From a virus, in IMG/VR virus record IMGVR_UViG_3300032893_000120, positions 1 through 42,348 of that record: a DNA stretch of 42,348 nucleotides, one strand, 5' to 3'. The position numbers were made by a program, and so were the translations under genes. Below, one piece after another: positions 1 through 42,348 of the stretch. The first letter of the stretch is position 1, and each line of letters starts with the position of its first letter. The notes beneath the pieces are model-generated. The model worked only from the letters and a program-made list of their open reading frames with translations, did not search any database and was not told where the DNA came from.

Positions 1-66
1 TCAAACCGCATGGGCGTCCTCCATCGACAGATAGGCGTGGGCGAAGGCGGACGCGGTCGCTTCCTC
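1..66. repeat. Contig-end direct repeat (pairs with 42283-42348)
   Basis: Bases 1-66 equal 42283-42348 except for one base (G at 16, T at the right end). The right end also matches 813-878 exactly. Joining the ends here keeps the leftward gene order intact: repeat protein, then the 61-residue gene. This supports a circular map or terminal redundancy. Confidence 0.8.
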
Positions 67-714
67 GTAGGCCCGCCGGGCGCGCGCGCACGCTTCCTCG
101 TAGGCCCGCTCGGCGGGCGCGCGCGCTTCCTCGTAGGCCCGCCGGGCGCGCGCGCACGCTTCCTCGTAGGCCCGCCTGGCGGGCGCGGTCGCTTCCTCGT
201 AGGCCCGCCGGGCGGACGCGCACGCTTCCTCGTAGGCCCGCCTGGCGCGCGCGCACGCTTCCTCGTAGGCCCGCCCGGCGGGCGCGGTCGCTTCCTCGTA
301 GGCCCGCTCGGCGGGCGCGGTCGCTTCCTCGTAGGCCCGCCCGGCGGGCGCGCACGCTTCCTCGTAGGCCCGCCTGGCGCGCGCGCACGCTTCCTCGTAG
401 GCCCGCCAGGTGGTCGCGCACGCTTCCTCGTAGGCCCGCCAGGTGGTCGCGCACGCTTCCTCGTAGGCCCGCTCGGCGGGCGCGGTCGCTTCCTCGTAGG
501 CCCGCCAGGTGGTCGCGCACGCTTCCTCGTAGGCCCGCCCGGCGGGCGGCGACAGGAAATTATGCGCCGCCCATGTCCAATCGAACACGGAAGCGACAGA
601 AAGGCACAGGTCGACGCTGATCTCGACTTGGCTACCGAATCGGCGCTTGAACTCGTTGCGCTGGTCGGCGCACGCGCCCTTGGCCTTCAACTGGGCGAGG
701 GTAAGAATCTTCAT
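1..714 (-). CDS. Hendecad-repeat protein, long copy (237 aa)
   Basis: Function unknown. A 59-residue non-repeated N-terminal domain begins MKILTLAQLKAKGAC. Then come fifteen tandem 11-residue repeats of the form RAYEEAxAxxx (residues 60-224) and a 13-residue tail ending HAV. An 11-residue period with regular small residues suggests a long right-handed coiled coil; this is inference. The start is the ATG at 714, preceded by AGGAG with suitable spacing; the frame is open further upstream, but that part is the remnant of a duplicated neighbour. The stop is the first three bases of the window. Across the circular joint the stop overlaps the start of the 61-residue gene at 42293. A shorter paralogue lies at 813-1262. 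Ala/Glu-rich repeat proteins of this kind are common but uncharacterised in phages. Confidence 0.85.
   Translation of the reverse strand: MKILTLAQLKAKGACADQRNEFKRRFGSQVEISVDLCLSVASVFDWTWAAHNFLSPPAGRAYEEACATTWRAYEEATAPAERAYEEACATTWRAYEEACATTWRAYEEACARARRAYEEACAPAGRAYEEATAPAERAYEEATAPAGRAYEEACARARRAYEEACASARRAYEEATAPARRAYEEACARARRAYEEARAPAERAYEEACARARRAYEEATASAFAHAYLSMEDAHAV
43..537 (-). repeat. 33-bp coding minisatellite, 15 units
   Basis: Fifteen consecutive 33-bp units encode the 11-residue repeats of the long repeat protein. Every unit contains the invariant top-strand core CTTCCTCGTAGGCCCGC, and only four or so codons vary. Units have no spacers, so this is not CRISPR. The period is a multiple of three, so gain or loss of units by slippage would keep the frame. 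Confidence 0.95.
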
Positions 715-727
715 GGTTGCGGATCTC

Positions 728-823
728 CTATGGCCGGCGTGGTAGCCGTGCATGCGCGCCCAGGCGTTCGAGCGCGGCGTTGAGCAAGCGCCAATAGCGC
801 AACAGCGGGGTTTCAAACCGCAT
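728..823 (-). pseudogene. Truncated duplicate of the 61-aa early gene
   Basis: The first 24 codons are identical to the gene at 42108-42293 (MRFETPLLRYWRLLNAALER and on). The frame then switches into duplicated leader sequence and stops after 31 codons. Its ATG overlaps the stop of the short repeat-protein gene, as at the intact copy. The junction falls in the shared string ATGCGCGCC, which looks like the microhomology breakpoint of a tandem duplication. It is probably a by-product of that event and not functional. Confidence 0.75.
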
Positions 824-1262
824 GGGCTTCCTCCATCGACAGATAGGCGTGGGCGAAGGCGGACGCGGTCGCTTCCTCGTAGGCCCGCCGGGCGCGCGCG
901 CACGCTTCCTCGTAGGCCCGCCGGGCGCGCGCGCACGCTTCCTCGTAGGCCCGCCAGGTGGTCGCGCACGCTTCCTCGTAGGCCCGCCAGGTGGCCGCGC
1001 ACGCTTCCTCGTAGGCCCGCCGGGCGCGCGCGCACGCTTCCTTGTAGGCCCGCCTGGCGGGCGCGGTCGCTTCCTCGTAGGCCCGCCCGGCGGGCGGCGA
1101 CAGGAAATTATGCGCCGCCCATGTCCAATCGAACACGGAAGCGACAGAAAGGCACAGGTCGACGCTGATCTCGACTTGGCTACCGAATCGGCGCTTGAAC
1201 TCGTTGCGCTGGTCGGCGCACGCGCCCTTGGCCTTCAACTGGGCGAGGGTAAGAATCTTCAT
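813..1262 (-). CDS. Hendecad-repeat protein, short copy (149 aa)
   Basis: Function unknown. Residues 1-59 and the C-terminal tail are essentially identical to the long copy at 1-714, but only seven 11-residue repeats (residues 60-136) are present. One unit has a K in place of E (RAYKEA). The start is the ATG at 1262, with the same AGGAGATCC ribosome-binding leader as the long copy. It lies directly downstream of the DUF932 gene in the leftward early operon. Two adjacent copies with different repeat numbers indicate a recent tandem duplication followed by expansion or contraction. Confidence 0.85.
   Translation of the reverse strand: MKILTLAQLKAKGACADQRNEFKRRFGSQVEISVDLCLSVASVFDWTWAAHNFLSPPAGRAYEEATAPARRAYKEACARARRAYEEACAATWRAYEEACATTWRAYEEACARARRAYEEACARARRAYEEATASAFAHAYLSMEEAHAV
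855..1085 (-). repeat. 33-bp coding minisatellite, 7 units
   Basis: Seven 33-bp units of the same family as 43-537 encode residues 60-136 of the short copy. Units are adjacent without spacers and differ mainly in codons 7-11 of each repeat. Confidence 0.95.
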
Positions 1263-1298
1263 GGTTGCGGATCTCCTATGGCCGGCGTGGTAGCCGTG

Positions 1299-1322
1299 CA
1301 TGCGCGCCAGGCGACGCGCATG
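1299..1322 (-). promoter_or_regulatory. Repeated leader hairpin upstream of the short repeat gene
   Basis: CATGCGCG and CGCGCATG form an 8-bp inverted repeat around an 8-base loop. The hairpin sits between the DUF932 stop codon and the next gene's ribosome-binding site. About 50 bases including it recur almost exactly at 42058-42111, between two unrelated early genes. Both copies begin right at a TGA stop. It may be an intercistronic mRNA element; the role is inferred. Confidence 0.5.
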
Positions 1323-1330
1323 GGCTGCGA

Positions 1331-2434
1331 TCACGCGGCGAGATCGAGCACTTTACCAGCCTCGCGCTCGAGCGCCACGCGCTCGTCTTGGAAGCTAATG
1401 GTCTTGGCATGAGCGGTCATCGCCGTGGCGACGTCCCACAGCGACTCGATCGGACGACCTTCCTCGCGCTCATGCGCCGCCTCGATCTTGGCCTGGAAGT
1501 TTTGGGGGAACTTGCGCGCCTTGAGGAATGCGCCCAGATCCTCGACTTTCTTCGCCTGCGCCGCCTGTAGCGCGGTCTCGATCGGCGCGGCGCTGGCGTT
1601 GTGGTAGGCCAACAAGGCCGGCGACACCTCTTCCAGCCAGCGGTCGGGCGCGGTCGCCGTATGCCGCAGGCGAATCTCGCGATAGCCTTCAGCGCCCCAG
1701 ACGATGCGATTGCAGCAGACATAATCGAACAGGAACATGGCGACGCCGATGGAAGCGGCGGCAACTTCGCTATTCCACAGAAAGAACCCCTTGGCCAGCG
1801 AGCCGGATTTGCCGTCGCGCCGGTTCGGCAGGTTGATGCGGTTCACTTCATCGGCCAGAAAGACGAACATGTCGCGGTCGGACGCGTACAGCGTCGTATT
1901 GGCCTTGGTGACCGCGACCGCCTTGCCGAACTCGCCAGGCACGCGCCAATCGCCGGTCACGCCGTCGCCGAACCGGTCGACCAGCTGGCGCGTAATGTCC
2001 TTGTTCCAGATCCGGCCGTAGTTCGGGCCGGTGACGGCGGCCAGCTCGCCAGCGCCTTCGCCAGCGCTGCGGCGCAACAGCACGCCGATATCCTCGGCGT
2101 CGCGGCCGAACTTCAGCCCGTAATTGACGCAGTCGGCGGCCATCGGCGACGGCAAGGTCCGCAGGTAGGACGCAGGCGCGCCAGCGCGCTGGCACAGCTG
2201 GCCGAACGCCCAATTGGTCGGTTGATAGGCGTGACCGTTCGGCCCGGTGATCGCCATACTTTCCATGTCGTTCGGATGCAGCGGCGTCGCCTCGATGCAG
2301 CGCGAGCTGACCACGACGCCGCGACTCGCCTCGCGCTGGCTCAGCGCATGCGAGTGCAAAGCATGAAGGGAAACAAAGCGTTCGTCGTCGGGACGGGAAG
2401 CCCATTGACGGGAAGCTTGCATCAGGTTGGTCAT
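1331..2434 (-). CDS. DUF932 family phage/plasmid protein (367 aa)
   Basis: Resembles the DUF932 (phage/plasmid-like, TIGR03299-type) proteins found on many phages and plasmids near DNA-metabolism genes; no biochemical role is established. Family-like features are the central stretch ending KANTTLYASDRDMFVFLADE, the WNSEVAAASIGVAMFLFDYV segment around residue 220, and a charged helical C-terminus. The ATG at 2434 has GAGGATCCGCAC directly upstream, a leader shared with two other early genes. A candidate promoter with overlapping TTGCTA-type sites lies at 2469-2513, so this is probably the first strongly expressed early gene and a target of the phage regulator. Confidence 0.85.
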   Translation of the reverse strand: MTNLMQASRQWASRPDDERFVSLHALHSHALSQREASRGVVVSSRCIEATPLHPNDMESMAITGPNGHAYQPTNWAFGQLCQRAGAPASYLRTLPSPMAADCVNYGLKFGRDAEDIGVLLRRSAGEGAGELAAVTGPNYGRIWNKDITRQLVDRFGDGVTGDWRVPGEFGKAVAVTKANTTLYASDRDMFVFLADEVNRINLPNRRDGKSGSLAKGFFLWNSEVAAASIGVAMFLFDYVCCNRIVWGAEGYREIRLRHTATAPDRWLEEVSPALLAYHNASAAPIETALQAAQAKKVEDLGAFLKARKFPQNFQAKIEAAHEREEGRPIESLWDVATAMTAHAKTISFQDERVALEREAGKVLDLAA

Positions 2435-2468
2435 GTGCGGATCCTCAGGGCAGAATCGCCCAAAGGGT

Positions 2469-2497
2469 CTTTAACAAATCTTGCTAACAACTGTCAA
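2469..2497 (-). promoter_or_regulatory. Candidate leftward early promoter
   Basis: On the minus strand there is a perfect TTGACA -35 box (2492-2497), a 17-base spacer and a weak -10 box TTAAAG (2469-2474). It sits about 35 bases upstream of the DUF932 start. TTGCTA/TAGCAA sites flank and touch the -35 box, so a bound repressor would block polymerase. The -10 is poor, which lowers confidence. Confidence 0.55.
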
Positions 2498-2513
2498 TAG
2501 CAATTTTTGCTAT
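2481..2513. promoter_or_regulatory. Operator-like TTGCTA cluster at the early promoter
   Basis: TTGCTA is at 2481-2486, and a perfect dyad ATAGCAA-TTT-TTGCTAT is at 2497-2513. The dyad abuts the -35 box of the candidate early promoter. The same half-site recurs in the 3.5-3.75 kb cluster and at the start codon of the XRE regulator gene (41245). Operator function is inferred from repetition and position. Confidence 0.6.
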
Positions 2514-2926
2514 TCTGCTATCGGCGTCGTGGCCAGGAGCAACGATATGGCGTCGTCGCGAGCTTGCCGGGCCTTGTCGACGGCGCGCTCGGCCTCGGCA
2601 CGGAGGCCGGCCAGACGGTTCGTGGTCGCTGCATCGAGGTCGGCCAGCGACCCGCTGTAGGCCATACGCTCGCGGCGATAGCCGGCCAGCGCCAGGCGGC
2701 GGATCTGGCGAAACAGCGCGTCGGCCTTGGCCATGGCCTGGTCACGGCGATGGGCGGCCAGCTCCTCAGGCCCCAGACGCGACGCCCACGTGTCGAGCTG
2801 GCGACGGGTTTGGCCGCGCCTGGCCAACAGGCGACGGGCTTTCATTCGCGCTCGCGCGGCGTAGGCCAAGCGATCGAAGCGTGTGATTTGGTAGGTCTTA
2901 TAGACAGTGCAACGGATTGGGCGCAT
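2510..2926 (-). CDS. Basic hypothetical protein (138 aa)
   Basis: Not recognised. The protein is very rich in Arg and Ala, for example MKARRLLARRGQTRRQLDTW near the N-terminal third. It is largely predicted-helical with no cysteine cluster or membrane segment. It could bind nucleic acid, but no motif supports a specific call. The start is uncertain: ATG at 2926 gives 138 residues and ATG at 2995 gives 161; neither has a clear Shine-Dalgarno. The stop lies inside the operator/promoter region of the DUF932 gene. It is the leftward gene nearest the control region. Confidence 0.55.
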   Translation of the reverse strand: MRPIRCTVYKTYQITRFDRLAYAARARMKARRLLARRGQTRRQLDTWASRLGPEELAAHRRDQAMAKADALFRQIRRLALAGYRRERMAYSGSLADLDAATTNRLAGLRAEAERAVDKARQARDDAISLLLATTPIAE

Positions 2927-3066
2927 GATGCAACTTATATGTGTGTGTTTCAGGAGCTTGCCAAGCCAAAAAAGCGTGGGAAACGCATTTTGCATTCAGG
3001 CTGGCGAGGGCGGTTTAATTAGTAAATCGATAAGTCATTGAAAACGCTTGCAAACTAGTAATCATT

Positions 3067-3078
3067 TCGCAGCTGCGA
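3067..3078. promoter_or_regulatory. 12-bp palindrome TCGCAGCTGCGA
   Basis: A perfect palindrome in the AT-rich control region, upstream of the leftward gene 2510-2926. A symmetric site like this could bind a dimeric regulator. There is no direct evidence of function. Confidence 0.35.
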
Positions 3079-3191
3079 GATTATTGTTATTTTGAAAGTT
3101 GTTTCATAGTTGGATCAACGATTTAGGTCGAGTGTGCGGTGCAATAATTACTAAAATGGAAAAAGGTAGGGGCACACACGTACGGTCGGAG

Positions 3192-3236
3192 AAAATCCCA
3201 CAGCGAGGGGCGCGCAGGTTGTATTTGTGGGATTTT
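3192..3236. promoter_or_regulatory. 11-bp inverted repeat with 23-base loop
   Basis: AAAATCCCACA (3192-3202) is perfectly complementary to TGTGGGATTTT (3226-3236). The A/T-rich outer ends would give a bidirectional terminator-like stem, or the two arms could be operator half-sites. It is the longest exact dyad noticed in the control region. Confidence 0.5.
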
Positions 3237-3504
3237 ATCGCAATGTACTCCGGGGGCCGTGTTCTCCGGAATAAAAGATAATCAAGGTACAGTCCGGTAT
3301 ATATATATATTATCTTTCAAAGAGATAAACTAATAAACAACTTTTAGCAATGCACCCCTCTTTTCTCCATCCCACTGGTCCTACAGGCGAAAAGGTAATT
3401 GCCGATGCTAAATAACATAACAACATCGTGAGCAAAATCCATATAAAAGACACAATCGGAACGCCAGTTTGCCATAGTTTTCATAATCGTGCCCCAATTC
3501 TAGC

Positions 3505-3516
3505 ACGTGTACACGT
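3505..3516. promoter_or_regulatory. 12-bp palindrome ACGTGTACACGT
   Basis: A perfect palindrome flanked on both sides by TAGC and located just before the TTGCTA cluster. A regulator dimer site is plausible. Only symmetry and location support this. Confidence 0.4.
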
Positions 3517-3541
3517 TAGCATATTCAACTGCTGGTTGAAA

Positions 3542-3743
3542 TAGCAAGGTTTGCTTGCTAATTTTCTTGCTAAAACAGGCTTAGCAAAAATGATTATGTA
3601 AAGTTTTGTTGCTGAAATGTGTTCAGATTATGACTTTCGTTGCTAAAAGCTTTGCTAAGTCGGGCATAGCAATAAGTGTTAGGTACGCTGTGGGGCTGCT
3701 AGGCGGGGCTAGGCGTGCCGGCAATAGCAGACATTGCTAGCAA
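3542..3743. repeat. TTGCTA/TAGCAA iteron cluster
   Basis: Nine exact copies of TTGCTA or its complement start at 3542, 3555, 3567, 3582, 3640, 3652, 3667, 3734 and 3738, with near-copies between. Pairs form dyads: TTGCTAA-7-TTAGCAA (3567-3587) and the 10-bp palindrome TTGCTAGCAA (3734-3743). A tenth exact copy lies at 3345. The array could be a multi-site operator for the XRE protein at 41018-41245, whose own start codon overlaps the motif, or origin iterons. Confidence 0.7.
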
Positions 3744-3891
3744 ACTCGGGGTCGGGGGGCCTCCCACCAGCCGGTCGCGGAAATTCCAGGGCGCACTTTC
3801 AAACCGCACGCAAAATTTCGTGTTTTATGTTGCGTCGCACAAAATTTTACAGCACCTAATACCACGCATAAACTGTACAATCTGCCCCTGG

Positions 3892-3920
3892 TTGACACCC
3901 TCCGCAACCTGTTCCACATT
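3892..3920 (+). promoter_or_regulatory. Candidate rightward late promoter (weak)
   Basis: There is a perfect TTGACA -35 box at 3892-3897, but the hexamer 17 bases on (CACATT) matches the -10 consensus at only three positions. Transcription would start at or next to the ATG at 3926, giving a leaderless message, which fits the absence of a Shine-Dalgarno there. An alternative -10, TACAAT, lies at 3876. A weak -10 may mean that an activator is needed. Confidence 0.35.
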
Positions 3921-3925
3921 GGCGC

Positions 3926-4288
3926 ATGGTTAAGATTATTCTCACCACCCGACGCGAGCCGCCGCGCCGTCCCGAGCCTGACGACGCCATCCGTTATTCC
4001 GTCAATTCGCAGTGGATCTGGAAAGGCGACGCGCAGATCCGCGCCCGGCCGCAAGCCCGCCTGTTGTTCCTAGTCCTGGTCGGTCGCGCTGGCGAATGGG
4101 TGAGCCGCGGCGAGCTGATCCATATCTTTTGGGGCTGGCGTCTCGACGGCGGTCCCGAGGATGTGGTCGCCTGCCTGCAACAGGTTGTGCTCGAAGCCCG
4201 CGCCGTGGCCGCCCTGTTCGGGTTCGCCATCGAGGCCGGTCATGGCCGCGGCTACACCGCGAGGCGAGCGCTTGTCGACGCCGCTTGA
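3926..4288 (+). CDS. OmpR-like winged-helix protein at head of late block (120 aa)
   Basis: Residues about 40-115 fit the OmpR/PhoB-type DNA-binding domain (Trans_reg_C). The recognisable pattern is LVGRAGEWVSRGELIHIFWG, a recognition-helix segment, then a hairpin reading GHGRGYTARR, the counterpart of the family's RGxGY motif. There is no receiver domain. The N-terminal 40 residues are basic. The gene overlaps TerL by 47 bases, so the two are coupled. Two roles are possible: a late-gene activator, or the small terminase subunit, which is usually an HTH protein encoded just before TerL. No ribosome-binding site is visible, so translation may be leaderless. Confidence 0.75.
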   Translation: MVKIILTTRREPPRRPEPDDAIRYSVNSQWIWKGDAQIRARPQARLLFLVLVGRAGEWVSRGELIHIFWGWRLDGGPEDVVACLQQVVLEARAVAALFGFAIEAGHGRGYTARRALVDAA

Positions 4289-6287
4289 TCCGCGCGAGGA
4301 CGCGATCCGCCAGCTGCTGCTGGACCCGGTGCTCGCCCATGACGTGTTCTTCGAGGACCGCCATGAGCACAAGTCGCCCAAGTTCCATCAGGAAATGCTG
4401 CGTGACTGGCACTCGGAAACGGCGCGCATCCTGACCATCGCCTTCCGTGGCTCCGCCAAGTCGACCAGAGCCGAGGAAGCGATCTGCATCGAGGCCGCCG
4501 CTTTGCGGACAATGAACTGCGTCGTCATCGGCGAAAGCGAGACCCGCGCCGCCGAGCGCCTGGCCACCGTCAAGCATGTGTTCGAGACCAACGACGCGCT
4601 GCAAAACCTGTTCGACGTTGGGCCGGGCGACACCTGGACCGACACCCGCTGCACGCTGTCGAACGGCGTCATGCTGCAAGCCTATGGCCGCGAGCAGAGC
4701 CTGCGCGGCGTCAAGCACCTGGACCGTCGGCCCGACCTGATCTTCATCGATGACCTGGAGGATGAGGAAAGTGTCAAGACGCCGCAGCAGCGCGCCAAGA
4801 CGCGGTCGTGGCTGACCCGCACCGTCTTGCCGGCGCTGGAGCCCGGCGGGCGGATCCGCATGGCCGCTACGCCGCTTCACCCCGAAGCCCTGGCGATGAC
4901 CTTGAAGCGCGCCAAGGGATCGTGGCTGACGCGCGTCTACCCGGCGATGTACAAGGGCGCGGACGGCGAGTGGATCGCCACCTGGCCGGACCGCTTCCCG
5001 GTCGACCAGCTCCTGGCCAAGTGGGCGGAAATGACCGAGATCGGCGAGAGCGAGGCGTTCGTGCAGGAATACCTCTGCGAGGCGGTCGACCCGAGCGTCA
5101 TGGTCTTTTCCGAGGACATGATGCGTGTCGTGCCGCGCCAGCGGTCGTGGCACCCGGTCTACGCCGTCTACGATCCGGCCCGCACCAAGAGCGAGCACAG
5201 CGCCACGACCGGTAAGGTGGTCGCCTCGTGGATCGGCGCGCGGTTGGTGGTCTGGGACGCTTCGGCCAAAAAGATGCTGCCGGACGAGATCGTCGCCGAT
5301 ATCTTTGAGGTCGACCGGACCTACAACCCGGTGGCGATCGGGTTCGAGGAAGACGGGTTGAATGAATGGGCGCTGCAACCCATACGAGCGCGTCAGGTCG
5401 AGACCGGTCAGATCGTACCATTGAGACCGCTCAAAGCGCCGAGGGGCAAGCTCGACTTCATCCGCGGGCTGCAACCCTACTTCAAGGCCGGCGAGGTCGA
5501 GTTCGCGCAGGATCTGCCCGAGCTGCGCAACCAGCTGCTCGGCTTCCCGACCGGCTATATCGACGCGCCGAACGCGCTGGCCTACATGCTCAGGCTCAAG
5601 CTTGGCGTGCCGGTCTACGACAATTTCCGCGACGAGCTGATCGTCGAGACGGTCGCCGTCAATCCGCGCGCGCCGCTGTGGCTCTGCCTCGGGTCGAACG
5701 GGGCGGCGGTGACGGCGCAGCTCGCCCAGATGGCGCAGGGGCAATTGAGCGTCATCGCGGACTGGCTGGCCGAGGGCGATCCAGGGTCCGTATTGCGCGA
5801 CGTCGTCGAGGAAGCTAGGCTGACGGCGCTGAGCAGTAAGGGCGGGACGCGCGCAGGGGCGGGGGCCGGGTTAAGCGGATCGCCTGGCCTCCGTCTTGTC
5901 GTCCCCCGCGCCACCTACGACTCCTACCAGTCAATCGGGCTCGGCTTGGCGGCTCGGAAGCTCCAGCGCGACGTCACCCGCGGCGGCGACCCGATGGCCG
6001 GGCGCGAAGAGATCCGGGCGCTGATGCGGCGCTCCGCCCATGGCGCGCCGGCTCTGCGGATCAGCAAGGACGCCCGCTGGACGCTCAGGGCGCTGGCCGG
6101 CGGCTTCGCTCGCGACGCCGACAAGGCCGATCCGCAGAACAACGCCTACTCGGTGCTGATGGAGGGTCTGGAGAGCTTCGCGGCGCTGCTGCGCGGCGGG
6201 GCGGGCGACAGTGACACCGAGACGCAATATGCTTATACTGCTGACGGCCGCCGATATATTTCGGCTCTGGCGACGCGCAGGGGTTGA
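4242..6287 (+). CDS. terL: Terminase large subunit, TerL (681 aa)
   Basis: The packaging motor: it cuts concatemeric DNA and pumps it through the portal using ATP. The ATPase domain has Walker A IAFRGSAKST (residues 66-75), Walker B LIFIDDLED (166-173) and the coupling motif AATPLHP (208-214). The nuclease domain has D311 in VYDPA, acidic E369/E370/D371 in IGFEEDG, and D441 in DAPNALAYML. Residues 450-681 are an extension beyond the usual nuclease end, with no recognisable motif. The chosen start, ATG 4242, follows a GAGG and overlaps the upstream gene by 47 bases; a longer frame from 4161 has no support. Confidence 0.95.
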   Translation: MAAATPRGERLSTPLDPREDAIRQLLLDPVLAHDVFFEDRHEHKSPKFHQEMLRDWHSETARILTIAFRGSAKSTRAEEAICIEAAALRTMNCVVIGESETRAAERLATVKHVFETNDALQNLFDVGPGDTWTDTRCTLSNGVMLQAYGREQSLRGVKHLDRRPDLIFIDDLEDEESVKTPQQRAKTRSWLTRTVLPALEPGGRIRMAATPLHPEALAMTLKRAKGSWLTRVYPAMYKGADGEWIATWPDRFPVDQLLAKWAEMTEIGESEAFVQEYLCEAVDPSVMVFSEDMMRVVPRQRSWHPVYAVYDPARTKSEHSATTGKVVASWIGARLVVWDASAKKMLPDEIVADIFEVDRTYNPVAIGFEEDGLNEWALQPIRARQVETGQIVPLRPLKAPRGKLDFIRGLQPYFKAGEVEFAQDLPELRNQLLGFPTGYIDAPNALAYMLRLKLGVPVYDNFRDELIVETVAVNPRAPLWLCLGSNGAAVTAQLAQMAQGQLSVIADWLAEGDPGSVLRDVVEEARLTALSSKGGTRAGAGAGLSGSPGLRLVVPRATYDSYQSIGLGLAARKLQRDVTRGGDPMAGREEIRALMRRSAHGAPALRISKDARWTLRALAGGFARDADKADPQNNAYSVLMEGLESFAALLRGGAGDSDTETQYAYTADGRRYISALATRRG

Positions 6288-6292
6288 CCGTC

Positions 6293-6487
6293 ATGTCGGA
6301 CATGCTTTGGGCGAAGATCGAGGAAATGGGGCAGCGCCTCCAGAAGATCGAGGACGCGCTGGAGATCCTGGGCGCATGGGCGCAGGCGGAAGCCGCCAAG
6401 GCCGAGCGCGAGGCTGAGCACCAGGCGGCGCTCGCCAAGCAGGCGGCCGAGCCCGCCAGCGAGCCCAACAAGCCAAGCGAGACCTGA
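6293..6487 (+). CDS. Small coiled-coil protein (64 aa)
   Basis: Not assigned to a family. It begins MSDMLWAKIEEMGQRLQKIE, a heptad-like amphipathic helix, followed by an Ala/Glu/Lys-rich helix and a Pro/Ser-rich end. The ATG at 6293 has AGGGG upstream; a TTG at 6284 overlapping the TerL stop is a less likely start. It sits between TerL and two exported proteins. A coiled-coil oligomer linked to packaging or the head is possible, but nothing specific can be claimed. Confidence 0.7.
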   Translation: MSDMLWAKIEEMGQRLQKIEDALEILGAWAQAEAAKAEREAEHQAALAKQAAEPASEPNKPSET

Positions 6488-6490
6488 ACC

Positions 6491-7246
6491 ATGAAGCGCA
6501 TCCTGGCGGGCCTGCTGCTGCTGCTGGCGCTGGCCGCCAGTGGAGCGCAGGCGCAAAACAAGACGACGCCCGACAACATCTCTGGCGGCGTCTACAACCA
6601 GATTTTGCCCACGCTGTCGAACCTGCAACCAGGGGTGTTGCAGGTGGATCAGAACGGTCGGTTGATTATCGACCTCGGCGCGGGTTCGATCAGCAACACA
6701 ACGTTCGGGGCGTCTCAGAACGGCAACTGGAACGTCGGCGGCTACGACTCCGGCACGTCTCCTGTTCAATCTGCAACACCCGCCAATGCCTCGCACACCG
6801 CGGGGCAATCAGTTGGCGGTCTGTTCTCGATCCCGCTCGCCCGAACGAATGGCGGTTCTGGCCTTCTCACTCAGATCAACATCACCTCAGTCGCAGGCGA
6901 CACGCCGACGCTTCAGGTTCGTCTGTGGGATCGCGCGCCGACCAATTCGAACTTCGCCTGCGCTGACAACTCGGCTTACGCGGCGGGCTCGGGCTCGACT
7001 GGCGGCACGGTCGGCGCGGATCAAGCGCATCTGCTGACGCCGCCGTTCTCGGTGACGCTCGCCGCGCCGACCTCAGTGACGGGTGACGCCTACACCTACG
7101 GCTCATACTCGTTCTCCCCGCCGCTGTCGTTCAAGAACCAAGACGGCACGACAACGAAGAATGTCTACGCCTGCTTGCAGGCCACGACGACCTACACCCC
7201 CGGCGTCGGCGCCTATTACGTCGATGCCATCGGCCCGCAGGACTAA
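6491..7246 (+). CDS. Exported hypothetical protein with signal peptide (251 aa)
   Basis: No family recognised. The N-terminus MKRILAGLLLLLALAASGA followed by QAQ is a textbook Sec signal peptide with cleavage expected near residue 22. The mature part is rich in Gly, Ser, Thr and Asn, typical of beta-structured surface or fibre proteins. It contains the segments PTLQVRLWDRAPTNS and VYACLQATTTY and two to three cysteines compatible with disulfides. It lies directly before the GH54-like gene. A virion appendage or secreted accessory protein is possible. A true signal peptide on a protein in a phage late operon is unusual. Confidence 0.8.
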   Translation: MKRILAGLLLLLALAASGAQAQNKTTPDNISGGVYNQILPTLSNLQPGVLQVDQNGRLIIDLGAGSISNTTFGASQNGNWNVGGYDSGTSPVQSATPANASHTAGQSVGGLFSIPLARTNGGSGLLTQINITSVAGDTPTLQVRLWDRAPTNSNFACADNSAYAAGSGSTGGTVGADQAHLLTPPFSVTLAAPTSVTGDAYTYGSYSFSPPLSFKNQDGTTTKNVYACLQATTTYTPGVGAYYVDAIGPQD

Positions 7247-7250
7247 CCCC

Positions 7251-8936
7251 ATGCGCTCTACCCTCTCCCTCTCCCTTGCTCTTTGTCTCGCCCTGTGGGG
7301 CGGGGTGGGAGAGGCGGCTCAAGTGTCGAATGGACGAGCGGCGGCGCTATTCTCTGGAGGCGCACCAATTCTTCTCCCGTGTGATGCTGCGGCTAAGGCT
7401 GGGACGCCGTGTGTCGCCGCTCACGGAATCGCGAGGAGGTTATTTCATAGTTACATTGGCGCTCTTTTTCAGATAACGCGCGCGTCTGATAGCGCTACGC
7501 TGAATATATTTCCGAATTCAGACAACTCCGCAAATATTGCCCCAACGGCAGCCTTCTGCGCGGCAACAAAATGCAATATCACGACGATATATGATGAGGC
7601 AAACTCGGGGACGCCAAATAACAATCTAACCAGCGCCGTCAACAATAATCAGTTGATGCTGACGATCACTTACGGCGGCCACGTAGTGCCGGTTTTTGAT
7701 AAAGTGTATGGGGTGTTTCGCAACAGAGCCAGCACGACCAACATCCCGACAGGAAATTCCTCAATCACTGAATACGCGGTGGTTGATAACGGGGCAAACT
7801 CTGCTTGTTGCGGTTTTTACGGAAACGTCGAGACGACCGTGGCTGATACGGGTAACGGGCACATGTTTGAATTGGCCTATGTATCGACCGGAACTTCTGT
7901 CGGGATCGGTCCTGGCCCTTGGGTTGGAGTTGATTGGGAGAACGGAACTTACCTATACGGCCCGACGCAGACTGCTTACGAATTCTCAATTGTGGCAAAA
8001 TACGATAGCGCAGCCACGACTTGGACCTTGGAAAGTGGGGACGCAAAATCGTCCGCACTGGCTATTCTCAATTCTTCCGCGCCGCCGGCAGAAGAGTCCG
8101 CCGCGTTCGAAGGCGGCTTGTCGTTGGGGGAGGGCGGCGACGGGTCGCCGTCGCCGACTCATTTTCTCGAAGGTGCGGTTATTGCCGCACCGACAAGCTA
8201 TTCAACCGATGTTGCGATACAGAGAAGCATAAGCGCTTTTTATGGCGGTTCGCCGACAGCCGTTCCCGTTCCAAGCGTGACGGTTCCGAGCGGTCTGATC
8301 GGGCGTTGGGCCGTCGACGGCTACGGCGTCAGTGGGGCAGGAATCGTATATGATCAATCTGGCTCTGGTTTCCATGCGCCGATGCTGGGATTGTCTCCAT
8401 CGGCAATCGTAACCGGCAAAGTCCTTACTGGATTGGCGATCGACAAGAATGGGTTTGCCAATGCCGGTTCGATGAATCGTCTATCATTAATGGCGTCATT
8501 CAGCGTCACGGGTTGGTACCGATACGACAGCACCCCCACAGTTGGTTACGAGGCGATTGTATCGAAGGACACGGTGACCAGCTATGGCTGGTTCATCGGT
8601 GATAACAATAAAACTAGACAATTAGCTCTTATGTCGCCAGGATCAATCTTAGAGGTTTGCTCAACCGCAGATGCTGTTGGAGCATGGCATTTTGCCAGCT
8701 TAACGGTTGATGGAAGCAATAACTGGACCTTGTATCGAGATGGAGTGTCTTGTGGGGTTGTCCAGCCAGCAAGCTTGATCGGAAACCCATTGGCAAATCT
8801 TATGCTTGGCGCAGATACAAGTAATTTCGCGGCAACGTTTCCTGGCACCATCAATGACATAAGAATATACAACCGTTCTCTATCATCTACGGAAGTGAAT
8901 GCGATCTATACGGCGGGGCAAGGGGGCAATCCTTAG
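7251..8936 (+). CDS. GH54 arabinofuranosidase-like enzyme with LamG-type domain (561 aa)
   Basis: Predicted to cleave alpha-L-arabinofuranosyl or related sugar bonds, perhaps as a capsule or exopolysaccharide depolymerase. After a signal peptide (1-23), residues about 40-335 align by eye with fungal AbfB catalytic domains. The cysteine pairs C44-C54, C103-C108 and the adjacent pair C186-C187 are all present. So are the nucleophile context CCGFYGNVE (E194) and the acid/base context EGGDGS (D297). Residues about 345-560 resemble a LamG/concanavalin A-like lectin domain (GLIGRWAVDGYG near its start, NDIRIYNRSLSSTEVNAIY at its end). Codon use is visibly more AT-rich than in neighbouring genes, suggesting acquisition. 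The start at 7251 follows the preceding stop by four bases. Confidence 0.8.
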   Translation: MRSTLSLSLALCLALWGGVGEAAQVSNGRAAALFSGGAPILLPCDAAAKAGTPCVAAHGIARRLFHSYIGALFQITRASDSATLNIFPNSDNSANIAPTAAFCAATKCNITTIYDEANSGTPNNNLTSAVNNNQLMLTITYGGHVVPVFDKVYGVFRNRASTTNIPTGNSSITEYAVVDNGANSACCGFYGNVETTVADTGNGHMFELAYVSTGTSVGIGPGPWVGVDWENGTYLYGPTQTAYEFSIVAKYDSAATTWTLESGDAKSSALAILNSSAPPAEESAAFEGGLSLGEGGDGSPSPTHFLEGAVIAAPTSYSTDVAIQRSISAFYGGSPTAVPVPSVTVPSGLIGRWAVDGYGVSGAGIVYDQSGSGFHAPMLGLSPSAIVTGKVLTGLAIDKNGFANAGSMNRLSLMASFSVTGWYRYDSTPTVGYEAIVSKDTVTSYGWFIGDNNKTRQLALMSPGSILEVCSTADAVGAWHFASLTVDGSNNWTLYRDGVSCGVVQPASLIGNPLANLMLGADTSNFAATFPGTINDIRIYNRSLSSTEVNAIYTAGQGGNP

Positions 8937-8997
8937 CCGAATGCGACCATTTTCATCTTCCCGCGCCCCGCTGATCTCCTGACCCCGAAAGTCCGCC

Positions 8998-9372
8998 ATG
9001 ACCGACGCGCTTCCGGCGCGGGGCGCGTTGGTAAAGGAGCGGCATGTGATTTTGACCGATGATCACGGCGGCCTTCTCTCCGCCTATGCCGCCAAGTTCA
9101 CGGCGTGCCTCTTGGCGAAATGCCATGTCGTCGTCGCTGGCCTGTGCGCCTCGGCTTGCACGCTGGCGCTGGGTTTGCCGCCTGATCGGGTCTGCGCAAC
9201 GGACGAAGCTGAGCTTCAGTTCCATGCCGCGTCTGATGGGCCGTCCGGCTCTTACACCGCGTTGCTGTTCGCGGCTTACCCGCCGGCGCTGCGAGCGCGG
9301 CTCGGCCGGTTGACGGACGCGATCGTCACCATCCGCGCCCCGGAGCTCTGGCGCTACGTGAGGCAGTGCTGA
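8998..9372 (+). CDS. Mini ClpP/crotonase-like serine protease homologue (124 aa)
   Basis: The core HVVVAGLCASACTLALGLP, then R64 and FHAA (H76), matches the small ClpP-like fold proteins in which the Ser of CASAC (S52) and a following His form the active site. Substrate and localisation are unknown; head maturation protease is one possibility given its place just before the portal gene, but phages with this capsid type often lack one. Two cysteines flank the serine. A weak ribosome-binding site precedes ATG 8998. The first 10 codons and upstream bases are partly duplicated at 9797-9856. Confidence 0.6.
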   Translation: MTDALPARGALVKERHVILTDDHGGLLSAYAAKFTACLLAKCHVVVAGLCASACTLALGLPPDRVCATDEAELQFHAASDGPSGSYTALLFAAYPPALRARLGRLTDAIVTIRAPELWRYVRQC

Positions 9373-9373
9373 C

Positions 9374-9700
9374 ATGGCTGATTACGTCATCCAAGCCCCG
9401 GACGCCGCGACCTTGCAAGCCTTGGCGCAGAGCATGGGCTTCTGGAACGCAGCGAACGGCGCGTTCGTCACGCAGGGACCGCTGCCCGGCGACCCGAACC
9501 CGCAGGCGAGCTACTTCCTCAACGTCGTCGGCGCGGTTCCCGGCCAGAGCGGCTATTGGGCGCGGCTCCGGATCAACGGGCTCAACCCCTTCGCTTCTGG
9601 TGCGCTCGCCGTGCCGCCCGGCCTGACGATCTATCCGCCGACCGGCGACCCGTCGCAGCCGGCCGACTACGTCCAACCGGCGATCGGCGAGATCGCATGA
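9374..9700 (+). CDS. Hypothetical virion-region protein (108 aa)
   Basis: Not recognised. The short protein begins MADYVIQAPDAATLQALAQS, has a middle with aromatic and Gly residues (SYFLNVVGAVPGQSGYWARL), and ends in a Pro-rich beta-type tail. It has no membrane segment and no cysteine. The start lies one base after the preceding stop, and the stop overlaps the next small ORF by ATGA, so it is embedded in a coupled run of small genes before the portal gene. Confidence 0.75.
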   Translation: MADYVIQAPDAATLQALAQSMGFWNAANGAFVTQGPLPGDPNPQASYFLNVVGAVPGQSGYWARLRINGLNPFASGALAVPPGLTIYPPTGDPSQPADYVQPAIGEIA

Positions 9701-9777
9701 TCTGGCTCGTGACCCTCTGGCTCGCTTGCCTCTGGGTGTTTCTCGATGCAATCGAGCGCGCCCCGCTGATCGACTGA
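9697..9777 (+). CDS. Very small single-span membrane peptide (26 aa)
   Basis: The ORF MIWLVTLWLACLWVFLDAIE and six more residues overlaps the upstream stop by ATGA, suggesting translational coupling. Residues 2-17 form one strongly hydrophobic Trp-rich segment. Length and composition fit a tiny membrane peptide, but no family can be named and chance cannot be excluded at this length. Confidence 0.45.
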   Translation: MIWLVTLWLACLWVFLDAIERAPLID

Positions 9778-9796
9778 ATCTGCCGAAAGAATTGTC

Positions 9797-9856
9797 ATGC
9801 CCGACGCGCTTCCGGCGCGGGGCGCGGGTCGACGAGGGCTGAAAATACAGCTATAA
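9797..9856 (+). pseudogene. Duplicated 5' end of the mini-protease gene
   Basis: A 19-codon frame starts MPDALPARGA, matching MTDALPARGA at 8998. The shared DNA spans about 30 bases (9796-9825 versus 8997-9026) with one mismatch inside the block. Beyond it the sequence diverges and stops. It looks like a duplication remnant overlapping the portal promoter region, or a recombination seam. Confidence 0.5.
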
Positions 9857-9857
9857 C
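9829..9857 (+). promoter_or_regulatory. Candidate promoter for the portal gene
   Basis: A TCGACG -35 box (9829-9834), 17-base spacer and TATAAC -10 box (9852-9857) each match five of six consensus bases. The ATG at 9865 lies seven bases beyond, and no ribosome-binding site is present, so the message may be leaderless. Confidence 0.45.
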
Positions 9858-9864
9858 GTGCAGC

Positions 9865-12012
9865 ATGGCCAAGCCGAAAAAGATCCGCAACGACGCTGCC
9901 GATCAGGCGCGAGAGACGCCAGAAGCGGTCGCCGACGTCGAGGAAGAGCTGGGGCGCGACGCGCAGCTCTGCCACGATAAGGCGGTGCGCGAGGCGCTGC
10001 TCGACATTTACAAGGACATCGAGAAGGGTTGGGAACAGCAGGCGGAGCGTGCCGACAACAATCTCGACTATTGGGAAGCCTACAACTGCACGTTGGGGCA
10101 GCGGCAATTCTACCAGGGCAATTCCCAGATCTTTGTGCCGATCATCAATCAGGCGGTCAACGCCCGCAAGACGCGATTCGTCAACCAGCTCTTTCCGCAG
10201 AACGGCCGCTATGTTGAAGTGTCGACCGAGGACGGCGGGCTGCCCTATGACGAAATGTCGCTGGTCGAGCACTACATCCGCCAGAACCGCATGCGGACCC
10301 GGATCGCGCCCGCGCTGGTGAAAAACGGCGACATCGAGGGCCAGTACACGATCCAGGTGACCTGGGAGACGACGCGGCGCGATGTCATGCACCGAGTGCA
10401 GAAGGCGGCCGAGATCGACCAGGGGTTGCAGGCGGAAGGCGTCGACGAGATCGAGGACATCGCCGAGGAAGAGATCGAGAGCGGTCGGCCAGTCGTCCGG
10501 ATCATTCCCGATTCCGACATCCTGGTGCTGCCGCAGACGGCCGATTCGCTCGACGAGGCGTTGCGCGACGGCGGCTCGGTGACGACGATGTGTCGCTGGT
10601 CGCAGGCCAAGATCAGTCGCATGATCGCCGAGGGCGAGATCGACGAGGAAGCCGGCGAAGAGCTGCTGGAGGAATTGAAGGGCGACGGGCGCAGCGAGAA
10701 GGTCGACAAGCCGAAGGAAATGGTCGACGCCGCCGGGATCAAGGGCGACGGCCGTGGCAAATGGGCGCTCGTCTACCGAACCTGGACGATGCTGACTGTC
10801 GATAAGGAGCGTCGGCTCTACCTCGTCTATTTCGGCGGCAAGGACCGCATCCTGTCGTGCAAGCGCAACCCCTACTGGTCCGACCGGATCGACGTGTTCT
10901 CGGCGGCGGCCGACAAGGTCGACGGCGCGTTTAAGGGGATCTCGCGCCTGCAACCGGTTGTGGCGCTACAATATCAAGCCAATGACGCCTGCAACGAGGG
11001 CATGGACGCGGCGGCCTATGCGTTGTTGCCGATCATCATGACCGACCCGGAGAAAAACCCCAAAGTCGGTTCGATGGTGATGACGCTGGCGGCGGTGTGG
11101 GAGACCAGTCCGAACGACACGCAGTTCGCCAAGTTCCCGCCGCTGTGGAAAGATGCGCTGGAGATCATTGCTTCGACCAAGACCGAGATTTTCCAGGCGC
11201 TGAGCGTTAACCCGGCGCAAATTACGCAGGCCAACAACCCGCGCGGCAAGAAGCCCAATCAGGCTGAGATCGCCAACGAGCAGCAGATCGACATCCTGAC
11301 CACTGCTGACGCGGTGTCGACGCTGGAGGATGAGATCCTGACGCCGATGCTGGCGTTCATGCTAGAGCTTGACCACCAGTACCGCGACAAGGACTTGCGG
11401 GTGCGCCAGTACGGCGAGATCGGCATGCGGCAGGAAATGAAGTCGATCCCGCCGATTCGCATGAACAAGGTCTATCAGTTCCGTTGGTACGGCGTCGAGC
11501 AGGCGCGCAACGCCCAGCGCATGCAGCAGCAGATCGCCGGGCTGAACGTCATCCGCGGCATCCCGCCACAGCTCTATCCCGGCTACAAGCTCGACCTCGG
11601 GCCGGCGCTGGCGCAGCTGTTCGAGGATCTGTTCGGGCCGCGTATCGCGCCGCTGGTGTTCAAGGACCAGCGGCAGGAGTACGCTGTCGACCCGCAAATG
11701 GAGAACGAATGGCTGGAGCAGGGTATGTCCACGCCCGTCCACGCGCTCGACAACCACCAGCAACACATGCAAGTTCACGTCCAGGCGCTGAAGGCGACCG
11801 GTGATCCGGGTGGCGCGATCCGCGCTCACATGCTGGCGCATATGCAGGCGCTTGAGCAGCAGCAACGGCCGGCGCAGCTCGGGCCGCCGCCTGGCGGTGC
11901 GGGACCGCGGGTCGGCGCAACACCGGGCGCGCCGCGCGGCGGGCAACAGCCGCCGGGCGCGATCCACGCTGATCAGATTAAAGACGCGCGTGCCGCGCCG
12001 AGGCCGCAGTAA
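9865..12012 (+). CDS. Portal protein (715 aa)
   Basis: Forms the dodecameric ring at the capsid vertex through which DNA is packaged and ejected. Assignment rests on size, position after TerL and before the lysis and head genes, and podovirus portal-like features: an N-terminal helical wing with WEAYNCTLGQRQFYQGNSQI, the stretch IFVPIINQAVNARKTRFVNQ around residue 90, an acidic central region (IEDIAEEEIESG), and a Pro/Gln/Gly-rich C-terminal tail after residue 660. The N-terminus is charged and probably disordered. No ribosome-binding site is visible before ATG 9865, but the coding frame is unambiguous. Confidence 0.85.
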   Translation: MAKPKKIRNDAADQARETPEAVADVEEELGRDAQLCHDKAVREALLDIYKDIEKGWEQQAERADNNLDYWEAYNCTLGQRQFYQGNSQIFVPIINQAVNARKTRFVNQLFPQNGRYVEVSTEDGGLPYDEMSLVEHYIRQNRMRTRIAPALVKNGDIEGQYTIQVTWETTRRDVMHRVQKAAEIDQGLQAEGVDEIEDIAEEEIESGRPVVRIIPDSDILVLPQTADSLDEALRDGGSVTTMCRWSQAKISRMIAEGEIDEEAGEELLEELKGDGRSEKVDKPKEMVDAAGIKGDGRGKWALVYRTWTMLTVDKERRLYLVYFGGKDRILSCKRNPYWSDRIDVFSAAADKVDGAFKGISRLQPVVALQYQANDACNEGMDAAAYALLPIIMTDPEKNPKVGSMVMTLAAVWETSPNDTQFAKFPPLWKDALEIIASTKTEIFQALSVNPAQITQANNPRGKKPNQAEIANEQQIDILTTADAVSTLEDEILTPMLAFMLELDHQYRDKDLRVRQYGEIGMRQEMKSIPPIRMNKVYQFRWYGVEQARNAQRMQQQIAGLNVIRGIPPQLYPGYKLDLGPALAQLFEDLFGPRIAPLVFKDQRQEYAVDPQMENEWLEQGMSTPVHALDNHQQHMQVHVQALKATGDPGGAIRAHMLAHMQALEQQQRPAQLGPPPGGAGPRVGATPGAPRGGQQPPGAIHADQIKDARAAPRPQ

Positions 12013-12036
12013 GCACACCCGTAAGGAGTTCTGATC

Positions 12037-12663
12037 ATGCCTGGACTGTCGCCCAACCTGCTCGACGTCATGTGGCCCATGGCGGCGCATAGCCTTGTCG
12101 ACGGCGTCGCTGCGTCGTCGGAAGTGACCTTCGCCAAGTACGGGTTGATCACGGCGCAGGAGGTTGCCGACTTCATGGCGCAGTGCAGCGAGGAAACCGG
12201 CGGCGGCACGGCGATCGAGGAAAACTTGAACTATTCCGCTGCTCGGTTGTGCCAGGTCTGGCCGACCCGGTTCTCGTCGCTCGCCGCGGCTGCGCCGTTC
12301 GCCCACAACCCTAGGATGCTGGCCGACAACGTCTACGGCGGGCGCTACGGCAACCGGCCGGGGACCGACGACGGCTGGAACTTCCGCGGTCGCGGGTTGA
12401 TCCAGATCACATTCCGGTCGTGGTACGAGAAGATCGGCGTCGAGGTCAGCCTCGATCTGGCGGGCAATCCAGGTCTCGTCAACGATCCGGGCAACATCTT
12501 GGCGGTGGCGGCGGCTTTTTGGCGTCTTGACGGCGTCAATGCGTTCGCCGACAAAGGCGACTTCAGGGGCGAGACGCTACGTGTAAACGGCGGCTTGACC
12601 AACTACCAGTTGCGCCTGCAATGGCGGGCGCGGTGGCGGCAGGCGCTCGGCCTGCCGAAGTAG
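12037..12663 (+). CDS. Endolysin, GH19 (chitinase-like) lysozyme (208 aa)
   Basis: Hydrolyses peptidoglycan glycan strands at lysis. The GH19 fold is shown by QCSEETGGG, placing the catalytic acid at E53, by the second glutamate in IEENLNYSA (E62), by NVYGGRYGN, and by the signature GWNFRGRGLIQITFRSWYEK. There is no signal peptide or membrane anchor, so it should depend on a holin for release; a multi-span membrane protein follows immediately. ATG 12037 is preceded by AAGGAG with good spacing. Length is normal for phage GH19 endolysins. Confidence 0.93.
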   Translation: MPGLSPNLLDVMWPMAAHSLVDGVAASSEVTFAKYGLITAQEVADFMAQCSEETGGGTAIEENLNYSAARLCQVWPTRFSSLAAAAPFAHNPRMLADNVYGGRYGNRPGTDDGWNFRGRGLIQITFRSWYEKIGVEVSLDLAGNPGLVNDPGNILAVAAAFWRLDGVNAFADKGDFRGETLRVNGGLTNYQLRLQWRARWRQALGLPK

Positions 12664-12674
12664 TGGAGGTCTGC

Positions 12675-13364
12675 ATGGACTGGTCAAAGGTCAACACGAC
12701 GAACATCAAGGCTGCGGCGAACGTCGCGATCGCCATCGCAGCACTGTTCCTGTCGGGCGCGATCAGCTTTCCGCCCGGAACGTCCGAGGCGACGCAGCAC
12801 ACAATCCTCGCCTGGGATTCCTGGATTCTGGCGGTTGTCGCGGCGCTGAACGGCATTCTGCACTTCGTGCCGGACTTCACGGTCCCGACCGCGAGAATCG
12901 CGCCGCCGATCGTCAAGACGCTCATCGTCGGGTTCCTGCTAACCGGCGCGCTGACGCTTGGTGCGCCGCAGGCTCGTGCCGCCTCGGTGCCGGTGACGAC
13001 TTCGCCGACGCTGCCGAATCCATTCGCGACGCTGTTCAACTCGGTCAAGACTTTTACTGTGGCGGATCTTCAGGCGGCGCTTGACGACGCCAATGCGCAA
13101 AGTCCGCCTGACACGCGTCACGCCGCCTGCTGGCAGGCGCTAATCCCGATCGCGCAGGCGAACCTTACCAATCCGCTTCCGGCTGGTGTCGGCGCGGCGC
13201 AGGCGATCCAGAAGGTATTCGATGATTCGAAGATTTTTGGATCGCAGCCGTGGAAAGACGCCGTGGCGCAAGCGTGCGCGCTGACCGAGCTTGATCTTCA
13301 GACGACCTTGAACGTGCTGCTGCTGAAGGTCGGGGTATCGGCGGTGACGTTACCGAAGCTGTGA
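12675..13364 (+). CDS. Membrane protein with three hydrophobic segments, candidate holin (229 aa)
   Basis: Three hydrophobic segments are visible near residues 12-32, 44-66 and 80-102; the last ends in an AQARAA-like cleavage-type motif. A soluble C-terminal half of about 120 residues with two or three cysteines follows. Location directly after the endolysin, a strong GGAGG ribosome-binding site (start ATG 12675) and multiple membrane spans favour a holin or other lysis membrane protein. The large C-terminal domain is unusual for a holin, and no holin family is recognised, so the role is inferred from context. Confidence 0.65.
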   Translation: MDWSKVNTTNIKAAANVAIAIAALFLSGAISFPPGTSEATQHTILAWDSWILAVVAALNGILHFVPDFTVPTARIAPPIVKTLIVGFLLTGALTLGAPQARAASVPVTTSPTLPNPFATLFNSVKTFTVADLQAALDDANAQSPPDTRHAACWQALIPIAQANLTNPLPAGVGAAQAIQKVFDDSKIFGSQPWKDAVAQACALTELDLQTTLNVLLLKVGVSAVTLPKL

Positions 13365-13368
13365 GGAC

Positions 13369-13857
13369 ATGATGAGCGTCACGCTTCGCTTTGTCTCATC
13401 CGGGGACATGATTTCGCGCATCATCCGGGGAGCTGAACTTGGGTTCCCCTATCAGCACGTCGAGGCCAAGATGCCCGACGGGACGTTGCTCGGGGCGCAC
13501 CTTGACGGCGGCGTGCAGGCTCGCGCTGCCGACTACGACAAAAGCTATGCCTACGACCTCTACGTCGAGGTTCCGTGCAGCGCCGATCAGGCCGCGGCGT
13601 TCGAAGCGTTCCTGCGGTCGCAGGTCGGGAAGCCTTACGACCTGGAAGCTATTGCCGAGATGGCCGATGGCTTCGTCACCGGCGAAGTGCCTAACTGGCC
13701 GAGCAAACCGTCATGGATTTGCTCGGCGCTCCAGACTGCTGCGCTGTTGACGGCGGGGATCATCAAGGGCGCGCCGGCGACGGTGCGCTTGGCGACGCCG
13801 CGCGATGTGCTGGTCGCTTGTGCAGTGCTGACGCCGATCGGGAAGTTTTCGACGTGA
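13369..13857 (+). CDS. Permuted papain-fold (NlpC/P60-like) hydrolase (162 aa)
   Basis: A conserved His comes early (H30 in PYQHVEAKMPDG) and a Cys late (C118 in SWICSALQTA). This is the order of circularly permuted NlpC/P60 (YiiX-like) cysteine hydrolases, which act on peptide, amide or ester bonds in cell walls or lipids. The intervening VGKPYDLEAIAEM also fits that fold. It sits in the lysis cassette between the putative holin and a spanin-like protein, so peptidoglycan or envelope attack is plausible. Two adjacent ATGs (13369, 13372) could start it; spacing to AGG favours the second. Confidence 0.7.
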   Translation: MMSVTLRFVSSGDMISRIIRGAELGFPYQHVEAKMPDGTLLGAHLDGGVQARAADYDKSYAYDLYVEVPCSADQAAAFEAFLRSQVGKPYDLEAIAEMADGFVTGEVPNWPSKPSWICSALQTAALLTAGIIKGAPATVRLATPRDVLVACAVLTPIGKFST

Positions 13858-14195
13858 CTGCGCCGGTCGACAACCATTCTGACGGCGTTCTGTCGTTCGC
13901 GACCTATTGGGGCGTTGTCGAGTGGTTGTTGACCGGGCTGATTTCCGCCGTGATCGGCATATCGACGTTCGCCTGGCGACAGGCGACCGAAGTGAGGACG
14001 CTCAAGGTGCGTATGGACACAGTCGAGAGCTGGCAGACCGACCACAACGAAGAGACACATGAGCGGGTGCGGGAGATCAACGGCAAGATCGAGGCGATCC
14101 GCGAGGGGCTTCCCGACAAGCAATTCATTATCGAGCGGATCAACCAGCTGTCCGACCGTATTGACCGCTTGATCGACGCCAAGTTGGCGCGCTGA
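13854..14195 (+). CDS. Membrane-anchored coiled-coil protein, spanin-like (113 aa)
   Basis: One transmembrane segment (about residues 18-42, VEWLLTGLISAVIGISTFAW) is followed by a charged helical tail with coiled-coil character (about 46-112). This is the architecture of an inner-membrane spanin that bridges to the outer membrane at lysis. No outer-membrane lipoprotein partner was found beside it. The GTG start at 13854 overlaps the previous stop as GTGA, with GGGAAG upstream. It could instead be a generic membrane-anchored coiled coil, so the spanin call is tentative. Confidence 0.65.
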   Translation: MTAPVDNHSDGVLSFATYWGVVEWLLTGLISAVIGISTFAWRQATEVRTLKVRMDTVESWQTDHNEETHERVREINGKIEAIREGLPDKQFIIERINQLSDRIDRLIDAKLAR

Positions 14196-14199
14196 AAAG

Positions 14200-14228
14200 T
14201 TGACGTTTTCGGCTTATGCACGTATAGA
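14200..14228 (+). promoter_or_regulatory. Promoter before the scaffold and capsid genes
   Basis: TTGACG (14200-14205), a 17-base spacer and TATAGA (14223-14228) form the best sigma70-like promoter I found on the late strand. It lies in the first sizeable late intergenic gap and would boost scaffold and capsid transcription. Confidence 0.65.
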
Positions 14229-14238
14229 TGGCGGGTAT

Positions 14239-14311
14239 CGAGTTGCGCCCGTAAGGCGCTACAATCGATTGGCGACCGTTAGCCGCTGGACGAGTTGCGA
14301 CCGTTAGCCGC
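14239..14311 (+). repeat. Short direct repeats in the scaffold 5' untranslated region
   Basis: GCGACCGTTAGCCGC occurs twice (14272-14286, 14297-14311) and CGAGTTGCG twice (14239-14247, 14291-14299). They lie between the promoter and the scaffold start. They may be a protein-binding or RNA element; function unknown. Confidence 0.5.
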
Positions 14312-14324
14312 AGGGGAGAAGCAA

Positions 14325-15101
14325 ATGCCTGGTCCGCGAGTGCCGAACGATGAAGAGAACTTCGAAATCCCGGAAGATGGCGAGCAGCACGGCGAGGAAG
14401 GCTCCGATGCCGGACAGCTCGACGACGAAGGCGGGGATGAGGCCGAAGATCGGCCGCAGCCCGAAGGTGAAGAGGCCGAAGAAGGGCCGGTAGACGAAAA
14501 GCCGCAGCGCCAAGAGGGGCGCGCTGATCGGCGGTTTCAGAAGCTGTCCAATAGCCTGAAGCAGGCGAACGAGCGGGCGGCGCGGGTCGAACAGGAATTG
14601 GCGGCGTTGCGCGCCGAGCGCGCCAGGCCGCAGCAGACGCAGGAGACACCGGAGCAGGAACGCGCTCGCATCGCCCTGATGACGCAGGAAGAGCGGGTCA
14701 CGTATCTGCTGGAGAAGTCGGCGAAGCAGAATGAGCAGGCGATCAGGCAGGTTCAGTTCGCCGCCGCTGACCAATCGGATCGCGCCGCCTACCAAGCCAA
14801 GGCGGCCTACGATCCGCGGTTTCGCAAGTTCGAGGGCGAAGTCGAAAGTCGCCTGGCGGACTTGCGCAGACAGGGCGGCAATGCCAATCGCGAGGTTGTG
14901 CTGGCCTACCTGATCGGGGAGAAGGTTCTTGGAGCGCAACCGAAGGTTGATGACGCCAGACGGCAAGGCCAGCAGCGCATTCAGCGCCAGCAGGCCCGCG
15001 CCACGTCCGGTCGATCCGACCTTCCGGCCAACCGCGCTCGGGCCGGCGCTGGCAACAGCCTGGCGGACATCGAACGCCGGCTAGACGGCGTTCCGTTGTG
15101 A
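14325..15101 (+). CDS. Scaffolding protein (258 aa)
   Basis: Guides procapsid assembly and leaves before or during packaging. The evidence is its position directly before the major capsid gene and its composition: a strongly acidic, disordered N-terminus (residues 1-65), a long helical centre (NERAARVEQELAALRAERAR, then EERVTYLLEKSAKQNEQA) and a basic C-terminus of the kind scaffolds use to touch the shell. AGGGGAG lies before ATG 14325. There are no cysteines and no protease motif. Sequence families are too divergent for a named match. Confidence 0.8.
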   Translation: MPGPRVPNDEENFEIPEDGEQHGEEGSDAGQLDDEGGDEAEDRPQPEGEEAEEGPVDEKPQRQEGRADRRFQKLSNSLKQANERAARVEQELAALRAERARPQQTQETPEQERARIALMTQEERVTYLLEKSAKQNEQAIRQVQFAAADQSDRAAYQAKAAYDPRFRKFEGEVESRLADLRRQGGNANREVVLAYLIGEKVLGAQPKVDDARRQGQQRIQRQQARATSGRSDLPANRARAGAGNSLADIERRLDGVPL

Positions 15102-15142
15102 GGACTCGGCGGGCGGTCCGTCGAGCAATGGGGTGAGCGGAC

Positions 15143-16486
15143 ATGCCCGTTAATCAGTCGTCGTCCTTCCAATCGGACGTTGAAGCCTATATCGCGCAGT
15201 CGACTCTGCCGCTTGCTCGGCGTCGGCTGGTCGTCTACCAGTTCGGCGATCCTCTGGAGTTGCCGAAGGGTCGCGGGATCACCTACCAGGCGGCGCGCTG
15301 GAATCGCGTGCCGCTGCCGTCCGCGCCGCTGTCGGAAGGCGTGCCGCCGAACGGCCAAAACATGACCGTGACGATGGTCAGCGCCAACGCGATCCAGTGG
15401 GGCGACAAGATCACCCTGACCGACGTCGCCGAGCTGACGATCAAGCACCCGATGTTCAAGATCGCCAAGGAACTCTGCGCACTGGCGGTCGCTGAGACCT
15501 TGGAGCGCAACACTTTCAACAACCTCAACGGCGGCACGCAGATCAACTACGTCAACTCGCGCGGCGCGCGCGCTTCGCTGGTTGCCGGCGACGTGCTCAA
15601 CCTGCATGAGATCAACCGCATGTATGCGGCCCTGGAGACCCTGGGCGCGCCGCGGTTTATGGGCGACGAGCAGACCGACATGAAGATCGAAGCTGAGGCT
15701 GGCGGCTCGCGCGCTTCTGACAATCCGCGCGGCTTGCCGCACTACACGGCGGTCGTCCACACTTTGGCGGTGCAGGACATCCGCGAGAATTCGACCTTCG
15801 TCACCGCGTCGGCCTACTCGGACATCAACAAGCTCTACAACGCCGAGATCGGCACCCTGGGCGGCGTGCGGTTCTGCTCGTCGAACATGATCCCGACCTG
15901 GACCGGCTATGCGGCGGTGCAGGGTACGGCCGGCACTGCCGGCTCGCTGGCGACCGGCAACTACTACATCATCGTCACCGGTTCGGACACGCAGAACCAG
16001 TACGAGTCCTACGTCGCGCAGGTATCGAACCTGATCGCGGTTACCGGCCCGAACGGCTCGATCTCGGTGACTACGCCGAACGTCTCGGGATACTCGTTCA
16101 ACGTCTACATCGGCCTGACCAACTCGCCGGCCAATCTGGCGCTGAGCGCGTCCGGTCCGACGACCGGACCGATGCAGGGTCAGGCGACGCAGCTGCCGGG
16201 CAACACGACGGTCATCCTGACCGGCACGGGCGTCGCCCAGACGCCGCCGGCCGCGCCGGCAACCGGCGTCACCGTCTACCCGACCTACGTGTTCGGGCGC
16301 GGCGCTTATGGGCAGGTGATGCTCGACGACATCAAGTACACCTACCTCGCGACGGCTGATAAGAGCGACCCGCTCAACCAGCTGCGCGTTGTTGGGTGGA
16401 AGGTTATGTACGGGACGATTCTGCTCAACCAGCTGTTCTTCGGTCGCATCGAGTCGACGTCGGCCTTCGCCGCGACCTTCGGCTGA
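15143..16486 (+). CDS. Major capsid protein, N4-gp56-like, with Ig-like insertion (447 aa)
   Basis: Forms the icosahedral shell. The N-terminal two-thirds carries features I associate with the N4-gp56 capsid family: GDKITLTDVAELTIKHPMFK (residues 88-107), a helical spine (AKELCALAVAETLERNTF) and EIGTLGGVRFCSSNMIPTW before the insertion. Residues about 254-376 form an inserted Gly/Ser/Thr-rich beta domain (NYYIIVTGSDTQ, SYVAQVSNLIAVTGPNG, YSFNVYIG) typical of Ig- or fibronectin-like folds. The HK97-type sequence resumes at VYPTYVFGRGAYGQV. A terminator hairpin follows the gene. The insertion probably protrudes from the capsid surface. Confidence 0.88.
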   Translation: MPVNQSSSFQSDVEAYIAQSTLPLARRRLVVYQFGDPLELPKGRGITYQAARWNRVPLPSAPLSEGVPPNGQNMTVTMVSANAIQWGDKITLTDVAELTIKHPMFKIAKELCALAVAETLERNTFNNLNGGTQINYVNSRGARASLVAGDVLNLHEINRMYAALETLGAPRFMGDEQTDMKIEAEAGGSRASDNPRGLPHYTAVVHTLAVQDIRENSTFVTASAYSDINKLYNAEIGTLGGVRFCSSNMIPTWTGYAAVQGTAGTAGSLATGNYYIIVTGSDTQNQYESYVAQVSNLIAVTGPNGSISVTTPNVSGYSFNVYIGLTNSPANLALSASGPTTGPMQGQATQLPGNTTVILTGTGVAQTPPAAPATGVTVYPTYVFGRGAYGQVMLDDIKYTYLATADKSDPLNQLRVVGWKVMYGTILLNQLFFGRIESTSAFAATFG

Positions 16487-16505
16487 CGCGGGAGCTTCTG
16501 ATCTG

Positions 16506-16532
16506 AAGGCGCAGGGGTGCTCCCTGCGCCTT
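16506..16532 (+). terminator. Hairpin terminator after the major capsid gene
   Basis: AAGGCGCAGGG (16506-16516), loop GTGCT and CCCTGCGCCTT (16522-16532) make a perfect 11-bp stem followed by only a short T run (TTTG). A partial terminator or mRNA-stabilising hairpin after a highly expressed gene is likely. Confidence 0.75.
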
Positions 16533-16553
16533 TGAACAACGAGGGTAAGGACG

Positions 16554-16853
16554 ATGGCGCTCAAGACGCTTGGCACCAGCGCGACCACGACGCTGCGCGC
16601 GCTGGTCATGAACAGCAACCTCACGCCGGCCGACGCCGCGACGTTGCGCGCCAACATCAAGAACGACAAGGTCAACGGCAATCCCGTCTGGCCGGGCGGC
16701 TTCGAGTTCCAGGGCGGCCAGGGGCTGCTTTACATTCCCAACCGCGGCGTGCTCCAATGCCTGCCGGGCGATTACATCGCTTACGATCCGAACGGCTGGC
16801 CGGTTCTCGTCGCGGCGAACTCGATCGCCGGCAGCGGTTGGTCGCACAGCTAG
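16554..16853 (+). CDS. Hypothetical head-associated protein (99 aa)
   Basis: Not recognised. The N-terminal third is helical (MALKTLGTSATTTLRALVMN) and the rest is beta-rich (FEFQGGQGLLYIPNRGVLQC) with Gly/Pro turns. It follows the capsid gene after the hairpin, with GAGGGTAAGG upstream of ATG 16554. Small proteins at this position are often head decoration or head completion proteins. That role is only inferred from position. Confidence 0.7.
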   Translation: MALKTLGTSATTTLRALVMNSNLTPADAATLRANIKNDKVNGNPVWPGGFEFQGGQGLLYIPNRGVLQCLPGDYIAYDPNGWPVLVAANSIAGSGWSHS

Positions 16854-16862
16854 GAGTGAGTT

Positions 16863-17327
16863 ATGGCGAGAGGGAAGAAAGCGCCGCCGTCCGACGCGAC
16901 GCAGCGCGAGATCGAAGCGTTGCTGACGCCGGAAGAGCGCGAGAAGCTCACCGAGCAGGCGCGCGCCAAGATCCAGGCTCGCGACCGGCTCGACGCCGAA
17001 GAGGCGTTTTTGGCCGCTGAAATGGAGCGCCTGGACCGCGAGGCGCATCCCGACAAGATCGAGGAAATGCGCGAGATCACGCTCGATCTGGCGCTCTACG
17101 CCGACCGCATCATCCTCGACGGCAAGGTCTATTTCCACGGTCAGCGCTACACGGTCACCAAGCCGGTCTACGACGTCATGCGCGAGATCATGGCGCGGAC
17201 CTACCGGCACGATGACGAGATCCATTCGGGCTCGCCGGGCGACGACTTCTACCGCAAGAGTCGCGCCATGTCCCTCAACATGACGACCGGCGTGGCGACG
17301 GCGGCCGGCCAACCGATCAGGTTCTGA
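16863..17327 (+). CDS. Hypothetical phage protein, helical N-terminus (154 aa)
   Basis: No family name can be given. The N-terminal 60 residues are charged and helical (LLTPEEREKLTEQARAKIQA). The C-terminal part has a compact alpha/beta look with FHGQRYTVTKPVYDVMREIM and several aromatic residues. AGGAGTGAG lies before ATG 16863. It sits with the next gene in the capsid-to-tail interval, where podoviruses usually encode completion proteins. No catalytic or metal-binding motif is evident. Confidence 0.75.
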   Translation: MARGKKAPPSDATQREIEALLTPEEREKLTEQARAKIQARDRLDAEEAFLAAEMERLDREAHPDKIEEMREITLDLALYADRIILDGKVYFHGQRYTVTKPVYDVMREIMARTYRHDDEIHSGSPGDDFYRKSRAMSLNMTTGVATAAGQPIRF

Positions 17328-17331
17328 AATC

Positions 17332-17826
17332 GTGACAAGATCCGCAGAGCATCCGCAGGACGTGCCGGCGATCGGCATTTCCATTCAGCATCAGCTCGAC
17401 CAGGAGCGCAATCTGGTGTTCCAGTGCCATGTCGGCGCTGATGAAAGCGACGCGGCGATCGACAAGCTGGTCGATCGCCTGTTCCGGGCTTCGAACCGCC
17501 AGGCGGCGGTGCTCGGCCTGCCGGCTGCGATCAAGGCGCTCGACCGGCTCAAGACGATGGAAAAGCGCATGGCCGAGGACGTCGTGCGCCTCGACGCCGA
17601 AGCGCAGGAAGCCCAGCGCCTGGCTGAAGAGCGATACCGCAACGAGGGGCGCAAGGGGCCGATGAAGCCGAGCCCGGCGCAGATCAACGCCCGGCAGAAG
17701 AATGAGGCTGACCGCACCAATGCGATGACGACGATCAGCCGGGTCAAGGAAGACATCAAGGCCGCCGAGGAACAGGTCGCCAAGTTCAAGGCGCAGATCG
17801 GCGAGCCGGCGGAGAAAGGCGATTAG
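17332..17826 (+). CDS. Coiled-coil hypothetical protein (164 aa)
   Basis: Not recognised. The first 30 residues include a beta segment (RNLVFQCHVGAD); the remainder is almost all helical and charged (LKTMEKRMAEDVVRLDAEAQ, TISRVKEDIKAAEEQVAKFK), predicting a coiled coil. It starts at GTG 17332, four bases after the previous stop, and ends four bases before the next ATG. It is probably a structural or assembly protein of the head-tail region, inferred only from its neighbours. Confidence 0.7.
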   Translation: MTRSAEHPQDVPAIGISIQHQLDQERNLVFQCHVGADESDAAIDKLVDRLFRASNRQAAVLGLPAAIKALDRLKTMEKRMAEDVVRLDAEAQEAQRLAEERYRNEGRKGPMKPSPAQINARQKNEADRTNAMTTISRVKEDIKAAEEQVAKFKAQIGEPAEKGD

Positions 17827-17829
17827 GCG

Positions 17830-18558
17830 ATGCTGGCCGCGCAGGATCTGATCTCGCAGGCTTGCGCGACCGCCAAATGCCTGTCGTGGACGAAGCAGGC
17901 GGGGCTCTTGCTCAACGCAATCCTCGCCGAGCTTTGCCAGGACTATGATCTCGCCGTCTGTCGCACGACGGCGAGCTTCAGTTTCAACAGCGCCACTGGC
18001 AATCAGTCGGGTCCGTACGCGCTGCCGGCCAACTGGCTGCGCGCCGATCGCGACGACGTGTTTTACACGATCCTTGGCGTCAAATACGTTATGATCCCGG
18101 TCGAGCTGGCCGAGTTCAATGCGCTGGTGCAGCAGGCCGGCCTGAACGCCTACCCCGAAAAGTACGCGGTCGACAACTCGCCGCTGGCGACGCAGGGCGC
18201 GCCGTTGATGTACGTCTGGCCGCCGCCGTCCGGGTCGTTCCCAGTGACGATTGTCTACTACGCTCAGCAGGCCGACATTGCCGCGCCCGAGTCGAGCGCG
18301 GCGATCCCCTGGTTCCCCAATCAGCTCTATCTGCTGCGCCGGCTGACCGGCGAGCTGATGTTGATGAGCGACGACGACCGCGCCGACAAGTTCCTTGGCG
18401 GCGTCGACCGCAGCGGCTTCGAGGGCGCGACCGCGCTGCTTGATCGCTATTTGAAGAAGCAGGGCGACGACCAGGTCGTCAAGACGGTGACGCTCGATAA
18501 GCGTCGGTTTGGATTGAACTTTTCTAAATTACCGAATACCAAAGTGATTGGCTGGTGA
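17830..18558 (+). CDS. Head-tail adaptor, P22 gp4-like (242 aa)
   Basis: Likely extends the portal ring and seals it to the tail. It has the features of gp4-type adaptor proteins: a helical N-terminus (LLLNAILAELCQDYDLAVCR), a beta core with YALPANWLRADRDDVFY and PLMYVWPPPSG, and a C-terminal helical segment (YLLRRLTGELMLMSDDDRAD). Size and order, directly before a gp10-like protein, match P22-like podovirus tail clusters. Identity is by pattern and synteny, not by a signature motif. Confidence 0.75.
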   Translation: MLAAQDLISQACATAKCLSWTKQAGLLLNAILAELCQDYDLAVCRTTASFSFNSATGNQSGPYALPANWLRADRDDVFYTILGVKYVMIPVELAEFNALVQQAGLNAYPEKYAVDNSPLATQGAPLMYVWPPPSGSFPVTIVYYAQQADIAAPESSAAIPWFPNQLYLLRRLTGELMLMSDDDRADKFLGGVDRSGFEGATALLDRYLKKQGDDQVVKTVTLDKRRFGLNFSKLPNTKVIGW

Positions 18559-18561
18559 GCT

Positions 18562-20193
18562 ATGGCGCTGCGCAACACAAGAGCGCGCCGCTTCTCGCCG
18601 CAAGGGTTGTCGGACAGCCTCGACGCGACCGACGAGTTCCCCGGCGCGTGCGCCATTCTGCAAAACCTCATCCCCGACCCGACGACGCGCAATATCTGGA
18701 CGTGTCGCCCGGCGGCGACGTTGGCCACTGACTTCACCGGCTACACGACGCCCGGCGCAGTGTCGGTGTGCAAGGTCATCGGCTCGCTGGTCTATGGGCT
18801 GGTCGCCTCGGGGCGAACGGCCAAGCATGACGAGCCGTTCTGCTACAATCTGGCGACGTCGAGCTTTGTCACCGTCAGCGGCATTACTGGCGCGAATGTT
18901 CCGTTGACGCAGGCGACGGTCGGCGACTGGATGCCGCCGACGATGGACCTGTGCGGCGTCAATCTGGTCGTCACCCATCCCGGCTTCGACGGGGTGACGA
19001 ACTTCTTCGGCTGGTTTGACACGACGAACCCCGCCGCGCCGGTTTGGCACGCCGGCAACACCGCGTCGGGTTCGGCGATCACGCTGACGACTGTCCCGTC
19101 ATGGGTGCGTCAGTTCAACGGCCGGGCGTGGTTTGGGATCAACCCGCTGACGGCGCAGCCTTCGGTCGTTTTCACCGACTCGCTGACGCTCAAGGTGACG
19201 AACGCCAACCAGGCGCTGACGTTTGGCGACAATTTGCCGCTAACTTGTGCGATCGGCCTGCCGCTGTCGAATCAGCTCGGCGGCGTCATCCAGGGCTTGC
19301 TGGTGTTCAAGGGCGTCGCCAACATCGAGCAGATCACTGGCGACGCGGTGACCAGCAATCTGTCGGTCAACGCGCTCAACGCTGCGACCGGCACCCTGTC
19401 GCCGCGGTCGCTGTGCGTCACGCCGCAGGGCGTGGCGTTCCTCGCGCCGGACGGCTTTCGGATCATCGATTACAACGCTCAGGTGTCGAAGCCGCTTGGC
19501 GCAGCCGGCAAGGGCGTCAACGTGCCGTTCCTTGGGCCGCTCTACCCGTCGCGGGTCGCCGCCGGCTGCAACGCCTCGGTGCTGCGCGTCAGCGTGCAGA
19601 ACGCGCATGCGCTGAACACGCCGTGGCAGGAATACTGGTACGACTTGACCCGTGAGGTCTGGTCGGGTCCGCACACGCTGCCGGCGACGATCTACGACAC
19701 TTACAACTCGGTGTTTGTCATCGCGCCGCAGTCGATCTCGGCGACGCTTTTTAATTCCAAGACGACGCCCGACACGACGACCGGCGTGGTTGAGAACGGC
19801 TCGACGCTGAGCTGGCGCTTGCAGACGGCGATGCTCGAAGATAACGAGATCATGGCGCAGTCCGAGTTGGTCGAATTGCAGGTCAAGACGTCGTTGATCG
19901 CCGCGGTCGGGTCGATCACCGTGTCGGCGATCAACGAGAACGGTTCAGTCTACAACACGGCGCTTTATGCGTTCAGCGGCGCGCCGACAGTTTGGGGCGG
20001 GTTCAATTGGGGCGCGGCGGTCTGGGGTGGCTCGGAAATGGGGCTCTATCCGCGCTACATTTCGTTCGACAAACCGGTTGTCTACAACCGGCTGGCGGTC
20101 GACATGCAGGGCGCGAGCGCGCAGGACTTCCGTATCGGTGACATTTTCATGCGCGAGCGCAGGCTCGGCTACACGCAACCGGAGGCGATGTGA
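18562..20193 (+). CDS. Tail nozzle / DNA stabilisation protein, P22 gp10-like (543 aa)
   Basis: Probably the tail hub below the adaptor. The family's beta-propeller style is visible: repeated motifs such as VVFTDSLTLKVT, GVIQGLLVFKGVANIEQITG and VAFLAPDGFRIIDYNAQ, and a Trp/Gly-rich segment GGFNWGAAVWGGSEMGLYPR near the C-terminus. It opens with an arginine-rich tag and a DATDEFPGACAILQNLIPDP segment seen in such proteins. Gene order (adaptor, this gene, fibre) is that of P22-like tails. The stop overlaps the fibre gene start as TGATG. Confidence 0.78.
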   Translation: MALRNTRARRFSPQGLSDSLDATDEFPGACAILQNLIPDPTTRNIWTCRPAATLATDFTGYTTPGAVSVCKVIGSLVYGLVASGRTAKHDEPFCYNLATSSFVTVSGITGANVPLTQATVGDWMPPTMDLCGVNLVVTHPGFDGVTNFFGWFDTTNPAAPVWHAGNTASGSAITLTTVPSWVRQFNGRAWFGINPLTAQPSVVFTDSLTLKVTNANQALTFGDNLPLTCAIGLPLSNQLGGVIQGLLVFKGVANIEQITGDAVTSNLSVNALNAATGTLSPRSLCVTPQGVAFLAPDGFRIIDYNAQVSKPLGAAGKGVNVPFLGPLYPSRVAAGCNASVLRVSVQNAHALNTPWQEYWYDLTREVWSGPHTLPATIYDTYNSVFVIAPQSISATLFNSKTTPDTTTGVVENGSTLSWRLQTAMLEDNEIMAQSELVELQVKTSLIAAVGSITVSAINENGSVYNTALYAFSGAPTVWGGFNWGAAVWGGSEMGLYPRYISFDKPVVYNRLAVDMQGASAQDFRIGDIFMRERRLGYTQPEAM

Positions 20194-20990
20194 TGCGCAA
20201 ATGGCTATTGGCTTTGGGGTTGCTGTGCGCGGCAGCGCCCGTCCATGCGACGATTTGCCCCAGCGTGCCCTACACGTTCAGCAACGGCGCGGTCGCCGAC
20301 GCGACGCAGGTCAACGCCGACTTCACGACCATCCTGAGCTGCATCAACGCCAACGTCGCCAAGAGCGGGATCAACAGCGACATCACGTCGCTGACGGCGC
20401 TGACGACACTGTTCGCCTCGGGGCTCGGCACGTTCGGCTCATTGGCTTTCGCCACGGCAGCTGTCAGCGGCGACATCGTCATGTCGGGTACGGGCCAGTT
20501 GCAGTTGCCAGTCGGCACGACAGCGCAGCGTAGCTCATCGCCGGTCGCCGGCATGGTGCGCGTCAACACGACGACCAAAAACCCGGAAGGCTATGGGCTC
20601 TACGGCGATACCAGCTGGCAGAACATCGGCGTCCCGTCGCACGCCGTTATGGCGTTCAATTTAGCGAGCTGCCCGACCGGCTGGCAGGCGGCGAATGGAT
20701 CGAACGGCACCGCCGATATGCGTGGCGTCGTGGCGCGCGGTCTCGACAATGGTCGCGGCCTTGACACGTCGGGGACCGGCCTCGCGGGCTACGAGGCTGA
20801 CATGCTCCAGGACCATACGCACGGCGCGCCAACCAACGGCAATTACGCCGTGAACAACGGGGCCGGGCTCGGTTCAGGTGGCACGTACTATGCGGGCAGC
20901 AACAGCACGACTGGCGGAGTTAATTCAGGCAATCACGGCTACGAGACACGTGTCAAAGCGACGGTGCTGCTCTACTGCGAGAAGCTCTAG
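20193..20990 (+). CDS. Tail fibre with collar-type tip and signal peptide (265 aa)
   Basis: A receptor-binding appendage. The C-terminal half contains GWQAANGSNGTADMRGVVAR, GYEADMLQDHTHG and a final NHGYETRVKATVLLYC, the His-rich trimeric tip of phage tail-collar fibres. The middle has a fibre shaft-type stretch (IVMSGTGQLQLPVGTTAQRS). Residues 1-20 (MRKWLLALGLLCAAAPVHA) form a Sec-type signal peptide, odd for a virion protein assembled in the cytoplasm. ATG 20193, with GGAGG seven bases upstream, is the start; the frame's GTG three bases earlier is less likely. Confidence 0.85.
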   Translation: MRKWLLALGLLCAAAPVHATICPSVPYTFSNGAVADATQVNADFTTILSCINANVAKSGINSDITSLTALTTLFASGLGTFGSLAFATAAVSGDIVMSGTGQLQLPVGTTAQRSSSPVAGMVRVNTTTKNPEGYGLYGDTSWQNIGVPSHAVMAFNLASCPTGWQAANGSNGTADMRGVVARGLDNGRGLDTSGTGLAGYEADMLQDHTHGAPTNGNYAVNNGAGLGSGGTYYAGSNSTTGGVNSGNHGYETRVKATVLLYCEKL

Positions 20991-21042
20991 CGAAATGCGC
21001 GGAAAGCGTGTATTAATCAGCAGTTTTCTGGAGGGTGCGACC

Positions 21043-21369
21043 ATGTCGCGGATGAAACTCGGTGTGCCTTCGTTCATCGCTGCGGCGATGCTTGCAACCG
21101 CGGCTCTGGCCGCGCAGGTGCCCTACGTCTCGGGGCCGGTCGATCCCTCCAACCCGGCGGCGATCGTCATTCCGTCGACCGGCGGCACGACCGATGTCAT
21201 CAACATCCCGGTCATCACGCCGGTTTTGACCGGGCTCGCGGTCTACGGCGCGAACGGTGCAGGGCCGGGCAGCGCCGGGTCGACGACCGCCTCCAAGACG
21301 GCGGGACAGGGCTGCACGCTGGTCGGCGCGGGCGGCGGCGCGTCGTTGCTGGTCGGCGCGGACTTCTGA
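21043..21369 (+). CDS. Small exported Gly/Thr-rich protein (108 aa)
   Basis: Not recognised. The signal peptide MSRMKLGVPSFIAAAMLATA with cleavage near ALAAQ leaves a mature protein of about 80 residues. The mature part is Gly, Thr, Ala-rich (PAAIVIPSTGGTTDVINIPV) and ends in a Gly-rich cluster. There is a strong GGAGG before ATG 21043. It follows the fibre gene and might be a fibre accessory or surface protein. It is the fourth late-operon protein with a signal peptide. Confidence 0.7.
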   Translation: MSRMKLGVPSFIAAAMLATAALAAQVPYVSGPVDPSNPAAIVIPSTGGTTDVINIPVITPVLTGLAVYGANGAGPGSAGSTTASKTAGQGCTLVGAGGGASLLVGADF

Positions 21370-21384
21370 CGGGGAGCCTCGACA

Positions 21385-21567
21385 ATGGCGACGATGAAGG
21401 CGAACTACGGCGGCGGCAAAAAGGGCGCGCTGCTCAAGGGCCTCAAAACCCGTAGCCCGAGCGTGGACGATGCGAGCAGAAAACCCCGCGGCGGCAGCGT
21501 CGACAGCGGCGCGACTCGATCCGAGCCGTCCAAGCAGCCGCCGACCATCGGACCGCGCTCGGCTTAG
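21385..21567 (+). CDS. Basic small hypothetical protein (60 aa)
   Basis: A short Lys/Arg/Ser/Gly-rich, probably disordered protein beginning MATMKANYGGGKKGALLKGL. GGGGAG precedes ATG 21385 at a sensible distance, and its last 98 bases overlap the GNAT gene in another frame. No family can be named. The good ribosome-binding site and the tight fit after the previous stop are the main support. Confidence 0.55.
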   Translation: MATMKANYGGGKKGALLKGLKTRSPSVDDASRKPRGGSVDSGATRSEPSKQPPTIGPRSA

Positions 21568-22033
21568 AGCCAAGTGGGAGCCGCTGGCGCTCATCTATCG
21601 AGAGCTGGCGGCTCTGCTGGCGCAGGCGGAGTTCAACACCCCGCCTGGCCAGCCCTTTGAACCTGATTGGGATCGCTATTTCGAGTACGAGCGCGCCGGC
21701 ATTCTGAAGCTGTGGATCGCGCGCTCGCCCCGCGGCGCTATCGCCGGTTGTGCAGCGGTGCTGATCGTCCATGGCCTACGCTCCGCCTCGACGCTCTTCA
21801 GCTTTGGCGACCTGTTCTGGCTGGCTCCAGAATGGCGCGGCGGTCTGCTTGGACTGCGGTTCCTTAGGAGTGTGGAGCAGGCGGTCAGGGATTTGGGTGT
21901 GCGAGTCGTGCGGTGGGAGACTGACGACAGCTTCGAGCCGGACGAGCGAGGCCGCAGCCGTGTTGCCGGCTTGCTTGAACGCCTCGGCTATGAGCAGATT
22001 GGCACGATCATGCAGAAGGCTCTGACACCATGA
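21470..22033 (+). CDS. GNAT-type acetyltransferase (187 aa)
   Basis: Predicted to transfer an acyl group from acetyl-CoA. The GNAT fold is suggested by the order of elements: helix YRELAALLAQAEF, strand LKLWIARSPRGAIAGCAAVL, strand FSFGDLFWLAPEWRGGLLGL (the pyrophosphate-binding turn region W-R-G-G), helix RFLRSVEQAVRDLGVRVV and a final LLERLGYEQIGTIMQKAL. Such proteins recur among podovirus virion genes; the target is unknown. The N-terminal 35 residues are Ala/Ser/Arg-rich and overlap the previous ORF, so the true start may be later. The stop overlaps the next gene as ATGA. Confidence 0.7.
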   Translation: MRAENPAAAASTAARLDPSRPSSRRPSDRARLRAKWEPLALIYRELAALLAQAEFNTPPGQPFEPDWDRYFEYERAGILKLWIARSPRGAIAGCAAVLIVHGLRSASTLFSFGDLFWLAPEWRGGLLGLRFLRSVEQAVRDLGVRVVRWETDDSFEPDERGRSRVAGLLERLGYEQIGTIMQKALTP

Positions 22034-22737
22034 GCGGCGGCGGCGCATCCCTCCCTCCCCAACCGGCCAAGGCATACACCTACCAGTATCAGCCGCAGGC
22101 CGACACGGGCGCTTACGGCGGCATCACCGGGCTGAACACCAACGTCAACAGCGCCTACAACTCGGGCGCGTCGACGACGGCGGGATCGAACCTGACGACG
22201 TCCGCCAACTCGCTGCTGCCCTACATGTCGCAGATTCTGCAAACGTCGTTCGACCCGCAGAGCGCGCTCTACGCCCAGCAGTACCAGCAGAACCAGGATC
22301 AGGCGAATGTCGTCAACGCCCAGAACGGCGTCGCCAACACGCCCTACGGCGCGGGTCTGGTCAACCAGTCCGACCAGAATTTCAACCTGAACTGGCAGAA
22401 CAATCTGCTGTCGCGGATGCTCCAGGGCGCGCAGGGCGCGGGCTCGCTGCTCGGCGCGGCGTCGGGCGGCGCAACCGCTGGCACACAGATTGGCCAGTCG
22501 GTGCCGGCCTTCTCCAACCAGCAAGTCCAGCAGCAGATTGCCGACTACCTGGCCTACCTGTCGGGCGGCACGTCGGCTTCGAACGCCGCCAGCAACCAGT
22601 GGTCGCAGGAAGCCAACGCGGCGATCCAGAACCAGCAGCTATCGGACAGCGCTTGGGGCGGGCTTGGCAGCGGGCTTGGCGACATTTTTGGCGGCGTGCT
22701 CAGCGCATCGTCGAAGCCTTGGTGGATGGGAGCCTGA
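22030..22737 (+). CDS. Internal virion / ejection protein A (235 aa)
   Basis: A Gln/Asn/Ser/Gly-rich protein with helical amphipathic stretches (SNLTTSANSLLPYMSQILQT, QNNLLSRMLQGAQGAGSLLG) and repeated Gly-rich hydrophobic turns near the C-terminus. The position after the tail genes and before two larger Ala/Gln-rich proteins is where podoviruses encode ejection proteins that leave the capsid with the DNA. No specific family motif is visible. It overlaps the GNAT gene by ATGA. Confidence 0.65.
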   Translation: MSGGGASLPPQPAKAYTYQYQPQADTGAYGGITGLNTNVNSAYNSGASTTAGSNLTTSANSLLPYMSQILQTSFDPQSALYAQQYQQNQDQANVVNAQNGVANTPYGAGLVNQSDQNFNLNWQNNLLSRMLQGAQGAGSLLGAASGGATAGTQIGQSVPAFSNQQVQQQIADYLAYLSGGTSASNAASNQWSQEANAAIQNQQLSDSAWGGLGSGLGDIFGGVLSASSKPWWMGA

Positions 22738-22740
22738 GCC

Positions 22741-23901
22741 ATGGCGGGCATCGGCGGCCTCGGCGCATTCATCGGCGGCCTCGGGCAGGGCGTCGACCAG
22801 TCCTATATCAACGCACTGCGTCAACAGCAGGCTCAGCAGCAGCAATCCCAGACGCAGGGCGATGCGGCGTTCGGCGACGCCCTGGCGCAGCTTTACGGCA
22901 CGCCCAATGCGCCGCAGGCTCCGCAGCCGGGCAACCCGCTGCAAGGGCTGGCGCAGCTCGGTCGCTCGATGTTCGGCGGCGCGCCGGCCGGACCGACCAC
23001 CGCGCAACCGCCGCCCTCGCCAATGGGGCCGCTCATGCCCGGCCAGAGCTTCGGACCCGCCGCGCCTCCCACGGCGGCAGGCCCGCAAGCGGCTCCAGCG
23101 CCTACACCCCCCGCGGGCGCTGGAGCTGGCCCACAACCGGGCGCGCCCAGTCCGCAAGGCGGCATGCCGCAGCCGGGCTCGCTGACGCTGCCCGATCTGG
23201 TGCAGGCGATCCAGCGCGCCAAGCCGGGCATCCGTGGCCAGCAGCTCGCTGCCGCGGTCAATGCGGCGATCCCAATGATGAATGTCCAGGGGTTGCAGCA
23301 GTGGCGGCAGCTCCAGGGCGCGCTCGGCCAGCAGCGCGTGTTTCAAGGCCAGGAGCGAGTCGACCAGGGCGCGCAGCGCGTGCAGCAAGGGCAGGAGCGG
23401 ATTGACCAGAGCAAGGCGAGCTTCGAAGAGCGCAAGCGCGAGTTCGACACCCGCCAGGCGAGCATCAGCCAGCGGTTCGACCGCGACATCGAGCTGAAGC
23501 TCCAGCAGCTCCAGTCGACCAAGGACCGGGCGCAGGCGGCGCAGCTGGCGATCGACGTGCGCAAGGCGATCGATGCCAAGCTGTCGGCGCATCGCGAGGC
23601 GATCCAGGCCGCCAACGCCTTCGACGACACCGAGAAGCCCAAGCTGGAGGCGCAGGCCAAGGCGGACGCCGAGGACGCGCAGGCGCGACTCGACGCGGCG
23701 CTGAAGGCGCAGCGCGACTTCGCCAAACAGAATGCTTCGACCAGCAAGTCGGAAGCGCCGCGCGCCGACGGCTCCAAGGATCAGGCGCGCAGCCCGCAAG
23801 GCGACTACAAGCTCGGCGACACGATCGTCGTCGCCGGCAAAACCTACCGCTACAAGGGCGGCGACCCGGACGTTCAGGAGTCGTGGGAAGAGGCCAAGTG
23901 A
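22741..23901 (+). CDS. Internal virion / ejection protein B (386 aa)
   Basis: A low-complexity N-terminal half (Pro/Gly/Ala/Gln, residues 35-150) precedes a long charged coiled coil from about residue 190 to 330 (QERVDQGAQRVQQGQERIDQ, FEERKREFDTRQASISQRFD). A small C-terminal domain ends GDTIVVAGKTYRYKGG. The first 15 residues are Gly-rich and hydrophobic (IGGLGAFIGGLGQG), possibly membrane-active. This fits the second of three ejection proteins in podoviruses, but the assignment is by architecture and order. GGGAG lies upstream of ATG 22741. Confidence 0.65.
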   Translation: MAGIGGLGAFIGGLGQGVDQSYINALRQQQAQQQQSQTQGDAAFGDALAQLYGTPNAPQAPQPGNPLQGLAQLGRSMFGGAPAGPTTAQPPPSPMGPLMPGQSFGPAAPPTAAGPQAAPAPTPPAGAGAGPQPGAPSPQGGMPQPGSLTLPDLVQAIQRAKPGIRGQQLAAAVNAAIPMMNVQGLQQWRQLQGALGQQRVFQGQERVDQGAQRVQQGQERIDQSKASFEERKREFDTRQASISQRFDRDIELKLQQLQSTKDRAQAAQLAIDVRKAIDAKLSAHREAIQAANAFDDTEKPKLEAQAKADAEDAQARLDAALKAQRDFAKQNASTSKSEAPRADGSKDQARSPQGDYKLGDTIVVAGKTYRYKGGDPDVQESWEEAK

Positions 23902-23904
23902 GCG

Positions 23905-26883
23905 ATGGTCGATCTGCCCGCCTGGGCGCAGGACCAGCAGCGCCTGCTGCCCAAATGGGCTCAGGCGCAGGCTAAGCCGCTGCCGAAATGGGCGCAGGCT
24001 CAGCCCGCGCCGCTGCACGATCGTCCGCCGTTGCCGCGCGAACAGATCACTGACACTGGCCAGCGAACGGGCGGCATTGCGCCCGCGCCCAAACCCAACG
24101 AGCCGACGCTGTCGCAGGGACCGGACGCCGCCTGGTGGACGCTGCGCAACCAGAACCTGCCGGCCGGCGTGCGCGCCCTCGCGGCCGGGGCGGAGGAAGT
24201 CAAGAATATGGGCGTCGGGATCCTCGACCGGATCAAGACGTTCATGGACCCGAGCACGCCGGATGACGAGAAGGCGCGCGCGGCGGCCGACCTGACGATG
24301 GCGTTCGGGATGCGCGAAGCGCCGGGCGAGCTGGCCGCCGCGCCGAAGAAAGCGCCAGCGGCGCAACCACTGGAAGCGCCGAAGGTCGAACCAAAGCCTG
24401 CCGAGGTCGCGCCAGCTGCGCGCAATCCGGAAGGACGGCCGGTGCTGACGCCGAAATGGGCGCAGACTGCGCCAGAGGCAGCGCCGTTGCACGATCGCCC
24501 GCCTTTGCCTGCGAAGCCTGAAGCGGCCAAGCCTGCACCGGAAGCGAGCGCAGCGCATGAGGCTGGTCTGAAAGCGGTTGGCGCGGCCGTCACGCCGACC
24601 GCCGACATCTTGAAGCAGAACATTGCCGATCTCGAAGCGCGCCTGCCGAAGCCGCCCGGCTTCAAGGAACGCTTGCGCGACGTCGCCAATGTGTTTCGCG
24701 AGACTTTCAACCCTGAGAAGATCGACGCCTCCGGCGCGTTCGCAGGTGCAAAAATCCGGCGCTACGAGGGGCGGGCGACGCGCGAAGTCGAGCAGGCCAA
24801 ACACGACTTCGACCAGTTCCGCCAGGCAGTCGACGCCCAGACGACGCCGGAACAGAAGCTGGCGCTGCTCAAATGGATCCAGAAGCCCGATGTCGCCTCA
24901 CAGGCGCAAGCTAAGGCGGGCGGCGCATTCATGCCAGGGTCTGACATCGCGCCGCTGTTGACCGCGATCAAGGATCTGATGCTCAAGTATCGGCTCCAGC
25001 TGGAGAACATGCCCAAGACGGCGCAAATGGCGTTCAAGGACGACTATCTGCGCCAGGTGTGGAAGGATCCCGGCGCTGCGCTGGAGCACCTGAAGTCCAT
25101 GCCGGCGAAGCAGGGATCGAATTTTTTCACCAAGCGCACGGTGTTCGAGGACTATGAGGAAGGCATCCGCGCCGGCTACGTGCCCGAGACCATGGATCCG
25201 ATCGAGCTGTCGCTGCGCTACGCCGAGAACGCCAGCCGCTACATCGCCCTCAACCATGTGCTCGACGACGCGACCGAGGCCGGGCATGTCGTCTGGCGCG
25301 CGCCCGAGCATGCGCCCAACGGATGGGTGAAGCTCGAAGGGCGCGCTGGCAGCTATCACGGCGGGCCGGGGCAGGACGCCTACGCGCCGCCGGGCTTCGC
25401 CGCGGTCTACAACAACTTTGTCTCGCAAGCGCCGAAGCGCGGCGGAACGCTGCTCGGCTGGCTGCAACGCGCTTCCAACCTGTCGACCGCCTTCAAGCTC
25501 TCGCTGTCGTGGTTCCACGGCGGGCTGGAGACGCAGGAAGGCATGACCAGCGCCATCGCCAACGCGATCGACAAGCTGACCGGCGGCGACGTGGCCGGCG
25601 CGCTCGAGACGGCGGCCGGCGCGCCGCTCGCGCCGATCAGGAGCGTCGCCCGCGGGCGCGAAATGCAGAAGGTCTACCTCGGCCAAATGGTCGGCGCGCC
25701 GCGCACCGAGCGGATCGTCGACGCGCTGACCGACGCCAACTTCAACATCGCTGGCCGCGGCCGCACCGCCGACGAGTTCCGCGCCTCGCGGCTCGGCGGT
25801 TTCTTCGAGTCGTTCCGGCGCGGGCGGCTCAAGTACGAAGCGCAGCTGCACGCCGAGGACATCAAGGACCATCCGGTCGCTGGCCCGGTGCGGCTGGCTG
25901 GCCGCGTGCTCGACACGGCGATGGAGCCGATCTTCCAATATTACGTGCCGCTGCTCAAGAACGGCGCGGCCTACGACATGCTCGACACTTGGCTGAAGGC
26001 CAACCCCGAGGCGACCGACGAGGCGCTGGCCGCTCAGGCGCGCAAGGTCGCCAACATGATCGACGACCGCTTCGGCGAAATGAACCACGACAACATCTTC
26101 TGGCAGCGCACGACCAAGATGATCGCCCAGAGCATGTTCGTCTCCTACTCCTACACCCTCGGCACGCTGCGGATGGCCAGCGGCGCGGCGGCGGACGTCG
26201 CCACCATGGCCTCGCGGCTGAAGAGCGGCGACAAGCTGTGGACATCGCGGATGAGCCAGGCGCTGGCGATCCCGGTGACGGCGATCATGACCAACGCCGT
26301 CTACCAGTACCTCAAGACGGGCTCGCTGCCGCAGGATCTCAATCAGGCGGCTTACCCGCTAACTGGCGGGACCGACCCGACAACCGGCAAGCCGGCGCAC
26401 GCCGTGCTGCCGTCCTACCTGCCCCAGTTCCTGAACTTCTACGACAACCCGACCGGCGAGGCGTCGAACAAGATCAACGCCTTCTGGCACACCCTGTGGC
26501 AGGTGGCGAGCAACAGCGACTGGCGCGGCGACCCGGTGATCAACAAGAACCTGCCGCTGCTCCAGCAGTTCGAGCAGCTGATGGGCTATGTCTACCAGGA
26601 AGCGGTGTCGCCGATCTATCTCAGCGGCGCGCGCAAAGAGAACACCGCGATCAGCGAGCCTGAGCGATTCTTCGGCGTGCGCGACGCGCCGATGCGCGCC
26701 AACGACCCGGCCGCCTACAAGAAGCTCAAGGGCTACGTGACGGCGCGCGACAACGCCCGCAAGGCGCAGCACGACATCAACGCCCAGCGCGTCCAGCATG
26801 GCCTGCCGCCGCGCCGCTGGTCGCGCGCCGAGACCAACGCCATGATCCAGAAAGAACTGAACCACTACGGCGGCACGCAATGA
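23905..26883 (+). CDS. Large internal virion / ejection protein C (992 aa)
   Basis: The largest late protein. The N-terminus has repeated PKWAQ motifs (near residues 17, 28 and 190) and two PLHDRPPLP motifs (near 36 and 200) within Pro/Ala linkers, like repeated short linear binding motifs. Residues from about 250 to 960 are folded and mostly helical, with hydrophobic segments around LGWLQRASNLSTAFKLSLSW and MFVSYSYTLGTLRMASGAAA that could insert into membranes during ejection. No transglycosylase signature was found. The stop overlaps the PurD-like gene as ATGA. Confidence 0.7.
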   Translation: MVDLPAWAQDQQRLLPKWAQAQAKPLPKWAQAQPAPLHDRPPLPREQITDTGQRTGGIAPAPKPNEPTLSQGPDAAWWTLRNQNLPAGVRALAAGAEEVKNMGVGILDRIKTFMDPSTPDDEKARAAADLTMAFGMREAPGELAAAPKKAPAAQPLEAPKVEPKPAEVAPAARNPEGRPVLTPKWAQTAPEAAPLHDRPPLPAKPEAAKPAPEASAAHEAGLKAVGAAVTPTADILKQNIADLEARLPKPPGFKERLRDVANVFRETFNPEKIDASGAFAGAKIRRYEGRATREVEQAKHDFDQFRQAVDAQTTPEQKLALLKWIQKPDVASQAQAKAGGAFMPGSDIAPLLTAIKDLMLKYRLQLENMPKTAQMAFKDDYLRQVWKDPGAALEHLKSMPAKQGSNFFTKRTVFEDYEEGIRAGYVPETMDPIELSLRYAENASRYIALNHVLDDATEAGHVVWRAPEHAPNGWVKLEGRAGSYHGGPGQDAYAPPGFAAVYNNFVSQAPKRGGTLLGWLQRASNLSTAFKLSLSWFHGGLETQEGMTSAIANAIDKLTGGDVAGALETAAGAPLAPIRSVARGREMQKVYLGQMVGAPRTERIVDALTDANFNIAGRGRTADEFRASRLGGFFESFRRGRLKYEAQLHAEDIKDHPVAGPVRLAGRVLDTAMEPIFQYYVPLLKNGAAYDMLDTWLKANPEATDEALAAQARKVANMIDDRFGEMNHDNIFWQRTTKMIAQSMFVSYSYTLGTLRMASGAAADVATMASRLKSGDKLWTSRMSQALAIPVTAIMTNAVYQYLKTGSLPQDLNQAAYPLTGGTDPTTGKPAHAVLPSYLPQFLNFYDNPTGEASNKINAFWHTLWQVASNSDWRGDPVINKNLPLLQQFEQLMGYVYQEAVSPIYLSGARKENTAISEPERFFGVRDAPMRANDPAAYKKLKGYVTARDNARKAQHDINAQRVQHGLPPRRWSRAETNAMIQKELNHYGGTQ

Positions 26884-28208
26884 AGACCCTGATCGTCGAT
26901 CCAGCCGGCTCGGGCCTCGACTGGGCCTACCGCGCCAAGGAAGCAGGCCATGCGGTCAAGCTCTTCATTCGCCAGACGCCCAAGACCGAGCACATCGGCC
27001 GTGGGTTGGTCGACGTCGTCGAAGAGCTGGATCCCTGGTTGCGCTGGCCGGATCTGATCGTCAACACCGACAACACCCGCTACCTGCGCGATCTCGACAT
27101 GATGCGCGTTTTGGGCTGGCCGGTGATCTCGGCCTCGCAGGAGTCGGCGAAGTGGGAGCTGGACCGTGACGTCGGCCAAAAAATCCTCAAGAAACACGGC
27201 GTCGAGACGCCGCCCGCGAAGGAGTTCAACGACTATGACCAAGCCATCGCCTACGTCAAACGCACTGGCAAGAGACTGGTCAGTAAGCCATCGGGCGATG
27301 CTGACAAGGCTCTATCCTATGTGGCGAAGACGCCTGCGGATATGGTCTATATGCTTGAACGCTGGAAGCGGACGGGAAAGCTTAAAGGAGCCTTTATTCT
27401 TCAGGACTTCATTCCTGGTATTGAAATGGCTGTGGGAGGCTGGTTTGGTCCACACGGCTTTAACGCCGGATGGTGCGAGAATTTCGAGTTTAAAAAGCTC
27501 ATGGATGGAGACATGGGCGTGGCCACCGGAGAGCAGGGAACTGTCCTCCGTTACGTGACGCGGTCGAAGCTCGCCAAGCTCGTCTTGTCGCCGCTGACCG
27601 AAGCGCTGGCGGCGCTCGACTACTGCGGTTACGTCGACGTCAACTGCATCATTGACGAGAAGGGCCAGCCGTGGCCTCTGGAGTTTACGATGCGGTTCGG
27701 CTGGCCTACATTCAATATCCAGCAGGAGTTGCATCCTGGCGATCCGGTTGACTGGCTATGGCAGCTTTCGCAAGGGCGGGACGCCCGCAATACCTGGATG
27801 GACAGGGTCGCCATCGGCGTCGTTTTGTCGGTGCCCGACTATCCCTACTCGCACCTGACGAGAAAGGAAGTGGTCGGGTCGCCGATCTATGGGCTGACGC
27901 CGCAGCTCCAGCCGCACGTCCACTTCTGCGAGACGATGCTGGGGGAAGCGCCGATCGACCGCAACGGCAAGGTGGAGACGGCGAAACTGCCGGTGACGGC
28001 GGGCGACTACGTGCTGGTGATGAGCGCGACGGGGGAGACGGTCTACCAGGCGAAGCAAACCGCCTACCGACGTTTGAAGCACTTGACACTTCCCAACTCC
28101 CCGATGCACCGGACGGACATTGGCGACAGGCTCTCAGCGCAGCTGCCCTTGCTACAGAAGCACGGCTTCGCGACGGGGTTGGCGTTTTCGACAAGTCCGC
28201 CGCCCTAG
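26880..28208 (+). CDS. PurD-like ATP-grasp ligase (442 aa)
   Basis: ATP-grasp enzymes join a carboxylate to an amine through an acyl phosphate; PurD makes glycinamide ribotide. The N-domain (MKTLIVDPAGSGLDWAYRAK), the ATP-grasp region (DVGQKILKKHGVETPP, RLVSKPSGDADKAL, FILQDFIPGIEMAVGGW) and the terminal segment LEFTMRFGWPT resemble PurD. In PurD the last motif is E-F-N-x-R-F-G-D-P-E, so the metal-binding Asn is Thr here (T270) and the acidic end is lost; the substrate may differ. Codons for about residues 135-223 are clearly more AT-rich than the rest. ATG 26880 overlaps the previous stop. Its job in a virion operon is unknown. Confidence 0.7.
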   Translation: MKTLIVDPAGSGLDWAYRAKEAGHAVKLFIRQTPKTEHIGRGLVDVVEELDPWLRWPDLIVNTDNTRYLRDLDMMRVLGWPVISASQESAKWELDRDVGQKILKKHGVETPPAKEFNDYDQAIAYVKRTGKRLVSKPSGDADKALSYVAKTPADMVYMLERWKRTGKLKGAFILQDFIPGIEMAVGGWFGPHGFNAGWCENFEFKKLMDGDMGVATGEQGTVLRYVTRSKLAKLVLSPLTEALAALDYCGYVDVNCIIDEKGQPWPLEFTMRFGWPTFNIQQELHPGDPVDWLWQLSQGRDARNTWMDRVAIGVVLSVPDYPYSHLTRKEVVGSPIYGLTPQLQPHVHFCETMLGEAPIDRNGKVETAKLPVTAGDYVLVMSATGETVYQAKQTAYRRLKHLTLPNSPMHRTDIGDRLSAQLPLLQKHGFATGLAFSTSPPP

Positions 28209-28477
28209 AAGCCAACACCGACAAGGCGCTCGAAGTCACTTACGAACTGCTGCACACCGACCACAACGCGCCGCCCGAGTGGAAGGATCGCGCCCGCCTG
28301 GCGCAGATCAAGGCCAGCGCGGCGCGGACGATCCTGGCGGCGCAAATCCGTGTCGACGACCAGCGGTTGAAGCGCAAGACGGTCGACTACCTGCCAACGC
28401 TACTTAAGCGGATCGACGACGTGCGGCGACGGCAAGCGCAAGAGCAGACGATCGACGGCATCGTCGCGGCGGAGTGA
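28178..28477 (+). CDS. Helical protein with no start codon, possible -1 frameshift product (about 99 aa)
   Basis: The frame reads VFDKSAALEANTDKALEVTY, then charged helices (DRARLAQIKASAARTILAAQ, KTVDYLPTLLKRIDDVRRRQ). It looks like a genuine phage protein, but no ATG, GTG or TTG in this frame precedes it sensibly; the next ATG is 420 bases upstream, inside the PurD-like gene. It lies in the -1 frame of that gene, and the overlap contains GGGG (28175-28178), where slippage would fuse the two. Alternatives are a mutated start (GTT at 28178), a non-canonical start, or a sequence error. A small-terminase role is conceivable but unsupported. Confidence 0.6.
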   Translation, partial: VGVFDKSAALEANTDKALEVTYELLHTDHNAPPEWKDRARLAQIKASAARTILAAQIRVDDQRLKRKTVDYLPTLLKRIDDVRRRQAQEQTIDGIVAAE

Positions 28478-31360
28478 TCACTGCGCCGCTCGCAACCGGT
28501 CGACCGCCGCAGCGCTGCGCACGTCCTCGCGCGCCTCGCGCATCAGGCCATCGAACCGCGGGTGGTTGGCCGAGAACCCCAGCGCGTATATCTGGCCGCC
28601 GCGAATGTCAGAGCCGGCGGTCAACGTCACCAAACGGTTGGCCGCCTTGAGCATGCCGAGCTGCTTCAGCTCGGCCACCAGGTCACTGTAGCCGCCGCCC
28701 GTGCGCTCCAGGAACTCGCGCAGGGGTTGGACTGCGATCCAGACGCCATCGCCCTCCAGCTCCATCCGCACCGTCACTTTGCGCCGCGGCGCTTCGCCGA
28801 TCGGTTGCATGCGCTTGCGCCCTTCCGCCGGTCCCGGCATGGTCAGGGTCTCGTCGAGGCGCTCGTTGAGGAATTGCGCCAGCGCCGGCAGCATCGAGCG
28901 CGACGCCTCGCTCGGCTCGCCCAGCCGCTTGCCGGCGAAGTGCTCGACCGCCCAGCGCATGATCCGCTGCGACGAAAACGAGATCAGGCCATAGCGCTCG
29001 ACGATCGAGGCGGCGACGCCGACCGCCGCCAGCGTGCGCACCCAAAACCGGTGCTCTTTGCGGAAGCCGCCCTTCTGGTAGATCTCATCCATCATCTTCG
29101 GCAGGCGCTCGCGCGCATGCGCCAGCACGCCAGGGATCATCAGCGCTTGCAGAAAGGCTTCGCCGGCCCAGCCGGCGTTGCGCTGAAGCAGCTTCTCCAT
29201 CGCCTCGGCTTCCGACGGCTTGAGCTGGCCGGACGACTCGATCGGCAGCTCCAGGATGCGCATGGCCGGCGCGTCGCCCTCGCCGGTCGACAGGATGGTG
29301 TCGACCAGGCTCTTGTTCGACGCCGTGAGCAGCAGGGTCTGCCAGGAGTAGGCATTGTTGACCAGGCCGGTGCCGTTGGACTCGGCGCGGTTTTTGTCGC
29401 GACCGCTGGTGAAGGTAACGATCAGCTCGCGGACGACCGATGGATCCTTGCTGGTCAGCTCGTCGAAGATCACCGGCAGATTGCCGAGCTGACCCATCAG
29501 AACGGCTTTGGAGACCTTGGTGTCGATCGTGACGATCGACAGCGCGTGCAGGTTGTTCGCCCATACCGTGTAGGCCCCAGCGAGCGACGTCGACTTGCCT
29601 GCGCCAGAATGTCGCGTCATCAGGCTGATCACCGCGCCGCCCTCGTCGACGGTCATGAACCGCATCAGCAGCGCCGCAAAACTGGCCAACACGGTGAAAC
29701 TCATGCCTTCCGAGCCGCTGCCCATCAGCGAGTCGACCGCCTGCTTCCAGCCTTCGAGCGAGCCGCCCGGCGTCGGCTGCAACCACTGCGAGCGGAATTT
29801 CAGCTGCTCGCTGATCGCCGAGACCTCGATCCCGGTCGGGGTGTAGAGCCGATCGCCCCACAGGAAGCAGTTGCTGTCGCCCTTCCATCCGAACTGCTCG
29901 TACTGCATCCCTGATCTCCGCCGTTTGTGCAGCGCGTCGACCGCGTCGCGCACGAAGGCTTGAAACCGCGTCGGGTCGTGGACGATGATCCCGAGATCGG
30001 CCAACGTGGTGGTGGTCTCGCGGCCATGCAACTGCGCCGCCTTCAGCGTCACTTCGCGCCAGCCGGCGTGCGGCTTATAGTGCCGCAGGCGGTAGTAGTT
30101 GCGGTCGCCGTTCAACTCTCCGGTGTGGACTGAGGCGATCTGCACCGGAAAGCTGGTCAACTTGACCAGCACTTCGTGCTTTTTCAGATCCTCGCTGACG
30201 TAGACCAACTCGCCGCCGCGGTACTGCCATTCGCTATGGCCGTCGACTGCGTCGCCATCGGTCAGATCGATGGTTGTGGGCGCTGGCGGGCTTGCCGGCG
30301 ATGGCGTGGGCTTGGCTGCCGCATGCTCGCCGCGGGCGGCGTCGAGCGGCGTCCCCTGGCCATAGCGGCAGCCCTGGCAGCGCTGTCCGTCGAGATCCTT
30401 GAACTTCGCGCACGTCGTTGGTCCAGAAAGAGAGCGAAGGCGCGCCAGGCGAGCGTCAGTTTCGCCAGCGCTGTAAGTCGGGTGGCCGGCTGACCAGGCG
30501 TGAGCAATGCTGTCCCCTCCAGCGCAGAACGCCAGCACGCCGAGGCCGGCGTACCACAGCGGTTCGGGAATGCGCCCCTGCTCGGCGGCGAAGCGCGACA
30601 ATTGCGCGCAGCCGTGGCAAAGCGCCGCAAAGTCGATCGGTTCGGGCGCAGTGACGTTGGCGAGTTTGTCGCTCAGCCGACGAACTGGCTCAGTTCGACC
30701 AGCACGATGAGGAAGAGAATGGCCAGTAGCAATAACGCCAGGGCGTATGGAAAGTCGTTCATTCAACTGCTCCAGGGTCAGCTTAGGCGGGATGGGACCG
30801 CAGATCACCGGCAGCGGCGTCTCGCCCTTGCGGTGCAGCGTGCCGGGTGGTCGCAGGATCGACGCCGCGTCGGCGGTGCGCTCAGGCCCGGCGTGTAGCC
30901 CGCGCTCGACGCACAGCGCCTTGAGCCGGTCGGCGTAGGGTTGCCACTGATCGCGGGTTAGAGCGCTAGCGAGAGGAAAATAGACGTGTAGACCGCGACC
31001 AGAGCCGACAACAAGAGGATGAGCGCCCAAAGCAGCGGCGAACTCGCGGACCGCGATGATGGCCTGCTCTTGGTCAGCGTATGGTTTTTCGGGTCCAGCG
31101 TCCACGTCCAGCCACAGTGCGGACAGCGCACGGACGGATCCTTGGGTTCGTCGGGTTGTCGAGTAAGCAGCGCACCCGTGGTAAACTGCGCCATGAGTCC
31201 CCTCCAGCGTTCGGTCGAGCGTCAGCAGGCCATCGGCCAGCGCCTCGACCGTGTCGTAGAAATATTGACGGCGGACGTTGCGCGCTTGGTCAATGACGAC
31301 CGCGCAAAACTTCCCCTGCGCGGGCAGAATGGCGCGCAGAAAGTCGAGCGTTGTCGGCAT
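28478..31360 (-). CDS. AEP primase fused to DUF927-type helicase (960 aa)
   Basis: A replication primase-helicase. Residues 1-240 resemble archaeo-eukaryotic (PrimPol-like) primases: catalytic D85 and D87 in ALWLDVDAGP, SGRGLHVYF (119-127), then SILRPPGTLHRKG. A cysteine set (C248, C251, C317, C328, C331) suggests a zinc site. The C-terminal helicase resembles the DUF927/SF3-like group, with Walker A HSGAGKST (584-591) and Walker B VIFDEL (630-635, D633/E634). ATG 31360 gives the correct N-terminus; it overlaps the upstream HTH gene by 71 bases and sits on a TTGCTA motif. The stop abuts the stop of the convergent late frame with no gap. Confidence 0.85.
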   Translation of the reverse strand: MPTTLDFLRAILPAQGKFCAVVIDQARNVRRQYFYDTVEALADGLLTLDRTLEGTHGAVYHGCAAYSTTRRTQGSVRALSALWLDVDAGPEKPYADQEQAIIAVREFAAALGAHPLVVGSGRGLHVYFPLASALTRDQWQPYADRLKALCVERGLHAGPERTADAASILRPPGTLHRKGETPLPVICGPIPPKLTLEQLNERLSIRPGVIATGHSLPHRAGRTEPVRRLSDKLANVTAPEPIDFAALCHGCAQLSRFAAEQGRIPEPLWYAGLGVLAFCAGGDSIAHAWSAGHPTYSAGETDARLARLRSLSGPTTCAKFKDLDGQRCQGCRYGQGTPLDAARGEHAAAKPTPSPASPPAPTTIDLTDGDAVDGHSEWQYRGGELVYVSEDLKKHEVLVKLTSFPVQIASVHTGELNGDRNYYRLRHYKPHAGWREVTLKAAQLHGRETTTTLADLGIIVHDPTRFQAFVRDAVDALHKRRRSGMQYEQFGWKGDSNCFLWGDRLYTPTGIEVSAISEQLKFRSQWLQPTPGGSLEGWKQAVDSLMGSGSEGMSFTVLASFAALLMRFMTVDEGGAVISLMTRHSGAGKSTSLAGAYTVWANNLHALSIVTIDTKVSKAVLMGQLGNLPVIFDELTSKDPSVVRELIVTFTSGRDKNRAESNGTGLVNNAYSWQTLLLTASNKSLVDTILSTGEGDAPAMRILELPIESSGQLKPSEAEAMEKLLQRNAGWAGEAFLQALMIPGVLAHARERLPKMMDEIYQKGGFRKEHRFWVRTLAAVGVAASIVERYGLISFSSQRIMRWAVEHFAGKRLGEPSEASRSMLPALAQFLNERLDETLTMPGPAEGRKRMQPIGEAPRRKVTVRMELEGDGVWIAVQPLREFLERTGGGYSDLVAELKQLGMLKAANRLVTLTAGSDIRGGQIYALGFSANHPRFDGLMREAREDVRSAAAVDRLRAAQ

Positions 31361-31622
31361 TGCTAAACGCCGCCCGGATGTAACTTGGCCGGTCGTTCTT
31401 GGGGATCTCGTACGGGACGGGCAGAGCCTTGGTGTGCCCCAGAAGCTTGAGCCGGCGGGCGCATTCGTCGAGCACCTTTCCACTGCGCGGTTGACGCTCG
31501 CGCATGAGCCAGGAACGCACGGTCGGCACCGGGCGGGCGAGCCAGACGGCGAGATCGCTCGCCGTCAAGCCCAGCCGCTTCGACGCCTTCACAAGGTCGC
31601 GAACGAAGATCTCAGGCGACAC
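31290..31622 (-). CDS. Helix-turn-helix protein (110 aa)
   Basis: Residues about 5-45 form a compact HTH: FVRDLVKASKRLGLTASDLA then a turn and VPTVRSWLMRERQPR, resembling antitoxin/XRE-type DNA-binding helices. The C-terminal half is basic and lacks a recognisable fold. It starts at GTG 31622 with GGGGG upstream, three bases after the preceding stop, and its end overlaps the primase start by 71 bases. It may regulate or recruit the primase-helicase; this is context only. Confidence 0.7.
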   Translation of the reverse strand: MSPEIFVRDLVKASKRLGLTASDLAVWLARPVPTVRSWLMRERQPRSGKVLDECARRLKLLGHTKALPVPYEIPKNDRPSYIRAAFSNADNARLSARHSARAGEVLRGRH

Positions 31623-31625
31623 GGA

Positions 31626-32795
31626 TTATCCCCCGCCGAACTTGCCGAACGCCTTGTCGAGCGCCGCCTGAAGGCCGGCCGGCGGCGGAGGCGGACTGCC
31701 CTGTACGCCGAAGGCCGCGGGCGCAGGCGCAGCGGCTGGCTCGGCTGTCCCCGGCGCAAGGAACGTGGTCGGCGGCACCGGACCGGCGGCGACGACCGTT
31801 TCGCCCGCCTGCACCGCGCCGGCCGGCTGTCGGCCACGGCGACGCGCCGGAGCGGCGGCGGGCGCAGACGTCTGCGCGGCGGCTGTCGCCTGCATCGCCT
31901 TGAGCTGCTCCTGGAGCGCGGCGATCTGCTTCTCGGCGGCGGTCGGTTCTGCGGCCGGCGGCGGCGCTTGCGGGCTCTCGATACCGAACCCTGCTCCCAG
32001 CGCAGGCGACACCGCGGCTGGCCTCGGCGCGCCGAAGCTCGGTCCCGGCGCGGGCGGTGCGGGCGGCGGCGACAGCTGCGCAGCGGGCGCATGCGCAGGA
32101 GGCGGCAGCGCGCCCTGGCGCGGCCGGTCGCGCTCGCCAGTCACGATTGCCGGCTCGTCCGATTCAATGATCTTGTCGAGCGACGGCAGCAGCGCCTCGG
32201 GCACGAAGTCGACCGGCTCGAAGCTCAGCGTCTTGCTCTCCAGCTTGATCCGGGTGATGACCTCGGTCGCCTCGGTCTGGTCGAGGTTCTGAAGATGGGC
32301 GATGTAGTTGCGCCACGGCTTGAGGCTAGCCGGCGGGATCTGGAGCAGGAACACCGTGTCGCCCGCGCCGGCCACCAGCACCGCGATTTTCTTGACCGTG
32401 GCGCAGGCTTGCACCTTCGAGCCCATCGCCGAGATCTTGGAGCCCCACACGTTCTGAGGGCAGTTCGCACAGGTCTCGCTCTGCGGTTGCGACGAGCGCT
32501 CAGACGGGCCGACGCCGTTGTCGGACCAGCAGATCGGCGTGCCGGGGTTGTCCGGATCATAGGTGTCGTAGAGGATCTTGCTGGCGTTGCCGTTGCCGCC
32601 GACGACGATCACGTCGAGCGACAGCGACGGCTGCACGGTCGGGTGCTTGTCGCCGTTAGCCATGTAGAGCGTGAATCGATCGTCTTTGAGCGAGATCCGC
32701 GGCGGCTGCGCCACGCCGAGACCGGCGGCGAGCTTGGCCGACAGATCGGCGCGCGGGCCGCGCGCCTGGAGATATGCAGGACGCTGGAGCGTCAT
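31626..32795 (-). CDS. Putative ssDNA-binding / replication accessory protein (389 aa)
   Basis: Residues 30-200 form a beta-rich domain with four conserved-looking cysteines: C89 (PICWSDNGV), C109 and C112 (TCANCPQNVWGS) and C131. This arrangement is seen in phage proteins encoded beside helicases and nucleases, suggested to bind single-stranded DNA. A Pro/Ala-rich linker (225-300) leads to a short coiled coil (KQIAALQEQLKAMQATAAAQ) and a second Pro/Ala region. The C-terminus ends KAFGKFGGG; unlike classic SSB it is not acidic. Placement between the 128-residue protein and the primase block supports a replication role. Confidence 0.65.
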   Translation of the reverse strand: MTLQRPAYLQARGPRADLSAKLAAGLGVAQPPRISLKDDRFTLYMANGDKHPTVQPSLSLDVIVVGGNGNASKILYDTYDPDNPGTPICWSDNGVGPSERSSQPQSETCANCPQNVWGSKISAMGSKVQACATVKKIAVLVAGAGDTVFLLQIPPASLKPWRNYIAHLQNLDQTEATEVITRIKLESKTLSFEPVDFVPEALLPSLDKIIESDEPAIVTGERDRPRQGALPPPAHAPAAQLSPPPAPPAPGPSFGAPRPAAVSPALGAGFGIESPQAPPPAAEPTAAEKQIAALQEQLKAMQATAAAQTSAPAAAPARRRGRQPAGAVQAGETVVAAGPVPPTTFLAPGTAEPAAAPAPAAFGVQGSPPPPPAGLQAALDKAFGKFGGG

Positions 32796-32798
32796 GGT

Positions 32799-33185
32799 TC
32801 AAGCCTTCCTGATGTTGCACCGCATGATGATTGTGGTCTCGACGCCGGGCGGCGGCTTACCGGTCGTCTCGACAATGGCTTTGACGGCGTCCTTGGCGAC
32901 GGCGTTGGTGAAGAGGTCGAAGTTAGCCGACTCGATGACGTAGTCAATCAGCGCCTGGCGGTCGACCAGGCGCGCCTGGAAGAACGGCGACTGGTAGGCG
33001 GTGCCGTCGTCGGTCTTGATCTGCTTCTCGCCGCGCTCGATCATAGTCTGGAGCAGGAAATTCTCGCACGCCTCGATCCCCTGGTCGAGCGGCAGCAGCT
33101 CTTCGGCGTGGCGCTGCTCCATCGCCTTTTTCATTTCGCGCAGCTTGAGCGCCTGAGCGATGACTTGGGCTGGAGTGTAGCTCAT
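32799..33185 (-). CDS. Conserved hypothetical replication-region protein (128 aa)
   Basis: No function can be named. Residues 1-55 are helical and charged (ALKLREMKKAMEQRHAEELL). The remainder is alpha/beta with KQIKTDDGTAYQSPFFQARL and a C-terminal segment TGKPPPGVETTIIMRCNIRK. The N-terminal coil plus a small beta domain is common for accessory proteins in phage recombination modules. The ATG overlaps the SNF2 helicase stop, so the two are translationally coupled. Confidence 0.75.
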   Translation of the reverse strand: MSYTPAQVIAQALKLREMKKAMEQRHAEELLPLDQGIEACENFLLQTMIERGEKQIKTDDGTAYQSPFFQARLVDRQALIDYVIESANFDLFTNAVAKDAVKAIVETTGKPPPGVETTIIMRCNIRKA

Positions 33186-34768
33186 TGCTCCCTCGCGAAC
33201 TTGAGCACGACGCCTTGCAGGCTCTGGTTGGCGTCGAGGCGTTGGTAGATCTCGCGCTCGGTCGGCGTCGACACCAGCTGGACGATCGTCGTCGCTTTGG
33301 TCTGTCCCGGCCGATCAATGCGCTTGTTGGCTTGCAAGTAAAGCTCCGTCTTGTCGATCGGCGAGAACCAAATGATGGTCGTCGCCGCTGTGAGCGTCAG
33401 TCCGTGCGCCATAGTCGCCGGGTCGGCGATCAGGATGCGAAGCGGATCATCGGCACGCTGAAACCTGGAGAAGATGACGGCGCGCTCATCCTGCTTCACT
33501 TCGCCGTTGACGATGGCGCACGGCCACAGCGGCGACAGCTCCTTATGTAACATGTGTAACACATTTGTCAATGGCGCGAACACAATCACCTTGTCGCGGC
33601 ATTCCTCGATCGTCTCGCGCAGCACAGTCAGGCGCGGCGCATTGTCGATCGCGTGCGATGCATGGTCGACGTCGTAGACCGCGCCGGACAGAACCTGAAG
33701 GATCTTGGTCCGCAGCGCTGCCTCGTTGACCGCATGGACGAGCGAACCGTCTTGCAGCGCCAGCACCGCCTCGTGTTTGAGCTTTTTCAGCGCCGCCTTC
33801 TGCGCCGCCGACAGCTCAACGTCGCGCTGCTGCGTCGTGCAGGGCGGCAAATCGACGCAGTCCTCGATCGCGTAGCGGATCGACGGCTGCATCAGCTCGT
33901 GCGCCATCTTGGCCGCGCCGGGACGCGGCAACCACTTGAACTGTGTGATTCTCAGCATGACGCGATCGCGATAGTGTGTAAAACTCTCGCCATTGGCGTT
34001 GTTGATCAGTTTTGCGAGCCCATAGGCGTCGGTCGGACCGTTCGGCGTCGGCGTGCCGGTCAACAACCACAGGTAGTCCCGGTTGCCGATCAGCAACCGA
34101 GCGACGCGGCTGCGGCGGGTCTGGGCGTCGCGGTACGCGCCCGCCTCGTCGACGATCGCCAGCCGGATATCAGTGCGCTTTTCAAGATCGGCGGCCATGC
34201 CGTCAAGCGTCGCCTTGCGCCCTGACGGCACGCCGGTCCCGAGCCCGTCGTGGTTGATGATGTAGAAGTCGACGTCCTTGGCCAAGAGCTTGCGGCGCTT
34301 GTCGGCGGAGCCGTGGACGACCACCGCCTTGCGCCGGCCGATCAGATTGTCGAAGATCGCCTGCTCCCAGACGGCGCGCAGGATCGACAACGGCGCGACC
34401 ACCAAGGCGCGAAACGGCGTCGGCGACTGCTGCATCAGATAGTCGGCCGCCCACAGCGCGCTCAGCGTTTTCATCGTTCCCATGTCGTTGAAACAAAAGG
34501 CTCTTTTGCGAAGGGCGAGGAAATTGGCAGTCACCCGCTGGTGGATCAGCGGCGTCCACGGCCGCTTGATCGGCCAGTCGTAATCGTCCAGCTCCATCGG
34601 CGCAGGCGTGTCGAGCCCGAGCGCAGCGCAGGCTTGCAGGTTGGCGAGCGTCGCCGGCACCGCGACATAGCCGGGCGTCACCTGGCGCGCCTTGTCGGTC
34701 GCGGCCAGGATGCGCAGAGGCGTCCCGGTCGCGTAGACGACGCAATCATGCTCGGGCGAGTAGAACAT
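33182..34768 (-). CDS. SNF2-type DEAD/H helicase (528 aa)
   Basis: A superfamily 2 nucleic-acid translocase. Motif I reads NDMGTMKT (94-101), in which the usual second Gly of GTGKT is Met. Motif II is VDEAG (206-210), motif III LTGTPTPNGPTDAYG (236-250), motif V AHGLTLTAATTIIWFSP, and motif VI QANKRIDRPGQT. The spacing is normal for phage SNF2-like proteins of about 500 residues, which act in recombination-dependent replication. The Met substitution in the P-loop may alter nucleotide handling. ATG 34768 overlaps the stop of the small membrane gene as TGATG. Confidence 0.9.
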   Translation of the reverse strand: MFYSPEHDCVVYATGTPLRILAATDKARQVTPGYVAVPATLANLQACAALGLDTPAPMELDDYDWPIKRPWTPLIHQRVTANFLALRKRAFCFNDMGTMKTLSALWAADYLMQQSPTPFRALVVAPLSILRAVWEQAIFDNLIGRRKAVVVHGSADKRRKLLAKDVDFYIINHDGLGTGVPSGRKATLDGMAADLEKRTDIRLAIVDEAGAYRDAQTRRSRVARLLIGNRDYLWLLTGTPTPNGPTDAYGLAKLINNANGESFTHYRDRVMLRITQFKWLPRPGAAKMAHELMQPSIRYAIEDCVDLPPCTTQQRDVELSAAQKAALKKLKHEAVLALQDGSLVHAVNEAALRTKILQVLSGAVYDVDHASHAIDNAPRLTVLRETIEECRDKVIVFAPLTNVLHMLHKELSPLWPCAIVNGEVKQDERAVIFSRFQRADDPLRILIADPATMAHGLTLTAATTIIWFSPIDKTELYLQANKRIDRPGQTKATTIVQLVSTPTEREIYQRLDANQSLQGVVLKFAREQ

Positions 34769-34917
34769 CAGATTCCACTGATGACGCAGTACGCAAACGC
34801 CGCTAACGCCACGGCTTGTAGAGCGCCGTTGATCAGTAAGTCGCCCATGTGATACTCGTTCGCCGGTAGCTTTCGATCCAGTGCAATCAGCAGTACAGCC
34901 AGAGCAAGTGCTCTCAT
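34768..34917 (-). CDS. Small two-span membrane protein (49 aa)
   Basis: A short gene starting MRALALAVLLIALDRK, with a polar middle (LPANEYHMGD) and a second hydrophobic stretch (ALQAVALAAFAYCVISGI). The ATG at 34917 has GAGGGCAGGAAA upstream, and the TGA stop overlaps the helicase start as TGATG. The polar loop between two spans suggests a hairpin in the inner membrane. Function unknown; early phage membrane peptides often affect host physiology or exclusion, but nothing here shows that. Confidence 0.7.
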   Translation of the reverse strand: MRALALAVLLIALDRKLPANEYHMGDLLINGALQAVALAAFAYCVISGI

Positions 34918-34927
34918 TTTCCTGCCC

Positions 34928-35149
34928 TCACGCTAAATTATTCTTATGCGCTAACCATTCCGGGACGGTCAGGGTGCAGAGCCGGCCGCGCTGGCGTGTC
35001 CCCTGCACCCATTCGACCTGGCTCTTGGGCAACCAAGTCGTTTGCGCTTTCTCGTCAGTCTTGACCGCGTAAGCGCCGTCCGTCTCGGTCTCGTAGAGGA
35101 AGTCGAGGTCGACGACGTATGAGCCGAACTCGTCACGCGCTCTGCTCAT
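34928..35149 (-). CDS. Small hypothetical protein (73 aa)
   Basis: Not recognised by name. It begins MSRARDEFGSYVVDLDFLYE and continues with alternating polar and hydrophobic strands ending VPEWLAHKNNLA. The pattern KAQTTWLPKSQVEWVQG suggests a small beta-barrel, as in many early phage proteins annotated only as hypothetical. It overlaps the VRR-NUC stop by ATGA, so it is co-translated with the nuclease. Confidence 0.75.
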   Translation of the reverse strand: MSRARDEFGSYVVDLDFLYETETDGAYAVKTDEKAQTTWLPKSQVEWVQGTRQRGRLCTLTVPEWLAHKNNLA

Positions 35150-35424
35150 AGGTTGAACATCCTTCTCACCGCCGGCAACGCCGGGTCGTTCTCCAGGCAG
35201 GCCGCGCCGCCCGCGTGGACGATCTTCGACATCGCCAAAGCCTGTTCGGGCGTCGGCTGGTCGACGCCAGGTCGCTTAGTCTCGATCCCGTAGAACGCGC
35301 CGCGCCAGCAGACGAGGAAGTCGACCGTGCGCGCGCCATAGCCAGTCGGCACCGGCATGAACCAATAGGCCCCGATCTCGGTCAGGAGCTTTTTGACCGC
35401 GCGCTTGACGTCGGACTCGATCAT
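35146..35424 (-). CDS. VRR-NUC domain nuclease (92 aa)
   Basis: A stand-alone VRR-NUC (PD-(D/E)XK superfamily) endonuclease of normal minimal length. Visible active-site pattern: E3 in the first helix, D35 in ARTVDFLVC, E48-T-K50 in YGIETK, and Q61 in TPEQALAM. The family cleaves branched or structured DNA, for example Holliday junctions. It lies between a SNF2-type helicase and a Cas4-like nuclease, consistent with a recombination and repair module. ATG 35424 overlaps the preceding stop as ATGA. Confidence 0.88.
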   Translation of the reverse strand: MIESDVKRAVKKLLTEIGAYWFMPVPTGYGARTVDFLVCWRGAFYGIETKRPGVDQPTPEQALAMSKIVHAGGAACLENDPALPAVRRMFNL

Positions 35425-35696
35425 GCTGCTGGCTTCCCTGGAAACGCCACGACGTTGTTGCTGTCGGTCGCCTCGTAGCCGGTCGGCGGCGACAGCGGCG
35501 CTTCCTCAGCCAAGAGGATCGCCTGGATCGCGTGGTACGGCACAAACACGCGCTGGCCGTCGAAATAGTGCTGGTCAGCTTTGACCGCGTGGACCAGCGC
35601 CGAGAGGTTGAACTCGGGCGGGATCTCGGTGATCATCATCAGCGGCGCGTGGCCGAGAATGTGCAGAAAGCGTCGCGGTTTCGGCTGTTCGTTCAT
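35421..35696 (-). CDS. Hypothetical protein between two nucleases (91 aa)
   Basis: Not recognised. It begins MNEQPKPRRFLHILGHAPLM and contains a compact middle (YFDGQRVFVPYHAIQAILLA) of alpha/beta character and a Pro-rich tail. It overlaps both neighbours by ATGA-type junctions, so it is expressed with the Cas4-like nuclease and the VRR-NUC protein. No catalytic signature is visible. Confidence 0.7.
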   Translation of the reverse strand: MNEQPKPRRFLHILGHAPLMMITEIPPEFNLSALVHAVKADQHYFDGQRVFVPYHAIQAILLAEEAPLSPPTGYEATDSNNVVAFPGKPAA

Positions 35697-36343
35697 GGCT
35701 TCCTCTTGAGGTGAGGGCAGGCCGGCGCGTCACAATATGAGCAGAGGGGGTTGGGCTGCATCGGCCAATTGTTCTGCTCGGCGCAGGTCTGCGCTTCGGC
35801 GAGCGTAGCGCGCGTGCCGGCGAGCGCGCGGTCAGTGTTGGACAGGTCGTAGACTTCGCCAATGCGCCCCTCAACCAGCCAGCCATACGCGCCGGTGATT
35901 CGGCGGATCTCGGGATAGTTGGCCTTGACCAGGATCGCCTGGACGAACAGCTCGCGCGGATCCTCCCGCACCTTCCCGGTTTTCCAGTCGATCAGCAGCG
36001 CGGAGTCGTCGCGCGCCACCAGCGCGTCGGCGCGCCCGCGCAGCCATGGATCCTCGAAATAGGGCGCAGGTTTGAGGAGCGCGTCGCAGGCGAGCTGAAC
36101 CTCGGCCCGCGCATTGAGTCGCGCCAGCGGCGCGGCCATCGCCTCCATCGCGGCGGTCCAACCGTGCAGGTGGCGCGGATCGCCGGTCAGCCGGTACTCG
36201 AACGCCTTGTGGACGTCGCGCCCGCGCTTCAGCTCGGGCGTCTCGACCTTGACCGCGTCGCGGGCGACGTAGCGATGGAACGCCTTCTTGGCGCAGTTGG
36301 CGAAGTCGTTGATGAACGAGTAGCTAGCCGGCGGGAGTTTCAT
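35693..36343 (-). CDS. Cas4/RecB-like nuclease with Fe-S cysteines (216 aa)
   Basis: A PD-(D/E)XK exonuclease of the Cas4/AddB type. The active site is H45 (GRDVHKAFE), D106 (LRGRADALV), D119-x-K121 (LIDWKTGK) and Q135 in the following helix. Four cysteines sit where the family binds a 4Fe-4S cluster: C17 in the first helix, and C201, C204 and C209 in the C-terminal CSYCDAPACP. In phages such enzymes process DNA ends for recombination; no Cas1/Cas2 or array is present here, so a CRISPR role is not suggested. ATG 36343 overlaps the preceding gene's stop. Confidence 0.88.
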   Translation of the reverse strand: MKLPPASYSFINDFANCAKKAFHRYVARDAVKVETPELKRGRDVHKAFEYRLTGDPRHLHGWTAAMEAMAAPLARLNARAEVQLACDALLKPAPYFEDPWLRGRADALVARDDSALLIDWKTGKVREDPRELFVQAILVKANYPEIRRITGAYGWLVEGRIGEVYDLSNTDRALAGTRATLAEAQTCAEQNNWPMQPNPLCSYCDAPACPHLKRKP

Positions 36344-36627
36344 TTGCGGCCCCTGTACGCCTGATCGCGAGCTTCAGCAGCCGTGCCGTGGCGCTGCGGC
36401 GCTTCCTGTGCAAGCACGCGCTCGCACTGCGCCTTTACCTCCGCCAGGGTGCGGTAGCTGCTGGGTCCCAGCCGGCGAAGCAGCGTCGGGTTCTCGACAT
36501 CCATGATCCACGGATAGAACCGGTCGTCAGCAAACTCTTCGATTCGCGCCAGCAGCTCGTTCTTGTCGTTGGTCAGGACATGCACGCGATGGTGCTCGTC
36601 CTCGCCTTTGCGCTCGCTCCAGATCAC
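36340..36627 (-). CDS. Hypothetical acidic protein (95 aa)
   Basis: Not recognised. Begins MIWSERKGEDEHHRVHVLTN and contains LLARIEEFADDRFYPWIMDV, an alpha/beta mix, then a helical C-terminus. The GTG start at 36627 overlaps the preceding TGA as GTGA. No metal site or catalytic pattern is obvious. It is part of the tightly overlapped run feeding the nuclease genes. Confidence 0.7.
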   Translation of the reverse strand: MIWSERKGEDEHHRVHVLTNDKNELLARIEEFADDRFYPWIMDVENPTLLRRLGPSSYRTLAEVKAQCERVLAQEAPQRHGTAAEARDQAYRGRK

Positions 36628-36770
36628 GGCTTCTCACCTTTCTGTTCCTTACGCTTCTCGTTCAGCATGATCGCCACCGCTTGCTTGCGGCGCTTGACCT
36701 TCGGGCCTTTCTTCGACCCGCTGCGGAGCGTACCGCGCTTGAATTTCTTCAAGACGTTTTTGCTGGGCAT
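36624..36770 (-). CDS. DUF6496-like small basic protein (48 aa)
   Basis: The sequence MPSKNVLKKFKRGTLRSGSK, followed by KVKRRKQAVAIMLNEKRK, fits the small DUF6496-type pattern: a basic helix, a K/R-x-L-x-S-G turn, then a K/R-KQA-x-AI-L segment. That family is widespread in phages and bacteria and of unknown function; its charge suggests nucleic-acid binding. AGGAGC precedes ATG 36770. The stop overlaps the next gene as GTGA. Confidence 0.75.
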   Translation of the reverse strand: MPSKNVLKKFKRGTLRSGSKKGPKVKRRKQAVAIMLNEKRKEQKGEKP

Positions 36771-36779
36771 CGTTTGCTC

Positions 36780-37001
36780 CTACCTCTCGTCGTAGTCGCG
36801 GTCCATGCGATGCTCACTGACCAGCAGCGCGAGCGCATCGTCTTCGCGGGCTGTCAAGTCATCGAACGCTTCACCCTCTTTACCACCATCGAGCAAAGGC
36901 GCGATCCAGTAATCGCCGGGATCGCTCGCGCGGTAGACAACGATGCACTTCTGGCCGCGAAAGTCGTGGAAAAAGTCGTTGTACCCTGGTCTCCAAGTCA
37001 T
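36780..37001 (-). CDS. Small hypothetical protein after DNA polymerase (73 aa)
   Basis: Not recognised. It begins MTWRPGYNDFFHDFRGQKCI, followed by beta-type VVYRASDPGDYWIAPLLDGG and an acidic helical tail. ATG 37001 overlaps the polymerase stop as ATGA and has GGGAGA upstream; a start at 37025 inside the polymerase is possible but less likely. Its coupling to the polymerase hints at a replication-associated role only by context. Confidence 0.7.
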   Translation of the reverse strand: MTWRPGYNDFFHDFRGQKCIVVYRASDPGDYWIAPLLDGGKEGEAFDDLTAREDDALALLVSEHRMDRDYDER

Positions 37002-39700
37002 GAATAGAACTCTCCCACTTTGCATTCCGCCCCGAGCGGTAGGCCCGGAGCCCAGTCAGGCGTCGCCGCCATGACGCCGATCAGCGCCGCCTTGTGCGGC
37101 TCAGGGTCGCCGTCGTCGGGGATCAGGCACCAGACGTCGTCATGCGCCATGCCGACAACCTCGTAGCCGCCCTCGGCGATCCACAGCATCGCCTGGCTGG
37201 CGACGACGCGCGACAGGAACTGGATGCAGTTGTGGACGAGCATCGGACCTGTGTTGCCGAGCACAACAAACTGATGGCGCGGTCCGCAGTTCACTAAGTC
37301 GTAAACCTGTTCCCGCGTCGGGCCGGAACAAACCACTTCTCTGGAGCCAACCCGTTGGCAATTCTGTAGTGAAGCGTGGTCACTCCAAGACCCGAACGCT
37401 TCGCTGCTTCCGCAACCGTTATCTCCCCCCACGGCGTGGATATAATCCGGTTCGTTCGGCGGTTGCACGCTTGCGCGAAGGTTGACGCCCAAACGCAATT
37501 GCTCTTGGAGTAGCCTAAGCTGTTGTTCTTTCGCTCCAGCGATAAACCCATCTGGTAGGTTGTACCCATGTCCCTCCAGAAATTCTCGAAGCTCTGCTTC
37601 CACTGCGGGCACACCTTGATCCCACGACCGCCGTAGTTCATCCATGCGCGATGGGTAGGGTTTAGACACCGCGCCAGCATTGACCTGTACACAGCGTATG
37701 CAGGGTGCCTCGACATCCCATGCGTCTTTGGCCGCCGCAAAGCCGAGTACTTCTGACAGCCGCATGAACCTTTCCGGTGCAATGCGCTCGAATCGCACAT
37801 GATCTCGTTGCCGCAATCGCAGCGCAGCAACCATATCCGCTTCTGACCAGTCGAGCCCACGTCCCGTATAGCCGTCAGGGATCCGAACTTTTGGCCGCTG
37901 AAATCCACCCGCTTGTGCTGCCCGTAGCCAACCATTGCATCCTGCCACCAAGTGGTCCGCGGTCATTCCGACGCCGTCAATGTTTCCGACCGGCTGGCAA
38001 CCGCGGTGTGCAACGCGAAAGAACTCAACGAACTCAACGCCGTCCCAAACCAGCTCATCTTCGCGCAAATCCGCAATAGCGCACCACCCATCTACGGTCA
38101 ACACTTTTGTATCGCCAGTTAAACAGTTTTCGACCAGCTTGCCGCCGTACATCTTTTGCCATCCATCGCGGGTCTTGAGCCGCCAGAACCGGTCACCGGT
38201 TTCCTTGTCGGCGTGCCAATTGAGCGTCGAATAGTCGAGCCAGACGCCGTTGGGGTGGTAGAGCCGTCCCTTCGAGCCGTGCAATATCCCCCATTCAAAC
38301 TCGATCCCGGCCGCCAGCTTGGATAGCACGTTGGTCGCTTCGTCCCATAGCGCCACTACCTGCTTGTGAGTGCCGCGATAGACGTTGCGCGCTCGCACGC
38401 CTTCCTCAAGCGTCAGAATAACCTTGGGACCGTATTGGCCACGCGCCGCGGTGCGGACGATTGTCTCAGCGCCGGCCCCGTAACCGCAGCTCAATTCAAG
38501 CTGCTTGCCGACGCCACGCTCGGCCTTGTCGGCTTTGGTGATCGGCCGCCGATAGAACTCGCTGGCGACGCCGACGTAGGGATCCTCGCCGCGCCGGAAC
38601 CGGTCGACGACGTCCTTCTGGCCGGCGAACCAGTTCAACAGCCGGCATTCGCCCTGGCTTTGGTCGACGGCCGCAAAAAGCTTGCCCTGAGGCGCTCGCA
38701 AGCCGCGTCGGAGATCAGACCCTCGACGGAGATTTTGAGCGTTAATTTTGTCACCGCCGCCCCATCGTCGAGTATGGGCCGCGCAATATGAGAGGTAAAT
38801 GCATAGAGGTCCACGTCGAGACATTGCAGCAAGTCGACCAGCTCTTGTCTCGTCAATTGTGCTTCTAACTTCTGTTCGCGCAAGCGCGAGATCACTGATC
38901 CGCTCATCGGGATGCTCCAGCAGTTCCTGCATGAATTTGTCAGTCTTGGCGATGGCCGGGATCGGCCCGTTCGCCCCTTCCTTGTAGACAACCTTAACGC
39001 CTTCGGCTTCGAGCAGGGCGACGAACTTGTTGGGGCTCATCAACTCTTTCTCGCCGACGCCCAGCTCGTAAAGCCGTTCGTTCTTGTGCAGCGCCTCGTC
39101 GTCGCGCACCTTGTCGAGCAGCGCCGTGTCGCCGACCAGCTTGGGTTCGGTGAACATGCGGACCGTCAGGTCGATCACCTTCAACTCTTCACGCGGGAAG
39201 CCGGCCTTCATGAACCGTTCGAACAGATTCCACGTCAGCTCCAGATCGTGCAGGCAGCCGTCGATCACCTGGCGCTGCGTCGCCGGGTCCATGTCGGTCC
39301 AGCGTCTTCCACGCATCAGGTCATAAGGCACCGTCTTGGGCGACAGACCGAAATGGCGCGCCAGCGAGTCGAGCCCGGCCGAGACATGGTTGCCCAGCAT
39401 CAGCCGCGCCATGCTCAGCGTGTCGAACCAGTGCGCCGGCTTGATCCCGTAATGGTGCGACAGGATCAGCCCGTCGAAATGGGCGTGGTGGGCGAGAACC
39501 GCGGTGTTGCTCCAGTCGCAGCACGTCCGCAGCCAATCGGGATTGGAGCCGTCGATCCACGTCAGCCCGCCGCCCGGCCAGCGCATCCCCCAGCCGTGGC
39601 AGGAGAAGCGCGGGTCGCGGATGTATGCCTCGGTCGTCATTTTCGACAGGGTGAAATCCTTGTCGAAATAGGTCTCTGCGTCGAGGGCGACGATGTTCAC
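36998..39700 (-). CDS. polA: Family A DNA polymerase with intein (900-aa precursor)
   Basis: Replicative polymerase with 3'-5' exonuclease. The exonuclease is intact: D7/E9 (ALDAET), HHAHFD (71-76) and D152. The polymerase domain has motif A AAVDQSQGECRLL (343-355), the O-helix region KAERGVGKQLELSCGYG (392-408) and motif C MAHDDV (851-856), where the usual HDE is HDD. Between N525 and C825 sits a 299-residue intein; splicing would leave a 601-residue enzyme with the joined sequence KLVENCIQFLSRVV. The GTG start at 39700 follows the preceding stop by one base. The intein also contains an out-of-frame homing endonuclease gene. Confidence 0.93.
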   Translation of the reverse strand: MNIVALDAETYFDKDFTLSKMTTEAYIRDPRFSCHGWGMRWPGGGLTWIDGSNPDWLRTCCDWSNTAVLAHHAHFDGLILSHHYGIKPAHWFDTLSMARLMLGNHVSAGLDSLARHFGLSPKTVPYDLMRGRRWTDMDPATQRQVIDGCLHDLELTWNLFERFMKAGFPREELKVIDLTVRMFTEPKLVGDTALLDKVRDDEALHKNERLYELGVGEKELMSPNKFVALLEAEGVKVVYKEGANGPIPAIAKTDKFMQELLEHPDERISDLALARTEVRSTIDETRAGRLAAMSRRGPLCIYLSYCAAHTRRWGGGDKINAQNLRRGSDLRRGLRAPQGKLFAAVDQSQGECRLLNWFAGQKDVVDRFRRGEDPYVGVASEFYRRPITKADKAERGVGKQLELSCGYGAGAETIVRTAARGQYGPKVILTLEEGVRARNVYRGTHKQVVALWDEATNVLSKLAAGIEFEWGILHGSKGRLYHPNGVWLDYSTLNWHADKETGDRFWRLKTRDGWQKMYGGKLVENCLTGDTKVLTVDGWCAIADLREDELVWDGVEFVEFFRVAHRGCQPVGNIDGVGMTADHLVAGCNGWLRAAQAGGFQRPKVRIPDGYTGRGLDWSEADMVAALRLRQRDHVRFERIAPERFMRLSEVLGFAAAKDAWDVEAPCIRCVQVNAGAVSKPYPSRMDELRRSWDQGVPAVEAELREFLEGHGYNLPDGFIAGAKEQQLRLLQEQLRLGVNLRASVQPPNEPDYIHAVGGDNGCGSSEAFGSWSDHASLQNCQRVGSREVVCSGPTREQVYDLVNCGPRHQFVVLGNTGPMLVHNCIQFLSRVVASQAMLWIAEGGYEVVGMAHDDVWCLIPDDGDPEPHKAALIGVMAATPDWAPGLPLGAECKVGEFYS
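37229..38125 (-). mobile_element. Intein in the polymerase gene (residues 526-824)
   Basis: All splicing positions are visible: C526 opening block A (CLTGDTKVLTVDGWCAIADL), TxxH of block B in VGMTADHLVAG (T580, H583), block F VYDLVNCGPRHQFVVLG (799-815), block G ending VHN (H823, N824) and C825 as the +1 nucleophile. It lies between polymerase motifs B and C, in the conserved GGKLVEN/xxQ segment. The central 210 residues in this frame resemble no in-frame LAGLIDADG nuclease. They coincide instead with a nuclease gene in another frame. Confidence 0.9.
37294..37935 (-). CDS. Homing endonuclease nested out of frame inside the intein (213 aa)
   Basis: An HNH-like, zinc-finger-containing homing endonuclease. 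N-terminal cysteines C39, C41, C47, C58 and C60 (RCDCGNEIMC, SCGCQK) suggest a zinc site. The nuclease core reads HGMSRHPAYAVYRSMLARCL, NYGGRGIKVC and LERKNNSLGYSKSNCVWAS, a family common in phage mobile elements. The C-terminus TPWGEITVAEAAKRSGLGVT is a NUMOD1-type DNA-binding motif. It uses ATG 37935 with AGGA close upstream, in a frame different from the polymerase and intein, starts right after intein block B and stops inside block F. Base composition is more AT-rich than the flanking polymerase. Confidence 0.88.
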   Translation of the reverse strand: MVGYGQHKRVDFSGQKFGSLTAIRDVGSTGQKRIWLLRCDCGNEIMCDSSALHRKGSCGCQKYSALRRPKTHGMSRHPAYAVYRSMLARCLNPTHRAWMNYGGRGIKVCPQWKQSFENFWRDMGTTYQMGLSLERKNNSLGYSKSNCVWASTFAQACNRRTNRIISTPWGEITVAEAAKRSGLGVTTLHYRIANGLAPEKWFVPARRGNRFTT

Positions 39701-39701
39701 G

Positions 39702-39944
39702 TCAGCACCAGCCCTTTCCGATTGCGTAGACTACCCATTCGTCATAGCCGGTACGCACCAAGCCGAGCAGATCGTAGACACCGTAGTGTCGCTCAATGGC
39801 GATCGTCGCAGCAATTGCTCGGAATTTTCGGATGACTGGCAGTCGCTTCCACCAGACCGCCGGTTTGGGCAACACCCAACCAAAGTCGGCACCATCAGCT
39901 AACCATCGGCGGTCGTCATCTGTTCGGATTTCAATCTTGACCAT
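39702..39944 (-). CDS. Hypothetical protein upstream of polymerase (80 aa)
   Basis: Not recognised. Begins MVKIEIRTDDDRRWLADGAD, with an aromatic-rich middle (WVLPKPAVWWKRLPVIRKFR) and an alpha/beta C-terminus ending GKGWC. AAAGG lies upstream of ATG 39944, which overlaps the stop of the lipoprotein frame as TGATG. The frame is open upstream to the ATG at 40046, so without frameshifting a 114-residue extended form would be made. Confidence 0.65.
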   Translation of the reverse strand: MVKIEIRTDDDRRWLADGADFGWVLPKPAVWWKRLPVIRKFRAIAATIAIERHYGVYDLLGLVRTGYDEWVVYAIGKGWC

Positions 39945-40046
39945 CACGCGCCTTTCAGGAACGACGTGTTCCAATCCTGATGTTCGCCGCCGATCGTGTT
40001 GCAACCGGCCAGCGCCAGGAGCGCGGCCAAAAAATAGAATCTTCAT
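39944..40046 (-). CDS. Entericidin-like lipoprotein requiring a frameshift at T6
   Basis: From ATG 40046 (with GGAGGCAGGT upstream) the 0 frame gives MKILFFGRAPGAG. Reading one T fewer in the run of six (40029-40034 on the minus strand) gives MKILFLAALLALAGCNTIGG and 13 further residues, a perfect lipobox protein like small entericidin-type lipoproteins. That alternative frame ends in TGA exactly overlapping the next ATG (TGATG), and the gene start overlaps the previous stop (ATGA). The frame is therefore probably real, through transcriptional slippage, ribosomal shifting, a recent mutation or a sequence error. Confidence 0.6.
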
Positions 40047-40249
40047 ACCTGCCTCCGTCGCGGCTCGCGTTCTTTATACTCGCCGCACCACGCGCTGGCG
40101 TTGACTTGCGGCCACACGCCCCAATCGTAGGTGATGTCGTCGCTGGCTTGCCCAGCCAGCCGCGGTGGATAGCGACAGCACGTCCCGACAGATTTGTTAG
40201 CGTAGCGGTCGAAGAATCCACAATTGCTGCATGCTGCTTCGCCGTTCAT
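40043..40249 (-). CDS. Small cysteine-rich protein (68 aa)
   Basis: Five cysteines (C7, C10, C24, C25, C55) in ACSNCGFFDRY, GTCCRYPP and SAWCGEY are typical of a small metal-binding phage protein family with a C-x2-C start and WCGE end. Zinc or iron binding is likely; function is unknown. ATG 40249 has AAGAGGCGG upstream and was preferred to an earlier ATG without one. The stop overlaps the lipoprotein start as ATGA. Confidence 0.75.
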   Translation of the reverse strand: MNGEAACSNCGFFDRYANKSVGTCCRYPPRLAGQASDDITYDWGVWPQVNASAWCGEYKEREPRRRQV

Positions 40250-40464
40250 ACCCGCCTCTTCATGGTTTCGCGCTCGCGCTCGCAATTGGCGAACGTCTTC
40301 TCAAGCGCCGGCCGCGTCCAGTTGCATTCGACTGTCATCCAACGCCGACCGCACTCGCGACAGACGCGCGTGCGCCGCACTTCGCCGGCCGGCGTGTCGT
40401 CGCGCGACAATTCGCCGCGCACGTTGGCGACGTAGCTCCGACCGCCGCAAGAACACAGCATCAT
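40246..40464 (-). CDS. NrdR-type zinc-ribbon protein (72 aa)
   Basis: C4-x-C6 at the N-terminus and C35-x2-C38 in RRTRVCRECGRRWMTVE form a zinc ribbon closely resembling the N-terminal domain of the ribonucleotide reductase repressor NrdR. The ATP-cone domain of NrdR is absent. It could bind DNA or act as a transcription adaptor. Two tandem ATGs (40464, 40461) overlap the upstream TGA. A far longer open frame upstream is shadow of the DUF6378 gene. Confidence 0.7.
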   Translation of the reverse strand: MMLCSCGGRSYVANVRGELSRDDTPAGEVRRTRVCRECGRRWMTVECNWTRPALEKTFANCERERETMKRRV

Positions 40465-40964
40465 TTCGGCTGCACCCGGTCGGCGGTCAAGGTGGCGTAG
40501 CCGGCCGTGTCGTCCCAGTGGTCGCGATGGTCCGGGTCGCCGGCCAGGACGCGCCCCAGCTTGTGCAGGATCATCTCGACCGCTTCCTTCTGCACGTCGC
40601 TGAGCTTCGCCCAATTGGCCGAGTCGCGGGCGGCGCGTTTCAGCGCCTGCGTCACCCGCGCGTGCTCGGAAAAGTCGCCGTGGACCGCGCCGCGCTCGCG
40701 CAGGATGGTCCGCACGTCGCTCGCCGCCGGCCGTGGAGCTTCGACAAACCCTTGGGCGACCACTTTAGTTGCGTCCGGATTAGCCAGCTGATCGATCGCC
40801 TTGCGCGCATACAAGTCCTCTTCGCGCTGGCGCGCAGCCTCCAGCTCGACGGCGTCGTCGACCGCAGCCATCGCCGCGGCGACAGGGTTGGGCGCAGCTT
40901 CCGCCTTGTCAAGCTTGCGCTTGGCCTCCGCACTGGCGGTCAGCCAATTCGTCACATCGCTCAT
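40461..40964 (-). CDS. DUF6378-type phage protein (167 aa)
   Basis: The C-terminal 95 residues match the DUF6378 pattern: ILRERGAVHGDFSEHARVTQ, WAKLSDVQKEAVEMILHKLG, then RVLAGDPDHRDHWDDTAGYA. This domain is common in phages and always rich in His/Asp, suggesting a metal or nucleotide role that has not been shown. The N-terminal 70 residues are a charged helix. ATG 40964 has GAGGGA upstream, and earlier in-frame ATGs lack one. Confidence 0.8.
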   Translation of the reverse strand: MSDVTNWLTASAEAKRKLDKAEAAPNPVAAAMAAVDDAVELEAARQREEDLYARKAIDQLANPDATKVVAQGFVEAPRPAASDVRTILRERGAVHGDFSEHARVTQALKRAARDSANWAKLSDVQKEAVEMILHKLGRVLAGDPDHRDHWDDTAGYATLTADRVQPK

Positions 40965-41017
40965 GTGTATTCCCTCGTCAGCCCGGTTTGCACTCATGCG
41001 CTTTTCTGTTCTTTCTG

Positions 41018-41245
41018 TCAATCCTGTTCCTTCGCCATCAGCCGGTCGCGGCTGGCGGCTAGGGCGCGCGTCATCGCCTCGGCGGCGCGCAGAGGCACGC
41101 CGCTGCGCGACCAGGCCGAGACGGCGGTCTGGCCGATCGGATAGCCGCATTTGGTCAGCAGCTCGGCGACGTCGGCTTGCGACAAGGTCGCCAGCTCGCG
41201 CCAGCTGTTGAACTGTTCGGCGGTCAAAGCGTGTTTAGCAGCCAT
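41018..41245 (-). CDS. XRE-like HTH regulator (75 aa)
   Basis: A short Cro/CI-type HTH: helix FNSWRELATLSQADVAELLT, turn, recognition helix GQTAVSAWSRSGVPLRAAEA. No effector domain, so Cro-like in size. The ATG at 41245 lies on TAGCA-GCCAT-TGCTA, an inverted repeat of the motif clustered in the control region (3542-3743), which suggests autoregulation and that this protein binds the TTGCTA sites. The Shine-Dalgarno is weak. A longer open frame upstream overlaps the next gene and is not supported. Confidence 0.75.
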   Translation of the reverse strand: MAAKHALTAEQFNSWRELATLSQADVAELLTKCGYPIGQTAVSAWSRSGVPLRAAEAMTRALAASRDRLMAKEQD

Positions 41246-41250
41246 TGCTA
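41236..41250. promoter_or_regulatory. TTGCTA dyad over the start codon of the XRE gene
   Basis: TAGCA (41237-41241) and TGCTA (41246-41250) form an inverted repeat spanning the ATG of the regulator gene. It shares the half-site with the control-region cluster. A site here could let the protein repress its own translation unit or transcription. Confidence 0.45.
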
Positions 41251-41256
41251 GGAGCC

Positions 41257-41469
41257 TCACGGGTTGGGCTCGCGCGTCGCGTGCAGCACGCAACGGACGA
41301 GCAGCAGCCGTTGGTCGGGATAATGCCCGTCCATCCATTTGGTCACGACGCGACGGGAAACCGACCAGGTCAAAGCCTCGCCGGTCGCCGCGTCAACGAC
41401 CAGGTATAGCGGCCTCTGGCGCGAGGTTGACTCGCGCCAGAAACTGCAAAGGGTCCGCAGGTCGCTCAT
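41257..41469 (-). CDS. Small hypothetical protein (70 aa)
   Basis: Not recognised. Begins MSDLRTLCSFWRESTSRQRP followed by strands LYLVVDAATGEALTWSVSRR and a helix-strand C-terminus. It overlaps the 191-residue gene upstream by ATGA and ends 11 bases before the XRE gene start. It is a conserved-looking small early protein with no motif I can name. Confidence 0.7.
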   Translation of the reverse strand: MSDLRTLCSFWRESTSRQRPLYLVVDAATGEALTWSVSRRVVTKWMDGHYPDQRLLLVRCVLHATREPNP

Positions 41470-42041
41470 GCGGTTGGATCGTGCGGACCGTGGCGACCGA
41501 TCGTCCCGACGAACGGGACTTTGACCGCCGGCGTTACGAGCTTCTTTCCGAGCAATGCCTCGCCAAGATCGACCAGGGTCTGAGATCCTTCGTCGGGGTC
41601 GCCAACCCACCATTTTCCTTCGCCGCGCGCGTCGCGTCGCCAGACGTAAGTAAACTCGGTCCAGGTATCTTGCTCTGGCCAGACCTGCGCCAGAGTGTCG
41701 CACACGGTCGCCGATGTCCCTTTCTCGCCGCGGTCGCGGCCGTAAGCCCTGCATTGGCCGTTGGCAGCGTCGCGCCGTTTGTCATATTCGGCTTCGGAAA
41801 GCTTCCCGTCTCGGTATAGGCTGTAGAGTTTCATTGTGATGTCGAAATCGATCTTGCGGCCGATCTCTGGTCCCAGCCACGACAGGTCGCCGAGCGCGAC
41901 CAGCCGATCGACCTTCTTTTGGTCGGTGTAGTGCTCAAACAGGATTTTGCCGTTGTGCGACAGGTAGCCATCGCTGTGGCAATAGATGCGCGCCCATTTG
42001 CCATCGGCGCGTTGAACGATGATATCTGATCGGGTTGGCAT
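41466..42041 (-). CDS. Conserved phage protein with YCHxDGY motif (191 aa)
   Basis: The N-terminal half carries ARIYCHSDGYLSHNGKILFE, HYTDQKKVDRLVALGDLSWL and GPEIG, a pattern found in many phage and plasmid hypothetical proteins (YCHxDGY...ALGDLSxLG). Function is unknown. The second half is less conserved, with a Trp/Gly-rich EFTYVWRRDARGEGKWWVGD. ATG 42041 has the AAGGATCCGCAC leader also used by the DUF932 gene. A longer open frame upstream runs into the repeated leader and is not used. Confidence 0.8.
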   Translation of the reverse strand: MPTRSDIIVQRADGKWARIYCHSDGYLSHNGKILFEHYTDQKKVDRLVALGDLSWLGPEIGRKIDFDITMKLYSLYRDGKLSEAEYDKRRDAANGQCRAYGRDRGEKGTSATVCDTLAQVWPEQDTWTEFTYVWRRDARGEGKWWVGDPDEGSQTLVDLGEALLGKKLVTPAVKVPFVGTIGRHGPHDPTA

Positions 42042-42075
42042 GTGCGGATCCTTGGTTGCCGGCGTGGTCGCCGTG

Positions 42076-42099
42076 CATGCGCGCCAGGCGACGCGCATG
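42076..42099 (-). promoter_or_regulatory. Second copy of the leader hairpin
   Basis: The same CATGCGCG-8-CGCGCATG hairpin as at 1299-1322, within about 50 bases of near-identity. It lies between the 61-residue gene's stop and the ribosome-binding site of the 191-residue gene. Confidence 0.5.
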
Positions 42100-42107
42100 G
42101 GCTGCGA

Positions 42108-42293
42108 TCAGCGGCGGACGGGGACGAGGGCGAAGCCCTGGGCGCGGGCGACGAACAGAGCGGCCTCTTCCGGCTCACGCCAACAGGCGCGCATGGCGGC
42201 GGCCTCACCGAAGGTGACGGAATGCGCGCCCAGGCGTTCGAGCGCGGCGTTGAGCAAGCGCCAATAGCGCAACAGCGGGGTTTCAAACCGCAT
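42108..42293 (-). CDS. Hypothetical protein (61 aa), intact copy
   Basis: Not recognised. MRFETPLLRYWRLLNAALER leads into an amphipathic helical protein ending in a strand (ALFVARAQGFALVPVRR); this layout resembles small helix-hairpin phage proteins. ATG 42293 overlaps the stop of the repeat-protein gene. A truncated copy with the same first 24 codons lies at 728-823. It is the first gene downstream of the repeat protein across the circular joint. Confidence 0.75.
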   Translation of the reverse strand: MRFETPLLRYWRLLNAALERLGAHSVTFGEAAAMRACWREPEEAALFVARAQGFALVPVRR

Positions 42294-42348
42294 GGGCTTC
42301 CTCCATCGACAGATAGGCGTGGGCGAAGGCGGACGCGGTCGCTTCCTC
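42283..42348 (-). CDS. C-terminal end of a repeat-protein gene, cut by the window edge
   Basis: Partial frame encoding the last 21 residues (ending SMEEAHAV) of a hendecad-repeat protein. It is equivalent to the end of the genes at 1-714 and 813-1262; the sequence is identical to 813-878. Probably the same gene as 1-714 if the contig is circular, in which case the one differing base is a variant or an error. Confidence 0.8.
   Translation of the reverse strand, partial: EEATASAFAHAYLSMEEAHAV

Follow-up and report, generated by a model that had tools for sequence, protein, structure and literature searches.

The intergenic region that divides the two transcription arms of an uncultured virus of bacteria contains a dense array of the hexamer TTGCTA/TAGCAA which, judging from site geometry and from related phages, is probably an operator cluster for the phage's own XRE-type repressor, placed at the early/late divide. 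The record analysed here in full (42,348 bases, hereafter the window) belongs to a phage group known in this analysis from metagenomes alone, and no close DNA relatives of positions 1-20000 were found in the phage collection.

Genome layout

The late arm runs rightward from 3926 to about 28,480 and carries the terminase, portal-like, endolysin and capsid genes, while the leftward early/replication arm carries a prim-pol/DUF927 helicase gene (28478-31483) together with genes for a helicase, an exonuclease, DNA polymerase A, the XRE protein and a DUF932 protein. In relative L004 the sequence corresponding to window 42,287-42,168 is joined to the array of 33-bp repeats seen at window 1-1100. In relative G020 the prim-pol, polymerase, XRE, control region and terminase follow one another without a break. 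The two ends of the window therefore lie adjacent in the genome, and the TTGCTA cluster marks the divide between the arms. The intergenic region (2996-3925) has 44% GC as against 64% for the genome. On its late side lie a small window-specific ORF with a weak winged-helix (Trans_reg_C) match (3926-4288, plus strand) and the large terminase subunit TerL (4161-6287, plus strand), the first conserved late gene; on its early side lies the DUF932 gene (phrog_1362; 1331-2434, minus strand). Tyrosine (PF00589) and serine (PF00239) recombinases were found neither in the window nor in five relatives, with positive controls, which bears out for both families an earlier remark, made from the letters of this DNA, that the phage has no integrase.

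Several other features of the two arms were recorded. A minus-strand ORF at 13-1223 carries tandem repeats of 33 bp, registered as 17 copies in two blocks, which encode an 11-residue unit like RARPESLRRSV, and relatives G002 and G025 carry comparable alanine/arginine-rich repeat proteins in the same arm. The DNA polymerase A gene holds an insertion of about 810 bp (37253-38062, minus strand), missing from G020 and L004, whose internal ORF (37294-37935) resembles by eye an HNH/AP2-type homing endonuclease, so that the insertion may be an intron or an intein; nothing significant was matched in Pfam or Rfam. In the late arm, 26880-28208 (plus strand) encodes a protein similar to PurD (phosphoribosylamine-glycine ligase; E 2e-24, under the family cut-off) that is found in all five compared relatives.

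TTGCTA sites are concentrated in the control region and at the DUF932 promoter

The hexamer occurs 17 times in the window against 7.0 expected, a number reached in none of 100 shuffles of the whole sequence (1000 dinucleotide-preserving shuffles were used for each region). The copies lie at 2481, 2498 and 2507 in the DUF932 promoter, ten times within 3345-3743, and singly at 28149, 30727, 31360 and 41245. The sequence-only reading had reported the ten exact sites at 3345-3743 and others at 2481-2513, 41245 and 31360, all of them correctly placed, and the genome-wide count against shuffled sequence that it proposed confirms the enrichment. The intergenic region holds 10 hexamers against 0.85 expected, and its core (3530-3750) holds nine, all within 3542-3743, against 0.6 expected; neither count was attained in 1000 shuffles, and in those of 3530-3750 no 6-mer of any kind reached nine. 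The remaining intergenic copy (3345-3350, minus strand) is isolated. At the DUF932 promoter, three hexamers fall within 32 bp (0.08 expected, 0 of 1000 shuffles). Both the cluster and the sites at DUF932 are thus genuine. The other 40.9 kb contain four copies against 5.7 expected, with no enrichment, so lone sites elsewhere, counted as hexamers, are background.

A 15-bp dyad coincides with predicted promoter elements

When half-sites were scanned in all orientations with spacers of 0-15 bp (64 combinations, at most one mismatch in twelve), TAGCAA-N3-TTGCTA was the single arrangement recurring more than twice, with copies starting at 2472, 2498, 3542, 3725 and 41236 in the 42 kb; 0.007 copies are expected within the region and 0.047 outside it, where at least one appears in 4.3% of shuffles. 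The earlier observation that several sites form dyads is thereby sharpened to a 15-bp unit, to which the site at 41245 also belongs.

The promoters named here are consensus matches and not mapped start sites. The predicted DUF932 promoter (2468-2497, minus strand; TTGACA-N18-TAAAGA, or N17-TTAAAG) has its TTGACA box at 2497-2492 and its -10 near 2468-2474, and lies between two dyads: O1 (TAGCAATTTTTGCTA, 2498-2512), a perfect copy, abuts the -35 box on its upstream side, and O2 (TAACAAATCTTGCTA, 2472-2486, one mismatch) lies in the spacer and -10. A putative rightward promoter (3536-3564, plus strand; TTGAAA-N17-TAATTT), whose -10 runs into the next TTGCTA, has its spacer filled by O3 (TAGCAAGGTTTGCTT, 3542-3556, one mismatch). 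O4 (TAGCAGACATTGCTA, 3725-3739) overlaps the palindrome TTGCTAGCAA (3734-3743), the two together spanning 3725-3743, and O5 (TAGCAGCCATTGCTA, 41236-41250, one mismatch) covers the start codon of the XRE gene (41245) and matches O4 at 14 of 15 bases. O5 is the sole copy outside the control region and the DUF932 promoter, with a p of about 0.04 for a feature spotted post hoc, and the start of the XRE gene in L004 has no dyad.

Between O3 and O4 lie two triplet modules, TTGCTA-N6-TTGCTA-N9-TAGCAA (3555-3587, plus strand) and a second with the same word order and spacing and with diverged spacers (3640-3672, plus strand). Their half-sites do not form dyads of the main type, a point against reading the whole array as XRE operators; the coincidence of the dyads with predicted promoter elements is a point for it. 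A putative late promoter ahead of the late arm (3892-3920, plus strand; TTGACA-N17-CACATT) contains no TTGCTA site, and a TTGACA-N17 promoter also precedes TerL in G002, G020 and L085.

The regulon proposed by the sequence-only reading therefore keeps the control region, the DUF932 promoter and the XRE start and loses the primase start (31360), which, like 28149 and 30727, is at background level and has no dyad. In IMG/VR the exact triplet module gave seven matches, which are attributed to chance because all lie in contigs of 33-38% GC without clusters. The dyad fused to TTGACA gave one match, which falls within a coding sequence on a contig of 35% GC and is likewise taken as chance.

A small helix-turn-helix protein with a predicted lambda-repressor fold

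The proposed repressor is a 75-aa XRE-type helix-turn-helix protein (41018-41245, minus strand), 31-39% identical to homologues in L085, G020 and L004. Taken alone it falls under the Pfam cut-offs (HTH_31, E 0.026), which weighs against the operator reading; the G020 homologue passes both HTH_31 and HTH_3, and among PDB entries a profile of five homologues matches the repressors CylR2 and P22 C2 with E 1e-4. The predicted model has four helices in a lambda-repressor-like fold (pLDDT 84), and its Foldseek matches include controller proteins, HipB, P22 c2, Aca2 and POU domains, many with probabilities of 0.9-1.0 and with weak E-values, as expected for so tiny a fold. Homology and model together indicate that the phage encodes a regulator predicted to be of the lambda-repressor type. 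The putative recognition helix reads GQTAVSAW in the window and L004 and SQRSISHW in G020 and L085, a difference that is consistent with a different site word. L004, which has the same recognition helix as the window, contains no TTGCTA in its 7.3 kb, a stretch that excludes the control region. Between its XRE and polymerase genes, L004 also carries an ORF (1174-2208) that looks ParB-like with a helix-turn-helix by eye; it has no PF02195 match, and it showed no counterpart in the window when the two sequences were compared.

Related phages carry a different site word

Terminase and capsid searches recovered dozens of relatives, from which 54 regions upstream of TerL were compared, and the genes of the window were tabulated against five near-complete relatives and L004. 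The TTGCTA cluster itself occurs in 0 of the 54 regions. The XRE gene is common to the window, G020 and L004 and is missing from G002, G022, G024 and G025; the control region of G020 is enriched in the word GCTA (24 copies against 8.7 expected, z 5.7), and no GCTA enrichment is seen in the control regions of the four genomes that lack an XRE homologue. G022, one of the four, encodes an XRE-like protein of another sort and has no apparent array. An XRE profile run over the 54 regions picks L085 (E 1e-24) and L094 (E 1e-7), and the highest GCTA counts in the scan of upstream regions are those of G020 (28), L085 (22) and L094 (19). The last supports the association only weakly, since L094 has none of the dyads GGCTA-N3-TAGCC, of which there are six copies in G020, five in L085 and, among 32 other relatives scanned, a single copy in one. 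In both G020 and L085 one such dyad coincides precisely with the -10 of a leftward TTGACA-N17 promoter belonging to the arm that contains XRE. These two control regions, each from a phage encoding one of the closest XRE homologues, are the two closest, and the comparison is to be read as a small sample whose two closest arrays come from mutually related phages. Between them only the dyads persist: 7 of 24 single GCTA sites are conserved against a background of 26%, no excess. The dyad halves point outward in the window and inward in G020, so that the shared GCTA core may be a coincidence.

The sequence-only reading had named the XRE protein as the natural candidate binder, and it stands as the best candidate, being an early gene shared with G020 and L004 in a group whose G020-like control regions are rich in GCTA-core dyads. 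The C-terminal DUF927 half of prim-pol also covaries, being best shared with G020 and L085 (52%); this tells against the reading with XRE as binder, and the DUF927 half may have an origin-binding role.

Repeats of other kinds were noted in the control regions of relatives. In that of G002, a perfect 50-bp palindrome (L026 3961-4010) is accompanied by eight copies of GGCCGGGGGGTA and by three direct repeats of 31 bp; the palindrome prompted the idea of a protelomerase, which was rejected because no ResT/TelK domain was found in the window or the five relatives. In control regions of the G020 type, L085 (5728-6760) and L084 (5896-7000) carry a second repeat, AACCTA/TAGGTT, with 10 and 5 copies respectively, perhaps distinct from the GGCTA dyads. 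The control region of L071 (relative G025) holds eleven CCTGCA words including ACCTGCAGGT palindromes, and in L069 (G022) and L070 (G024) the dyads TTAGGTCTAA and TGTTAGGACTAACA adjoin putative late promoters.

A model for the array and its alternatives

Two dyads bracket the -35 box in the promoter of DUF932 and another fills a promoter spacer, so that a dimer bound there would keep RNA polymerase out. We infer that an XRE dimer would occupy the dyads and block polymerase at the DUF932 and 3536 promoters, dampening early transcription from DUF932 onward as well as the rightward transcript. Through O5, the protein might limit its own expression, and the half-sites of the triplets could recruit further dimers, which might load cooperatively or form a loop spanning the control region. 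The outcome would be that early genes are shut off or that a block resembling immunity is set up.

The principal alternative, possible although unlikely, is an iteron-like origin in which the prim-pol/DUF927 helicase or some other initiator binds the repeats at 3542-3743, opens nearby AT-rich DNA and represses the DUF932 promoter through inverted copies. Plasmid initiators repress promoters through inverted copies of their origin repeats, and the array resembles the iteron origins of plasmids and phage-plasmids in having short repeats clustered within an AT-rich intergenic segment (44% GC) and inverted copies at a nearby promoter. The triplet duplicated with fixed spacing, the different repeats at the same place in relatives (for instance the 31-bp repeats of G002) and the sharing of the DUF927 half with G020 and L085 also fit such an origin. 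However, the sites are of mixed orientation with spacings of 12, 13, 15, 58 and 67 bp and are not helically phased (phasing vector 0.16), no DnaA box (TTATNCACA, at most one mismatch) lies within the cluster, no recognised initiator (rep) gene stands alongside it, and three of the dyads sit on promoter elements, while the DUF927 half also occurs (40%) in G031 and G033, where GCTA is not enriched. As far as sequence can tell, the mixed orientation and missing DnaA boxes count against a classical iteron origin. GC skew was set aside as evidence of an origin because oppositely transcribed arms confound it.

Somewhat more doubtful is a different binder for the same sites, whether the winged-helix ORF at 3926-4288 acting as a late activator, DUF932 regulating itself or a borrowed host regulator. 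The winged-helix ORF has normal coding composition and lies directly downstream of the control region, and DUF932 stands behind the operator-bearing promoter, but both are missing from G020, whose array is comparable, and neither explains the dyad at the XRE start. Autoregulation by DUF932 was rejected, as the regions upstream of its homologues elsewhere have no common dyad. A combined element, to which we give slightly less credence again, would have operators and origin repeats share sites in this phage group without integrase. One small XRE protein would then link the shut-off of early genes to the control of copy number in an extrachromosomal prophage, and relatives would differ by wholesale replacement of the site sequence.

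A role of the cluster as the partition site (centromere) by which an extrachromosomal prophage is maintained would suit the clustered repeats and the finding of no integrase or resolvase in six genomes, yet it is very improbable, given that no ParB_N domain was found in the window or the five relatives and that the promoter overlap points to transcription control. Chance clustering of TTGCTA, an AT-rich word, in AT-rich DNA has practically no standing and is refuted for the cluster, its count being reached in 0 of 1000 composition-preserving shuffles and an independent second cluster lying at the DUF932 promoter; it holds for the sites at 28149, 30727 and 31360.

Comparison with known repressor systems

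Read as XRE operators, the array is similar to the lambda CI and P22 C2 systems in combining a small helix-turn-helix protein of the lambda-repressor fold with dyad operators of 13-17 bp over -35 and -10 elements between two arms. In contrast with these, no divergent cI/cro pair surrounds the operators and no second repressor was found in the families searched, the XRE protein has 75 aa and no dimerisation or cleavage domain, there is no integrase, and the XRE gene belongs to the early operon of the leftward arm, about 4 kb from the array. Autoregulated phage repressors of the Aca type, such as Aca2 (PMC8434428), likewise pair a small helix-turn-helix regulator in an early operon with inverted-repeat operators at promoters, and Aca2 structures are among the sequence and fold matches of the XRE protein; the sequence similarity is weak, however, and the array here is larger than one or two repeats. 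The stoperators of cluster A mycobacteriophages are 20-30 sites dispersed genome-wide, mostly in one orientation, through which the repressor also blocks elongation (PMC6550527). They share with the system proposed here a single repressor, many short sites and a site that varies between related phages and tracks the repressor, whereas here the sites are limited to promoters and one intergenic region and occur in both orientations.

Implications

The type of control region described here is ordinary for phages, and the turnover of operators between relatives is clear and testable; the rapid change of word between related viruses is the informative part. For a phage group known from metagenomes, the analysis yields a testable operator map and a named candidate repressor. 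Since TTGCTA dyads give way to GGCTA dyads between phages with 60% identity in their terminases, the co-evolution of repressor and operator, and likewise immunity groups, could be tested directly with two small proteins and short DNA fragments.

Follow-up and report, generated by a model that had tools for sequence, protein, structure and literature searches.

Enzymes of the GH54 family are known from fungi and bacteria. The closest solved relative of the protein described here is AkAbfB, the GH54 alpha-L-arabinofuranosidase of Aspergillus kawachii (PDB 1wd3 and 6sxr; phmmer E 3e-32 to 1wd3), whose C-terminus is a CBM42 beta-trefoil; CBM42 is not a defining feature of the family. GH54 is a retaining family whose catalysts are a Glu and an Asp (PMC6887791). 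Viral CAZymes have been reported in mixed groups that include GH54, and the accessible part of that report singles out no GH54 protein (PMC10227523). Two kinds of phage protein come near the family. The tailspike of cyanopodophage Pan3 (PDB 9vyh) has a similar sandwich fold, and gp29 of Microbacterium phage Fizzles, together with related phage structural-region proteins, contains an N-terminal piece of the GH54 profile PF09206 (positions 14-89 only in gp29). Relatives of gp29 are found in phages of Gordonia, Arthrobacter, Aphanizomenon and Synechococcus, and some of these structural-region proteins are annotated as alpha-L-arabinofuranosidase.

The window analyzed here is the whole 42,348-nucleotide stretch of viral DNA in IMG/VR record IMGVR_UViG_3300032893_000120. 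It encodes a GH54-like protein, P0001, between the genes for the terminase large subunit (TerL) and the portal. The features of the locus, by position in the window, are as follows.

4161..6287, + strand: TerL, left border of the cargo locus (phrog_38, E 1e-55)
6491..7246, + strand: P0003, signal-peptide protein of 251 aa; 4 bases separate its end from the start of P0001
7251..8936, + strand: P0001, GH54-LamG protein, 561 aa (ATG at 7251, stop at 8936)
7251..7319, + strand: predicted Sec-type signal peptide, residues 1-23, cleavage site approximate (sequence and home-made rule)
7377..8249, + strand: GH54 catalytic domain, residues 43-333 (Pfam, AF2, VIA-align)
7806..7811, + strand: adjacent cysteines C186-C187 (alignment to AkAbfB)
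7938..7940, + strand: E230, equivalent of the catalytic nucleophile AkAbfB E221 (alignment; title of PDB 6sxr)
8139..8141, + strand: D297, equivalent of the acid/base AkAbfB D297 (alignment)
8478..8900, + strand: LamG (Laminin_G_3) domain, residues 410-550 (Pfam)
9865..12012, + strand: portal/head-tail adaptor, right border of the cargo locus (phrog_332; relatives)
15143..16486, + strand: major capsid protein (phrog_1357; relatives)
20193..20990, + strand: tail-fibre-like protein, also starting with a signal peptide (phrog_327, phrog_1800)

The original prediction placed a phage-encoded GH54 arabinofuranosidase-like gene here, and its coordinates and frame are right. Residues 43-329 match PF09206 over profile positions 1-311 of 315 (E 3.3e-50; 171 bits against a cut-off of 25), which makes P0001 a member over the whole domain and bears out the GH54-like identity. 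The LamG-type domain that had been read after the catalytic part is there as well (Laminin_G_3, E 1.5e-15), in the place that CBM42 takes in the two-domain AkAbfB type. The N-terminus, MRSTLSLSLALCLALWGGVGEAAQ, resembles a signal peptide, both on inspection and under a home-made rule, in agreement with the earlier prediction of one. The phage setting is equally clear: TerL lies on one side, and on the other the portal/adaptor is followed by a GH19-type endolysin and the major capsid protein. Elsewhere in the window, two tandem arrays of a 33-bp unit (15 copies at 46-548 and 7 at 858-1096) are read partly as repeated RAYEEA units by a reverse-strand ORF at 1-1035; the stretch at 3001-4000, upstream of TerL, is AT-rich (45% GC) with few long ORFs; and positions 26880-28208 (+ strand) encode a PurD-like ATP-grasp protein (GARS_A, E 1.6e-10; TIGR00877, E 2e-24, under its cut-off).

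How does the catalytic center compare with that of AkAbfB? In an AF2 model derived from 39 GH54 sequences, 10-residue blocks across residues 41-330 have mean pLDDT values of 60-96, the LamG part being poorly modeled. VIA-align places the AkAbfB entries on top (Z ~37, rmsd 2.0 Å over 287 residues, 33% identity), and the model adopts the beta-sandwich catalytic fold of GH54. The original prediction had named E194 and D297 as a catalytic pair within one pocket. D297 stands: it maps to AkAbfB D297, within GGD, and is invariant in the 39-sequence GH54 alignment. E194, although also invariant, was misassigned. It aligns with AkAbfB E184, while AkAbfB E221, the position of the E221Q mutation in PDB 6sxr, aligns with the invariant E230 in the motif VDWEN; E194 is thereby excluded as the nucleophile, and a pocket defined by E194 and D297 rests on the wrong residue. 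Superposition on AkAbfB suggests that E230 and D297 share one pocket. The three cysteine pairs hold up, including the adjacent CC: C44, C54, C103, C108, C186 and C187 correspond to AkAbfB C21, C31, C81, C86, C176 and C177, all six are invariant in the same alignment, and the bonds C44/54, C103/108 and C186/187 are predicted. Apart from its phage origin and its LamG domain, P0001 differs from AkAbfB in being gapped at W206. In gp29, unlike P0001, the regions of E230 and D297 are unmatched; a degenerate tail domain devoid of catalytic residues is a description that fits gp29 and is excluded for P0001. Taken together, the profile match, the residue mapping and the modeled fold support P0001 as a phage-encoded GH54-type enzyme whose catalytic machinery appears complete. 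GH54 itself is a known family; the apparent departures are the phage setting, the LamG partner replacing CBM42 and the cargo locus.

Because the Pan3 tailspike has a similar fold, P0001 could be a virion-attached depolymerase of the tailspike or adhesin type that trims or binds host glycan at adsorption. Among the structural matches, Pan3 ranks directly behind AkAbfB (Z 17.9), but at 10% identity the likeness to this virion tailspike is one of fold. Phage structural-region proteins with an N-terminal GH54 piece exist, the P0001 gene lies in the head-tail region, and signal-peptide proteins of related phages match tail-fibre families. We nonetheless regard virion attachment as unlikely. P0001 has no N-terminal virion anchor of the kind found in phage tailspike depolymerases, its catalytic domain beginning at residue 43, about 20 residues past the signal peptide, and its gene adjoins TerL and the portal, away from the tail genes. 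To our knowledge, moreover, tail-fibre proteins normally carry no export signal, which also counts against attachment.

Full-length viral GH54 proteins are rare, as judged by pattern scans that miss divergent relatives. A tblastn search with P0001 against 50,697 phage records gave no match, and an IMG/VR scan with P0001 alone found nothing. Three alignment-based IMG/VR scans returned one full-length GH54 besides that of the window, in IMGVR_UViG_3300003375_000147 (hereafter L002); against the phage records, its sole match was Fizzles gp29. Given this rarity, P0001 is a predicted phage-encoded arabinofuranosidase that can be tested and whose domain partner is unusual. The L002 protein is 45% identical to P0001 over the entire catalytic domain, has a signal peptide and likewise adjoins TerL and the portal in a viral contig, just downstream of TerS-TerL-portal; its C-terminal region, capsid lineage and low-GC contig differ from those of the window. 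In a tree of 83 sequences, the two formed a fully supported pair on long branches, apart from the 81 others. The tree thus suggested a virus-only clade, an idea weakened by a cellular relative absent from the tree: a divergent proteobacterial GH54 lipoprotein (genome G325, L231:9427-11520) that is 40-44% identical to P0001 over two pieces, has the LGEGGDGS motif in common with it and resembles the L002 protein in its C-terminal part. Unlike P0001, it is chromosomal, has a lipoprotein-type signal and adjoins tolB-, pal- and mutL-like genes. Since this chromosomal protein resembles both viral ones, the two may belong to a lineage that is not confined to viruses. A plasmid search for a GH54 source returned only Streptomyces and Streptantibioticus records, at 35-36% identity over part of P0001.

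Composition sets the gene apart from its surroundings. As had been noted from the DNA, it is more AT-rich than its neighbors: at 53.1% GC its GC3 is 0.537, compared with 0.707-0.877 in 27 other window genes (mean 0.817, SD 0.053), or about 5 SD below. This low GC3 suggests recent import. The L002 gene departs from its own contig in the other direction (GC3 0.58, above the 0.30-0.43 of four other genes), so both copies look foreign. Could the gene then be foreign to the phage altogether, as an assembly chimera or a functionless passenger insert? Deviant composition makes a misassembled insert formally possible, the break is sharp and confined to this one gene, and no close viral relative has the same gene. 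Such an origin is nevertheless highly improbable, as all 561 codons are open with every catalytic residue kept, the gene follows P0003 at a distance of 4 bases in a locus that contains cargo in relatives too, and the second, independent viral GH54 in L002 adjoins TerL and the portal as well.

What else occupies this locus? Portal and capsid searches yielded more than 100 related IMG/VR contigs. In 46 contigs with portal identity below 57%, the median TerL-portal distance is 173 bases, exceeding 1 kb in 3, whereas among the 8 contigs with at least 57% portal identity (the window included) 7 exceed 1 kb, with distances of up to 8.8 kb. Most of about 50 relatives have the two genes almost abutting, while the closest carry 1.7-8.8 kb of cargo between them. 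Among the other phage relatives examined, none was found to carry a GH54, so it is not a core function. Predicted signal peptides are concentrated here. By our home-made rule, they occur in 14 of the 22 cargo genes between TerL and portal that encode at least 200 aa (64%) and in 6 of 11 genes upstream of the portal where TerL is off the contig, compared with 1 of 202 core genes (0.5%) and none of 33 genes upstream of TerL; large genes elsewhere in the structural region score positive in 18-19% of cases. Shuffled N-termini give about 2.7 positives for both cargo groups together (22 + 11 genes). The Fisher p of the enrichment is ~2e-20 (1e-18 without the window's genes), which is not a strict probability because the contigs are related.

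The N-termini of 54 such signal-peptide proteins have the consensus MKxLLxxLxLLxxxxxAxAQ. Most have no family match; matches among the rest include tail fibre, tail collar and EPS depolymerase families as well as Gly-rich, beta-helix and GH43 ones. The N-terminal module of P0003 recurs in signal-peptide cargo proteins of four relatives (L163, L178, L108 and L168). P0001 sits in a variable cargo locus, in which relatives swap in many other proteins predicted to be exported and to bind or cut sugars. The locus contents are diverse. A related phage has a signal-peptide GH43-like glycosidase in its TerL-portal interval (L167:2869-4473), another carries five consecutive signal-peptide genes, two of them very Gly-rich, directly upstream of the portal (L087:234-9978), and in a third an ORF of this interval starting MMRGGTLFSGIGAPE looks by eye like a DNA cytosine methyltransferase (L129:5596-7290). 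Three signal-peptide cargo proteins are related to one another (L154:5038-6267, L167:1907-2914 and L172:44-1216) and have a pattern of the type FC...C...YDQ, reminiscent of the N-terminus of GH54. As candidates for a GH54 fold, they gave an AF2 pLDDT of only 29 and a profile-comparison probability of 91% over only 82 columns, and L167:1907-2914 had no PDB or phage match.

Why would a phage encode such an enzyme? The gene lies in a viral genome between the hallmark genes TerL and portal, as expected of an auxiliary metabolic gene, and the infected cell might secrete the enzyme and use arabinose freed from plant or microbial polysaccharides as food. A full GH54 enzyme with a secretion signal, secreted cellular relatives and the foreign composition of the gene are all in keeping with this. 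We consider host feeding quite improbable all the same, because no arabinose uptake or catabolism genes were recognized among the window proteins scanned, and the neighborhood, like the cargo in related phages, has an adhesin-like character, not a metabolic one.

We think it reasonably likely, rather, that P0001 is an exported GH54-type retaining alpha-L-arabinofuranosidase, recently gained in the TerL-portal cargo locus, that trims glycans of the host surface or surroundings. The gene is probably expressed together with the structural genes, since it is on the same strand, 4 bases after P0003. The signal peptide would direct Sec export of the protein into the periplasm or out of the cell, and the three disulfides, including the adjacent C186-C187, could form there. 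The LamG domain would keep the enzyme on a glycan while E230 as nucleophile and D297 as acid/base, assigned from residues and modeled fold, would remove terminal alpha-L-arabinofuranose side chains. The likeness of the clade's signal-peptide proteins to tail fibres, EPS depolymerase, beta-helix and GH43 proteins suggests such a trimming role, and the most likely purpose would be to let progeny disperse or reach receptors by trimming the EPS or glycan coat that surrounds the host and neighboring cells. Action on an arabinose-containing capsule or EPS, as originally proposed, is plausible; arabinofuranose in the target glycan is assumed. As for the host, a prophage search of 398 Pseudomonadota genomes gave only distant capsid matches. 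One Bradyrhizobium phage tail-region protein has a domain in common with a protein of L163 and also starts with a hydrophobic stretch, a weak hint of rhizobial hosts.

The cargo locus may matter more than the GH54 enzyme, as it points to a phage clade with export signals on tail-fibre-like and sugar-active proteins. Literature searches turned up no paper clearly devoted to signal peptides of phage tail fibres. Tentatively, and with considerable doubt, we propose that this uncultured clade routinely exports adhesins and glycan-active enzymes through Sec before lysis, many of them from a portal-side swap-in locus in which GH54 is one interchangeable item. If so, the Sec-exported proteins would either serve as extracellular enzymes that are shared or be added to virions once outside the cytoplasm, the latter a route that receptor-binding proteins of tailed phages do not usually take. 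The locus raises the concrete question of whether, in some tailed phages, depolymerases and adhesins are secreted before lysis.
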